Assembly (NCBI GenBank): GCA_963922205.1
Contig: CAWUHX010000098.1
Location: forward strand, 744,001 to 808,000
Reading direction: 5' to 3'
DNA length: 64,000 bases
From: Romanomermis culicivorax
Lineage: Eukaryota > Nematoda > Enoplea > Mermithida > Mermithidae
Shown here: piece after piece, positions 1 to 64,000 of the stretch
Numbering within the stretch: the first letter of the stretch is position 1
Layout of the letters: the number at the start of each line of letters is the position of its first letter
The notes under the pieces: generated by a model
Seen by the model: the letters and a program-made list of their open reading frames with translations, nothing else
The model's database searches: none
Told to the model about the DNA's origin: nothing
Position numbers and translations under genes: made by a program

Positions 1-1345
1 CGTCGTCCAAGTAGACAAGACAGGTTTGCCACTGCAAGTTGGATAAAAGAACATCCATGAGGCGCTGGAAAGAGTCAGGGGCGTTACACAGACCAAAGGG
101 TAGGAAATTAAAATGATAAAGGCGGGCGGGGCTGTTAAAAGCCATTTTTTCTCTATCGCTTTCCTTGATTGGGATACTGTAATAGGCATTGGTTTGGTCA
201 AGGGACGTGAAAAACTGCATGCCACAAAGGGTGTCGAAAATATCATCAATTCGGGGGATGGGGTGACTGTCTTTTTTGGTGACTTTGTTTAGACCACGAA
301 AATCTATGCACAAACGCATGCCACCATCTTTTTTCTTTACAAGAACCGTGTTGGTAGAATAAGGGGACGTACTCTTGGAAATGATACCCTGGCGTTCCAA
401 GTTTTCGACTTCTTGACAAATAATATCCTTTTCTTTTGGGGAGGTACGAAAAAGGGGTCTCCAGACGGGTTTAGTATCCTCAGTGTCAATCACATGTTCA
501 ACCAAACTAGTGCGTCCATTATGGGCTTTGGAGGTTGAGTATAGTTCGGGGAACATTGCAAGGGTGGACAAAAGTTTTTTCTTCTCGTTTGGGCTGATGG
601 ATGTTTGGGATAAGTCAACATTGGAGTTCAACCATTTCATTACATTATTGGATGTTAATATTTCATTGGGTGTGGAATTACACTGGGCTACCATTGCTGG
701 TTTTTCAGTAAAAGTTTGGATTGTGCCCAATCTTGTTTTCTCATATAGGACAACTGGGGCTTGGGTGGGATTGAAAATGGAAACCATGATATGGCCTTGA
801 AAAATGGTGGAGACACTGTTAGCTGCGCAAATTCCGAATTTTTCAAATAATTTATCACGTGGAAAGAATTCAACAGTTTTCGTATTTTCGTACATTTTTG
901 ATGCGGGTACAGTAAACTCTGTGATGGTTCTGAGTGGAAGGGCAACAGTACCAGGCAAAGAAATTTCGCCTCAATGTTTGGGTGGGTTGTAGGTAATGCC
1001 TCTACATGGGACAACGGTTTTTCCAAAACGGACAAAGGAATTTTCATTGTTGAATTCGTAGCTTTTGAAACGGTTAGTGAAATTGGCACCTAAAATAATA
1101 GGTGAGGGACAATCATCTTGTATTTGAACCACAATTGTTTCTTCCAAATCGTCCACTTTTAGAGTCACGATGGCCGAAGCTACCAAGGGGATAGGGAGTT
1201 TATTTGCAGCAGTGGCCATGATAGTGGGGGAATTTCTCCAGACAAGGTCATTTATGGTTTTGCAACTTTTTTATCCATGATCGAGTAAGCTGCGCCAGAA
1301 TCGACCATAGCATAAACGGTTTTTTGGTTATTAATTGCAAGCAAA
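1..1345 (-). pseudogene. Element A pol: protease and partial reverse transcriptase
   Basis: Reading the minus strand, a retropepsin active-site motif (VDSGA) lies near 1290-1310, followed by the rest of a protease-like domain (about 971-1219). Then comes a Ty3/gypsy-type reverse transcriptase with IDFRGLNKVT, FTSLDQTNAYY and FLPFGLCNAP, ending at VYLDD on the window edge. RNase H, integrase and the 3' LTR would lie further left. The copy is dead: the protease frame is shifted near 1200-1250 and an in-frame TGA follows the NPPKH segment near 971. It is the downstream part of the element whose gag is at 18.2-19.8 kb; element B separates the two halves. The RT assignment is clear; clade assignment inside Ty3/gypsy is not attempted. 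Confidence 0.9.
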
Positions 1346-1366
1346 ATATATGTGGGATTCTGTCAA

Positions 1367-3491
1367 TTAAATCATTTTCGGATGCAAAATGAAATAGGGG
1401 GTTGGGGCACTAGGAATTGCTCGTTTCACGTAACGAATGCTGCTGCTGCGTGAGTGAGTAGCTTCAGAGTTTTGGGCGTGGTGGGCTACAAGTTGGAACA
1501 GGGCTTGTCCGAGGGTTGATAGAGGAGGCGGGTCTTCGCTAGAATGGTGGGGATTTTTGTAAAGGGATGCGGCAGATGGCAACAGTGGGGGCATTCTTTT
1601 GGCGCGCATGTTATGGAGGTACGCATAAGACCAAAAGAGGATGAAAACTACAGCAGCAATGCTTGCTATGACCACTAGATCATTAATGATTAATTGTAAG
1701 GGACATTTCAGCAGGTTATTCAAGCCATCTGTAGCACTGTGGGCTACGCCGCTGATAATCCGTTCCAATGATTTGGAATATCCTTGCATGACCTCTGACA
1801 TGCCTTGGCCTGCTCCTGACAGGGCTTCGTAAATGACGGAGGGGTTCAACGACATTTCTGAAGTATAGTTCATTATTCTATGCACATTAGCTTCTAAGCT
1901 GTGCACTTTGTACATGTACTGCTTCAAAAAAGCTAAATTGGAGGGGATAGATCCTAACTGATCATGAAAAATGGCTGGTGAGTCAAAATGAAAAACTTTG
2001 TATTTTCCATGCCAGAAAACTTGAACGGGTACTATAGTGACGTGGGTGGGTCCAGTTTCTGTCATCCATTTGTCTCCATTTTTGTATATGCTTATGGGTC
2101 GATGATGGCAATCAATTTTTGGGCTAAAAGGAAGTAGATCAAAGGTGCCGGGGGTCACGAACCAAAGTGTATCATTAACTCTGATGGGAAGATTTTTGTA
2201 ACACGTTTCATTTACTTTATGGGACGTAAAAATTTCTGTAGCATTTAGGGATTTACATTTTGAGACAGTAAGAACGTCGCCAGTAAACTCGATGATTATG
2301 TCAGTCCGATGTAAAAATGCACGGGCACAAAATGTAAAAGTTGCCAAATGATGTCAAGATATCTTTGGGCTTGACAGCACAATTCTGACCAAACATTTCG
2401 GAAATTTTCGTATTCCAGGTCCAAAATTTTTTGTGTTAAGAAATTTAACTTCACATTCACTGGGTCTGGGTTGATAGGGTCTGAATTTTCATCCGAATTT
2501 GACGAGGCGAGTTGGGTCATATTTTTAAGCACTAAAATGACTCCTTGGTGGGTTAGGACAGCTTTTTCAATTTTGGAACATTTAGTCTAAGCAGACTTTA
2601 GGGTAAATGCACCCTGAATAGCGTCTATGACAACATAATTATCATTTAGGGTTCTGTTATATATGCCTTTTAGTTGGAGGGAACAAGTGTCCTTGAATTT
2701 GGTATCATCCCACAAAATTATTCCATCAGTGAGAGTGCACTGTCCGGCTAGAGGCTTGCGACCGCCGGAGTCGCCTAAATCGGTGGTCAAATGATCAGGT
2801 TCCCAAGAGGCAACGTTACCTTCTTCGATAATCAAATTTGTTACTGTAGTACAATGATCACTACAGCACCACTTAAAATCGACTTTTAGTGGGTTTTCTG
2901 TGCTCCAAAAACCGGGGGAGACGTGGGTCAAATTTTTTCTTTGGTAACTTTTGGTGAAAAATGCTTCTCTGCACTCAGACACCGAAATTGGGGCAATTTT
3001 TGAGGAGTCCAGGACAATGCCTTTTGATCCGAAAAATCCCATGTTCGTACAAATAGTTCTCGTACACATTTGACATTTGAAGGCAGGGGCGGTATCTGGT
3101 TGGGTTTTTGGAATATAGACATCGGCCACTATTTTACTAAGATGGGCAGGGGAATTAGGGGCTTCACATTGGACACTTTTCGGGATGTCAATTGCATGAC
3201 CACTCCTAGACATACCACATAATTGAAATGTGCCATTTATTGGCGCGAAAAAAAACAACAAGAAAAATAAAAAAGAAATTATATTTGGTAAACAAAAATT
3301 TTCGTTTTGCCACGGTCGGCGTTGGGTCTCATCAGGCTGCATTGGTGATCTCGCCTGAACAAAAAACAAATTCTGGGTTAAGTTGGGTTTTGGGGATTCT
3401 TTTGTATATTCACCGTCTTCCATATCATCTGCGTAGACGATCTCAACTTGAAATTCGGCCGGGGATTTGGGGGTTGGTGGGCGAGTGGATT
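1367..3491 (-). pseudogene. Element A envelope-like membrane glycoprotein, broken
   Basis: Minus-strand coding sequence lying between gag and protease of element A. A hydrophobic signal-like segment (NIISFLFFLLFFFAP, about 3235-3285) is followed by a cysteine-rich ectodomain with many N-x-S/T sites. A C-terminal transmembrane segment (about 1610-1690, LVVIASIAAVVFILFW) precedes a roughly 80-residue cytoplasmic tail. This is the architecture of a type I viral or retroviral surface glycoprotein. An in-frame TAG near 2587 and a frameshift near 2345 break it. The family is not recognised; a glycoprotein captured from a negative-strand RNA virus is possible but unproven. The reading frame at its 5' end is continuous with the proline-rich tail after gag once element B is discounted. 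The ATG at 3588 lies inside the LTR of B and is not its start. Confidence 0.7.
3488..3491. other. Target-site duplication of element B, left copy
   Basis: GATT directly abuts the left LTR and recurs at 18181-18184 after the right LTR. A 4-bp duplication fits Ty3/gypsy integration. It shows that the flanks belong to one interrupted host sequence, element A. Confidence 0.75.
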
Positions 3492-4106
3492 TGTTGTGCA
3501 GGTCTTTCCTTAAGAGGCGTAAGAAAAGAGTGGGTCTGAACTGACCTGTTAGAACTGACCCATTGGCTAAGCCTCGGTGATAGTGCAACAGTCTGGTTAT
3601 CCCCAGACCTACAACAACAAAGATAAACTTAACTCTAAATACGGGGGCCTTACCAAGGACCTCCGCAGTCTCCTAGATGAGATAAGGAATCCCCTCAGGG
3701 ATAAACTTACTTGGGTATAACCCGTAAGGGGTTTCCCAAAGCTTACCTGAAGTAAGCCGGCGCCTGGGCCTCTGGCCCTCCGCCTTCGTCGATGCAAATA
3801 ATCTAAATAAATAAACGAATATATTAAACAATATGTCCGACGAAGTATGTAAAAAGAATGTGGGTATACCACAGTAGATAACTCATACACAAAACAAGTT
3901 GCTGGGAAAATTGTATTTGGGGACGACAGCAATATAGTCAAAAAGTATAATAAAAAACGAGATAAAGTGAAGAATGATTTTCACTATCTTTTTCGGTCTT
4001 TCTGTGGCGCTCCATTCTATGCAAATGTCTGCGCCGCTCGTCGTCCCTTTCGTCGATTTGCATGTCGATTTCCCCACACGAATTGGCATCAACAGGGTGC
4101 CCAACA
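3492..4106 (-). repeat. 3' LTR of element B
   Basis: 615 bp, matching 17566-18180 with about 11 substitutions and no visible indel. It begins TGTTGTGCAGG and ends GTGCCCAACA on the plus strand. On the sense (minus) strand the purine run GAGGGA just inside its edge (4107-4112) is the likely polypurine tract. Confidence 0.95.
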
Positions 4107-4859
4107 TCCCTCGCGCGTCGAAACCGACCTACGGGAGGTAGAAAAAAAAAAAAAAAACTTTTGGCCGGGTTACCCCGGCATTAAAAGAATTAATCAAAAA
4201 GAAAAAATCTACAATTCCGGCTGACTCCTGATGAACAGTTTGTCTCACTCGGACTCCCGTTTCACAGTCTGTCCTAATAGGACTCCTGTGCTGGTCGTTG
4301 GACACAACAAATACCAAGGGCTTCACCGCAATGGCTGGCAAGTGACGCCCATTTTGACCTCGGCGTTGATGGAATAACTTCCTGCCCTAAGGAGTACGAC
4401 GTAGACGTCGGTGCCGAATGTGGCCGGTTTTGGGCTCGGCCGCTCGGTCTGCATGCTGTGTCAATTCGTTGGCCGTGGGTCTAACCGCATGCAAATCGAT
4501 TTCCCGCGTCTCTATTTTTTCTAAATTAAACTAAAATAAGAGATTATATTACGATACAAAAAGACGACGCGGGAATGTACGAGTATCACAAAATAAAAAT
4601 GCGCTAAAATTGAGCAAAAAATGTGGCCAAAAATTTAAAAATATTTTTACAGTTGTGTTTTGCACCGGTTTGTCGAAAAAGAAAATTTTTGATGGCCAGC
4701 AGCACCGAAATTTAAATAATATTTTTGGATTTTATGTTTTTTGATTTTTTTTGGATTTTTTGTGGTTTTATTAGTGTTTTTTGGATTTTATGTTTTATGA
4801 AATAAGTAAAAATATATTTGCGAAAAAGGAAATTTTTGGGCCAAAATTTGTGCGGCTTA
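4107..4859 (-). other. Non-coding 3' region of element B
   Basis: No supported gene. It lies between the stop of the long third ORF and the 3' LTR. It holds a 16-base poly-A run (4143-4158 plus strand), an AT-rich part (4510-4860), and a short purine stretch next to the LTR that would serve as polypurine tract. Confidence 0.6.
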
Positions 4860-7800
4860 TTACTGCTGCTGCCCGCCGCCTCGGTAACCTCCTCGAGGTC
4901 TACCTTGATAGTATCCCCTCTGACCTGGTTGGCCTCGGGTCTGACCTCCATCATGGCCCTGGTTTTGGCCTTGCTGACTTCTGCCGCGTCTACCAAGCGG
5001 CATGAAGTTCGGATTGTGGAACTGCGCATCCCGGTCTTGACCTTGGTGTTGCCAGGTTCCTCGGCCTCTGTAAGGTAGCTGAGGGCGCCCTCTGAAGCCT
5101 ACTCTGGGTTGACCTTGGTCATACCCCGGTCTAGCCCTGTACGGGGCCGGGTTTGAGAACATATCGTCTCTCCCCTGCTGCCTTTGACCACTGCTAGTGG
5201 AGCTGCTGCGTTGTGGTTTTTGAGTCCCGTAAGTTGAATTAAGAGATTTTGATGATATTGATTCTGATCGAGAAAGCGGACTTTTATAAGAAGTGCTAGC
5301 AGCTTCACTATATGACCTCTGGCTGGTCGTAGCCGATGATTGTTGTATCGTTGGCAATTGTTTCTTAGCTGGAGGGAGTCTAGGCACTTTAAACTTACTT
5401 GGGCTCTTGGCAGCCGTTCGCTGATATTTATCAGCTTGCGACCTGTCATCGCCTGATGCCTTCCTCTTAACACCCATCTGGTTTAACCTTTGCGAGCCCA
5501 TAAAAATATATTGATTAAAGGCTGCAATGTAGACATCGTCTACGCGGTTTCCCTGGGCCTCAACGACTAGTTGTCTGTTCGCAAACAAACACGCCTGGGC
5601 ATACCACCTACCAATTGCTGTTGGCGTGATCGGAGCGAAATCCAACTGTAGAAATATCATTAGGGTCACATACCTAATGGCCGTAAAGACGTCTGAGGCA
5701 TCATAGTCCTGAAGCCATCTAGGAATAAGAATTAAGATGATCCATTCCCAGATTTCCTCAGGGATGCGCTCTCCATCAAACATAAATCCGCCCTGCATTT
5801 CAAATTGCTGGTGGTAATTTTCATGAATTTCGGCCATAGCGTCATTGACCATTCTGTAAATTATCGGCCGTTCTTGGCGATCAAAGGCGAAATAATTGGT
5901 GACCTCTGGATTTTCGAATGAGATCGGCCCAATTAAGCGCCTTTGTTCCCGTTGCCACTCCCAATAGTCAATCAGAGTTTCAGCTAATTGACCAGGAGTG
6001 ACAAACTGCTGTGGTTCCCTTTCGGGTCTACTAGCTACCACATTCAGTTTGACCTTCTTGATCAATTTCTCCTCCGATTCAAGATCGGGCTTCACCAATA
6101 CGCTTCCCGCAGGTTTGCTACTTCTTGCGGTATAGCTGGAGGGCACGGATTTGCTTTTGCCAGATGAAGTACTAACCTCTCCGCCGGTTTTCGATACCGT
6201 TCGCGTCTGAGTGTACGAAGTTGTCGCAGTGGACCCTGTTGTCCTATCCGATTTTGTCTGGCCTTTGGAGGTCTCCGTTCGTGTTTGACTTTTTGAAGTC
6301 TCCGTCCTCGTCTGACTTTTCGAAGTCTCCGTTCTCGACTTTTGGCTCGTCGAGTATTGTGGGGTCGTGGTTTCTTCGGCCGTATCGTAGGCGTCGTTTT
6401 CAGATCCGGTGGCGGCCGCTCCTTGTTGCTGCTGTCCTTGAGCTGCAAGTCTGCGTCGTTTGGCCTTACCTATCCTCTTTCTGCGCCTTACCTTTTCCTT
6501 GGCCAAGTGTCGGATAAATTTTTCCGACATACCTTCAGCTAACATCTGCTGAACTTTGTCTGGGGAATAAATTCCAGGAATACCTTCCTCGGCAATTCTT
6601 CCCCTCCTCATCAGCTCTGTCGCTGCAATGGCTGAATCTGAGCTATCATCGGCTAGTGCCTGCTCCTTCAGCTTCCTTTGGATTGCCCTCTGACGCAGGA
6701 ATTCCTGCTGCGTCAGCCTTCTCTGTTCTTGAATTTTGGCCTGTAGGGCCTCTTGCTTCGCTTGTCGGTCGTGATCCTTAGGATCTTTGGCCTTCACAGG
6801 TATCTCCTGGGATGCTTCCTGCATCTTCTCCAGTCTGACATCGATCCCTGACATTTTAGTGACTGCTTCGTCAATTTGAGTCTGGATTTTCTCCTCCTCA
6901 ATAGCCTGTTTCTGAGTCTTGGCCTCCATCGCATCCTTATTTTCTGATGTCTGGCCCTCAGATTCCAGAATTTCACCCTCTTCTTCTTCTTCGACATCCT
7001 CCTCTGAACTGGACTCAGAGTCTGAATTTCGTATCTTCGGCAAGAGCTGTTTTACTTTAGCTGGTAACACAGCTGGTGCCGGAGGTACAGACTGCATAAT
7101 GGTGACAACCTCTGGCTCAGGCTCGGCCGGTTGCTGTATTTGAGGTACTTGAGTCGGCTGTGCCACCGCTGGTTGCATTGGCGGCGGCACCACGACTACT
7201 ACTGCAGCTGCCTGCGTAGCAGCAGTGTCCAAAGCTGGTGTAGCTTTGACCACTGGCGTTAGCACTTGCGGCTGCGTTTTAACTTGTCCCGTCCCTCCGG
7301 CTTGCGCCGTTTCGGAAGTAGAGGGACGATTTACCGGTATCTTAGATATTAACTCACCGGCTGGGGTATATGTTAGTGTATACCCTGGCATCTCCGAAGC
7401 AATTGTTCTCTCCCGGAAGCTTTTGCTAACAAACTCCGGTCTGAGCTCGAGCGGATTTCTCCGTGCGTACGTAATTGGGTAATCGGTCGGCGATGCATCT
7501 TCCCTCATCGGATACCGTAGTCCCGGCGTCAAAGTCTCGAAGCCTACGTAGTAAAAAGTTACATAAAAGTAAGGATTTACCTTGTAGGCTCCGTCCTTCA
7601 ATAATGATTTGTCGTCGCCGATTTGCAAAATTTCCTCGGCTTCTCGAAATCGTAAGGGGACAAATCCGAACCAATTTTGCCACGCGTATACCCCTTTTTT
7701 AGATGGAAAGCGGGGTTCCGACGGCGGTAGCGTTGCTGCTAACTCTAAATAATAAGCCAGGCGGTCGCCTGACTTCCAGGACATTCGCTTTATCATCTCC

Positions 7801-8057
7801 TGTCCTTCTCTGGTATAACTGTTTAAGAAGTTATAGTTCAGCAAAGCGCTAGTTTCGTAGTCGCACTCCGCTCTCCAGTGCGGCCATGCCAAATGATAAG
7901 CCAATGGCATAAATTTACAGATGACCTCTAACTCCGCAAAGTTTCGCTCATCTAACATACCTGAAATTTTTGCCAAGTTTGGCGTATAAAAATTGGTCTT
8001 GTAGGCCTGTCTATGACCTTCGATACCCACTGGGTAGTGGTTGTTTGCGGAAAACAC
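4860..8057 (-). CDS. Element B third gene, distal part: 1065-residue low-complexity RGG protein
   Basis: An open frame of 1065 codons with no stop. Visible layout by approximate residue: 1-215 compact and rich in aromatics; 240-340 Pro/Gln/Ala-rich; 344-364 strongly acidic ([14 protein letters not shown]); 370-485 charged, probably coiled coil; 522-539 basic ([13 protein letters not shown]); 569-599 tandem [13 protein letters not shown] repeats; 680-866 a second compact domain; then a Lys/Ser region with a nuclear-localisation-like KRKAS; 985-1065 Gly/Arg/Gln with RGG motifs as in RNA-binding tails. It is in the same frame as the exonuclease ORF upstream, separated by one TAG and 19 sense codons, so the two may make one product by readthrough or may once have been continuous. 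No homologous family is recognised. Involvement in RNA binding is inferred from composition only. Confidence 0.8.
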
Positions 8058-8114
8058 CTCTTCAGGTATTTGATTGGGCTTCCCGGCCTGTTGCCAGTAT
8101 AGCTTGGCGTTTTC

Positions 8115-9388
8115 CTATAAAGTCAAAGAAATTTTCCCTTCTAAATCCCAATAGGTTCCACCTGACTTGAGATTTTCCAGTATATCCTTTGAAATATTAA
8201 CCCAGTCTGGTATCTGGACGTCCTGGATTTCGTCGGGATCTCTATCTGTAGTGTATCCATCGTCCTTCATCAGTTTGTTATCCCTTGGGAGCAGTGGATA
8301 GAAGCCACTTGGCAGTTGAACTCCCTGAGGACGAACTGGATTACACTCGGTGGGCGCGGTATAATAACCTGTGTTATTTCCCTGCATCTGTACAGCCCAA
8401 CGGTTATACATTTCACACTTCATCATGTGATAGACCATATTCGGCTGTACCTGATCGGTTTCCATAACTGGGGTACCTAGCCCCATTTCTCTATTTACGT
8501 TGCCCGGGATCATTAGGTATTGTTGATAAAAATGTAGGGCAACGGTGTTGATCTGTTTGGGATCCACCTTGTCATGGTCGAAAATCTGCATTTGCATAAG
8601 CAGTTGATCGGCCATGCCATAGTGAATGGCAGCAAACATGACTAATAAGGAGTAGTATGCGTCTAGAGCGGCGTATCTAAGCTCTTCCGGCAATATACCC
8701 CTTTTGGCAAACCGATCACGGTTTGCCTTTAATGAAAAGTCATACTGGTAGGGGCCCACGTCTATCAGGTAGAATTCCGTGAATAGTCCCTTTAACTGAA
8801 AGGTTTCGGGACAGATACCTGTCTGAAAGCATTTTTTCTCCAGGTTTACTCCTACCATGGTTAGAGCGAAATGGTCTAAATCAAAGTATCGACCCTTGGT
8901 CTTTCTAAGAAATTCCCGTAAGGGGACAGTTTTGTCCCTGTCCTTATTGTCTCGCCCTGCACCACATACGTTATAGATACTTACCAGGTCCTCCAATACG
9001 GAATATCCGGCGAAGAGCATGTCGGAGTTCAAGAAGTCGTGGAGGCTGGTCCACTCTTTGAACATCATTGACGTTGTATCAATAACGTAGGTTTGACCAT
9101 TCGTTAGCGCGAAGCTCACGTATCGGGCAAACTGCTTTCCCATTGGATTGTCGACCTCCCTCATTTTAAACAAGGCGGCGACCTTATCCTGGTTGACTTT
9201 TTCGACATCGAATCCACAAACTGGTTGTCCTCTGAAGATTGATACTTCTCGGATAAAGTGGAGTGTCTGGCTGACTTTCCTGATGTCTACCAATTTTGGT
9301 TCCTTGGGATTAGCCGGCCAGTACCCAAATGTGGCTTTAAACCACTGATCCAGTTCATGGATTCGCACGGCCCTTTTGACGTTATAAT
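8115..9388 (-). CDS. Element B third gene, proximal part: DEDDy 3'-5' exonuclease-like domain
   Basis: About 424 sense codons ending in TAG (8115-8117). Numbered from the codon at 9368, the frame shows all three DEDDy motifs: Exo I GFDVE (D54, E56), Exo [10 protein letters not shown] (D127) and Exo [14 protein letters not shown] (Y232, D236). These match the RNase D / WRN exonuclease / EXD1 / MUT-7 superfamily, which removes nucleotides from 3' ends using two metal ions. All catalytic residues are kept, so activity is plausible. The upstream edge is a predicted acceptor (TTTAG, exon from 9388) that joins in phase to the leader exon at 10085-10205. The C-terminal 150 residues (from about 255) have no recognised fold. 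It lies downstream of integrase, where env or accessory genes usually sit. Substrate and role are unknown. Confidence 0.8.
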
Positions 9389-10084
9389 CTAAACATAAGA
9401 TACTATTAATTTTAGTGTTTATTCCCCCTTTTTTTTTTTTTTTTTTTTCAGCGCATTTTCGGGTCTATACTACACCAGCACCACAACACCAAGCGGGTTA
9501 AGTTTCGCAGAAATTAAATTTAGTGCAGGTTGTTAGGTGAGCCACTGATATACAAACATTGAGCTGGTAGGCAACTAACACCTTACCAAATCTTACCCTT
9601 GCTACCTCTATATGTTGGGGAGGGTAGACCTGATCCGATTGTCCACCACTTGATCGGACACCAATCTCTGACCAGCTGCTTGAGCGACCAACTACGCTCC
9701 ATTTATGGCGCTGTATTTACAATTTTTATAGCGCTCGAGATTGATAATTTTTAATGAATTTGATATCGAAAAAGTGATATGATTTGATTTGATTTGAAAA
9801 TAAATAATTTTTGATAAACTTTTGATGATAAAACTTTAAAACGGGCTGAACCCAAGGTTCTAGGTTTCCCTTGAATCGTATAGCTCTCGGTGGTATCAGG
9901 TATATTTCCAAATTGGAAATTCCCTGCTTGGCTTCGAGCTTCCGCTTCTCAGTACTCCCATTTTTCGTTCCCTCTAAGTTCTAACCTCGTCTGCCCTTTG
10001 GGGCGCCGAGCTGGTCTTCCAGTGACTTCTGGGCATTACCTGCGGTTTCCAAGAATATTTGATAAAAATAAGTTCGAAACTTAC
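9389..10084 (-). other. Predicted intron of the element B third gene
   Basis: Minus-strand GTAAGT donor right after 10085 and TTATGTTTAG acceptor ending at 9389. The leader exon ends in phase 1, and the exonuclease frame needs two bases to complete the codon, which fits. The intron contains a long A run (plus-strand T run near 9430-9450). This is a prediction without transcript evidence. Confidence 0.5.
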
Positions 10085-10205
10085 CATCGATGAAGAAAAA
10101 ACGATTATCTTGGTGGTGCTGGGCCCTGCCATATTCGACGTGGCGCTCTGTGTGCGACCACTCGCGCGTCGGAGCTTGTTGGCGGTTCCGCGCGCCCTTT
10201 CCCAT
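10085..10205 (-). CDS. Predicted leader exon of the element B third gene
   Basis: 121 bases: 40 codons starting MGKGARNRQQ and ending FFFID, plus one base, followed by a consensus GTAAGT donor. Phase 1 matches the acceptor at 9388 exactly. The peptide is basic and hydrophilic. Another ATG in a different frame overlaps it (MAGPSTTK), but that frame would not join to the exonuclease frame. The alternative is that the exonuclease ORF is translated from another start. Confidence 0.5.
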
Positions 10206-10799
10206 CTCTTTTCGTTTTGAAATTTTTTCTTTCGATGGATAAATTTATAAAATTTAAAATTTTTGAACACTGAAAAAGTTTAATTTAGCAGTTCTGCTAA
10301 TTTCCTTTTTATCGCGGTTCAGGGAATATTTTAATTCTTCCTTCCGATATAAGTTTAGAATTCAGATAAGCGGGGCAGCTATAGTTTGATTTTGGAAAAA
10401 ATGAAAAATTTGAAAATTAGTTTTTTGGAAAAAATATCGGAAATATTTTGGGTTGTCACTTTGGTCTAAAATTCCGAAGAATTTTTCCCAGAGTCTGATA
10501 TAAATATGAAAAATTTACAAAATTAATACGAATAATACATAAACGCGATAAATATTACAAATTAATACATTTTTAATTAAAATTAGTACCTACGCCCGCG
10601 AGATATGTACACAAAAAAAATAAAAAAAAAATCAGTGCGAGATCGCGCATAGATTCGCCTTGAGCGAATTTCCAAATGATTTCATTTGGTTTGGCGCTCC
10701 AGTCCTAACTGTTTGTGCCATATTGGAAAGTGACGTATTTTCGTCACGTGGCGCGTCCTGATTGGCTCGCACTATTCGCGGCAAGACCCTAGTGGTCTC
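10206..10799 (-). other. Non-coding spacer between integrase and third gene
   Basis: No supported gene. AT-rich sequence between the integrase stop and the leader exon. It would contain the 5' untranslated part or promoter of the third gene if that gene is separately transcribed or spliced from a genomic-length RNA. Confidence 0.5.
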
Positions 10800-13340
10800 C
10801 TAACGAAAATGTTTCAACCTGCTGATTGAAACAGTTTGGCGATTTAGCGGGTTGTCCCAATGTACAATGGTGACAACATTCTCCGCTTCTCGCGAAATGT
10901 CCGTAACTATGAACGGACCGGACCATGGTAGTCCCAATTTTTTCTGCTTGTCTACTTTGAGCAGAACCCAGTCCTTTTCTTTAAATCCATTTTGTTTGGA
11001 CTTTTTATCGAAGTCTTTCTTCGATTTTTCGGCAGCACTCTGGATATTTTTAGCAATATCCTCGTAAAGGTTGACTAAATGATTGGTCAACACAAATTTG
11101 TATGCCTCTGCATTGCTGTCCGGCATTACAATATCGTATGCTTTCGATAAGTTTAACCCGAAGGTTGCCTCGTGACCTCTAAGCAATGAAAATGGGGATT
11201 GCCCCGTGGCTGCATGTGGTGTGGCATTATATGCAAACACCACAGCTCTCAAGTATCTCGGCCAGTTATCTTTTTCCTCGATGGCCACCTTTCTGAGCTG
11301 TTTAATGAGTGTCTGGTTGAACCTTTCTACCATACCATTTCCTTGTACATGGTAGGCTGTTGTAAAAATTTTCTGACACTCTAATAACTTGCAGATCTCT
11401 TTCATCAGATCTGAGGTAAAACAACCTCCTCTATCGCTGAGTAGTCTCCGTGGAGTCCCGTGCCTAAATACAATAGCTTGTAGAAAAGTATCTACAACGG
11501 TGCTAGCTGACTGATCCAGGATCAATTCAGGTTCAACCCACTTTGTAAAATAGTCCTGAAAGACTATAACATACGGTCTCTTCTCACTGAGTGGAGAAAT
11601 ACCCACGATATCCACTGATACTATGTCAAAAGGACCTTGTGGAATAATTGGTATCAGTGGCGGAATTTCTGTGTTTCCCTGATTAGCCATTTGATATACT
11701 GGACAAAATTTAATCCAGTGCCTGACATCCTTTTCAATTCCAGGCCACCAGAACCGTTTCTTAATCATAGCAAGGGTCCGTTTGAACCCCTGATGAGTCA
11801 TCATCACGGCACCGTGGTACTGGTGCAAAGTATTGTCCCTAAGGCAGGATGGGACGACCACTTGATCGTCCGATCCCTGTCCGGCTTCGCGGTATAACAC
11901 TTCATTCTGGATATAAAATCCACTATGATACTTGGTTGTCCCATTTGGACCCAATCTATCAAAGTACGGTTGTAGTACCTCATCTTTTCTCTGCAAGAGG
12001 GCCATGAGATCATCTCTAATTAACCCTTTTGGCAATTCATTTTCTTTGGGGTCTGCCAAAGTAAACTCTGGTTCTTTTTCTGGGTATAACCAGGTTACTC
12101 TGTTTTCCTTACTTTTTTCCTGGTTTCCCCTACTTACCTTTTGGTTGACCTGATTGCCATCAGGCTGGATCTGAGCCTGATTACTCTTCTCCGCTTCTTT
12201 CACCATGCTCCTTGTAGTTACGGCATTTACCAAGTCTGCAGACGAGTTTGATTCTGGATCACCCTCAGAATCTTCTGGATAAATTTGAGTGAACCTCGGA
12301 CTCATATCAGTCCTCTGATTCTTCTTACCTTTTGGCTCCAAATGTAACGGAGTACCGTCTTCAGGATTCCGATCTGTCAGAATTCTGAATCTCTTTACTA
12401 AATTGAGATGCTTTTTCTCAATAAGCTGTGCCTCAAGATCTTTCAGATTTTCAGACTCTCGTTTATCCTTTGAGAACATGTGTTCCCATTTTGGCGGTAT
12501 TTTTTCCGCTTGATCGTCTGGTTCATCCATCCTGGACAAAAAGTCTGCCATGGCATTTTGTTTTCCAGGCACATACTCTAGTTTATGGTTGAACTGAGAG
12601 ATGAATGAGTACCATCTCTTCAACTTACCATTGGTCATGGCATTGACCTTCATAGACAACAAAGGTTTGTGATCAGTTCTTATGATCACTCTATGACCTA
12701 CTAGGTAGTGCTTGTATAACTTTAAGCCATACACAATTGCCAAGCACTCCCTTTCCGTGGCTGACCACTTTTTCTCATCCGCCTTTAAAATTCTGCTATT
12801 ATAAGCAATTACCCAGCAGTCTGACTTGGTCTCCTGGTAAAGGACTGCTCCTAGTGCCGTTCCGCTGGCATCTGTCTGAAGGACAAAGTCCGCAGACCCG
12901 TCCAAAACCGGATACCTAAGGAATGGCACAGACAATAGTGCTTCTTTCAGGCTCCTAAAAGCCTGATGGTGAACCTCCGTGATTTCCCAAACACAGTTCT
13001 TCCCAGTTAATTTATACAATGGTTCAGCATGTTTAGCTAAACCCGGTATGAACTTCTTACACCACTGCAACATACCTAAAAACCTTTGCAGTTTACGTTT
13101 AGATTCTGGGAATGCGAAATCATTAATAGCTTTGACCTTTTTCGGATCTGGGGAAACTCCATCCGAATTTAAGATATGTCCTAAAAAATGAACTCTCTCC
13201 GGCAAGAATTCACACTTCTCCGGCTTCAAGGTCAAATGAGCCTTTCTTAGAGCTTGCAGGACTAGCTCTAGATTAACTAGGTGTTCCTCAAACGTATTTG
13301 AGAACACAATTATATCGTCTATATAGACTAGACAGATTTT
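10800..13340 (-). CDS. Element B pol: end of RT, RNase H, integrase
   Basis: Continues the RT frame after a single TGA (13341-13343). It opens with the catalytic YIDD box. RNase H follows (LQTDASGTALGAVLYQ, then RTDHKPL). Integrase has an N-terminal zinc-finger remnant (HQYH ... CPVYQ, with the last cysteine apparently replaced by Tyr) and a DDE core: VDIVG, LLSDRGGCFTS and GMVERFNQTL. It ends with a GPFIVTDIS-type tail and no chromodomain. A linker rich in charged residues separates RNase H and integrase. The order RT-RH-IN with YIDD places it in Ty3/gypsy (Metaviridae). Confidence 0.95.
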   Translation of the reverse strand, partial: KICLVYIDDIIVFSNTFEEHLVNLELVLQALRKAHLTLKPEKCEFLPERVHFLGHILNSDGVSPDPKKVKAINDFAFPESKRKLQRFLGMLQWCKKFIPGLAKHAEPLYKLTGKNCVWEITEVHHQAFRSLKEALLSVPFLRYPVLDGSADFVLQTDASGTALGAVLYQETKSDCWVIAYNSRILKADEKKWSATERECLAIVYGLKLYKHYLVGHRVIIRTDHKPLLSMKVNAMTNGKLKRWYSFISQFNHKLEYVPGKQNAMADFLSRMDEPDDQAEKIPPKWEHMFSKDKRESENLKDLEAQLIEKKHLNLVKRFRILTDRNPEDGTPLHLEPKGKKNQRTDMSPRFTQIYPEDSEGDPESNSSADLVNAVTTRSMVKEAEKSNQAQIQPDGNQVNQKVSRGNQEKSKENRVTWLYPEKEPEFTLADPKENELPKGLIRDDLMALLQRKDEVLQPYFDRLGPNGTTKYHSGFYIQNEVLYREAGQGSDDQVVVPSCLRDNTLHQYHGAVMMTHQGFKRTLAMIKKRFWWPGIEKDVRHWIKFCPVYQMANQGNTEIPPLIPIIPQGPFDIVSVDIVGISPLSEKRPYVIVFQDYFTKWVEPELILDQSASTVVDTFLQAIVFRHGTPRRLLSDRGGCFTSDLMKEICKLLECQKIFTTAYHVQGNGMVERFNQTLIKQLRKVAIEEKDNWPRYLRAVVFAYNATPHAATGQSPFSLLRGHEATFGLNLSKAYDIVMPDSNAEAYKFVLTNHLVNLYEDIAKNIQSAAEKSKKDFDKKSKQNGFKEKDWVLLKVDKQKKLGLPWSGPFIVTDISREAENVVTIVHWDNPLNRQTVSISRLKHFR

Positions 13341-15942
13341 TCAAACATATGGATGCAAAACTCTTTCCATCATACGCTGGAATTCGGCTGGCGCATTTTT
13401 TAGGCCAAAGGGCATGACTTTAAATTGATAAAGCCCTTCTTGGCATATGAAAGCAGTTTTTTCCTTGCTTTCTTCATCCATTGGCACTTGCCAATATCCT
13501 GATTTGAGATCTAAGGTAGTATAAAACTTGGCTTTACCTAAACAGTCTAGATAGTCACCCATTCTAGGAATGGGATACTTATCATCCTTGGTAACGTCAT
13601 TTATACCCCTAAAGTCCACTACTGGTTGCTTGGTACCATCCTTTTTACTTACAAGGAATAACGAAGCTGCCCAAGGCGACTTTGATAGCTCAATTACACC
13701 CTTTCTGACCATATCTTGCACATGCTCACGAACATGTGGCCGTAAATTTATAGCAGTCCTGTGGTACTTTTTTGCCAGAGGGGCCGCATCGCCTGTATTG
13801 ATTTTACAGGTCAGGTAGGGTGTAGTAGTTGGCGGATCATTGGGCAAGCTGAACACGTCTCTATATTTTGCGAGACATCGTAGAGCTTGTTCCAATTGCT
13901 CTGATGGTATGTTGGATTTAGCCAGCATATTGTACAAAGCTTCCTTGAATGCTTTCTCATCCGATTGAGGAGCTTCAGGTCTAGCTTGAACTGCACACGT
14001 TTGCAGCTTCTCCGGATCCTCAACTATCTTCCCCTTAAGTTGATCTTGGTTATCAGTATCACACAACACTGAATTAGTATGGCCAATTATTTGATTTCTT
14101 TTCAAATGGCATCCTGATCCTGTGTTGTTAGATACCATAACAACAAAATCATCTTTTGTACCATCTACTATGGTACTATCAATGTGGAACCTTTCTTCAT
14201 TCTCTTCAGACTCTATTATGATTCCATTAAGGCGATTTTCGCCTACCTTATCCCGAAGCTTTGCCCTCAGAAGTATATCAGTACCACTAGGTAAGTAGAT
14301 GGGGTTCACACTTACCACTGGCACCGAAACCTTTAGCAGGCAAATCTTTGGCTGGTATTGGTCGGCGGCGCTCATCGTGGATTCCGCGGCGCTCGTGGTC
14401 ATGACCTCTCCACAATTCGATTGGGGCTGGTCTGGCGTCACGTATATCCGTTGTTGACGGTTGTTGAGCGTCATCGTCCTATTCCTGAAATCTATTATGG
14501 CTCCTACCTGAGGATGAGCCAAAAAGTCTGTACCCACAATAACATTTTCACATGCTTCAGGAATTACAATTGCTTTAACGGGGAACTGTCCACACAATGT
14601 ATCCATCCTAAATTGGATATACCCATGGGCTTGGACTGTCTTACCGTTTGCTACAGTGACATTTAATATCCTCGGATATTCAGTGTAATCCGGGCCCAAA
14701 GTTTCTTTCAGAAACTTAGCCGAAATGACAGTGCACTGAGCTCCTGTGTCAATTAAAGCCATTGTCTTACGACCTCTTATAACAACCTCAATGTGGAATG
14801 GGGCTGTTCTGGGGCACGTATCCAGCAAATGTTGTTCCTGAGGACTAGCTGGTGTGCCTCTCCTTACTACTTGTGCTGATGGTACTACAGGTTGTGGTGC
14901 AATTGCATTCATTTGCACAATACTACCTAATACAACATTTGGGCAACTCACTCTCTGATTTACTTCACCTAAAGGACTCATTTGAGATTGCCTTGCAACC
15001 ATAACACTCGAATAATCCTTTTGGGGTGGCTGATTTGTGAATTGACCCTGTTGAAGAGTCTGAGTCGGACCCATAATAGCCTGAGGAGGCTGAGGATGCT
15101 GTAATGCAGCTTGCTGTTGGTATTGCTGCATCTGTTGGAACTGCTTCTGCAGCTCCTTCTGCTTTTTAAACTCCAGAAATTCATTATAATCTGAATTCTG
15201 TTGGTAACTCTCGTGGCTATCCTGATAACCTGAATAGCCTATATTATAAGCACCTCTGCCTCTACTGTTGAAATTAGCATTAGGGTAACCTCCTCTACCT
15301 CTATAGTTACCTCTAGCAAAAGTGTTAAAGCCTCCCCTGTTGAAGCTAGGGAAGCTGGCTCTGCCTCTGCTCCTGCGCTCGGACAATACTCTCAATGTCC
15401 TGCAGTCTGCAGTATTATGTGTTATGTTCTTGTGGAACTCACACCATGGCTTTGTCGGATCTCAGGAAACTTGACCTCCCTGACTGGTAATCCGTATGGC
15501 CACATCAGACCGATTTTCCGCTTGCCTGTTATCAACCTTTTGCTGGAGCTGGTCGAACCTTTCCACCAGTTGTACCATCTCTTTAGAAATTTTCAGTAGA
15601 AGAGATTCTTTCTTACCTTTTTCGGTCTGAGCCCTAGGGGCTTCCCGAACTGGAATCTCCTCTATCTCAGGAGAATCACTCCTTGACCTATGGGTTTGGG
15701 CCTGTACTTGATTACCCTACAGTTTGATATGGTTGCCGAAACCTTTGCCTCTGGCCTTGTTGATATCCTTCTGACTGGTTCCTAGCAACTACGGCAATTT
15801 CAGGATCATGCCCACTAGGCATACCTACTTCATTAATTACAATAGGATCCTGTTGTGTACCCTTAGGTCCGTATCTCTGAAAGGCATTTTTGTACCTACG
15901 TTCAATATCATGAACTTCTACTGCTAGATCATACCAAGTTCA
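13341..15942 (-). pseudogene. Element B gag nucleocapsid region, protease and reverse transcriptase (N-terminal part)
   Basis: On the minus strand: a Gly/Arg/Asn-rich region, a zinc-knuckle variant with spacing C-x2-H-x4-H-x4-C (CEFHKNITHNTADC, near 15410-15450), a retropepsin with ALIDTGAQCTVI (about 14720-14765), and RT motifs DFRGINDVTKDDKYPIP, TTLDLKSGYWQ and PFGLKNAPAEF. Lesions compared with copy C: TGA at 15940-15942 at the gag junction, one extra G near 15718 shifting the frame, TGA at 15462-15464, and TGA at 13341-13343 just before YIDD. Without these, gag and pol would be one continuous frame. Confidence 0.92.
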
Positions 15943-17540
15943 AAAGGTATGCTTTGGATTTTTCAGTTCAGACTGAAACGTGGGATGACTCTTATATATA
16001 AAGGTGTCAATAATCAGTCTTTGTCTTGACTGATAGTCTAAATCACCCTTTACTAGTTCTACTAATATACTGACCCTTTTTAAAAACTCTACGGCCTGTT
16101 CACTAGGTCTTTGTTGGATCTCAAACAGCTCCCTGGTTAACATTTCCAGGTTACACTCAGGTGCAAAGACATCTATGATGGCTCTCCTGGCCTCCCTATG
16201 GGTCATGTTGTCTCCTGCAACAGCCTTCAGTCTACCCTTAGAAAGCCTCAGCAGTGCTTCATATTTAGCTGATTCGGGTGTATCCCTACGGAATTCCCCT
16301 TCAAGTGCTGTTAAGACGCTAAGCACCTGCTGATTTACCATACCCTCATCTAAAAGTTTGGGTAACACACCTTTAACGATATTCCTGACTACAATCTCTT
16401 GTGCCAAATTATTTGATGGCACTTCCCTCTGATCATAAGCTGCTGTTAATACTGGATCAAGATCAGAGTTCAGAGATTGCAGCATAACTCTATTTGGATC
16501 TCGTTGAGGTGGTACACCTCCTTGATATGATGGCATACTGTCTTTGTCAAACCTGTAATCCCTATATGGGAAGCATGCCAATTGATCTGGTCTAAGGGTA
16601 TTTGGATCAACTATATTTCCTCTACCATCATAGACCACCCTAGTTAAAGTTGGATGCTGGGAAGCTATCTGATTTTGATTCCTGAAGTCTGCTGATTGCT
16701 CAGCTCCTTCGAATCGAAGATCTCTAGCTGGACCTCTCCAACTTTTGGGCTCAAAGTTAAGCCTTTGCCCTTCATCAATATCAGGCCTATTACTAGGCCC
16801 TGCGCCTGCACTCATTTCAGCAGCGAGACGGTTGTCTCTTTCTGCACCCCTATTACATGGTCTAACCTGTCTATCCGGCTCTTGTCGGCGCCTGTCAGCT
16901 TCCCTTTTGTTGTCCTCTGTGGCGGCATTCGCGATTATGTCGAACAAGGCTTCGACGGTCCCTTTTAATTCGCGTAGCTGCTTCGCCAATTCCTGATTGG
17001 ACATCTCGGGAGCTCTTTCCTGCGGTTGGAATCGCTCTTGTTCCTGGGGAATCCTCTCTAATCGTTGATCGATTTCGGAGTCCCTTTCTTCCAAATTTGG
17101 TCGAATTTCGGGCGTAACGACGTCAATTTTTGGTCCTGCTAATTCGACCTTTGGCGGCGGTGACCTTTTGAAATTTCGCTGCGGCAGTCCATCGGCATCT
17201 GGGTTCGGATTCGCCGGGCGTGCCTCCTGCGGATCGATGGCAATCCCTGGTGGTCGGTCAATTGGTATGCCTGCGTCTTGAGGCGTAAAATGCATTGCAT
17301 TTTATTGCAATGGTTGAACCCTCGCGGGAGTTTGATCTGGGATCACTGGGTCCGGAGCAGCATGCCGTTGCTGATCTCTGTCTCCCAAATTGACTAGATT
17401 CCCAGCACTCGCCACTCTGGGTGGTGATCTATGTAAAGTATTACCTCTCGGTATCCTTTCATTAGGCATTTTGAAACCTGCTAACTTTCGATAGTAGCCT
17501 GGAGGATTTTCTATTCTCCTAGTCTGACTACCAAGTTCCG
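15940..17540 (-). pseudogene. Element B gag (matrix/capsid part), start codon lost
   Basis: A 451-codon open frame (17295 down to 15940) homologous to the gag of copy C. It contains a proline- and charge-rich N-terminal part, then a helical capsid-like region with [19 protein letters not shown] motifs. Homology to copy C extends upstream to about 17535. There the ATG of copy C (43071) corresponds to ACG here, and a TAA (17302-17304) interrupts the frame. The product would assemble the cytoplasmic particle. The frame stops at 15940-15942 (TGA), where copy C indicates an arginine codon. Confidence 0.85.
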
Positions 17541-17547
17541 TGGTAAA

Positions 17548-17563
17548 GAGTTAAAAGCCACCA
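17548..17563 (-). promoter_or_regulatory. Candidate primer-binding site of element B
   Basis: Immediately inside the 5' LTR, after a 2-base spacer, the sense strand reads TGGTGGCTTTTAAC. It starts TGG, as expected for pairing with the CCA end of a tRNA. I cannot name the tRNA. Confidence 0.45.
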
Positions 17564-17565
17564 CT

Positions 17566-18180
17566 TGTTGTGCAGGTCTTTCCTTAAGAGGCGTAAGAAA
17601 AGAGTGGGTCTGAACTGACCTGTTAGAACTGACCCCTTGGCTAAGCCTCGGTGATAGTGCAACAGTCCGGTTATCCCCAGACCTACAACAACAAAGATAA
17701 ACTTAACTCTAAATACGGGGGCCTTACCAAGGACCTCTGCAGTCTCCTAGATGAGACAAGGAATCCCCTCAGGGATAAACTTACTTGGGTATAACCCGTT
17801 AGGGGTTTCCCAAAGCTTACCTGAAGTAAGCCGGCGCCTGGGCCTCTGGCCCTCCGCCTTCATCGATGCGAATAATCTAAATAAATAAACGAATATATTA
17901 AACAATATGTCGGACGAAGTATGTAAAAAGAATGTGGGTATACCACAGTAGATAACTCATACACAAAACAAGTTGCTGGGAAAATTGTATTTGGGGACGC
18001 CAGCAATATAGTCAAAAAGTATAATAAAAAACGAGATAAAGTGAAGAATGATTTTCACTATCTTTTTCGGTCTTTCTGTGGCGCTCCATTCTATGCAAAT
18101 GTCTGCGCCGCTGGTCATCCCTTTCGTCGATTTGCATGTCGATTTCCCCACACGAATTGGCATCAACAGGGTGCCCAACA
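17566..18180 (-). repeat. 5' LTR of element B
   Basis: Direct-repeat partner of 3492-4106, 615 bp, same TGTTG...CAACA ends. On the sense strand it is the upstream LTR and should contain the promoter. No TATA box was assigned with confidence. Confidence 0.95.
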
Positions 18181-18184
18181 GATT
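18181..18184. other. Target-site duplication of element B, right copy
   Basis: GATT, matching 3488-3491. Confidence 0.75.
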
Positions 18185-19756
18185 GGGCTGACACTGCTGA
18201 TGATTGTGATGGGAACCGTTGACGTCCAGCAGGTGGGGCAGGGCTTAGGGTCCTAGAGCTCGTTTTTTGATTGGTGTTGGGAGTGGGTTTTTTCGGCTTT
18301 TACGGATTTTTTTTTTTGAAAATTGATTGAAAAAAATAAGGGCCCAATTTTTGCAATTTCGGGGAAAATTTAATTTTTAACAAGGAGATGGGCCGTTGGG
18401 TGGTTTGGGTATTTTCGGTCATGGCCATCTTGACCGACTTACTTTTATGGTTGGGTTTGTTGCTTTTTGTAAACAATGTATTGATGTGGCCTGCTTTCTG
18501 TTGTCCTGAACATTGGAGGAACATTTCTATATCATCAAAATCGAGGGGGCAAGAGAGGGCAATATCTGGAGGGCAGGATTGTTGGTGAATATTGGATGGG
18601 TACTTACTTTTTGGTGGCGCTGTGCAATGCCTGGCCAAATGGTTACGCTCCCCACAGTTAAAGCAGCTGTTATTGGAACAGCCAAAATTATTTTGGGGTG
18701 TGGGCGGACTTTGGTTGGACCATTGGTTTTCTGAATAGGGCCGCCTGTAACCCATGTCGGTTTTCCAAGTGTTGGGCTTGCGGGGATAACTATTTTTTCG
18801 TTGGTCATCTCGTTGTTTCTTGCGGCACTCGTTTTCCAAGTGGCCGCTCTTGCCACAATAAGTGCAGGAAGCCGATGCAGGGGTCATTTTTTGTTCGAGA
18901 AGTTATGGCATTTTATCTGTGAGGTCAAGTAAAGAACGTTCAATATTACTTCGGGTAACTGTTGCAACCATGTCAATGGGGGGTATTCTGGGAATGGATG
19001 ATGAGAAACCAGGTCGGGCTCGTTGAGATTCTACGTACATGACAGCCTTATGGGCTTCATCTAAGTTTGAGAATTCACAGTATCTCAAAATTTCACCAAT
19101 TTCAGGCATTAAGCCCAGTAAAAATGTGGGTTTTATCAGATTTTCTCTATCCTCCAAGGACAAATTTGGGAAAGCTTGCCTCGCAATTTTTCTAAGTTCT
19201 GAAAGAAATTCAGTGCCAAGTTCTGAACTTTTTTGTTTTCTCTCCATCAAAACTTGTTGTTATTTGGGTATAAATGTTGGAAACAATTTTTATACTGCTC
19301 GTATGTGGTGGGAGGGTTCTGTCTTAGCCTCAGATCATCCAAGGTGGCTAGAGCAGGTCCAGAAAGGTAGGAGTCGAAACAGGCTTTCCTTATTTCTTCA
19401 TCGTCAGGTTTGACACCTTGAAAGGTGAGGAAGGTTTCAAAATTTTTTATCCAGTCCAAAAAATTTTGACCAAAAGAACCGGAAAATAAAGGTGGGGATC
19501 TGATGGGAACAAATGGGTTGTTTCTGAAATTGGCTAAGCGGATATCATTCAACACTGTATTTATTTCACGATTTGGGGCATTTTGACCAGGAATGACATC
19601 TCTTAGCCGGTCTTCTAGACCCCTAAGTCGGTCTTCAACAACATGTTCAATGGGATGTCTAACAATTTGATCGATCTGGTCAGGGTGGATCATTTTTTGG
19701 GTGTTCAAAACTTGGTTTTTTGCTTCCTTTTCAATTTGATGAAATTGATCTGACAA
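18185..19756 (-). pseudogene. Element A gag with two zinc knuckles, broken
   Basis: Minus strand from ATG at 19756. A coiled, charged N-terminal part is followed by a capsid-like domain of retrotransposon-gag type (LFSGSFGQNFLDWIKNFETF, then a region with TEFLSELRKIARQAF). A nucleocapsid with two CCHC knuckles follows, CTYCGKSGHLENEC (about 18820-18862) and CFNCGERNHLARHC (about 18625-18667). Damage: a frameshift at 19247-19250, TAA at 18903-18905 and TAA at 18300-18302. After the last TAA the same frame continues as a proline/serine-rich tail to the B insertion point and resumes at 3491, running into the glycoprotein. Gag would form the particle core. Confidence 0.85.
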
Positions 19757-19895
19757 ACTTTTCTTTTGTTCAGCCAGATTTTGTTAACAACGAGAAGACG
19801 GGAGAGGAATGGTAAATGGAACTTTTAGAATGATGGAATGGGACTTTTCCAACAGGAAGGGTGGGAATAAAAAACTAGGGGCTTACTTTTTTCGG

Positions 19896-19918
19896 TTCGA
19901 ATTGGTACGGTCTCCACT
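19896..19918 (-). promoter_or_regulatory. Candidate primer-binding site of element A
   Basis: Right after the inner LTR edge and an AG spacer, the sense strand reads TGGAGACCGTACC followed by AATTCGAACC. The plus strand contains GGTTCGAAT and ends in CCA, resembling a tRNA T-loop and 3' end, although the spacing is two bases short of canonical. Confidence 0.4.
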
Positions 19919-20460
19919 TGTTACGTATGTCAATTCTCTGATTACGTAAACGCCTTCTAAAATATTCGTTTATTAGAATTTAATATCAAAAGGCCAAATT
20001 ACAACGTGGATAAGGCAGGGGACATGATAAAAATTACGAAAAAGGGATGAGCAGGAGAATAAGAGCAACTGAGTGAAAAAGAAGCTGAGAAACTACTAAA
20101 TATGGGGGGAGGTGAGATTCTATGGAGGGATAGGCATCATCCTGAAGATAAAATAGTGGCGGATAAATGTCGCCCTAAACACACACAACTGGACGGATAA
20201 ACAATATCAAACAAACCGGACGGATGAGCGTCGTCCAAGTAAATACAAGTAGCTGGACGGATGAACATCATCCAAGAAAAACAAGCAACTGGACCGATGA
20301 ACGTCGTCCAAGAAAAACAAAAAGAAATAGGGGAACACACATAGTCGGTAAACTGAGATGCTGCGGATTTGCGAAAATCCAAAGAACGAACTGACTGCCT
20401 GTTTTCCGTTCTTCTCCGAGGATCCGGAAAAAGAGGTGGGGTTTTGGTGAGATGAATCTC
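19919..20460 (-). repeat. 5' LTR of element A, inner edge clear, outer edge uncertain
   Basis: Starts TGTTACG on the plus strand, directly outside the candidate primer site. The partner LTR lies outside the window, so the outer edge cannot be fixed; 20460 is only a guess. It contains tandem dyad repeats (20125-20312). Confidence 0.45.
20125..20312. repeat. Tandem hairpin-forming units in element A LTR
   Basis: Five loosely repeated units, each able to pair its ends: GGATAGGCATCATCC, GGCGGATAAATGTCGCC, GGACGGATGAGCGTCGTCC, GGACGGATGAACATCATCC and GGACCGATGAACGTCGTCC. Stem bases change in partly compensating ways between units. Confidence 0.6.
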
Positions 20461-20559
20461 ATTCGCTAGAATTGTTTATTGGGAATGGGAAGAAATCGAT
20501 TGAAACTGATTGGTTGAACTTGCTTACGACGGGTTCCTTGAAGTTGTCCACCCGTAGGG

Positions 20560-21918
20560 TGGAAGTTGGTAAGTGGACAAAAGGGATTAGTAGTTCTCTG
20601 TTTTTTTGGCTCTTATTTTCCTACTGTAATACTTTCCATACGTATTTTACGATTTCCGAGTAAATAATAGAACGAAAATGTATTAATGGTTTTGGCAAAT
20701 TAACGTAAAAATGTACAAAACAATAGGCTACTTAACCTACATTTTTTCTAATGGTAAAAATGGAAAAAACAACTTAAAAATGGATTACTGTAAAAATGGA
20801 TTACTGCAAAATTACTCACGAAACTAATTTGGACAAAATTCAGAAACGTCAGCTTAACTTAATTTACATAATTTACAAATTCACTTATGGTGACATACCC
20901 TATAGGTTTTCCTATAGCCAGTACTAGCCGGGTCAGGTTCCCGAACTGAATACCAAATGGAGCCACCCAAAGGGGCCAGGGCGTGTCATTTACAGTGACA
21001 CCGCTGTATTTTATCAATATGGCATGGGTTTTCATAGGATTGGCCACAGTTCTACTTAATGTGACATGGCTCCCAAATTCAGTTAATGTGACAAAATCAT
21101 AATACCTGCTTTTGCTGAGTAACGATGTCAGAACCCAGCTGTTACCTCCGCGGACGACGTAATCATTGAGGCTATATACAACTAATAAGATTTTCATTGT
21201 GGTGTTGACTGTATATTTGTGGAAATAAACGACAGGTTTTATATTTTGCAAGTTGTTATTTAGTGATCGATCGTTTTCCTGTATTCCATGTCCAGTCAAT
21301 ATCACGCTTCCATAGCATCTTCTCTTGCCCGGATCCTGTCAATAGCTAAAAAAATATTGACCAGATCCGGTCAATAGGCAATGCGGAAAGCATTGCGGAG
21401 CGAGATCTATCATCATTTTGATTGGTCAAAAAAATTTATTGATTTTTCTGGCAAATTTTCTGGCTTAGGCTTTAGGGGCACTTGTATAGTTTAGGGGGTA
21501 CGGATTTTTTTTACAAAATTTTCCCAAATTTGTACTTTTCCAACTAAAATGATGATGTTGATTAGGAATGTGTCAATAGATTTCTATTCTATCAATTATA
21601 TTGACCGTATGCTTTGCATTTTTATTAGCCTGAAGCACTGTTTTTTTTCGTCAAATGGGGTCTTTTGAGGAAAAAAATTTTGAAATGAGGAAAAAAATTT
21701 TGGGTATGGTTCTCATTGTGGAAAAATTTTTGGGGACCTCTAAACTGAAAAGATGCGCTTTGGTGGCCTTAAAAAGGTAAAAATCTCAAAATTTTCCGGC
21801 GCCTCACACTGGACATGGGTATAATGATAACTAAATGGTATTACTGCAGCTGGTGCACACTACCCTATAGCATTATAATGATAAGTGTATATACAGTATA
21901 TTTATCAGATTATCAATT
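20560..21918. other. Spacer without recognised gene
   Basis: AT-rich. A 148-codon minus-strand open frame (20859-21305) has no recognisable domain and is not called. Near 21665-21830 there is a fragment of the dispersed repeat that also occurs in 47129-48098, including its GGCGC hairpin. Confidence 0.5.
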
Positions 21919-22255
21919 CACACGACCCGCAGGAGGACAAGGGGTAAGGTGCTGCACATATTCTTGCCAATTGGGCTGTTTCTTGGAATCTTTTCAACAA
22001 TTTCATTGAATTATTGACTACTGAAATGAGCATTAACTGCGACACACTGTGAGGGGCCAGGCCGCATGCCCCGTGGGAGGTCAAGGGGTAAGGTGCTGCT
22101 CATATCCTTGCAAATTGGGCTGTTTCTTGGAGTCTTTTCAACAATTTCATTGAATTATTGACTACTGAAATGAGCATTAACTGTGACACACTGTGAGGGG
22201 CCAGGCCACATGCCCTGTGGGAGGTCAAGGGGAAAGGCGCCGCACATACACAACC

Positions 22256-23470
22256 AGGCGAAACTAACCGTCCATGCCGGTCGTGTCCAGGACGCATCCA
22301 GAAGGCATCCGGGATGCACCCAGGACGCCAAAAGCACACTAAACCGACAATAAAATTGACAGGCCATGTGCTTGTGTAACACAAAGCCAAAGAATTTTGC
22401 TGAGGCTTCCTTCTTACCTCCCTATAGAAAGTGTAACATACATGCTGAAGCATTAATGTAAATCCAAATTGTACAGTATGTGATATTCTTTTTCAAATAT
22501 AAATTAATATTATAATCTATCGTCTCAAGGGTGTCTGGAATTCACACCCAAACATTCTCATAAATTCATGTGAAGCACTTTATTTTGATTGTCCCACACC
22601 CCATTGACCCAATTAAAGACGCACATAATTATTTGCACATTGGCACCTGGCCCTTGTAATGCACATGAAAATACACATTCTGTAGGTACAATAATTCCCT
22701 CCAAACGCGTAAACACACCTGCCCATGTAGAAAGTACAGAAATCCCGACCCAGACAGAAGATTTAGGAGGAATGCATGGAAAACCAAAAAACACATGAAA
22801 AACTAAAAAACATGGCAAAGCATACTGTAGAATAAAGCATGTAAGCGTGGAAATTAGGAGTAAATTAAAGCAAGAGGCGTGGCGAAAGAAGCATACAGTA
22901 GGCGGAAACAGGTAAGCGAAGCAGCGATTGGTTAGGCGAGCCGATGGAAGCGGACCTCCCACGACGCGAGGGCGTGGATGAAAGAATCGGTATAAAAGAC
23001 AGAGAAACCCGGGAAAAGACAGATTTTATTGAGATTTATGTAAATTTTGTAGAAGCGTTTAATGCGGGACGTGTTGTGAAGCAAAAACCATATATTATAT
23101 CATCGACATCTTTCATTTATTACTCATTGTCATTATCGCCATCATTGGGACCAAGTAAAAGTACACTCAGAAATCTGGTCGTTACAAAAGCACACATTAT
23201 TTACCAGATATAAACGAAAGGTCAACTGTTGTCATACTGTAGGTCAAAACAAAGTGCATATCCACTGCACATTATGAAAGAACTATGATTGACAGTTATT
23301 GCATGAATGTCAATTTCTAAGAATGATGAAAGTTTTCTTTGTGCTGCCGAATTAGTTTCGCCTGGTAGTGTATTCTTGCAAATTGTGCTGTTCCTTCAAT
23401 TGTTGATCATTGAACATATTTCCACAGTTTTTGAACGTAAAATTCGACGTTGATCCAAGGTTAAATCCGA
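22256..23470. other. Interior of inverted-repeat unit, left half
   Basis: No supported gene. It contains a TATAAAA (near 22991) in a GC-richer patch (22930-23050) that resembles a promoter or an LTR promoter. LTR boundaries could not be proved. Confidence 0.35.
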
Positions 23471-24670
23471 AAATTGGAATTTATCCGACCACTAGAAAAA
23501 AAATAAAAATAAAAAAAATCAAAAAAACTTTCAAAAAATTTTTTTTTAAATTCAAGAAAGTAAAAACAGAAAAAATACAAACGAAAAGCAAGTGCAGCAC
23601 ATAAACCATAAAATCCATAACAATGCACAATTTTTCCGGAAAAAAAATTTTGGAAAACTAAAAAACGTTGAAATAAACTACAAAAAAGCAAGCAAATAGA
23701 TTAAAAAATTACGAAAAAAGCATTTTTTGACGTAAAATAAACCACAAAAACAATGAAATCCAAAAAACAAAAAATTCTATCATGAATTCTAATTTTGCAA
23801 TCAAAAAACAAAAAGTCAACAAAAAAGAGAATAAAAAATGAAAACAAAAAGTTTTCACCTTGAATTTCATCTTGAACTATAGATTTTCATCAAGAATTTC
23901 ATCTTGAACTATAATTTTTCAATAAAAAAACCAAAAAACTTGACAACAAAAACAAAATTTAAACCGACAAAAAAGACAAAAGCAAAAAAATAAATCAAAA
24001 AATCAAAAAACTGGACAGAAAACAACAAAATCAATAAAAAACCAAAACAGGGAAACGCAATTTTCAATCAAAATCAAAACTCAAAAAAATAAATCAATAT
24101 ACTGAAAAAAACAAAAGGAAAATTTTAGAAAATGAATAAAAACAGACAGCAAGCAAAAGACAAAAAATTGAAAGAAAATATTTAAAACTGAAAAAATAAA
24201 TACATACGAGAAAGTGGAAAAAAGTAATCGAAAAACAACAACTCGACAAAAATTCATAAACTGAAAAAAGATAAATTAAAATGAATAAACAAAAAATAAC
24301 TAAATATTCAATAAAAAACTGGGGATAAACAGATAAATAAAGGAAAAAACCTAAAAATAAGTAAAAATAAAGAAATGACAAAAAGGAAAAAACATATAAG
24401 AAATACAAATACAGAAATCGCGATTTTTAAAATTAAAAACCAAAGCTCAACAAAAAAACAAAACAAATAAAAAGAAAAAGAAAAAAATGAGTAACAACAG
24501 ATAGCTAGCAAAAAAACAGAAGAACTTGGAAGAAAACACATAAAACCGAAAAAACAAAAAATACAATAACTAAAAAATTAACTGAAAAACACGAAAAAAT
24601 AAGAAGAAAAAACAAATATAGAAAACCAAAAAAACAAGAAATTATGAGAAAAAAACATATAAAAAATAAA
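23470..24670. repeat. A-rich low-complexity tract
   Basis: About 1.2 kb in which the plus strand is dominated by A with scattered C, G and T (patterns like AAAAAACAAAA), strongly strand-asymmetric. Open frames on the minus strand (Phe/Leu/Ser-rich) are by-products of composition, not genes. Confidence 0.8.
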
Positions 24671-25346
24671 AATTTGCCCAATTTGCAAGAATATGTGCGG
24701 CGCCTTACCCCTTGACCTCCCGCGGGGCATGTGGCCTGGCCTCTCACAATGTGTCGCAGTTAATGCTCATTTCAGTAGTCAATAAGTTAATCAAATTGTT
24801 GAAAAGATTTCAAAAAACAGCCCGATTTGCAAGAAATTGTGTGGCGCGTTACCCCTTGACCTCCCGCGGGTCGTGTGGTCGTGTCCAAGGCTTCCAAGAT
24901 GGTGTCCCTGCTGTTTGACGCGCTCTAGCTTCTATTTATTTTCGAGTTTGATGAAGAAGTTGATTGTTTTGCTGAAGGGATTAATAATCTGACAAATTTA
25001 CTGTATGTACACTTACTAACCAGGCGCGGCCGTTAGCATATCATATCTACCAGGAGTGGTACCTGGTTTCAACTTCGTGGTTCATAATCTAATAGGATTA
25101 ATAATACTAAAGCCACATTCGGCATGAGCACTTTCAATTGAAAGCAGCCCGATTTCTGACATGTGCAGGAATCAGTTGACACGACAATCTTCAACGTCTG
25201 ACTACTATTCTCTGCATATAATTAGTACATTCAAGTTACATGATTGGGAGCTGGAAAATGGGGTTGAAATAGTAAATGGTTTTTGACTGTAAAAAGCGTA
25301 AAGTAGGGGCATTAATCATTTTTGTAAGTTCGAAAGACTACAACTC

Positions 25347-25605
25347 CATACCTGTAAGACCTCCGACCAGTTGGGGGGGGGGGGGGGGGGGGTAAATCCG
25401 AAATTTTGGGGGGGGGGGGGGTAGGAAAAAATCGAAATTTTTCCCAAAAAAGGCCAAAAAACATACACTTTTTGGCAAATTTTTGTTAATTTTTTCCCAA
25501 CTGGGGGGGGGGGTTGGGGGGGGGGGGGGGAAATGATTTTGGGTATAGGGTGGCCGAGTTGGGGGGGGGTCCCCCCCCCCCAACCCCCCCCCAACTACAG
25601 GTATG
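25347..25605. mobile_element. hAT-like miniature element, TIR CATACCTGTA, G-run rich
   Basis: 259 bp. Left end CATACCTGTAAG and right end CTACAGGTATG are inverted. An exact 8-bp duplication TACAACTC lies at 25339-25346 and 25606-25613. The interior has several runs of 9-21 G or C. No coding capacity. Confidence 0.88.
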
Positions 25606-25613
25606 TACAACTC

Positions 25614-26119
25614 CCCCCTCCTTAGCAAAAAATTGAGAGCAAAAAAAAAGGTCACGGCATATTTCATGTACTACCCTTAAAATTTACGATTTTACCCCTA
25701 CCTAAATTTTCGACCTTGGGGACTTCTGGGAGGAAGGCATAAGAATCTACCAGAAATCGTCGGCATATAGCTAGTGAGTGATCCTCAACAAGATTTGCCA
25801 GTCATATCGCTAGCCACATGGTAGTTATAGAGAATCCCATACCTTTTGACGGAAAAAACTGAAGAATGTTAATTCCTTGATTTAAAAAATGATCATTTTT
25901 GAAAAGAACTGTTCGACCTTGGGGACCTCTGGTTTTAACCTTCGTAAATGCACCAGGAATTACCTTCCCGACTAATCTCAAAATTTTTTTCGCCATTTGG
26001 CGAACGAGCCCAAAATTGTTTTCGCATTTTCCAGATTTTTTCGCCAAAAACACCGATTTGGCTAAAAAACGGTGGGGGGGGGGGGTAAACCCAAAATTTT
26101 GGGGTGAGGGCAGGGTATT
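25614..26119. other. Spacer with repeat fragments
   Basis: No gene. Contains a fragment related to the interior of the miniature elements at 50885 and 56749 (about 25740-25860) and another G-run (about 26070-26085). Confidence 0.4.
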
Positions 26120-28240
26120 TTCTACACAGGCCAGGTTGCAATGTGCAATCTGGGGAAAAATTTTGGTTGTATTTTGGTTGCTCACTCCAAGATCAATAAA
26201 TTAGCGTATTTTATCTGAAAAAAACATTAAAAGCTAGTTTTCTTGTATTTCATTCGATTCGCGTCGGTTATAGGCTTTTGAAAGTCAAATTTCCGTGTTT
26301 TGGAGAGCAAATGAAAAGGTTGGTATGAGTAACCTGTTCGGCGCCTAGCACCGAAGATTTTTGTGGGATTTTGATTTTCTTTTCAACTCTTATTTCCTAG
26401 ACAGAAGGTTTAATTTTTCAGTGAATATAATGAATTTTCAGTTGGGCAAACTACAATTCAAAAACTAGCACAGTAACCAAGAATTCCGATTCTTCAACAA
26501 GCAATAAGTTCTACTTAAACTCAACATGTTTTAGTCACACAAAATTCAAAATTCTTTTAAAGGTCGCTAAAATATTTTGAGAAACTAACTGAGAAAAATC
26601 TTGCTTTTCGTCGAATTCGTCAAAATACAACACAGGATCAAACATTTATTCATAATATGTTGATTTAATAGCTATAAGCATTAGGTAGAATGAAATTTTC
26701 TAACCGCACACTGGGATAATATAAAAAATTTATAAATGAATTAAAATCCGGCGCGAAGTTCCGGAAAATTTTCACCATTTCCTATTTTATAACACATAAA
26801 ATGCATATCTGGGCAGGTGACCTTATAACCTAATCAAAAACACAATCAGGCTTCAAGTCACATTGTGCAACTTGACCGAAAAAAATTGGTTGCACATCCC
26901 GAAATTTAGCTGCCGTCTGCTAAAAAAGGCTGGAGGTGGGTCCCGAAATATCAAAATTTTTTTGGTAGTCCCAAAGTCCAAAAAAAGTCGAAAATATTTC
27001 GAAAATTTTCCTTAGCCCCCAAACTCCAAAAAATTTGGTGAATAGCTTTTTTTGGGAACATTTTCGGAATTTTCTTGTTTTTTTCGACTTCTTTAGGGAT
27101 TTTTGGAATCCCACAAAATTTTTGGATCCCAACCCCAAAATTTTGGGTTTACCTCCCCCCAACTGGTCGAACCTCATACAGGTATGGCTTAGACTTAGGA
27201 TCAGGCTTAAGGCTTAGACTTACATACGGTTAGGGAGCAGTAAATTATATTTTTTCGACGAATCATCCGACCAATCAAATTGATGACAGTTATCGGTGGG
27301 AGATGCTTAGTCTTTTTTCGGTCTTGCCAACCGTGCTGTTCTCTCCGAAATTCGGTTTTCGCGTATTGGACAAAAATCAAGGTTTTCCCACATAGATTAT
27401 TTTCACAAAATCGTTTAGCGGTCCTTTAGAATTTTAGGCTTTCTTGAATATAAGTTATCATTTAGAAAATGATTAAAGCATCATCAGCATGGGACAATGG
27501 CAGAGGTTCTTGTTGTATGTAGAACCCGTCAAATTTCTTTGTTGCTTGTCTAATTTCTAAATTTTGGTTTGCCCGACTGAAAACACATTTTTCACTGGAA
27601 AGTTAGACCTTTCATATAGAAAAAGTTCACTGAAAAGTTAGACCTTTCATCAAGAAAATACATATCGAAAATATTCATTTTCCATCGCTATTGAAGATCA
27701 AAATCAAAAATTTACTGCCGTTGCTAAGCGCCGTAAATTGATTATTGATATTCAAGTCCGAAGTAAAATACCTAATCGTGCTTTTACATGCTCTATATAG
27801 CATGAAAACAATCTGTTTTGAGGATTGCTAAATAAGTATGATTGTAAAATCACTAGCTCCCTTACATTAGATCGGAAATGTTGGAAAAATCTTTGACTTC
27901 TTTCGCCAAACAAATGGTGAAAAGATCACGATCGATCATCGGTAGTTGCAGAAAAATGTGCTCAAAAAATGAATTTTCCGACGTTTTAGAGGCGTCGACA
28001 TCAAAAGTTTTTCGGCGCTAGGCGCCGAGTAAGTCACTCTAGCCAGCCCGATTTTTCCTTCAAAACTCGGGAAATTCTGTTTTGAAAATCAGGAACTGAC
28101 GCGAAGTAAATGAAATACAATGGAAGTAACTTTTAATCACTTTTCTGATGAAACTAAGCGAATTTATCAATTTTGGAGTGAGCAACTAAAAATTTATCTG
28201 TGCAACCAAATTTTGATCATTGATCTAATACGTGAGCCGT
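26120..28240. repeat. Element bounded by about 150-bp inverted repeats
   Basis: 26145-26290 (GGTTGCTCACTCC, then TTTCATTCGATTCGCGTC) is inverted at about 28060-28235 (GGAGTGAGCAAC). A third copy in direct orientation is at 31890-32060. The interior has no transposase. It contains a degenerate miniature element near 26925-27185 and a GGCGC hairpin at 28013-28027. Confidence 0.5.
26925..27185. mobile_element. Degenerate copy of CATACCTGTA miniature element
   Basis: The right end (ACAGGTATG near 27177-27185) and the interior (CCCAAAATTTTGGG-like segments, CCCCCCAACTGG) match 25347-25605 and 32348-32562. The left end and target duplication are not found. Confidence 0.5.
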
Positions 28241-28987
28241 ATTAATCCGTGTGTGATTGAGAATATATTCAAAATGATTGGTCTGTTATGTGGGCTTTTA
28301 CTGTGCTTTTGTAGAATGTTGAATAATTTTGTTGAAAAAACATTGTGCTTTTTTACTACCACATTCGTCTACAAACTTTTTAGTTTTGGCTTGTTGAAAT
28401 TTGGATTGGCCCGTAAAATTTTGACCCTGCCGAGAAAAATGAAAAAACTCTTATCCGTGCGGAAAAAGTTTTTACGTTCGGAGTTGAAATCACTCGAAAG
28501 ATGCGTAAAATGATCGAAATCTGAAGATTCGCAGGCATTACCGATTAAAAAAGAGATGACGTACAATTAAGATAATGAGAAGTACCAAAAATTAACTGAT
28601 AAGGGAAAATAGAGATGCGAACAGCCGAATCATATTTAATAATGCCTATTTATAATTATAGCGCTTGAAAACATTCGACATTTTGTTCTTAAACGCACGA
28701 AAATACACATTTTCTCCCATTCGGCAGTAGAAACGCCCAAAATTTCGATCGTATATTCAACAATAATGTCCGTTCTGCGTTTAAAATGCCCTAAAAAATT
28801 CCGCTCGACCAAAAAAGTCCGCACTGGGCGGAAAACTAATGGAAAATAAATGTTTCAAAATTTGATGCGTGAATTATTATTTTTTAAGAAGCCAGCCCCT
28901 TTTTTCTGATTGTTAGTACATTTATCTCGTAGGAAATAGATATAATACAATCAATGTTGATTTTAAAGCTTATTTCATAGTCTATAT

Positions 28988-31060
28988 TAGGGATGGGATG
29001 AGTACCCGGAACCGAAGATCCGATTCGGATCCGATTTTCGGAATTTTCTGAGATCCGGATGCGATCATTGGAATTTTCAGAGATCCGGATCTGACTCTGT
29101 CAAAGACTGAGATCCGGTCATTTTGGGAACTATATTCACTTGAGTTTGCGTTCATTTCTTTATATTTCGAAGCCAACAATAGCCAAATTATACCTCATGA
29201 ACAGTAATTTAACTGTATCCCAATTTGGACGATTTCTGATATGATTGTAAATGTGAACGTTGATTAGTTTTGTCTGTAAAAAACAGTTTATACCATAAAT
29301 ATTGATTTGTTATTTACTTTACATATGTCATTCAATTTCCTGAATAAAAAGCTGTCCAAAGCAAGCTTTCTTATGCCCAGTTTCACATTTTCTAGCAGTG
29401 GGGAAAAGTTCTCCATGAAAGAGTGCATTTGTTGCGATTAGAAGGTCGTAATCTCAAAATTTTCCGGCTCTTCGCTCCGACAATCGACTACAACTAAGCT
29501 GAAAAATGGCCATAAGGTAGTGTAGTTTTATCCCAGATTGTTTCCAAGAATCTACTATATGCCTCACCTCGTATTAAAGTAATTAAAACTCGACACTTTC
29601 TATGAAAATATAGTGAAAATGGTATTTTCCTTTTAACATTCATATGGAATCATGCATTTTTCTCATAATATTCGTTTACTTATTTAGCACCATCTTTTTT
29701 TGACTGAAAATCTGAAGATAAAATATTAAAAATTTGTATATGTTTATATTTACTTGGAACAGGAAAAACTTGTTCAGTGCAGAATTTATCCGATCATTTC
29801 TGCATGGTGCAGGTAGAAGCTCAGGAAAAAGCCTAGTCTAAAGATTGATTTTCAGCCCTTGGTTCAGTTTGCTTCTCATTTCAATGAATACAGGGCGTAA
29901 CATAACCTTTTGACCGGGGAGCCACAGCAAGACTGGTAGACTTGATGCAACATAAGATATGCTATTAGAAAGCTCATCGAAAACGGAATTTATTGACACT
30001 AATTAGAAGTTGGTGTGTTTACCTTGAGCATCATGAACAGCTTTCAAATGCAAGGGGTAAGAACACAACAATTCAACAAAAAGTTCACTTCGATTTCAAG
30101 ATTTTCTAAAACTAAATTAAAATTTTTGTTTAACGTTTCAATTCAATATCGGACAGAGTCAGCTTCTTCCAACATTCTAGCTTCAACTGTGTACTTGATA
30201 GTCGCTCCAATAAGTTCAGCGTGGTCAAGATCAGGAGAGTTTTCTGACCAAACATCATTGCCCCAAAGTTCAATTCCACTGGCTCCTCAAAAGCTGTTGT
30301 GTTGCATTAGCTTTCATGCATGAGACTTTGTGGTGCAGGAACACGAACTGGCCAGCAACAATGACGTTTTCTGGATTGTTTAAAAATACAATCACATGTT
30401 CTGTCATAATTGCTTCGTGAAGACAACGATCATCCCAACTTTGACCCTGACCTTTCAAAACCCACATCAATTTCCTTGCAGTGAATATAACGAAAATCCA
30501 AATGCATCCAACTTTTTTCGCAATTTCACGAAAATGTTCATCATCCTCAATGTCATCAATGGATTTTGCCCAAATTCGATCATTTTGAAAGATGGGTTTT
30601 CTTATTATCCAAACAAAGAACTCGTCTGAGGGCGCCAACTTGAGAAAATCTTGGCCTTTTGAAAAAATGACCCTTTCTTATTCGGAGTCATATATTCCAG
30701 CCATTTTTTGACAAAAATCAACACAAAATAGCTCAATCGATTCCGTTTTTAATGCCCTTTTTGTAAACCTACAATAATTATGCTAACCCCGGTTAAAAGG
30801 CTATGTTGCACTCTGCATAATATTAACTATTAAGCTGCTAAAAAATATGGATTGACACAACCTGATTCTGAAAAATTAAAAATATACATATTCAGTCATA
30901 TATACATATACTATGCTATATACAACATCTGGATCCGGTCGGATCTGCCGTTTAAGATCCGGATCCGACGATTGCAATTCTCTAGACCCGGATCCGATTA
31001 AGCAATTTTTTAAGGATCCGGATCCGACTCAGTCAAAAAAGTAGATCCGTCCCATCCCTA
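28988..31060. mobile_element. hAT-type element, TIR TAGGGATGGG, non-autonomous
   Basis: Begins TAGGGATGGGATGAG and ends CCGTCCCATCCCTA. Sub-terminal GATCCGGATCCGA repeats match those of the autonomous hAT at 36241-39280. The flanking 8-mers (GTCTATAT and GTCCCCAC) agree only partly, so the duplication is decayed or absent. It contains a mariner-type transposase remnant on the minus strand. Confidence 0.7.
30143..30730 (-). pseudogene. Tc1/mariner-superfamily transposase fragment
   Basis: C-terminal part of a DDE/D transposase. It shows KPIFQNDRIWAKSIDD and FVFLHHKVSCMKANATQ, then, after a one-base frame change near 30285, WSENSPDLDHAE. The usual second catalytic Asp of the QDGAPCH-type motif is His here. 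The distance from it to the last Glu is 38 residues, i.e. DD37E spacing. An in-frame TGA or TAA interrupts the upstream part near 30690. It is inactive. It lies inside an element with hAT-type ends, so it is probably nested. Confidence 0.75.
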
Positions 31061-31889
31061 GTCCCCACTTTTTTAAGACGTAGTAGAAAAAATCAGCGTC
31101 AAAACGTTTAAGATCATGGTCATTTTGTGAAATGTTTTCCAGTTATTCTGTCAAATTAGCCCTGACATGAACTTTGATCTGGTGTTGGAAACAGGCTCAT
31201 CTGGTACCGAAGTTACTTCATCTGGTACCGAATTGCATCCAGTTGAACCATTGGTCCAGGTATGATCCAGAATGTTTTGACCAAAGCGCTCTCGACATAT
31301 GCGTCCTCACAACTATCAATAACCCGTCCTATATACATAGAAAAAACTCTCGCGAAATTGAAAATTCTTCATGAATTGTTGATTCTTACCACTGTTGTTT
31401 TTTTACAACACCCCTTTGTACTTGTACAAAGATTGAAGTCAAAAGTCTTTGTACATTTTAATTTTTCTTTGTACAAAAAAAATTTCGTTTCGTAAATACT
31501 TTTTAGTAATCCTGAACCCAGTGATAACGTTGGTTTGAAATTTTTGAGCACTGAAACGACAGGGAGGAAATCAAAACTACAAGAGAATTTATGTTCAAAT
31601 TTTTTATCAGAAGTAAGGTTAGGATCAGGAATATTTTCAGGTTTGGTAGAAATAGAGGAAAAATAATCATTTAGCAAATCAGTTATTTATTTATCAATAG
31701 GACTGATGGCAATTATGTCTCTATATTTAAGATCAGGAATACCTAGATGCAGAAAGTTTACTATTCACATACTGATAAAATTGGTGTGACTCTCCAGCTT
31801 CAACAAGATTCATCTCTTTCATTATTTGATGTCTTTTAGTTTCTGATCTCAATTTATTTCTAGGTATGCTTGGATGCATTCAGGTTTTT

Positions 31890-32060
31890 TAGTACAGGCC
31901 AGGTTGCCATGTGCAACTTGGGGAAAAATTTTAGTGGCACAGATAGATTTTTGGTCGCTCGCTCTAAAATCAATAAATAAGCTGTCAGGAGCTAGCTTTC
32001 TTAAACCTCATTTGATTCACGTCGGTTTTCAACTTTCAAAACTCAATTTTCTGAATTTTG
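31890..32060. repeat. Dispersed repeat copy related to 26145-26290
   Basis: Shares CAGGCCAGGTTGC, TGTGCAA, GGGGAAAAATTTT and ATTTTTGGTCGCTCGCTC with the inverted ends at 26.1 and 28.2 kb. Confidence 0.6.
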
Positions 32061-32347
32061 GAATTTCGAATATCAGGATTCAATTTTGTATGCAGCTACG
32101 ACGACAACATTGGCAATAGCTCGAGACTGACGTACATCTTTCCTCCTGGAGAAAAAAATCTTTGTACATGTACAAAGATTGTCAAAATTTTTCTTTGTAC
32201 AAGGGAAAAAATCTTTGTAGAATACAAAAAAACAGTGATTCTTACATATCTCGCCTACCTATATTCTAAACGTTCCTGTGTACTTCTTGAGGACGAATTT
32301 CATGTTAAGTTTTTTTCCTTCCTATCAAATTTTGGTTTTATCGAGTG

Positions 32348-32562
32348 TGTACTAGGAGGGTGAACGCCAAATTTGTGGGGTGGGATACCCATTTTTCCCA
32401 AAACCCTGGGTCCACAAAAAAAGTCGAAAAACCCAAGAATTTCGAAAATTTTCCCAAAAAAGGTATTTTTGACTTATTCTAGTTTGAGAGAGGGTTCCAA
32501 GACATGGGTACTAGGTCCGACCGAGTTGGGGAGGCATCACCAACCTCCCTATTACAGGTATG
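32348..32562. mobile_element. hAT-like miniature element, right end ACAGGTATG
   Basis: 215 bp. The right end CCCTATTACAGGTATG matches the family at 25347-25605. The left end looks trimmed (TGTACTAGGAGG). Flanking 8-mers ATCGAGTG (32340-32347) and ACCGAGTG (32563-32570) agree at 7 of 8. Confidence 0.7.
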
Positions 32563-32570
32563 ACCGAGTG

Positions 32571-35500
32571 ATTTCGGGCAGATTTTAATTTTCTCAACAA
32601 TACTCGCCTAATTTTATCCTACGTCATGTCGAAACTTACTCCACTTTTTCTTCAATAGGTTCTTTCATCTAGAACGATCCTCAAGAACCCTTGAACGGTG
32701 TTGTTTACTGGGAATTCGTCGAGTCCTATTATTGTAGCTTCCTAAAAACGTATATAGTTTAGAGGAGGAGAAAGCATTAATCTATCATTCCAAACAGAAC
32801 AGGAATTCTCTCTCATCCTCTTTGACTCCAACACTCATATTTCGCCAACATCCCTCAATGCTGCTCTGCTGCTACTTTCAGTATATTATCAACGCAACCG
32901 GCTTTTTGTTGATTTTTCTTCTGTTCTGCAGCTCGGTGTGGGAATCATATACATTCGTGCATGGCATAATGCATGTCCTAGCATGGTACAGTAATGCTGA
33001 CCTTCAGCGCATAGTGCTTATCTATATTCTTGCGGTGCATACGTGTTTCCAAACGCATTTAACAAACGGCTGTGAGTACATATCAAGCAAGTTTTACAGG
33101 TTGGCTTTTATATGAATAAAAGCACGGTAAAGCTGATGATAGATGTGTTTTATCGACATTTGGCAGGCTTACGCGTTTCCATTTCGACCGTAGCTCATTT
33201 CCCGTGTTTCAATTTGTTTGATGCCTTTAAATTAGATTGAGTTACGCATATAAGAAAATTAAAGGGACTATACAAGCTCAAGTCACTAATTTTACTTGCC
33301 TTGCACAGACGTCCTAATATCATTTCTCGGAATTCTTTTTCTCTTATAGGTATCATTCCCAAGCTTAACCCGTCGAGCAATCGATATTAATATCATACTA
33401 CAAAATCTTTTCGATAACGTTTATGGATGACTAAAGTAAGTGAATGGATAAATCCACATTAGGAACAAATTTTCAGCCATACTCGGATAGATTTCTTTGA
33501 CTTGTAATCTCTTTTATAAAATGCGTGTAAACAAAAAAATGACACAAATACCTGTATACTAACTTGAAAATTTTCACATAAAGCTAACTTTAGATTTTTT
33601 ACTCTATAAGTTTATGAGTGTTATTGTAACTCAAGCAGTCTCATAAATTCTCAGTTTCATATGACGTGTGGTCTGGCAGAAAATGGAGATTGCCTTGCTT
33701 TTCGCTATCAATACAGAAGATCAGACTATAGATTTTCATCATTTTTTAGAATGATCATTGTAAATTTTATTTGATTCATCATCATAGTGTATGTATTTTG
33801 GTGATCTTACTCATTGCAAAATTATTGCTGATCCCACTCGTATGCGTAACGAAATTGCGATCTCGTGGTCAGGCGATGTTTTTATGGGTTTGATCATCGA
33901 CAGTCAAAAATTTTACAGGGATTATTGAAGGGGAAAGAATTTCGATTTTCCCCCGAAAATTCTAAAAAATGTTTCAAAAAATAATAGTTTTCTGAAAACC
34001 ATAGAAATATTTATTCATGGAGTGGAGGGCCAAAGCAATCGATATATTTTGACCAGCTTTTTTAATAAAAAAGATATTTCTACTAAATAATTTCCAATAG
34101 CAAATTTTAGGGGTCCTTATGATCCTTCCCACAATTTCATACATCAAGCTTTCATTTTTATATATATAAAGTATGAGATTTTAGAGTATGGCTCTAAAAT
34201 CTTATTGCCGATAGAGTTACCATAGAATTTTTCAATCTCAAAAAGTTTGTAGAAACTTCCCCATTGCACTCCATTCCTTACATAAGCAGATTTCGACTGC
34301 TGTACACATCGTTCGTACGTATGTGATTTTTCGAATTTTTTCTAACTCACCATATGTTCAACTGATCGTATCTTATAGGAGTGCCCCTCAATTACACGTA
34401 TGATTTTCAACATACGAGCACGTAGGGGGGTGCCATCTTTTAAGAACAATTAATTATGATCCAACAACAAGGTGCACTGTACCAAACAGGGTTTTTTTTG
34501 TACATGACCCATTTGCACATAAACAAACGACAGCCAATATTTCATTCGTACAATTTGTACATAGCAAAAATATGCATAAATAAGTAACGTGTGGTCCTCT
34601 TCCTCTATGTCATGACCAAAGACTTATAACCAAATCAGTGTAATTTTTAAATTTTATTTATATCTACAAAAAGAATTCATTAAAATTTAACAAAAAATTG
34701 AAATTATCGAGTTTTAAGTCTAATTTACAAGCATTGTGGAACAATTTGTCTAGAAAACTATCCGATAGCTAAGTCCTCCATGATGACAAGTGAAAGCCCC
34801 AAAAAATGTTGATCTTCCCCCAAAAATTTTTGTGTTTTTTTTTGTAAATTTTTTTTGCGACGCTGGAAAATTAATTTCCAAACATTTATTTCAAGAATTA
34901 GATTCAAATTTAGTGTTCGGAAGTCGTAATTTTTAGAATTTTATTATTTGAAAAATTTTCAAACCAGTAATTTATTCGTTAACTCTCACGAACTTGGCCG
35001 AAAAGATATGAGTGGAAGAGTAGAAATTTCGGAAAACTACTTCCATGAACCTCCCGAATTGATTTTACGTTAAGAAAGGAATAATTGCTTCAAAAAGTTT
35101 ACAGACTTGATGTACTGATCTTTCTCAAGAAATGTTCCAATGAAAAACTAAACTAAAATATTGAAGATAACCATTCTAAACATGAGATAATATGTTTGAG
35201 ATGATGAAAACTATTGTATATTTAATAATAGGCTAAGGCAGACATTCTGAAAGCCGCGTCTGAGCTGGGTAATACATAATAATGATTTTTAAAGTTATAA
35301 CCGGCGCGTAGCGCCTGAAAATTCTGACATTATGAATACCTAAAACCCACCAAAATGCATATTTTACCTTATCCCCAAAATTTTCTTCCCTAAACAGGGA
35401 AAGAGCCGTTTGTACATGTACTAATGACTACCTCAATTTCGTTTGCCCCAAAAAATTTTCAATTGCTTACGGCAAAAGAAAAACACTAGTACCAAAGCTG

Positions 35501-35989
35501 TATGGTACCCTCATACGAGCAATATAGGTATACAAATCCAGACCTTAAAATCAACCAGGTTTTTGGAAATTTAAAGAAACATGTAAAAATAGGCAATGAC
35601 ACCCCCTGGAATCTCGAAAACTGTTAGGTTCAAAATCTAGATATTTTGTAGGTGTGCATGGGGCCGAATTTCATTGGTTAATTTTCAGTAATATGAGGTA
35701 CTATTGTAGAGGGCATCGCATCAAATCTTTGCCTTAGGATTTTTCAAACTATGCTGTTGCCTGGTGGTCCACATAAAAATGAGACTATACACATTTCACT
35801 AATATGATGTTGATGTTACTGTAAAAATTTGAAAACTTCAAGGTATTAGCCGCATCATAGGTGGCCCGATAGCATCAACCTACTTGGCCCCCAAATTTCA
35901 TGTCCCCCCACCCTAGAGCCAAAAGGGTAAGAGCTAGAACCTTTGGGTTTTTTTCATAATTTCGAGCATAAGGGCAAACTATGGGGTGT
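32571..35989. other. Unique-looking spacer
   Basis: No gene supported. A 97-codon plus-strand frame (32822-33115) has two hydrophobic stretches but no recognised family, and I do not call it. A GGCGC hairpin lies at 35301-35315. A sequence matching the flank of the element at 47129-48098 lies at about 35621-35653. Confidence 0.5.
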
Positions 35990-36240
35990 CTTTGTTCATC
36001 CATTGGCACTTGCCAATATCCTGACTTGAGATCTAGGGTGGTATAAAATTTGGCTCTACCTAAACAGTCTAGATAGTGGTCCATTCTTGGAATGGGATAC
36101 TTATCGTCCTTGGTGACCTCGTTTATACCCCTAAAGTCCACTACTGGTCGCTTGGTACCATCCTTTTTATGTACTAGAAATAACGGAGCTGCCCAAGGCG
36201 ACTTTGATGGCTCTATCACACCCTTCTTGAGCATATCTTG
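35990..36240 (-). pseudogene. Copy C reverse transcriptase fragment (distal)
   Basis: Matches element B around KKDGTKRPVVDFRGINEVTK and TTLDLKSGYWQVP. It ends abruptly at about 35990 in non-homologous sequence and begins at the hAT insertion. Confidence 0.9.
36233..36240. other. hAT target-site duplication, left
   Basis: ATATCTTG, identical to 39281-39288. The uninterrupted sequence in element B (near 13708-13715) carries a single copy of this stretch. Confidence 0.97.
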
Positions 36241-39200
36241 TAGGGATGGGCCGGGTATCCAGATCCTGATTCGCCGATATCCGCCTAAATTTTTGGATTC
36301 AGATCTGATCGGGATCCGCTGAGCAAATTTTTTTGTATCCGATCCGGATCTGCCAAACCAAATTTTTTAAGATCCGGATCCGCTGTTGTCAATGATTAAG
36401 ATCCGGCCATAATCAGATTTTTATTCATTTTAATTCACATAAAGTTTTACAAAAATTTCAAGCCAACAGTAGCTAAATTATACTTGACAAACAGTAATTT
36501 TTCAACAGTATCACCCTTCAAACGATTTCTGGTAGAATCATAAATTTGACCAGCCCCACTGGATAATTGTTCAGAGAGGACACTTGTTGCTGGTCCAGAC
36601 AAAAATTTTTTGGCTATCAATGACAGGTTGGGCAATGAAGTTTGCTTTAAGCACCACCAGGTCAATGGATTTTCTTCGGGTGAAATTCTTTTCATCTTCT
36701 TTAGATATATTTCGATTTCCTGTAAACTCTATGAATTAGTAAGTATATATTGACAAGTAGGCATTAAAAAATACTTTGCTCGCTATATTTATATCTTCTG
36801 GTTCAGTCTTATCTTCTTCATCGTCACTGCTACTGGCTATAAAGTCATTAAATGAACCGATTTCCCACTGATTTTCAGTTTTCTGCCTCTTAGCAGGTGT
36901 TGGAATTATGATCTGGCTATGATCATTGATATTACTAACTAGAGTTTTCAATGTTTCAACCATATTTGACATCGTTCCAGGCTTTTCGAAAAATTTGTCT
37001 TTGTATCTGGGATCAATAAAAGTAGCAATTGTAAATTCTCTATGAAAAATGAAAATATATTCTTAGATTATAAAGTATTGTATTATTTGTATTTCCTAGT
37101 TACTCTCTTGTTTCGAGATTTCCAAATTTGATGTCAATGTTTGACTGCAAAGCTTCGACAAATGAACCAATTCCTCGATTGTCCAATTTTTCGAGCATAT
37201 TTTTCAGCCAGCATACAGTTGGAATAACATCAGCTGCAGTTGCAGAATTTGAGCTCAACTGAAAGGTTTCCATTTAGAATGATGAAATGACATAACACAA
37301 ATATATATGACAAAATTAGCATACCTTATCTGTTGCATTTTGAAAAGGCAACAAGGTAGCCACAATTTTTTCAAGAGTTGATGTTGCTATATTCCAATCG
37401 GTAATATCTTCTTCAGCTGCAAAGAGCACCAACGATTCTTTCAGTTCTAGAATTCTTGAAAGCATGACCAGGGTTGAATTCCATCATGTAAGGACTTCCT
37501 AAAAGCATGGTATTACAGCTGTAATCCCGTGAGATAAATAATAATCTTCATCTGCTAACTTGGATAAGCCTTAAAGGTGGCTGATTAGGCTTCAGATGCA
37601 TTTGGATTTCGGCTAATTTTTTTCCTAGCATTATCTGAAGGATGAAAATGACCAGCAATTTGATGGCAGGTCGAAGTTGTATTCTTCACCAACTGCTAGA
37701 AATCCAATGCTAGAAAAGTAGTAATTGAAATAAAACTCATTTTCATCTCCAGTTTATAATGACTGACCTCGAGTGACTATCAAGTTCATTTGATGAGCCG
37801 CACAACTGATATTTTTCAGCTTGGAATCATTAAGAGCTTTTACAATATTAGAACCAGAATCACAGACTACTATGTGCACCTATAATAGAAGTTTGGATCA
37901 AATTTCATCAAAAGTTCCAATAATACTTATAATTTCTTCATTTATATTCCATTTGTTCAACATTTCGTCGAATACTTGTGATAAATGTGCCCCAGTGTGG
38001 TGTTCTAAACCATGAGGCTGTGTGTGCAATACGTACTTTTCCCTTTCATGAGTAGCTGTTATCATGTGGGCTGTCAAGCTAAAAACAAATAAGATCAATG
38101 TATCCAAAAAAATCCAAAATTTTTTCACTCTAAAACAACCTGAAAAGGGCTTCTACTTAATTTGACCATATATCAGTTGTAAATGAAATATGATTATCAT
38201 TTTCCTTGATTTTCTCTTCAATTTTTGCATGAAGTTTGTCATGGTACACGAACAAAGTCTTTTTGTAAAATTTGCACTTTTTCAATTCATATTCAGGAAT
38301 CTAAATATAAAAACATTTGTCAATATTCAAAATCTCTACTCACACATTCTTATTACTTCAGTCATTAAATCTTGAAATCCAATTGATTCCACAAATTCAA
38401 AAGGCAAATCACAAACTGCCAGCATTCATGCTATTTTGAAGTCAAGGCGAACTGATTTGGGATCATGTGAGTGCAATTTTTTTCTGAAAAAAGTACAACA
38501 AGTGCCTTCATTTTTTTCTGAATCATTTGATTTAATTTTACTTTCTGCAGGAAACAATTGTCTAAAGATGTTTGAGATTTAAGTTCAAGCTTCAATTTGG
38601 TTTTTGAATTGCTTGGGTCACTTTTTTGGCTACCTTTAATGGAAAACACAAAAATTAATTCTTTAACATAATTAGTGGCAATTTGTTCCACAGTTTATTT
38701 TCATTATCTTCTTTTTCTTTTGCCATGAACTGCTTAAATATTGCTGGGTGTTTCCTCTCCAAATGTTTTCTCTGACATCCAGTACCACGGCCTTTTCTGG
38801 ATAGCTGTATTCCACATTCATTGCACTTTGCTTTTTCTTCATCATCTAGGGAGACTGTGAAGTAATCCCACACTCTGCTAGTCAAATAAGAACTTGAATC
38901 CATAGTTTCTGAAAAAAAAGTTTCCATTAATATTAATTTCCTTTCTCATGAAACCAATATTAATCTGAACATGAATACAATTTAATGAATGAAAATTAGT
39001 ACATGTGAACTATTTCAATAAACAAACATGTCAAACATCAATAATTTATTGACACTAATGAATATAAATTCATACAACTCAATTTTAGACAAATTAGACA
39101 TAATACAAATACTTATTGAAAGATTCCGATCCACTCGGATCTGTCCCTCAAGATCCGGATCCGGATCCGCTGAACCAAATTTTTTTGGATCTGGATCCGA

Positions 39201-39280
39201 TCCGGATCTACCAAACCAAATTTTTCTAGATCCGGATCCAGATATGCCATCATCAAAAAAGTCGATCCGGCCCATCCCTA
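36241..39280 (-). mobile_element. hAT transposon, 3040 bp, nearly intact
   Basis: Ends TAGGGATGGGCCGG and CCGGCCCATCCCTA form a perfect 14-bp inverted repeat. Exact 8-bp duplications flank it. Sub-terminal GATCCGGATCCG-type repeats occupy about 36260-36400 and 39120-39270. It encodes a BED-finger hAT transposase on the minus strand. Confidence 0.97.
36447..38927 (-). pseudogene. BED zinc-finger hAT transposase with introns
   Basis: From the ATG at 38927, or an inner ATG at 38903 (MDSSSY). The N-terminal BED finger is CNECGIQLSRKG...HLERKH (about 38740-38850). Further motifs follow: VVCDSGSNIVKAL ... CAAHQMNLIV (about 37760-37880), TxWNSTLVML (about 37460-37490), FTIATFIDPRYKDKF (about 36990-37040), and the C-terminal hAT dimerisation region (WWCLKQTSLPNLSLIAKKFL, then SGAGQIYDSTRNRL, about 36500-36660). 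The pieces lie in different frames separated by AT-rich gaps that look like short introns. The arginine of the usual TRWNS motif is TGA here (37484-37486), so this copy is probably dead. Confidence 0.9.
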
Positions 39281-39288
39281 ATATCTTG
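39281..39288. other. hAT target-site duplication, right
   Basis: ATATCTTG, see 36233-36240. Confidence 0.97.
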
Positions 39289-41480
39289 GACATGCTCATG
39301 AACATGTGGCCTTAAATTAATGGCAGTCCTGTGGTACCTTTTTGCCACAGGTGCTGCATCGCTTGTATTTATTTTACAAGTCAGGTAGGGTGTAGTAGTT
39401 CGAGGATCATTTGGCAAGCTGAACATGTCTCTATATTTTGTGAGACATCATAGAGCTTGTTCCAATTGCTCAGATGGTATGTTGGATTTAGCCAGCATAC
39501 TGTACAAAGCTTCCATGAACTCTTTCTCATCCATTTGAGTCGAATCACATTTAGCTTGAACTGGACAAGTTTGCAGCTTCTCCATGTCCTCAACTATCTT
39601 CCCCTTTAGTTGATCTTGATTATCAGCATCACATATCACGGAATCAGTATAGCCAATTATTTGATTACATTTCAAGTGGCATCCTGATCCCGTGGTATTA
39701 GATACCATAACCACAAAATCATCTTTGATACCATCTACTATGGTACTGTCTATGTGGAACCTTTTTTCGTTTTCTTCAGACTCTATAATGATTCCATTCA
39801 GGCGATTTTCACCTACCTTGTCCCATAGCTTTGCTTTCAACAGTATATCAGTACCACTAGGCAAATAAGTTTGATTTACACTCACCACTAACACTGAAAC
39901 CTTTAGTAGGCAAATCCTTGGCTGACATTGGTCAGGGGTGCTCGTCATGGATTCTGCAGCACTTGTGGTCATGACTTCTCCGCAATTTGTTTGGGGCTGG
40001 TCGGGTGTCACATGTATCCTCTGTTGACGATTGTTGAGCATCATCATCCTGTTTCTGGAATCGAATCTGTTCCCACTATCACATTTTCGCCTGCTTCAGA
40101 TATAACAATTGCTTTTACGGGGAATGGTCCACACAGGGTATCCATCCTAAATTAGATGTACCCATGGGCTTGGACTGTCTTACCGTTGGCTACAGTAACA
40201 TTCAATATCCTCAGATATTCAGTGTAGTCTGGACCCAAAGTTTCTTTCAGAAACTTAGCTGACATAACAGTACACTGAGCTCCTGTGTCAATGAGAGCCA
40301 ATGTCTTATGACCTCCTATAACAACCTCAATATGGAATGGGACTGTTCTGGGGTACGTATCCAGCAAGTGTTGTTCCTGAGGGCTAGCTGGTGTGCCTCT
40401 CTTTACTACCTGTACTGCTGGTACAACAGTTTGTGGTGCTATAGCATTCATTTGGACAATGCTGCCCAATACCACATTAGGGCAATTCACTCTCTGGTCT
40501 ATTGGGCCCAAATGATTCATTTGTGATTGCCTTGCAACCATTACAGTAGAATAATCCTTCTGGGGCTGCTGATTTGTGAATTGACCCTATTGCAGAGTCT
40601 GAGTTGGTCTCGTAATAGCTTGAGGTGGCTGAAGTGACTGCAGTGCAGCTTCCTGTTGGTATTGCCGCATTTGTTGACACTGCTTTTGCAGTTACTTTTG
40701 CCTTTTGAATTCCAGAAATTCATTGTAATTGGAATTCTGTTGATAACTTTCATGGCTATCTTGATATCTGGAATGGCCAATATTGTAAGTACCTCTGCCT
40801 CTGCTATTAAAATTAGCATTCGGGCACGGGCAACCTCCTGTACCTCTGTAGTTATCTCTAGCAAAATTGTTGAAGCCTCCCCTGTTAAAGCTAGGGAAGC
40901 TGGCTCTGCCTCTGCTCCTGTATTCAGGCAGCACTCGCAATGTCCTGCAGTCTGCAGTATTATGTGTTATGTTCTTGTCGAACTCACACCATGGCTTTGT
41001 CAGATCTTGGGAAACTTGACCTCCCTGGCTTGAACCGGGTATGGCCGCATCAGACCAATTTTCCATTTGCCTGTTATCAACCTTTTGCTGAAGCTGGTTG
41101 AACCTTTTGACCAGTTGTACCATCTCTTTAGAAATTTTTAATAGAAGAGACTCTTTCTTACCTTTTTCGGTCTGAGCCCTAGGGGCTTCCCGGACTGGAA
41201 TCTCCTCTATTTCAGGTGAGTCATTTCTTGACCTCTGGGTCTGGGCGGGTACCTGATTACCTAAAGTTTGATATGGTTGCCAAAACCTTTGTCTCTGGCC
41301 CTGTTGAAATCCTTCTGACTGAGTTCTAGCAACTACCGCAATTTCAGGGTCATGCCCACTTTGCATGCTTACCTCATTGATAACAATGGGATCCTGCTGT
41401 GTACCCTTTGGTCCATATCTTTGAAAGGCATTTTTGTACCTGCGCTCAATGTCATGAACTTCTACCACTAAATCATACCA
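39289..41480 (-). pseudogene. Copy C nucleocapsid, protease and start of RT
   Basis: Minus strand, homologous to 13690-15940 of element B. The zinc-knuckle region has CEFDKNITHNTADC (the second metal ligand is Asp instead of His). The retropepsin has ALIDTGAQCTVM. Several stops split it, for example around 40050-40150 and 40600-40690. It retains the segment linking gag to the knuckle (VEVHDIERRYKNAF) that shows the ancestral continuous frame. Confidence 0.88.
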
Positions 41481-41484
41481 AATT

Positions 41485-43071
41485 CTAAAGGTAATGTTTG
41501 GAGTTTTTTAATTCAGACTGAAACGTGGGATCACTCTTGTACACTAAGGTGTCAATAATCAGTCTCTGCTTTGACTGATAGTCTAAATCACCCTCTACTA
41601 GTTCCACTAGTATACTGACCCTTTTTAAAGTCAACAGCCTGTTCATTGGGTCTCTGTTGGATCTCAAATAATTCCCTGGTTAACATTTCCAGGTTACACT
41701 CCGGTGCAAAGACATTTATTATGGCTCTCCTGGCCTCCCTATAGGTCATGTTGTCACCTGCAACAGCCTTCGGCCTGCCCTTAGAAAGCCTCAGCAGTGC
41801 TTCATATTTGGCTGATTTGGGTGTATCCCTACAGAATTCCCCTTCAAGTGCTGTTAAAAAGCTAAGCACCTGCTGATTTACCATACCCTCATCTAAAAGT
41901 TTGGGTAACACACCTTTAACGATATTCCTGATGAAAATCTCTTGTGCCAAATTATTTGTTGGCATTTCTCTCTGATCATATGCTGCTGTTATAACTGGAT
42001 CAATATCAGAGTTTAGAGATTGCAACATGATTCGATCTGGATCTCATTGCGGTGGTACACCTCCTTGATTTAATGGTACATTGTCTCTGTCAAATGTGTA
42101 ATCCCTATATGGGAAACATGCCAGTTGATCTGGTCTAAGGGTATTTGGATCAACTATATTTCCTCTACCATCATAGACCACTCTTGTCAAAGTTCGATGC
42201 TGCGAAGCTATCTGAATTTGATTCCTGAGGTCTGCCGATTGCTCAGCTCTCTCGAATCAAAGATCTCTAGCTGGACCTCTCCAACTTTTGGGCTCAAAGT
42301 TGAGTCTTTGCCCTTCATCAACTTCAGGCCTATTACTAGGCCCTGCGCCTGCATATGTTTCAGCTAAGAGAGGGTTGTCTCTTTCTGCACCCCTATTACA
42401 TAGTCTAACTTGTCTATCCAGCTCCTGTTGGCTTCCCTTTTATTGTCCTCCATGGCCGCATTTGGGATTATGTCCAACAAGGACTCGAGGGTCCCTTTCA
42501 ATTGGCATAGCTGCATCGCCAACTCTTGATTGGACATTTCCCGAGCTGTTCCCTGTGGGCGGAATCACTCTTGATCTTGTGGAATCCTCTCTAATCATTG
42601 TTCAATTTCAGGATCCACTTCTTCCAAATTTGGTCCAATTTCAGGCGTAATGACTTCCCTTCTTGGTCCTGCTAATTCGAACTTTAATGGTGATCTTTTT
42701 ATATTTTGTGGCGGCAGTCCACCGGCGTCTGGGTTCAGATTTGCCAGGCCCACCTCTTGCGGATTAATGGAAATCATTGGTGAGCGATCTATTGGTACAC
42801 CCGCATCTTGGTGCATAAAATGCATTGCCTGTTGTTGCAATGGTTGAACCCTCGCAGGAGTCTGATCCGGAATCACTGGGTCCAGGGCAGCATGCTGTTG
42901 CTGCTCTCCATCTCCCAAATTGAGAAGATTCTCAGCACTCGCCACTCTGGGTGGTGATCTATGTAAAGTATTACCTCTCAGTATCCTTTCCTTAGGCGTT
43001 TTAAGTCCTGCTAACTTTCTGTAGAAGCCTGGAGGATTTTCCTTTCTCCTAGTCTGACTATGAGGTTCCAT
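41485..43071 (-). pseudogene. Copy C gag
   Basis: Starts with an intact ATG at 43071 (MEPHSQTRRKENPPG), which reveals the lost start of element B gag. It is interrupted near 42595 and again around 42030-42060 and 41640. The capsid-like part matches B closely ([18 protein letters not shown]). Confidence 0.88.
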
Positions 43072-43095
43072 TATGAGGAGTTAAAAGCCACCACT

Positions 43096-43700
43096 TGTTG
43101 TGCAGGTCTTTCCTTGAGGGTTTAAGAAAAAATATAGGTTTCTGGTCTGAACTGACCTGTTAGAGCTAATTCCTTGGAAAAGCCTCGGAGATCGCGCAAC
43201 AGTCTGGTTCCCCAGACCTGGCAACAACAAAGATAAACTTACTGTAAACACGGGGCCTCACATAGAGCCTGGTAGTCTCCTAACTGAGACAAGGAATCCC
43301 CTCAGGACTTACTTTCTGGATCCCTTGGTGGGTCTTCCAGAGCTTGCAGTCAGCAAGCTGGCGCCTGGGCTTTTGGCCCTTCACACCGGTTGGTAGCTCA
43401 TCTAAATAACAAATAATATGTAAAGCAGTAAAGACGGACAAATAATAAAAAGAATGTTGAATGACCACTAATAAATTTATGCAAATATAAAAACAAGTTG
43501 CTGGGAATATATTCTGGACGCCAGCTGTTATATCGAAAATATAATAAAAACGATTATAGTGAATGAATGATTTTCACTATCACTTTTGGTCTTTCTGTGG
43601 TGCTTCATTTCTATGCAAATGTTTGCGCCGCTGGTCGTCCATTTTGTCCATTTGCATGGCGATTTCCTGACACAACTTGCCATCAACAGGGTGCTCAACA
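43096..43700 (-). repeat. 5' LTR of copy C
   Basis: 605 bp, same TGTTGTGCAGG...CTCAACA ends and recognisably homologous to the LTRs of element B, with many substitutions and short indels. The same TGGTGGCTTTTAAC candidate primer site lies inside it. Confidence 0.92.
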
Positions 43701-43974
43701 CTGTTGTCATTTCGCCTCTGACTGCAAGTGGTGCTCGGTGGGCCCCCCAAAAACATGCAAAAAACGCACTTTTTGATGATCCCCAGTCCCACCATGCCCC
43801 ACAATGGGTATGCCATATCCAAGTTCCATACCTCGGCCTAAGCATGATGGGGGTGTCATCTCAAATGCGATTTTTCAATTTTTAAAATATGGCCTTAATT
43901 CAATTATATGGTGGTCCAAAGTCCCAGAAAACACCAAAGCCTTATTGGGATTTTTGGGCTGCAAGGATTTTCGA

Positions 43975-44555
43975 CCATTGGGAATTCAATGGACACAGTC
44001 ACTTTACACGAAAAATTATCCCAGGTGTAAACAAGCGTATTTCTATGATTTTTCAGTGGAGGGAGTTTTTGACTGTAGGGAATTTGATGAATGCGATCAT
44101 CTTATATAAAAAACTATCCTGGGTGTAAACAAGCGTATTTTCGTGATTTTTTGTTGAAGGGCTTTTCGACTGCGGGGAATTCAATGGATGTGTCACTTTA
44201 CACAAAAAAATTATCCCTGGTATAAATAAGCATATTTCCATGATTTTTCAGTGGAAGGGATTTTCGACCATGGAGAATTTGATGAATGCGATCACTTTAC
44301 GCCAAAAATTATCCCGGGAGTAAATTTTTCTTCGGAAGGGGTTTTCAATCATGGGGAGTATGAATGTGATCACTTTACACACAAAATCAAATTGAGTGTA
44401 AACAAATGTATTTCTGCGATTTTTGAGGGGAGATGTTTTTGACCATGGGGAATTCAATGGATGCTAAGTTCACATGATAAATAGTAATTTGTGTAAACAA
44501 AGGTATTTCTGCGATTTTTCCAGTTGAGGGATTTAGACCATGAGGAATTCAATAG
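43975..44555. repeat. Tandem repeat, about 100-118-bp units, 5-6 copies
   Basis: Units share the order CACTTTACAC, AAAATTATCCC, GGTGTAAACAAGCGTATTTC, GATTTTTCAGTGGA, TTTTCGACCATGGGGAATT and GATGAATGCGATC. Later units are more diverged and one has a deletion. Short frames through it are repeats, not genes. Confidence 0.85.
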
Positions 44556-45841
44556 ATATGGTCATCTTTCAGTCTGTTTACAACGTTTTTTAGGTATTAT
44601 GCGGTTTACACATGTTTTACTTTTCCCGAAAGCAAGGAGAATTCGTAGCTTGAAGATTGTTTTTTATTGTTTTTTTGACGTGAAGATGACCCATCTATGA
44701 AGGTTTTCGTGCATGGTTGAGGCTTACTAAAAAGAGGAGAATTAGTTTGTTAGAAAATGCCCCGATGGGGCAGAAAAAATAAGAATATACTTGCTTCGAT
44801 AGTTTCCATGCTAGAAAAAGAAGTGGACTAGATTTTTAAGAACTAGGGTCAAAGTTGGAAAGAATTCACTTCCTATATATTGGATTTTCATTTTTTCTCA
44901 AAAAAATTTTCTATGTCTGTGAAAAACTATATTCTGCAGCTGTGTGCAGCAACACAATTTCCAACCAAACATGTGCATCTCTGAAATTTTTAGGAGGGTA
45001 CAGGGGTAGACCTTGATTTTTTGACGTTGTTTGAAACCAAAAATTCAAAAGAAGTTGACAAAATTTTTTGCATAACGAATTTTTTAATTTCAAAATCCTT
45101 GTGGAAGTTTGTACCCCCACGTCCCCTCTCACACATGTTTGCTTCCAACTGTGTTAAAACATTTTTACTGAATTTGGTGTCAACAAAAGGAATCAACTGT
45201 GGGAAAGTGGCAAATAAAATCCCACTCAGCTTTTTTAGAAAAAAAGCTACAGCACTGTCTTCTGAGAACTAAATCGGTTGTGCAAGATACGTTTATTCAC
45301 TCATTTTATATAACACATCGTATAGAATTCACTCCGTAAGTCCTACTGATTACAAGCGATAAACTAATTTATTATCTTTTATTCAACTATTCTACAAAAT
45401 AGCATCATTCACAGTTTTTAGATTTAAACCGAAATTGCAGATAGAGCGCTTTTTGCGGGATTGCAGACGGGAAGCAATTTCACCCATCCCTGTCGCTCCC
45501 GTCCTGCTTTGAAAAAAGTCGTACCGCTGCCGTGGGAGTGCCAGTACAGTTAGGGTGAATCGAGTACGGGATTTAGCGCACACCCCTAATATAGGCCCTA
45601 ATATATCCCATTTGCAGATCGGTGCCCAATGACTGTAACCAAGGCTCAGTTGCACTTAAGGGGTCTGAGCTCGAGCTCTAGATAATCTCGAACAAAAAAA
45701 CGACTCGGTTTGATCTCAAGCTCAATGTCGAGGTTATCCCCAGCTCAAGCTGTCGGGTTGCACTAACATTTTCGCATAATTTTCTTATCTTTAAAGCAAA
45801 TAAATATAAAAGTTTCTGCGATTCCCAAACTCGAACTTAAA

Positions 45842-46293
45842 CAGGGCCGTGCCAAGGATTTTTGCGGCCCGGTGCGAAGTAGATTTTTGTGGCCCTATTT
45901 TTTAAAATTAGTAGGTATATACATCTATACAGTCCTAAACGTCTATGCAGAAAAACTATCTATCGATACAAACTATCGATACAGACTTTACACAGTGAAA
46001 CACAAAGGCGTGCTCCTGCCTTGTCGAGCATACACGTACAGTACAGTATGACACGTATGTAAGCTAGTTCAGCTCAAGTTCTTGCGGCCCCTAGTGAATG
46101 ATGAAACATCAAATTTTCTGTTACACAGAAAAGCACATTATTATTTTTATTCGTGTTTGCATTGTCTAGCATACATATAGTGTACAATATATGTATACAA
46201 AGTACAAACTTAGGTCAGTTAAGTTTTTGCGGCCCCTAATTCTTTGCGGCCCGGTGCGGCTGTACCCTTCGCACCCCCCAAGGCACGGCTCTG
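45842..46293. mobile_element. hAT-like miniature element, TIR CAGGGCCGTGCC
   Basis: 452 bp, ends CAGGGCCGTGCCAAGG and CCAAGGCACGGCTCTG, with exact 8-bp duplication AACTTAAA at 45834-45841 and 46294-46301. The interior repeats GCGGCCCGGTGCG near both ends. No coding capacity. Confidence 0.92.
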
Positions 46294-46301
46294 AACTTAA
46301 A

Positions 46302-46639
46302 CCTCAGTATTAGTAAAAACTGAAGTGAGCGTTGTTTGTGCATTGGGAGAAAATCATTTGGACATTGCGGTTAGCTCAACCTCAGGATCATCAATTCAAT
46401 CCCGATGTTGAAATTATCCTCATGTTGGGTTAGTGCAACCAACCCCAGGTTTCTTTACAGTTCTGAAAATGACTATAATATGCCTCCCTCACTATTTTTC
46501 AGCTGGTGTGAGAGGCAGGAGTTTTGAATTGGTCGTAAGTTAGAATGCTATTGGTTTTACCATTTCTTTACATTTGAAATCATGTGCATATAATTTTCAT
46601 ATAGAAAAATTTTACCGTAGTTGATGCCAGGGGAAGGAC
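46302..46639. other. Interior of TA-flanked element
   Basis: No gene. Contains a CTCAACCTCAGG / GTTAGTGCAACC segment that is an imperfect inverted partner of 45720-45770. Confidence 0.35.
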
Positions 46640-47128
46640 AAAATGCACGATGCTGCAGAATATACTTTTTCACAGACATGGAAAATTTTTTTAAGAATGA
46701 AAATCCAATGTGAAGAAAGTGGATTTTTTTCGACTTCAACCCAAGTTCTCAAAAATCTAGTCCACTTCTTTTTCTAGCATGAAAACTATCGGAGCAAGTA
46801 TATTCTTCTTTCTTCTGCCCCATCGGGGCATTTTCTAATAAACTAGTGATATATGGTTCAGAAAACCAGAGCGACATGACTCGAGTATTAGAGGAAATTT
46901 CATCTGTTTGAGGATCCTGTACTTCTGATTCGTGAATTCTACACTATCTTTTTTAGCATATGGGTAGCTCTTATGGCGAACAATGTTTTGTGCATCTTCA
47001 GTTTTAAATTAAACTAATCGCAAGTGCGGCACTCAGGAAAGTTTCAACTCAAAGTTTGGGTTACTATCGTCTCATGCTGACGAACCTGTTTGAAATTTCC
47101 TCATAAATTTACGGATCATACCTACAAA

Positions 47129-48098
47129 CATGGCCGTGCGCAAGGGGGGGGGCGGGGGGCGGCCGCCCCCCATTGAGGCAGTAACTCTAAACCGAAAACA
47201 TGCGTTTTGGTGGACTTTAAAAGGTCAAAATCTCAAAATTTTCCGGCGCTTCACGCCGGTCATGGGTATAATTATAACTATATTCTATCAGACGCGGCCG
47301 TTAGAATATCTACTTCGACTTACTAATTAATGATCAACAGTTTCTGTCAATCAAGTTAGCTCGTTTCATTTTCTAATCGTTTACAGTCAATTATGTCGCC
47401 GAAAATAGAGATTTTTCATCGTCTCTGAATTTTTTCTCTCGATGATTGGAATTTTTTTAACGTTTGCAATTTGAACTTTTGCGTTTATTGAAGGTGGAAA
47501 TTGAAGACATTACTCTAGAACGCGATTTCAAAACATTTGTTCACGAATTATCTGATGGAGAGATTTATTTTTCAGCGTTTTAGAATACAAAAACCTGAAA
47601 ATTTTTCCGGCGCTACGCGCCGGAATGGGGGGCAAATTACGCTTCATCAGTCTGATTTTAATTTATTTCCTAACGTTATGAAAGTTCATTTTCCAGCGTT
47701 TTAGAAAGTGAAAATCAAAAAATTTTTCCGGCGCTCGGCGCCGGACCATTCTATAGAACACCAATATAGCTCATTTTGACTAACATAACCAGAATTTTCC
47801 CAATTTTTTCCTCATTTTTGCAGGTTTCTGACTACAAATACAACAAAATGCTTGGGTATGCTCCTAAAATGCATAGAAAAGGATCCGTAGCCACATTATA
47901 AGCGTTTTTAAAAAACTGGAAAATTTTTAGAAAATGAGGAAAAAAATTTTGGGTCCGGTTCTCATGTGGAAAAAATCTTAGAGGAAAAAAAACGGTGATG
48001 CACACAGTATATCCGCGTAAGATCAACATTTTCTGGGGATATTCAGTGAAAAAATCTAGTCCGCCCCCCCCCATGAAAAAATCCTGCGCACGGCCCTG
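47129..48098. mobile_element. hAT-like non-autonomous element, TIR CATGGCCGTGCGCA
   Basis: 970 bp. Left end CATGGCCGTGCGCAAGG; right end, inverted, CAGGGCCGTGCGCAGG. Exact 8-bp duplication CCTACAAA at 47121-47128 and 48099-48106. Carries three GGCGC...GCGCC hairpins (47243-47259, 47607-47623, 47728-47744). It ends 203 bp before the first recognised PTB exon. No transposase. Confidence 0.93.
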
Positions 48099-48301
48099 CC
48101 TACAAAATATCTAGATTTTGGACCTAACAGGGTGTTTTGCTTATTTTTGCGGGTTTTTCCAAATTCGCAGAGACCTTGTTGATTTCAAGGCCCGGGTTTG
48201 TATTTTTATGTTTCTACGTCTTTGGTACAGTGCTAGTAGGATCAAAAATTTTTTTCCCTTATATCATGGCGGTACAAGCAGTGTAACTTTCTTCTTTTCA
48301 G

Positions 48302-48427
48302 CGAGGTCCTAACGACATTTTGAATGCTTCCGTATCGAACGGCAATTACAGCGACAATGTCACACTCCATCCATTATACAATGAACAATCAATGTCGTCA
48401 ATATCCTTAGCTAACGACGCCAAAAAA
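48302..48427 (+). CDS. PTB exon a (N-terminal region)
   Basis: Acceptor CTTTTCAG, then 42 codons from RGPNDILNAS to SLANDAKK, donor GTAGGA. Begins at the same place as the conserved RGSDELFS exon of PTBP1. It can be read on past the donor to a stop at 48647-48649, but the reading loses similarity. Confidence 0.88.
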
Positions 48428-51400
48428 GTAGGATGTTGTAAAACCTATTCGAGGACTCCGCCGTCAATATCGAGTCGTTTCGGAGGTCTTACAAATTTAT
48501 CGGAATATTCTCCTAAATATTCTCGAATTGGTACAAAAAACGTGAACAACTTCATCTCTCGTACCCTAAGACGTTATCTGTACTCATGGCGATTAAGGAA
48601 ACATCGAAGCCCGTTGAATGACTTTGTGAACCGAGAAGCTCATTCTTAACAACTTTTTTGAATTTTCTGCTACAATTATCATGAAAATTAATTTTAAAAT
48701 GATCGAAGTAGTATATTGATTCCGAAAATTTTATTTTCTAGTTGCGTTTTGTGAAAAACCAATATAGAGATAAATTTGTTACTCCATTTTTTCTCATAAG
48801 AGTTTATGTTTTTATAGTGAAATTTAACCACTCAGTTGAGGATTATATTGGGAATAGAAAACTGATATATGTAACAGAAGGAAGATTTTTGTTTTGTGTA
48901 GGACGTTTATCAGCGCGCAACAAGATATTTTCAGATTTGTTGGACTCTTAAGAAAAAGAATTTTTTTTCTCGTATTTTATCCATTAAAAAACTGATTCGA
49001 TTTTTTGTAGCTCAAATTAGATAACGCTATCCAGCAGCAATTAACGGGTATATTGTCAGTGGATATGACGAAAGATTTTCACTTGAATTCGTCCTTGGAC
49101 TGCAATGCTGATGTCAGTTTAAACGCAGAGGGTAAGGCTATCTCATTTGCACTACCCCATGAAAAGTGTGTTGGTCACTGAGTATCAAGCGTTAGTCGAT
49201 GAGTAAACACCTGTTTACCTAGGATTCGTCGGGTCTAGCAATAATTTGTTAAATAGTTGGCACCAGACATGCACGGCAAGAATTTTCCAGGGGGAAGGGT
49301 CCGCGGACTTTTCATCGAGGGGGGATAGGGGTGGGTGAGCAAAAAAAACAACAAAAAAAAGTTCCACAAGCATGCTTTTCATGAAAAATATGCATCAAAA
49401 ATATCAAAAAACTGTCCTGAATAAAGTTCAGGGAGGGGTGTTTGACGATTTTTTTTCAGACTAGGGAGGAGTGTTCAGGGTATGAGGCAGGAGAGTTTAC
49501 CTCCCCCTGACCTCACCTATGTGCATGTATGGTTGGCACTCGTGATAGCTTTGATAGTTGATAAGTTTTCCAAACTCAGCTGCAATGATTTATTTGATTA
49601 CCAAGTGAAATATTCCGTTCAATATAGGAACATTTGGCTGATAGGGTCTAAGTAAAAAAAAATTAGTTTTCTGTCTCACAAAAGGTCGATAAAATGGCTT
49701 AAATTGTGGTTGTTATCTTGGAGAAATTATAAAAATTTGTATTTATGATGAGCGTGACCATGTTCGTAACTGATCGCTTTCTTCTGGCGGGAATTGTTCA
49801 TATCAGATAAATATATCTATGTCTACGCCAATATTTTGAGGATTATATTGGGAATACGGGCCTTTACTGAATTATGATGCAGCTGCGCTAGAAAATAAAC
49901 GCCGTACGTAACCTATCCAATCGGACACTAACTTTATGTTTACTTGTTTCTTATTTTTACTTACCTTTCACTGCCTTACTTTTGACTTCATTTAGAATTA
50001 TCCGTGGTTAACAATGGTTCGTCGATGAATGATGAGAATTGCGTCGTTCATATAAGAAATTTATGCAACGATATAACTGACGAAGAGCTAATCAATTTAT
50101 GTTTGCCGTTCGGCAAAATCAGCAATTTTTTATTGCTAGCTCAGAAAGGCCAGGTAATGGTCAATGAATGAAAAGCTCGAGTATTGTAATTTAAGTATTA
50201 AGCATTCCAAGAACATTTTTTGCGTACTTCCTAATGATGAGCAAAATTTTTTTTCATATTCATTGATAGATTAAGCTAATAAGCGAACCACGATCCGTAG
50301 GATCCATATCCCTCGAATGAATAAAGCGCTTTTTCAGAATCTAGTGTATTAGTTCTACTCATTATTTCATGAATTTTCCGATATTGGTTTGACTTCTTTC
50401 GGAGCTTACTATCAGAGTACATTCATCGCCAACAAAATCTTAGGATATCTCGGATTTCGAGTAAAATTCTGAATTCTCGTGCAAATGTATTCGTTCCGAA
50501 TGTTCAAGGTTTCACAGGTAACAAAAAGAGTCAAACTACTCGCGTATTGAGCAAAAAAGATCGAGTCACACACCGACATTTTATGAAAAATTTATGTCGC
50601 AACATAAGTAAAATCGTCAGGTGTAAACGAGCGTGACATGAGCCCGACACTCAGTTGGTTTTTTAGCTCAGTCGGCTGTTTTAGCACACGTAAAAGTGAC
50701 ATTTATATATTTTTTGTGTGTTCCGGTGCCTGTAATCGTGACATGCGACATTTCACCCGACATACATGCAACGTGTATGTCGGGTGAAATGTCGCGGTGT
50801 GACTCGGGCTTTAGAATTTGAAATCAGAGCTCATATCAAGAACTTTTCCGTAAAACATTGCGAAATTTCCATAAGGGTCACATCCACACATGTAATTGGG
50901 GGGGGGAAGTGCTATGGGAACCCCCCCCCAGAAATCGTCGACCATATGGCTAGCCATTGGGCGACCGCCCCCCCAGGATTTTCCAATCCTATGGCTAGCC
51001 ATATGGTAGCCCTTGGGACCTCCATACTTTTGGTCGAAAAAATACTGAAAAATATTAATTTTTTGATGAAAAATGTCCATTTTTGAACAAAAAATGGTCG
51101 AAAACGTCAATTTTCTCGGCGCTTCGCGCCATAAGTACATATTTTATCATTTTTTAGACAAAAATTACTACTTTTTAAACCGTTTTTCGGACATTTTTCA
51201 TGAAAAAAATCGAATTTTTTTTCCTTCAGGACCCCTCCCCCCAAAATTTTGGGAATTACTGACCCCCGGCCCCAAAAAAGTGCTCCAACCCCACCCCCTC
51301 CCCCCAACCCTCGGAGCTCCGTTACATGTATGGTCACATCATAGGAGTTTCTCATCTATCGAATTTATTTATTACCACTCCCCTGTCGAAAAATCGATAA

Positions 51401-54400
51401 TTCTTTCCTTCATAGAAAAGATTGCTGTAATCCCCAATGCTCACTCTTAATTTCGCTTTGAATTCCAGTTCAAATCGAAAATACATTATTCAGCTGGTGA
51501 CAAACCGGGACGCATACATATATTTGAACAATCGATCTCAAATAACTGCTTCATCGAACTATCGTTGATTGTGTTGTTATACCCCTTGTTTTCTACTCCG
51601 GAGAATTAAATTTTCGCGGCAAGAGCTCACTTTTTGAAATAGCAAGACAAGGATGGAATGGAATTTATCGATCTTTCCATCCATCCGTTATTCCAACGTT
51701 CGAGAAATTATTTCCTTTGTTTAAAAGGTTTGATAAGCTTGACATTGTTAGCTTTGCAAACGCTCATTTGGTTCTGACAGTAGCCGACACGTTCAATTTT
51801 CTACAATAATTTTGTGCGAAAATCGACTTTCCGAGTTTTAATCATTTTAGAAGCATTTTGAGCTTCTATGAGTCGTACACACTGAACTTTTATGTAACCA
51901 AATAGGTTCACATTTCTTTCAGAGTACATAAAGAGTATATTTTTGCTTAATTACCTGGAATTTGCATACTTGGTTACTTTATATCTTTGAATTGGATATT
52001 GAGTGAGCTAAGGAATTCGATATCGTGTAATGAAACCCCAGAGAAGCATTACCATTCATGTCCATCTCTGTTCGTATTCTATAAATGAATTATTGTCTTC
52101 GTGCATGGGCAAATATACATTTAACGGAGCTCCGGAGTCTGAAGAGTCGGACGACTTTTTTATAAGTGGGATCATCGATCGCCCAAAACTTTAGGGGGCA
52201 TCATTGAAGGAAAAAATTTCGCCTAAAAATTCCGAAAAGCTTCAAAGAAATAGTAATTTTTGTTTTTTACGTAAATCTTTATCGCCCAAAGCACCAAAAA
52301 ATGATATTTTTGACCGTTTTTGTCTAAAAATGAGTATTTTCTACCAAAAAATTGAAATTTTTCAGTTTTTTCGACCAAAAACATCGGATTTCTATGGATA
52401 GCCATTTCAGCTATATGACTGGCAAATCTTGGTAGGTCACCGTATGACTAGCTATATGCAGGGTATCTAGCAACCTGGAAAACCTGGAGAAGTTAGAGAA
52501 AAAAGTTATACCTGGAAAAGTCAGGGAATTTTCATTAGGATTGTTATGATGTAGTGGTTTTTATTAGAAGATAAGTCCGAATTATTGAATTTGTCAAATT
52601 TGCGTTTTCGAACTTCTAAACCTCAAAATTTTCTCGGCGCGAAGCATTAGTGTAACTATTTGTCTGGGTTTTGCTAAAGTGCAGACTTTCGAAGTCTAAT
52701 ATCATTTACACCCAATTATCATTCAATTGTTTTAGTGCATCGGTACTTCTATTTCGTCTCTCTAACTAATAATATTTAATGGTTTCGAAAAGAGTTATTA
52801 GGATTTCAACTTTTCTGCCGATAATATGCTTACCAACTTGACTATTGTTATATATAACGCTATCAATGATTAACATCACGAAACATTTTAGAGGCTCACT
52901 TTTAATTACGATGTCCAGATACTGAGAGCTATTAATTTAGTGGAATATATTGTTCTGATCGAAGAACAGCTGAAGCATAATACTCCTATGACAGATGCCT
53001 TCTATATATGTACATGAACGAATTTCAGAAAATGTCATTTTCTTTGGTTTTGAGAATTTTCCGTGTGAGTAACAGTGCACTGCAAAAATGCACTTAAGAA
53101 TAATAATAATAATAATAATAATAATATTGATTGCGGCAGTATCACAAAAAGGAGAACAAAAAACTTTAGTTAAGGACATGAAGAGAGCCAATAGAGAACG
53201 GTTGATAAATGAATCTGGAACTATAAATGTCATATCAGAATTTAATATCCTGTGGTGCATGGTGAGAAAGGCCTGTGTCAATTGGTGTCCATTTATCAAA
53301 ATCTAATTTTTTTCTGGTAAAGCTTTTAATACCCTACTATTACCGGAAAAATATATACTGACTGTGTTTGTTACAAATGCTGACTGCTCTGCTCATCAAA
53401 GAAAATTTCTCGATGGCTATTTTAGTCTCAAGTTGTTTTGTAGTAGGCGACTGCACGATGGCGCCGAAGTCTCCCAACTTCAAATCAGTTTTTTTGAAAA
53501 ATTATTTTATGTAACGCGGCAATAATGTTTAAAACAAACATGAGTATTTTTTGGAACAGTGCTACTGAAACCAGAGCCGTGCTAATGGAAAATTTTGGAC
53601 GTTAGCACGCGTGCTAATGACAGAAATTGAGAAATTGTTGAAAAAAGTTAGAGGTATCACTAAATTGTGGTGGGAAATCAAAAATCGCTGTAGCAACTTC
53701 GTCAGTATCCTTATTCTCTTCATCACTTTTGCATAATGAATGACTGTGGCTCAAATCTGTATTCGCTTTGGCTCTAATCTCTTGGAAACTACCTACTTAA
53801 AAAATTTGAAAACAGTTGTTTCGACATTTAATGAAGTTTAGGCAAATCAGTAATAGTTAGTAGCTAATATGTACGTTTTCTGAAAGAATCAATCAAGAAC
53901 CTGTATTGAAGTTGAAGTGCTATTCCAGATACAATGAAAACATGTAAAATTTTATGGAAACAGAACGCGAATTTAACGATTCCTAAAAGATATTACTGTT
54001 AAACTAACTACTGAATACTTACTTGTCGGCCAACTAATCAAGTGCATAATGTAAGAATGAACTGATTTAATTAGAATCAGATGAGAGTCTTATTCCGTTT
54101 AAAAGTACCGATATCAAGCATGATTACATGAGTTAATACAATAAAAGCATGTTATCAGAATTGACAAACTTATACATTAGTTTCACACCAACAAAGTAAC
54201 GTTTGTCATCAGTGCTAACTGTACTAATGAAATATTTGTTCCTTAGCACGAATGCTAATGGAAGCCGTGCTAAAAAACTCTGTTAGGACTCTCCTTTTTC
54301 AAATGTGTCTAGTTTCAGAATTGCGAATCTTTAAAGATAACAATAATCTGAAAAGATTATGAAACGCTTTAAGAAATATTTTTGTACTTTTTGAGATGTT

Positions 54401-57400
54401 TTATGAGTGGAATGACCATAAAATTGTAGCGTATTCAAGTCAAGGGCTCACGTAAACTTTACAGGCTTTAGTCAAGTTCGAAAGCATTGTTACTAACAAA
54501 ACTTCTGGAAATATGATATGTGTAGACTAAGCATTTTTACTATTGTACTGATATTTCATGATTTTCCGATAACATTACAATCTTTAATTTAATTGTTTGT
54601 TTTGAGCAGAAGTTCATCATTAATCCTGTGTCCATATTTCGGATTATTACTGCCGAAATACAGTTGATGACAGATTTAGTGGAAATTCTGCTAGTCATTT
54701 TGAGTAAATTATGTTGTAGGTACTTTAAATTATTCGGCCGTAAAGATTTTATTATCATCAGCAAAGATAATCATTTTGATCATCTTAGTAATAATGTAGC
54801 CTTTCAATGAATTAAAAGTGTCATTTATGTGGGATCGGAATAAAACAGGTTCTGAAACTCCATTTGAGATACTATAAGTACATCACTCAAAACGTTACCT
54901 AACACAATAAGTATTTATTACTCAAACTTGCACCAAACAAGAACTATATTAGCTTTTTGAGCAGAAAACTGTCTTTAAATAATCTTTCTTATCTGGGAAA
55001 AATTTAGGCGCTTTCCACATTCGTGGAAAAAAGTTCGTGCAAAATATAGATATTCTCAGCACAAAGAGCCTGTGAATGAGTTGAGAAAGACAGCTACTGA
55101 AAAGGAGAAATGTGGCAGCTCAAATTAAATTGTCGATACATTAGCACTGTTATACTTCAGAAAATTATCTCAGAAAAAAAAATTGTTGAGCTTACAAATC
55201 GCAGGATCGAACAAATGTTGTGGAAATAATTTAAAATCAATTTAAAATAATTTTTTTAGTATCATGTATACGCTATAATCTTATACGTGTTTACAGTTTC
55301 TGATCACTAACGGCAATGAAAGAAGTTCTTACTTGTCGAAAAATCACAATTTTGATTGCTTGCCTTATTTTTGAATTTTTATTGTCTTTTTCAGTTCAAA
55401 ACTGATTTAATTTCTGTTATTTTAACCAAATTTATGAAAAATATTTGATTAATTTTTGGTTTAAACATTGTTGGCGGCACTATCTAGCAGATTGAAAACA
55501 TGCTCAGATCTCCATATTTGATGTAGGAATTATCGATTTTTTCTCCGAAAAAACCTGGAAAACTTGAAAAAGTCGGGGAAATTAATTTTGGAAATTCGCT
55601 GAACACAGCATATGGCTGACAATTTCAGAGGATTTCTTATTGCACTCCCCATCACATGCCTGACATGATACGAACTTTCTGAGGGGTCTTCAGACTTTTC
55701 ATCAGGTGATGGGGGACAAGTGATCAAAAAAACAAAAAGAGAGCTCCTGTAGAATTTTTATCCCGTATAATATGCGAAAAATATTTTTAAAAAATTTCAA
55801 AAAAGTTCGGGCCGTGTTTGACAACATTTTTGGTCAGGGGGGGTATCCGGGTTCTCAGGACCCGCCGATATGCATGTATTGTTGGAACTCGGTCGCCATC
55901 TTATCGTTTCATAAGCTAGATCATGCGATTACGCAGAGTGAGTTAGAAGAGGTTACGCGTCTTACGTGTAGAATTCAAGCTTAGATTCTTAATCCAAAGG
56001 CCACATCAAGGATTCGAGTTAACAAAAAAAAGAAAGCTGATGTGATTTTTGCAAAGTTCTTTTTGTTGATCGAAATGGAATTTTCGCTCACGTATGATTT
56101 AGGGTTGCACCAATCCGGGCTTTTGTTTTCAAAGTGTGAAGAACGATTGTTCCTACATGTGAAATTTTTCTGGCAGAAATCACAAAACATATAGCGAGTT
56201 TCGGAAGTTTGCTCAAAAATTATATTTCTATGGGTTGAATCGAGAAGCCCAAAGCACTTCTGGTCTACCATGTGCAGCGCAAATCTTAAATATAATGAAG
56301 TCAGAAACAAAGTAATGACTTCAAATTTTTTTTAATTTTCTCTATGAATGATGCCAATAATAACCTATATATGCTTTGGCGTATAGAATTTCTGTTCCGG
56401 CATCGGCTAACAAGTCGGCCCCAGGACAACCGTAACATGATTATTTCCCAGAGGAAAAATTTCGCAAAATCATCAACTGAGGCAGATTTAGGATTTTTTG
56501 CTGTGAACTTTGTCCATTACAGGCATTTATCGAATTCGAAAGCAAAAATAGTGCCAAGTTATTAATTACGGTATCGCAAACGTCGCCGATCATTTTTAAA
56601 AATCGCACGGTCGTTTGCCAACATTCGAATCATCGACAATTAAAGACGGTTCATATTAACGGGAACAAAATTCCGACGATGTGTGCCGTTTCATCGGTAA
56701 GTATCTTAAAAACACCGCACCGTAGTTGAAAAATATGAGCGTAGAAAGCATACATGTAATGTAGCCCCGAGGTTTGGTCCGTATTCGAAAAAAAAAATTT
56801 TTGCTTAAAAACCCCAAAAAATGTTTCCTGGGCAAAGCGCCGAGAAAATTGACATTTTTGATCGTTTTTTGTTCAAAAATTGCTATTTTTCATCGAAAAA
56901 TTGACGGTTTTCAGTATCTTTCTGACCAAAGTATGTGGGTCCCTATGGCTACCGTATGGCTAGTCATAGTATTGGCAAATCTTGTGGGGGATCGCCCATT
57001 GCTAGCGATATGGCCGACGGTTCCCGGGGAGGGGGTCCTATGGCACCCTCCAATTACATGTATAGTAGAAAATCTGTCATGACTTATGGGTACACTCATA
57101 CATGCACAGAGGGGAGGTAGGGGGTAGACCCCCATACCTGAGACCCTAGCCGCCCCCCCCTGACCAAAAAAATCGTCAAACACCCCCCTTGAACTTTTTT
57201 CAAGACAGCTTTTTTGATGATTTTTGTGCATATTTTGTATGAAAAACAGGCTTGCTGAACTTTTTTTTTGTTTTTTTGCTTACCCACCCCCCCCTACCCC
57301 CCAGGGAAAAAGTCCATGGACCCTCCCCACTGGAAAATTCTTGCCGTGCATGTCTGGGTACACTGAATTGCATCTTGTTAGGCAGGCTTTTTTTAGTCGT

Positions 57401-60400
57401 TTTAGAGGCCTGGACCCCTGAAAATTTAGAAAGGGCTCCTAAAATTTTAGGTCAAGGAGCCATTTTAGCACCTAAAATTTTGCCTTTAATGAATTATAGT
57501 TATTTTAATTCAATTTTAGATTCAGAGTAAATATTTTACAGGCTCTGAAATCATAAAACATCGAAAATTTTTTTGAATAAGTTATCCTTAAACTGATTTT
57601 CGAGCATTTCGGGGTGTCAGAATTTGAATAAATTTTCGTTGCGTGACGCCGGAAAGATATAGTGAACAACAGACGAATAAGAGGAGAAGTTGCGTTCTTC
57701 AAACCCTATCCTTCTGTTCCAGAAGGAAATGAACTCAGGTGCTATCCAGGTTCAAGGTTTGTGCAAAAATGAGCGAGATGTAGAGTTTTTTGCATGCAGA
57801 AAGAACCCTGTAACCGAAAAACGCTAGTTGGAAATAAAATTCTTAACAGTAATTTTTTTGAACATGTATCAACTGATTGAATATCCATATGATTTAATTA
57901 TACACGTTTCACAGTGTGTTACAAGCCCATTTTTCGATATTCCTCAATTAAAAATTGTTGGTTCCCAAAATTTCAATTTGGCCGCTGAAAATTTCAAAAT
58001 TTTTGGTTTTCAAACCAAAAAAAGCCTGGTGTCAAGCGTTTTGAAATTCTTGTTGACTTTTTCTATGTCGTTTATAACACGTTCCATGAATATTTTCATG
58101 AATCTGTCCATGGAAATCATCCAGAAAAGTCAGTCTCAGAATTTGTCGTCGGAAAACGACAGTTCACAACGTTGAATGATCGTGATTATGATGATAATCG
58201 GCCGATTTAGTATGCACGTAGTACCCAAGGTTTATTGTAGTTTTACTGTAAAATTCTAACAGACGATGAAGTATAGTCTCGGCGGGCAACATTGAAAAAT
58301 GAGAAATGGTGGAATTGTACTATGAGGTTGAAACATTGGCCGTTTGAAACGTCCTTCGGAGCTCTTAACTAGTTTTAAATGCTCGAAAAATTTACCTGTT
58401 TCACTTTCTGCTTCTTAAAATATGTTTATATGGTGATTGATATATAGTGACTCCTTCAAGTGATTATGCAATCTGTTTTCGTCGTTTATACTAATGTTGT
58501 AAGATATCAGCTTTTTTAATTCTTATCCATAGTGCTAGCAAAGGACTCAATCTGAACTTTCTCAATATGAATCATATTAATTTTTTTTATTCATTTCATT
58601 ATTTTTCTGCCTAAGCTTTCTGTCATTTTCACAAGCTGCAAATACTGAACGGATTATTTCATCAGTTTTTCAATCTATCATCGATATCTTTCTTGTACTA
58701 TCTGCTAATAGAACCGTCCATTTTTTCTATATCGCTCTCTCTTTTTCACTCCCCTAGATAACTGAAGCAAACAAGCTGATTATTTGCCTTATTCAATAAA
58801 CCTGTATCCCCATGTAAAAGATTTACCGAATCGAATCTAGTAGTCTGTGTTGCTTTGCTCTGCTCTGGTGGATGTAAATTTTTCATGTTTGTTGTAGATC
58901 TATAGAAATCGTTTTCGCTTGAAAATTGATAATATATCTTTGCTCTCTCACTAGGTATACCTTTCTAATGCGGTCTAGATTTTGTTGATTCATGATAATC
59001 TTATAGTTTATGTTTCAGGACGCATGTACACATACATACAAAAGCATAAAACTTCTTTTTCCACCTTTTTCATAGTCCGGGTCGGCTAATAATCGTTTCC
59101 AGAATTTCTTCTTCTTTGCTAGTCGTTCTAGGAGCGAGCGAGCGAGCCGCATTTTCCGTGCTCCTTTTCTTGTATAGATGTAGGACATATATGCGCTAGG
59201 TTTCCATTTCTCTTCTCCCCTTTCATCAAGGCTTAAGCTTTATTCAGCTTACTTCTTTAGCTAACTATACAGAAACCTGTGTCCCGCTTCGTAGAATGTT
59301 GGTGGCCTAGCTGCTTCTGTTATATGTGTTATTATAACAGTTCTGCTCTCTCGAAAGTAGATATGAGCTTATTATTATGGCGAACCGCCATTCCATGTCG
59401 GCATCGGCAGCAGTACCTATTTACTTCTTTCATTCTTTCTCTCGCTCTTGGAAACCGAACTATTAAAAGTATATGCCCCTAGGCGTTCTAGCATTCTTTC
59501 CTTGGTGGCATATACGGATATTGTTAACTTGACCCTTTTGTTCAAACTCAATTCAAATCGAGAATCTCAAATGATACGGTCACATTTTTTGTCTTTTTTC
59601 TTTCCACTTTCCTGACCAACAAAATGAAGTTTTTAAAAGTGAGCTCATTCCTTATTTATTGACGGAAGTTTTTGTGTCAAATGAGTTTCTCCATGAATGT
59701 CAGTTGCTTGCAAAAATTTTCGCAAATTTTTTCATGCTGAAAACTGAGTGGGGTGAGTGTCATTATTCGACCTTGATATCAAGGAAAAATGACTTTGGAC
59801 GGTTCATTTCTTATTACTGACCGTTTCCACATCACGGATCTTCTAGATTATTGCTTGTGTTGGTACGGAATAGATCTTCCTGTATAAAAAAATATTTCAT
59901 TGCGTATTAGCTAACCTAAGATTTCAGACCACGATAATGTGAATTTGGCAACGGCTCCCTCCTATCTCAGGGTATATTATTACATATCATTGTATCCATG
60001 AACGCTATATAGCGACCGAACATGAGCAAAAATCGTGAAAATATCGATTTCTTGTCTACAGATGATTAATCTTTCAGTCTAAGAAAAGGGTGCAGGATGT
60101 CAATTTTTCCAATGATCTACCACGAGAGCGTAGGCAGGGGGGATAGGACGGTCGCTCCCCCTTGGCGTGTTTGATCCGTAAAAAGAATATTGGCTCTCAT
60201 TTGGGAAAAATTTTGCTTCAAGACATAGAAGATGTATTTTGGTCATTATTCTCTATCAGGCGCGGCCATTAACATGTCTACGTTCACTACCTATTACCAT
60301 TTAGCAGTTTGTATGATCTTAAGTATCTTGTATGGTTTCTAATCGTTAATTTTTGGTATCCCATTTGAATTTTGATGAATTTCTTCAATATCCACAATTT

Positions 60401-62251
60401 CCCTTCTCACTGGAACCTTTCGAAGCGTTGTAAACTTAAATTTAAGCAATATATTAGAATATGAAAATTAAAAAAAAACATTTTGGCGCTTTGCCCCGGA
60501 ATGAGGTTAAGATCTAAAATAAATGAAAAAATAAATCTGTGTAATTATTATTTTATCATTGAGATGCACTCAAAACTGTTTTCAAAGTTCTTCTATCCAT
60601 AACCTGGGATAGTGACCGTCAAAAAAATGTCTGCCATTAAAAAATGCTCTTGGTCCACCATAATCATTTTGCAGACTTGCGGCAACAATTTAACTTTTTG
60701 GATACCACTGCCGATCACCCTCCCCCCTTATAAACGATATTAGCCCATTGCTATGGTCTGACTGTCGCCATGTTTTTGTTAGTCTCACTGTCACGGGTTT
60801 TTAGTGTCTCTGTCACCATCTTGTTTTTGAGTCTCACAGTCACCATGTGATCATTTGAAGGTCATCAGTAATCAAATGTTATCGCAGCAGCTAGTGTACT
60901 TATGGTTTTTCCTCACTTTTAACTGAATTCTGTCATTCATCCAGATTTTAGCCGAAAAAGTACTTTTTTCACGCTTATTCCAATCTTGTGCATTAGTGAA
61001 AAATCAATGGTGTCTTTAGTGATGAACGCCAATTCACTTTAAGGACTACATTTCTCATTGTCCAATGTTTTCATCACTTCATTTAGAATGTTCTATCTCA
61101 TCGTTTAATCTATTTCAACTAATACGCTATATTCTTTCGATTTCGCTCCATTAAAATTTTATGATATCGACCAACCTCAACCAGTTGCGCTTGGTTAGCA
61201 TATTCGATTTAGAATTATTACTGTATATTTGAACAATTATAGTCAACTTTATGGGTCCAATGGAGCAGGCTCTCGCCGAAACAGTAGTATGTAGACAGTA
61301 GATAAAGATAACATTCCTAGAGCTTGTTTGTAACGCATCTTGGTTACCTGGGGTAACCGCCGAGAATAACTAGCTCTCAAAATGATGTATCATACGATGA
61401 AGATGTAATAACCCTAGATAGAAAAAATTATTTGTTTATCAGGAAGGGCTAAAATAAAACATTTGACAGAACAGATGCCCGAATTCTGTATGTTGAGTTA
61501 TAGTCCATTTTGAAGCATAATAGTATAACTTTGAATGATGTATAATTCCATTTTGAACGTTCCAAAATGAGCGATTCTGGACTGAAATTAAGTCCTTTCA
61601 TGCTTGAAATTTTTGAGATTCTTTTCAGATCAGCCACTCAGAATCGGAATGGAAAATTTTGGTCGATTACAATTTTTTCATGATTTCAATGAATTTCAAC
61701 TGACATATTCAGATTTTCAATTGCTCCACTTTTACTGCCATTCGGAGATTTAATGAACAGTTCATTTTTTGATAAACTATGGTCAGCGTTTATTCATTTC
61801 GCAGAGTAAACGTAAAACCTCTCTGATAATGAACTTAGGCCTGTAATTCAGCCTTTCGGCTTTCCGGCCGTTTTTGTGGTTAGACGCACACTATTTTAGG
61901 CTCTTCCCGGTATCAACAACGGCTGCGATACGACAGGAATTTTGTCTAGTCAGACCCAAAACCAACCGAATTCTGTGCTCAGGGTCATTATTGAAAATAT
62001 GCTATACCCGGTAACGTTGGATATTTTATATCAGGTAGTATAAAGTCGTTTATTTTCGAAGTTCTTTGCTTATTTCTTCCATTACAGATTTTTTCACGGT
62101 TCGGCAAAGTTTTACGCATCATAACCTTCACCAAAAACAGTAAGTTTTGTACACAAATTCAAATGTAAACTTTCTTATCGCTTTGTTTTCAGACACTTTT
62201 CAAGCTTTAATACAATTTAGCGATGCTAGTTCGTCGCAGATGGCTAAAACG
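48302..62251 (+). CDS. Polypyrimidine tract-binding protein homologue, partial (7 exons)
   Basis: PTB/hnRNP I family, a nuclear RNA-binding protein with four RRMs that binds CU-rich RNA and regulates splicing. Exons: 48302-48427, 49011-49131, 49996-50153, 56523-56696, 61900-62034, 62088-62139, 62193-62251. Every junction has GT-AG borders and matching phase. RRM1 has RNP2 CVVHIRNL, then LCLPFGKISNFLLL and RNP1 QAFIEFES, then QHSNHRQLKT. RRM2 begins VLRVIIENMLYPVTLDILYQ, then IFSRFGKVLRIITFTKN and TFQALIQFSDA. These follow vertebrate PTBP1 closely, and exon borders such as before RGxNDxL and at GQ/AFIE agree with my memory of PTBP1. The start codon lies upstream in an unseen exon; the rest of RRM2, RRM3 and RRM4 lie beyond the last seen exon. 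The fly orthologue is hephaestus and the nematode one is ptb-1. Confidence 0.95.
49011..49131 (+). CDS. PTB exon b (linker before RRM1)
   Basis: Acceptor TTTTTTGTAG, 40 codons plus one base (LKLDNAIQQQ to SLNAE), donor GTAAGG. Phase 0 in and phase 1 out, matching its neighbours. No close counterpart in vertebrate PTBP1 is recognised. Confidence 0.8.
49264..49531. mobile_element. hAT-like miniature element, TIR CAGACATGCAC, in PTB intron
   Basis: 268 bp. Left CAGACATGCACGGC and right, inverted, CATACATGCACATAG. Exact 8-bp duplication GTTGGCAC at 49256-49263 and 49532-49539. An inverted sibling lies at 57097-57356. Confidence 0.92.
49996..50153 (+). CDS. PTB exon c (first half of RRM1)
   Basis: Acceptor TTCATTTAG, two bases completing a Glu codon, then 52 codons ending LLLAQKGQ, donor GTAATG. 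Holds RNP2 of RRM1. Confidence 0.95.
50885..51332. mobile_element. hAT-like miniature element, TIR CACACATGTAA, in PTB intron
   Basis: 448 bp. Left CACACATGTAATTGG, right inverted CATACATGTAACGG, exact 8-bp duplication GTCACATC at 50877-50884 and 51333-51340. Interior with G and C runs and a GGCGCTTCGCGCC hairpin (51118-51130). Confidence 0.92.
53099..53127. repeat. (AAT)n microsatellite
   Basis: About nine AAT units in the PTB intron. Confidence 0.9.
55660..55885. mobile_element. Decayed copy of the CATGCAC miniature element
   Basis: Matches 49264-49531 in the interior (CAGACTTTTCATC, TTTGACAAC..TTTTTGGTCAGGGGGGG) and ends GATATGCATGTATTG. No target duplication seen. Confidence 0.6.
56523..56696 (+). 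CDS. PTB exon d (second half of RRM1)
   Basis: Acceptor CATTACAG, 58 codons starting AFIEFESKNS (RNP1) through QHSNHRQLKT, donor GTAAGT. Phase 0 on both sides. Confidence 0.93.
56749..57064. mobile_element. hAT-like miniature element, TIR CATACATGTAA, in PTB intron
   Basis: 316 bp. Left CATACATGTAATG, right AATTACATGTATA (last base changed). Flanking 8-mers GTAGAAAG (56741-56748) and GTAGAAAA (57065-57072) agree at 7 of 8. It starts 53 bases after the donor of exon d. Confidence 0.85.
57097..57356. mobile_element. hAT-like miniature element, TIR CATACATGCAC, in PTB intron
   Basis: 260 bp, the inverted sibling of 49264-49531. Left CATACATGCACAG, right GCCGTGCATGTCTG. Exact 8-bp duplication GGTACACT at 57089-57096 and 57357-57364. 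Confidence 0.93.
58600..59640 (+). promoter_or_regulatory. Pyrimidine-tract-rich, low-repeat intronic stretch
   Basis: Plus-strand CT-rich runs such as GCTCTCTCTTTTTCACTCCCC, CTCTTCTCCCCTTTC, TTCTTTCATTCTTTC and TTTCTTTCCACTTTCC, plus GAGCGAGCGAGC near 59138. It could include PTB-binding sites for autoregulated splicing, an enhancer or an internal promoter. Function is inferred from composition only. Confidence 0.3.
60120..60735. repeat. Degraded dispersed-repeat copy
   Basis: Shares CAGGCGCGGCCATTAACATGTCTAC and a GGCGCTTTGCC hairpin with copies near 25020, 47285 and 62600. Ends and target duplication are not resolved. Confidence 0.45.
61900..62034 (+). CDS. PTB exon e (linker and start of RRM2)
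   Basis: Acceptor CTATTTTAG, 45 codons ending in VIIENMLYPVTLDILYQ, donor GTAGTA. Phase 0 on both sides. Confidence 0.95.
62088..62139 (+). CDS. PTB exon f (RRM2)
   Basis: Acceptor CATTACAG, IFSRFGKVLRIITFTKN plus one base, donor GTAAGT. The preceding intron is only 53 bases, in sharp contrast with the kilobase introns upstream. Confidence 0.95.
62193..62251 (+). CDS. PTB exon g (RRM2)
   Basis: Acceptor TGTTTTCAG, completes the Asn codon, then TFQALIQFSDASSSQMAKT, donor GTAATT. The preceding intron is 53 bases. The next exon was not found in the window. Confidence 0.93.
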
Positions 62252-64000
62252 GTAATTTTTATGTTTATCCTGTAATCAAGATAGAAAAAAAAACGTTTTT
62301 AGGTGACAACGCACATCGGAAAACTGATATTTATTTCTCACCCATAGATGCAAAAAATTGATGCGCTGTAAAGCATAGTTTTTTAGCATTTTACAAGCCA
62401 TGGCTTGTTAAATGGCTTGTAGAATTTTAGTCCAACAAGCCAAAATGGCTTGTCAGAATTTTTTGAGTCATGTGTTTGATCACATCTGATACAGAAAAGA
62501 TGCATTTCGGTGCATTTTAGAAGGTCATAATCTCAAGATTTTCCGGTGCCTCGCGCCGGTTATAACTTAAATAAGCATTATTATTTATTTCCTAGCTCAG
62601 GCGCCGCTTCTAACATGTCTACCTTCACTTATCATTTAATCTTTAATAGTTTTAATCATCTTAAACGCATTATCTCATGTTTTAATCGGTAATCTTCAAT
62701 ATTTCATCTAGATATTTAATGAAGATTCACATTTTTTCCTTGACACATCTTTTCAGAAAGATCAATACGTCAAGTCTGTAAACTTTTTGAAGCGATTATT
62801 CCTTTCTTAACGTAAAATCTATCCAAAAGCTTCATGGAAGTAGTTTTCGGAAATTCTACTTTTCTTACTCACATCTTTCCGGCCTAGTTCATGAGTTTGA
62901 TTGATTGCCGTGATGCTCAATATATACATTTTTTGAAAAATAACCTAGCATTGGAATTTATTCACGTATACTGATATTATAAAATTGGCTTGTAAAAATT
63001 TGGAATGGCTTGTAAAATTTTAGGTCAACAAGCCACTTGGCTTGTGAGTCGTAGGTCAAAAAAACCCTACTGTAAAGCATATCCGTAAAGATCCAACTAC
63101 TACTCAGCAGGTTTCTTTCCGCACCAGTCATTCTGCACCTTGCAGAAATCGATCAGAAAAATTTCTGCGCCACCATTAAAAACCACTAAAAACATCAAAA
63201 AAGCTTCCGTTCTGCGTGGAAAACTCTCAAAAAATTTTCCGCACCCCAAAAAAATCCCCACTGTGCAGAAAAAAACCCAGCTATTCAATAAAGGAATATT
63301 TGGGTTATAAGTGCAGGGTTGATTGAAAACATTTTTGAATCATACATCATCAACAAGGTCCGTAATAGTGAACAAGGAATGTCACAATGAACCTAAGTAT
63401 CGCTACTATTCATGCCTTGTCATTGTTCTATGGTCTCATTTAGCTCATATATTCAAGCCTGGCCTAGAAAATTGCCAGTTAGCTTCAGACATTCACCGCA
63501 AAAATTTTAGAGGAAAGTCCAAAGAATACAGTTGTCCCAAGCTCGGGCCCCGGCACCAGGGCAGCTGCCTCCGCATGGGGCAGACTGTGATGTTCAGGTG
63601 CTTTATTTAATTCTAACAATGCTTCACATTATAGATTAGGTAGATTTGAAGTGCAACTAAAGGATTTCATATAAAAGTACTCAATATCGAACTATTTTTA
63701 TTCTGTAACACAATGAGATCACAACAAATTTCATACCTCTAATATTGATAATTCAATATACATAATTTTTTCGACAAGTAAACAAGCATTTCGAGCCTGT
63801 CAGGTGATAACCATGTATGACTATCCGAGCATATAAGTCCACTCGAACTGAAGAGTCATTCACTAGGTATGCTGGTCGGTGGTGCAGCTAAATATTTTCT
63901 GGCCATTGCTGACATTCTTTTTACGCCGCCAAAAATCCTAGATATCCCCATCGATGCTCAACTTTTCGGCTGAAATTGCATGCAAAATCAGTTATGCAAA
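62252..64000 (+). other. PTB intron, continues past the window
   Basis: Contains the repeat unit 62378-63069 and AT-rich sequence. No further PTB exon (remainder of RRM2, RRM3, RRM4) was recognised up to the edge. Confidence 0.6.
62378..63069. mobile_element. Repeat unit flanked by 12-bp direct repeat
   Basis: CTGTAAAGCATA occurs at 62366-62377 and again at 63070-63081. The unit between carries ACAAGCCATGGCTTGT-type palindromes near both ends, and a CCGGTGCCTCGCGCCGG hairpin (62543-62559). The terminal inverted repeats are short and imperfect, so class is uncertain (duplication of about 8-12 bp). Confidence 0.6.

What the first reader, a model, noticed from the sequence alone, without database searches (positions are those of the whole stretch)
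4860..10205. LTR retrotransposon carrying a DEDDy 3'-5' exonuclease gene
Seen: downstream of integrase in element B a long open frame contains [13 protein letters not shown] and [11 protein letters not shown], i.e. all DEDDy catalytic residues (D54, E56, D127, Y232, D236 counted from 9368). Known: this motif set defines RNase D/WRN/EXD1/MUT-7 exonucleases; MUT-7 and EXD1 act in small-RNA pathways. Inference: the element has acquired an RNA- or DNA-trimming enzyme, perhaps to process its own transcript or cDNA ends or to counter small-RNA silencing. LTR elements normally carry env or nothing here. I recall exonuclease-like accessory ORFs in giant rotifer retroelements, but cannot check that.
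Basis: partly seen in the sequence, partly recalled or inferred. Interest (0 to 1): 0.87.

Follow-up and report, generated by a model that had tools for sequence, protein, structure and literature searches.

The report
Nematode retrotransposons carrying an exonuclease gene
An abundant family of retrovirus-like jumping elements in what looks like a roundworm genome carries, besides its usual genes, a conserved, probably spliced gene for an RNA- or DNA-trimming enzyme, and related element families share the enzyme, one of them apparently without a reverse transcriptase of its own.

Summary
Element B is a complete Ty3/gypsy-type provirus (window 18180-3492, minus strand) with two 615-bp LTRs and a 4-bp target-site duplication. 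It is no chance insertion: the 99 other scored genome matches cover the domain at 96-98% identity, 6 of 6 copies examined have RT, integrase and both LTRs, and 34 of 36 copies checked via the non-coding leader carry it. pN/pS is 0.035-0.10. A second family (41% identical) shares the whole protein and its intron. A third shares only the exonuclease (Pfam E about 1e-10); no RT was found in six of six copies examined. The genome has nematode cuticle-collagen domains. DEDDy ORF3s are published for bdelloid rotifer LTR elements, so this is a new variant of a known kind; I saw no nematode report in the library searched. Function was not shown. I favour a nuclease acting mainly on the element's own RNA; small-RNA counter-silencing is the main rival.

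The parts
18181..18184 (-). target-site duplication AATC, 5' side
   Evidence: direct reading of flanks; matches 3488-3491
17566..18180 (-). 5' LTR, 615 bp, TG...CA
   Evidence: 98.2% to the 3' LTR (11 differences in 616 aligned bases)
15940..17295 (-). gag-position ORF (451 aa; bounded by stops)
   Evidence: no Pfam family above cut-off, named by position only
13341..15395 (-). pol, first piece: aspartic protease and N-terminal part of RT; ends at a stop codon inside RT
   Evidence: gag-asp_proteas 5.6e-10, RVT_1 3.2e-19; stop at 13343-13341
10800..13307 (-). pol, second piece: rest of RT, RNase H, integrase (H2C2, rve)
   Evidence: RT_RNaseH 8.1e-31, Integrase_H2C2 1.9e-17, rve 2.5e-12
10270..10277 (-). 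splice-acceptor-like TTTTTCAG ahead of exon 1, present in 20 of 20 loci
10085..10205 (-). exon 1 (ATG, 40 codons + 1 base), donor GTAAGT at 10084
   Evidence: ATG, open frame, donor and phase kept in 20 of 20 loci; counterpart exon in L069
9389..10084 (-). intron, 696 nt, acceptor TTTAG; holds blocks invariant in 20 of 20 loci (9709-9638, 9616-9521)
   Evidence: 87% of intron columns invariant (69-93% by section) against 54% of the non-coding leader 10799-10290
8118..9388 (-). exon 2, part 1: DEDDy 3'-5' exonuclease domain (ORF 9368-8115), D54 E56 D127 Y232 D236
4860..8114 (-). exon 2, part 2 (ORF2): two conserved regions, low-complexity middle, RGG-rich tail; same frame as the exonuclease, separated from it in this copy by the stop at 8117-8115
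   Evidence: 34% and 29% identity to the same regions of family B2
3492..4106 (-). 3' LTR, 615 bp
3488..3491 (-). target-site duplication AATC, 3' side

Best explanation
Shown by sequence: element B is a Ty3/gypsy-type LTR retrotransposon whose third gene, in the env position, is laid out as a spliced gene and encodes one protein of about 1.5 thousand residues: a DEDDy 3'-5' exonuclease domain, two further conserved regions and an RGG tail. The gene is a fixed part of the element and under purifying selection. A second LTR family shares the whole protein; a third shares the exonuclease domain. Inferred: the protein is a catalytically active, RNA-bound 3'-5' exonuclease that works mainly on the RNA of the element that encodes it (trimming or protecting its 3' ends during export and particle assembly), the RGG tail holding the RNA. 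The cis preference is inferred from retention of the enzyme in a family without recognisable RT. Identity of the gene about 0.95; this mechanism about 0.4.
For: LTRs and TSD. Exonuclease in 100 scored matches of 3271 first-look candidates, the window itself and 99 others at 96-98% identity; 95 of 100 without a stop inside it and 57 of 100 with an unbroken frame of at least 1510 codons (counted by hand; best-scoring copies, so intactness is overstated). Sample drawn without regard to the exonuclease: 34 of 36 copies found through the leader carry it. pN/pS 0.035 in 19 of the 20 best copies and 0.10 in 18 leader-drawn copies outside the list. Splice layout in 20 of 20 loci and, with the same phase and place, in family B2's L069. 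Whole-protein homology between B1 and B2. Third family: RT not detected in 6 of 6 copies, exonuclease-domain pN/pS 0.14 over 30 loci, one member recently inserted (3 mismatches in 627-bp LTRs, TSD ACCG). That family's nearest solved relatives: WRN, MUT-7 homologue, Rrp6.
Against: No activity, RNA binding, transcript or splice junction was observed. The window's own sequence alone matches no Pfam or PDB entry and its single-sequence model is useless. The RGG tail's RNA binding is recalled knowledge of RGG proteins, not tested; the third family's exonuclease ORF in L070 has no RGG tail and has its own ATG, so neither tail nor splicing is general. The conserved intron blocks do not fold unusually stably (z = -0.64). 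Two of 36 leader copies (L073, L091) lack the exonuclease at the expected place, and the partial second copy in the window shows none. Cis preference is an evolutionary argument from one family; bdelloid TelKA2n kept an env-like ORF after losing most of pol (PMC5408684), so retention need not be special to this gene.
Confidence: 0.55

Rival explanations
1. Counter-silencing nuclease: the protein shortens or destroys the host's small RNAs (in nematodes, secondary siRNAs with free 3' ends; recalled) that target the element, a self-encoded suppressor of RNA interference.
For: The third family's profile has WRN and MUT-7 homologues as nearest solved relatives; the host looks like a nematode, a group in which RNAi silences transposons (recalled). 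Strong constraint and high copy number.
Against: A diffusible suppressor would be a public good, so a family without RT would not be expected to keep it under selection. No small-RNA data.
Confidence: 0.3
2. cDNA or ssDNA end processing: the enzyme trims 3' ends of reverse-transcription products before integration.
For: DEDDy enzymes such as WRN may act on single-stranded DNA (PMC5408684, passage read); LTR elements make ssDNA intermediates (recalled).
Against: Integrases process their own cDNA ends (recalled); in B1 and B2 the gene is laid out for a spliced message apart from pol and has an RGG tail, which suggests RNA.
Confidence: 0.12
3. RNA-binding export factor without need of catalysis: a Rev- or CERV-like protein that binds the conserved intron blocks and carries unspliced genomic RNA out of the nucleus.
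For: Same place and a spliced layout like CERV of Cer1, reported as needed for export of genomic RNA (PMC10309623, passages read). Intron blocks invariant in 20 of 20 copies while the exonuclease's synonymous sites differ by 14%.
Against: All five catalytic residues are unchanged in 19 of the 20 best loci tabulated (L014 not counted) and kept in 16 of 18 leader-drawn copies, which a pure binder would not need. No sequence link to CERV tested. The intron blocks were not found in L069 by blastn.
Confidence: 0.13
4. Passive passenger: a host gene trapped in one element and carried along without function.
For: The window copy itself is broken by a stop at 8117-8115; 9 of 18 leader-drawn copies have a stop in the domain.
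Against: Present in three LTR families, two of them 41% identical to each other in this domain; pN/pS 0.035-0.14.
Confidence: 0.02

Closest known systems
DEDDy-type ORF3 of bdelloid rotifer LTR retrotransposons Juno and Vesta, and of Athena/Terminon elements (Rodriguez, Kenefick and Arkhipova 2017, PMC5408684)
   Same: DEDDy/RNase D-like exonuclease ORF downstream of pol in LTR elements; shared between different element families; the paper says ORF3s in LTR elements are typically expressed from spliced messages; activity undemonstrated there too.
   Different: Here the host is very probably a nematode; in two families the ORF is a fusion of about 1.4-1.5 thousand residues with extra conserved regions and an RGG tail; copy numbers are much higher (100 scored copies in each of two families, against 1-2 full-length copies per family on average in the paper); one family keeps the enzyme without recognisable RT. 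The paper reports the motif DEDD changed to DEED; here D-E-D-D plus Y is intact. Direct sequence comparison could not be made.
CERV of Cer1, C. elegans Ty3/gypsy element (Sun et al. 2023, PMC10309623)
   Same: Spliced gene in the env position of a nematode Ty3/gypsy element, not an envelope protein.
   Different: CERV is 517 residues with H, M and G domains; the word exonuclease does not occur in the paper.
Cellular DEDDy exonucleases WRN, MUT-7/EXD, Rrp6, RNase D (PF01612)
   Same: DxE, Gx(5)DL-type and YAALDA motifs; the third family matches PF01612 at 1.3e-10 and WRN at 4.2e-6.
   Different: Element-borne; B1 gives no Pfam match and B2 stays under the cut-off (one B2 copy, C17:1817048, reaches 24 bits with its neighbours in the frame against 23.6).

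Membership tests
DEDDy exonucleases (PF01612) | three Exo motifs with D, E, D, Y, D | tested here: met
   all five in the window copy and unchanged in 19 of the 20 best loci tabulated and in L069
DEDDy exonucleases (PF01612) | score above the curated Pfam cut-off | tested here: not met
   window sequence: no match; B2's L069 16.5 bits against 23.6; third family's L070 41.8 bits, passes. Membership of B1 rests on the profile-profile link
DEDDy exonucleases (PF01612) | RNase H-like exonuclease fold | tested here: inconclusive
   pLDDT 36 without an alignment
DEDDy exonucleases (PF01612) | 3'-5' exonuclease activity | not testable with these tools
   needs bench assay
Ty3/gypsy LTR retrotransposons | LTRs with TG..CA and short target-site duplication | tested here: met
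   4-bp TSD in the window copy and in 5 of 6 further copies
Ty3/gypsy LTR retrotransposons | pol order PR-RT-RH-IN | tested here: met
Ty3/gypsy LTR retrotransposons | RT phylogeny | not tested
   no reference RT set at hand
Bdelloid DEDDy ORF3 family | direct sequence relation to Juno/Vesta ORF3 | not testable with these tools
   sequences not held; protein database switched off
Bdelloid DEDDy ORF3 family | position downstream of pol in an LTR element | tested here: met
CERV-like export factors | spliced gene between pol and 3' LTR | tested here: inconclusive
   layout fits in 20 of 20 loci, but no RNA data
CERV-like export factors | need for export of genomic RNA | not testable with these tools
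   needs bench assay

The most novel reading that the evidence does not exclude
In this nematode lineage a 3'-5' exonuclease has become a core enzyme of LTR retrotransposons, as indispensable as RT and integrase: it is held under selection in at least three families and is kept even by a family in whose examined copies no RT is recognisable. That implies a cis-acting step in the retroelement life cycle (for example 3'-end licensing of genomic RNA, in B1 perhaps guided by the invariant intron blocks) that textbook elements leave to the host.
Probability: 0.3. Interest if true: 0.82.

Novelty: new variant of a known kind. Interest (0 to 1): 0.62.

Why it matters
Exonuclease ORFs in retroelements were described from bdelloid rotifers, with low copy numbers and, by that paper, no significant departure from neutrality within the genome. 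Here the same kind of gene is found in a probable nematode, in many copies, with strong purifying selection, a conserved splice layout and an apparently RT-less family that keeps the enzyme. Nematodes are among the animals in which transposon silencing by small RNAs, with the DEDDy protein MUT-7, is best studied (recalled), so whether the element's enzyme works for or against that machinery becomes directly testable.

Tried and rejected
Rejected: chance motif match (homology in three families). Rejected: one-off host insertion. Rejected: exonuclease and ORF2 as two genes: they share one frame, 57 of 100 scored copies read at least 1510 codons without a stop, and L069 has one 1357-aa ORF. Rejected: short intron between exonuclease and ORF2 (a possible 47-nt intron would shift the frame; hand check). 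Considered, unsupported: strongly folded RNA in the intron (z = -0.64, 56 of 200 shuffles fold at least as well); Rfam families or tRNA genes in the window (none; Rfam at gathering cut-off).

Led nowhere: structure prediction from one sequence; NCBIfam (0 families) and PHROGs (2 weak matches, E 0.27 and 0.33, for the exonuclease; 0 for ORF2); relatives in viral contigs for two proteins (0 found); single-sequence PDB search; profile of B1+B2 against PDB (4 rows, none significant; a MUT-7 homologue at E 0.85 is third, after two photosystem proteins). Not run: genome-contig scan, second structure job, fold search.

Paper searches whose listings showed no exonuclease-bearing nematode LTR element. 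Of PMC5408684 I read the first of five parts and passages; of PMC10309623 and PMC6431247 only passages. The library lacks most subscription journals, so absence there is weak.
Full report
What is there. Element B lies on the minus strand between two 615-bp LTRs (18180-17566 and 4106-3492; 11 differences in 616 aligned bases) with the duplicated target site AATC outside both ends. [quoted passage not shown] The window copy is not intact: gag and pol carry stops (one inside RT at 13343-13341), and a stop at 8117-8115 splits the third gene. Unbroken frames of the third gene exist elsewhere.

Gene structure. No ATG opens the exonuclease frame. An exon with an ATG at 10205, 40 codons long, ends at 10085 before GTAAGT, and is in phase with 9388 after TTTAG. 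Ahead of it is TTTTTCAG at 10277-10270. In 20 of 20 loci the acceptor-like site, ATG, exon frame, donor, phase and second acceptor are kept. In a different family, L069, the same arrangement is found with a different exon 1 sequence that ends in the same way (NRYFLVD-G|GTAAG against NRFFFID-G|GTAAG) and the same phase. That a gene structure survives at this divergence is good evidence for it, but no RNA was seen.

The enzyme. The window's ORF finds nothing alone in Pfam, NCBIfam or the PDB, and only two weak matches in PHROGs. The motifs [13 protein letters not shown] and [11 protein letters not shown] are the three Exo motifs (recalled). Three results tie it to the family: family B2 (L069) is 41% identical over 422 columns and reaches PF01612 at E = 0.0076, under the cut-off; a third family matches PF01612 at 1.3e-10 (L070), with WRN at 4.2e-6, a MUT-7 homologue at 3.5e-5 and Rrp6 at 0.002 in the PDB profile search; and profiles of B1+B2 and the third family align at 91% probability, E = 1.1e-6 for that one comparison, with all three motifs in register. 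BLASTP between L070's ORF and the window's domain gives only E = 0.001. The fold itself was not confirmed.

The rest of the protein. ORF2 continues in the same frame for 1,084 codons: an N-terminal region (34% identity to L069), a variable low-complexity middle, a C-terminal region (within a 29% match) and an RGG-rich tail. Over the roughly 500 ORF2 codons held for 20 loci, pN/pS is 0.04 in the first 100 and 0.2-0.6 further on (in L006 and a few others the frame is broken there). The third family's ORF shows no such additions in L070.

Is it a fixed part of the element? The genome search scored 100 of 3271 candidates: the window copy and 99 others at 96-98% over all 417 residues (two of them from residue 2); 95 of the 100 have no stop in the domain and 57 an unbroken frame of at least 1510 codons (counted by hand). 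These are the best-scoring copies, so intactness is overstated. In 6 of 6 copies looked at in pieces, RT and integrase lie upstream and LTRs at the expected distance on both sides; 5 of 6 have perfect 4-bp duplications and 2 to 6 LTR mismatches; the sixth (C364) has 41 and no duplication. To remove the bias I drew copies by the non-coding leader 10780-10290: 40 matches scored of 627 candidates, of which 16 (the window among them) are in the list, 20 were fetched and 4 were not. Of those 20, 18 carry the domain at the expected place and 2 (L073, L091) show no match there. So 34 of 36 tested. In these 18, nine have at least one stop, 16 keep all five catalytic residues, one has one changed, one lacks two; pN/pS is 0.10 (pS 0.135). 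In 19 of the 20 best loci (L014 left out, its match begins at residue 2) it is 0.035 (pS 0.14).

Other families. B2: 100 scored of 3333 candidates, L069's own copy and 99 at 94-98%; 42 of the 100 rows have open frames of 1396 or 1398 codons, three of these with a stop inside the domain. Third family: 116 PF01612 matches in the genome, 12 of them in open frames of 608-610 codons; how many of the 116 belong to elements was not determined; the best 30 loci were looked at and align to one family. The member read in full (L070/L071) has 627-bp LTRs with 3 mismatches and the duplication ACCG, a 1143-aa frame with a zinc knuckle, RNase H-like and integrase-like parts but no RT match, then the exonuclease. 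In five further copies no RT match is found between the gag side and RNase H either, by tblastn with the window's and L069's pol pieces. Over 30 loci the exonuclease domain has pN/pS 0.14, the rest of its ORF 0.24, and the end of the upstream frame 0.76 in the 27 loci that align. The 30 loci were picked by Pfam score, which favours a conserved exonuclease. So an apparently RT-less lineage has kept this gene under selection. Unexplained: silent divergence in the exonuclease (pS 0.44) is higher than in the upstream frame (0.16), which may mean exchange between elements or alignment effects.

Host. The window's genome (359 Mb, 595 contigs) holds 50 matches to the nematode cuticle collagen domain PF01484, all over the cut-off, with none in the 14 control genomes; the control names seen are all prokaryotes, so they are a weak control. 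That this domain marks nematodes is recalled. The species is unknown.

The intron. Its columns are 87% invariant in 20 loci (69-93% by section) against 54% in the adjacent leader, with invariant runs of 96 and 72 bases, although the exonuclease's silent sites differ by 14%. It does not fold unusually well, and L069 does not share it by the blastn comparison made. A cis-acting signal, or recent exchange of this stretch, would both fit.

How it may work. Shown: conservation, architecture, constraint. Inferred: catalysis, RNA as substrate, cis preference. An enzyme useful to all elements alike should be lost from parasites of parasites; the RT-less family has not lost it. That is why I put action on the element's own RNA (0.4) before small-RNA destruction (0.3), with DNA end processing and pure RNA binding behind. 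Against a general RNA-holding role of the RGG tail stands its absence in L070. TelKA2n of rotifers, which kept an env-like ORF after losing most of pol (PMC5408684), shows that such retention alone is not proof.

What is known. DEDDy ORF3s in LTR elements were reported from bdelloid rotifers in 2017 (PMC5408684; first part and passages read) and are restated for Terminons in a review (PMC6431247; passages read). CERV of Cer1 (PMC10309623; passages read) shows that a spliced gene in this position in a nematode element can serve RNA export. In the listings of eight paper searches I saw nothing on exonuclease-bearing LTR elements in nematodes.

Verdict. Observation confirmed; the inference that the element acquired the enzyme is supported; its function is open. 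New variant of a known kind.

Noticed in passing
window 1367-3588 and 18300-19756, minus strand: Element B seems to sit inside another LTR-type element: an ORF matching Pfam Monjiviricetes_fusion (PF24664, 2.7e-8) lies downstream and a zinc-knuckle gag-like ORF upstream. No pol of that outer element was seen in the ORF lists.
   Followed up: partly
window 35990-43700, minus strand: A second, older B-like partial copy (about 85-90% identical in gag-pol blocks, its LTR 76% to B's 3' LTR) that ends in pol; no exonuclease match there; a stretch of about 3 kb interrupts it.
   Followed up: partly
window 9709-9521, minus strand: Two intron blocks (72 and 96 bases) without a single difference in 20 copies; a TATA-like stretch lies just upstream.
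   Followed up: partly
L070 with L071 (G000:C74): LTR element family with an open 1143-aa frame, no RT match in 6 of 6 copies examined, and a conserved 601-aa exonuclease ORF.
   Followed up: yes
L073, L091: Two B copies with leader but no exonuclease match at the expected place; not examined whether deletion or later insertion.
   Followed up: no
window 21919-22248 and 24676-24878: Long inverted repeats (about 200 bases, 87-89% complementary) about 2.5 kb apart, with tandem duplications of about 144 bases in the arms.
   Followed up: no
L039-L068, third family: Silent-site divergence in the exonuclease (0.44) exceeds that of the upstream frame (0.16); possible exchange of modules between elements.
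   Followed up: no
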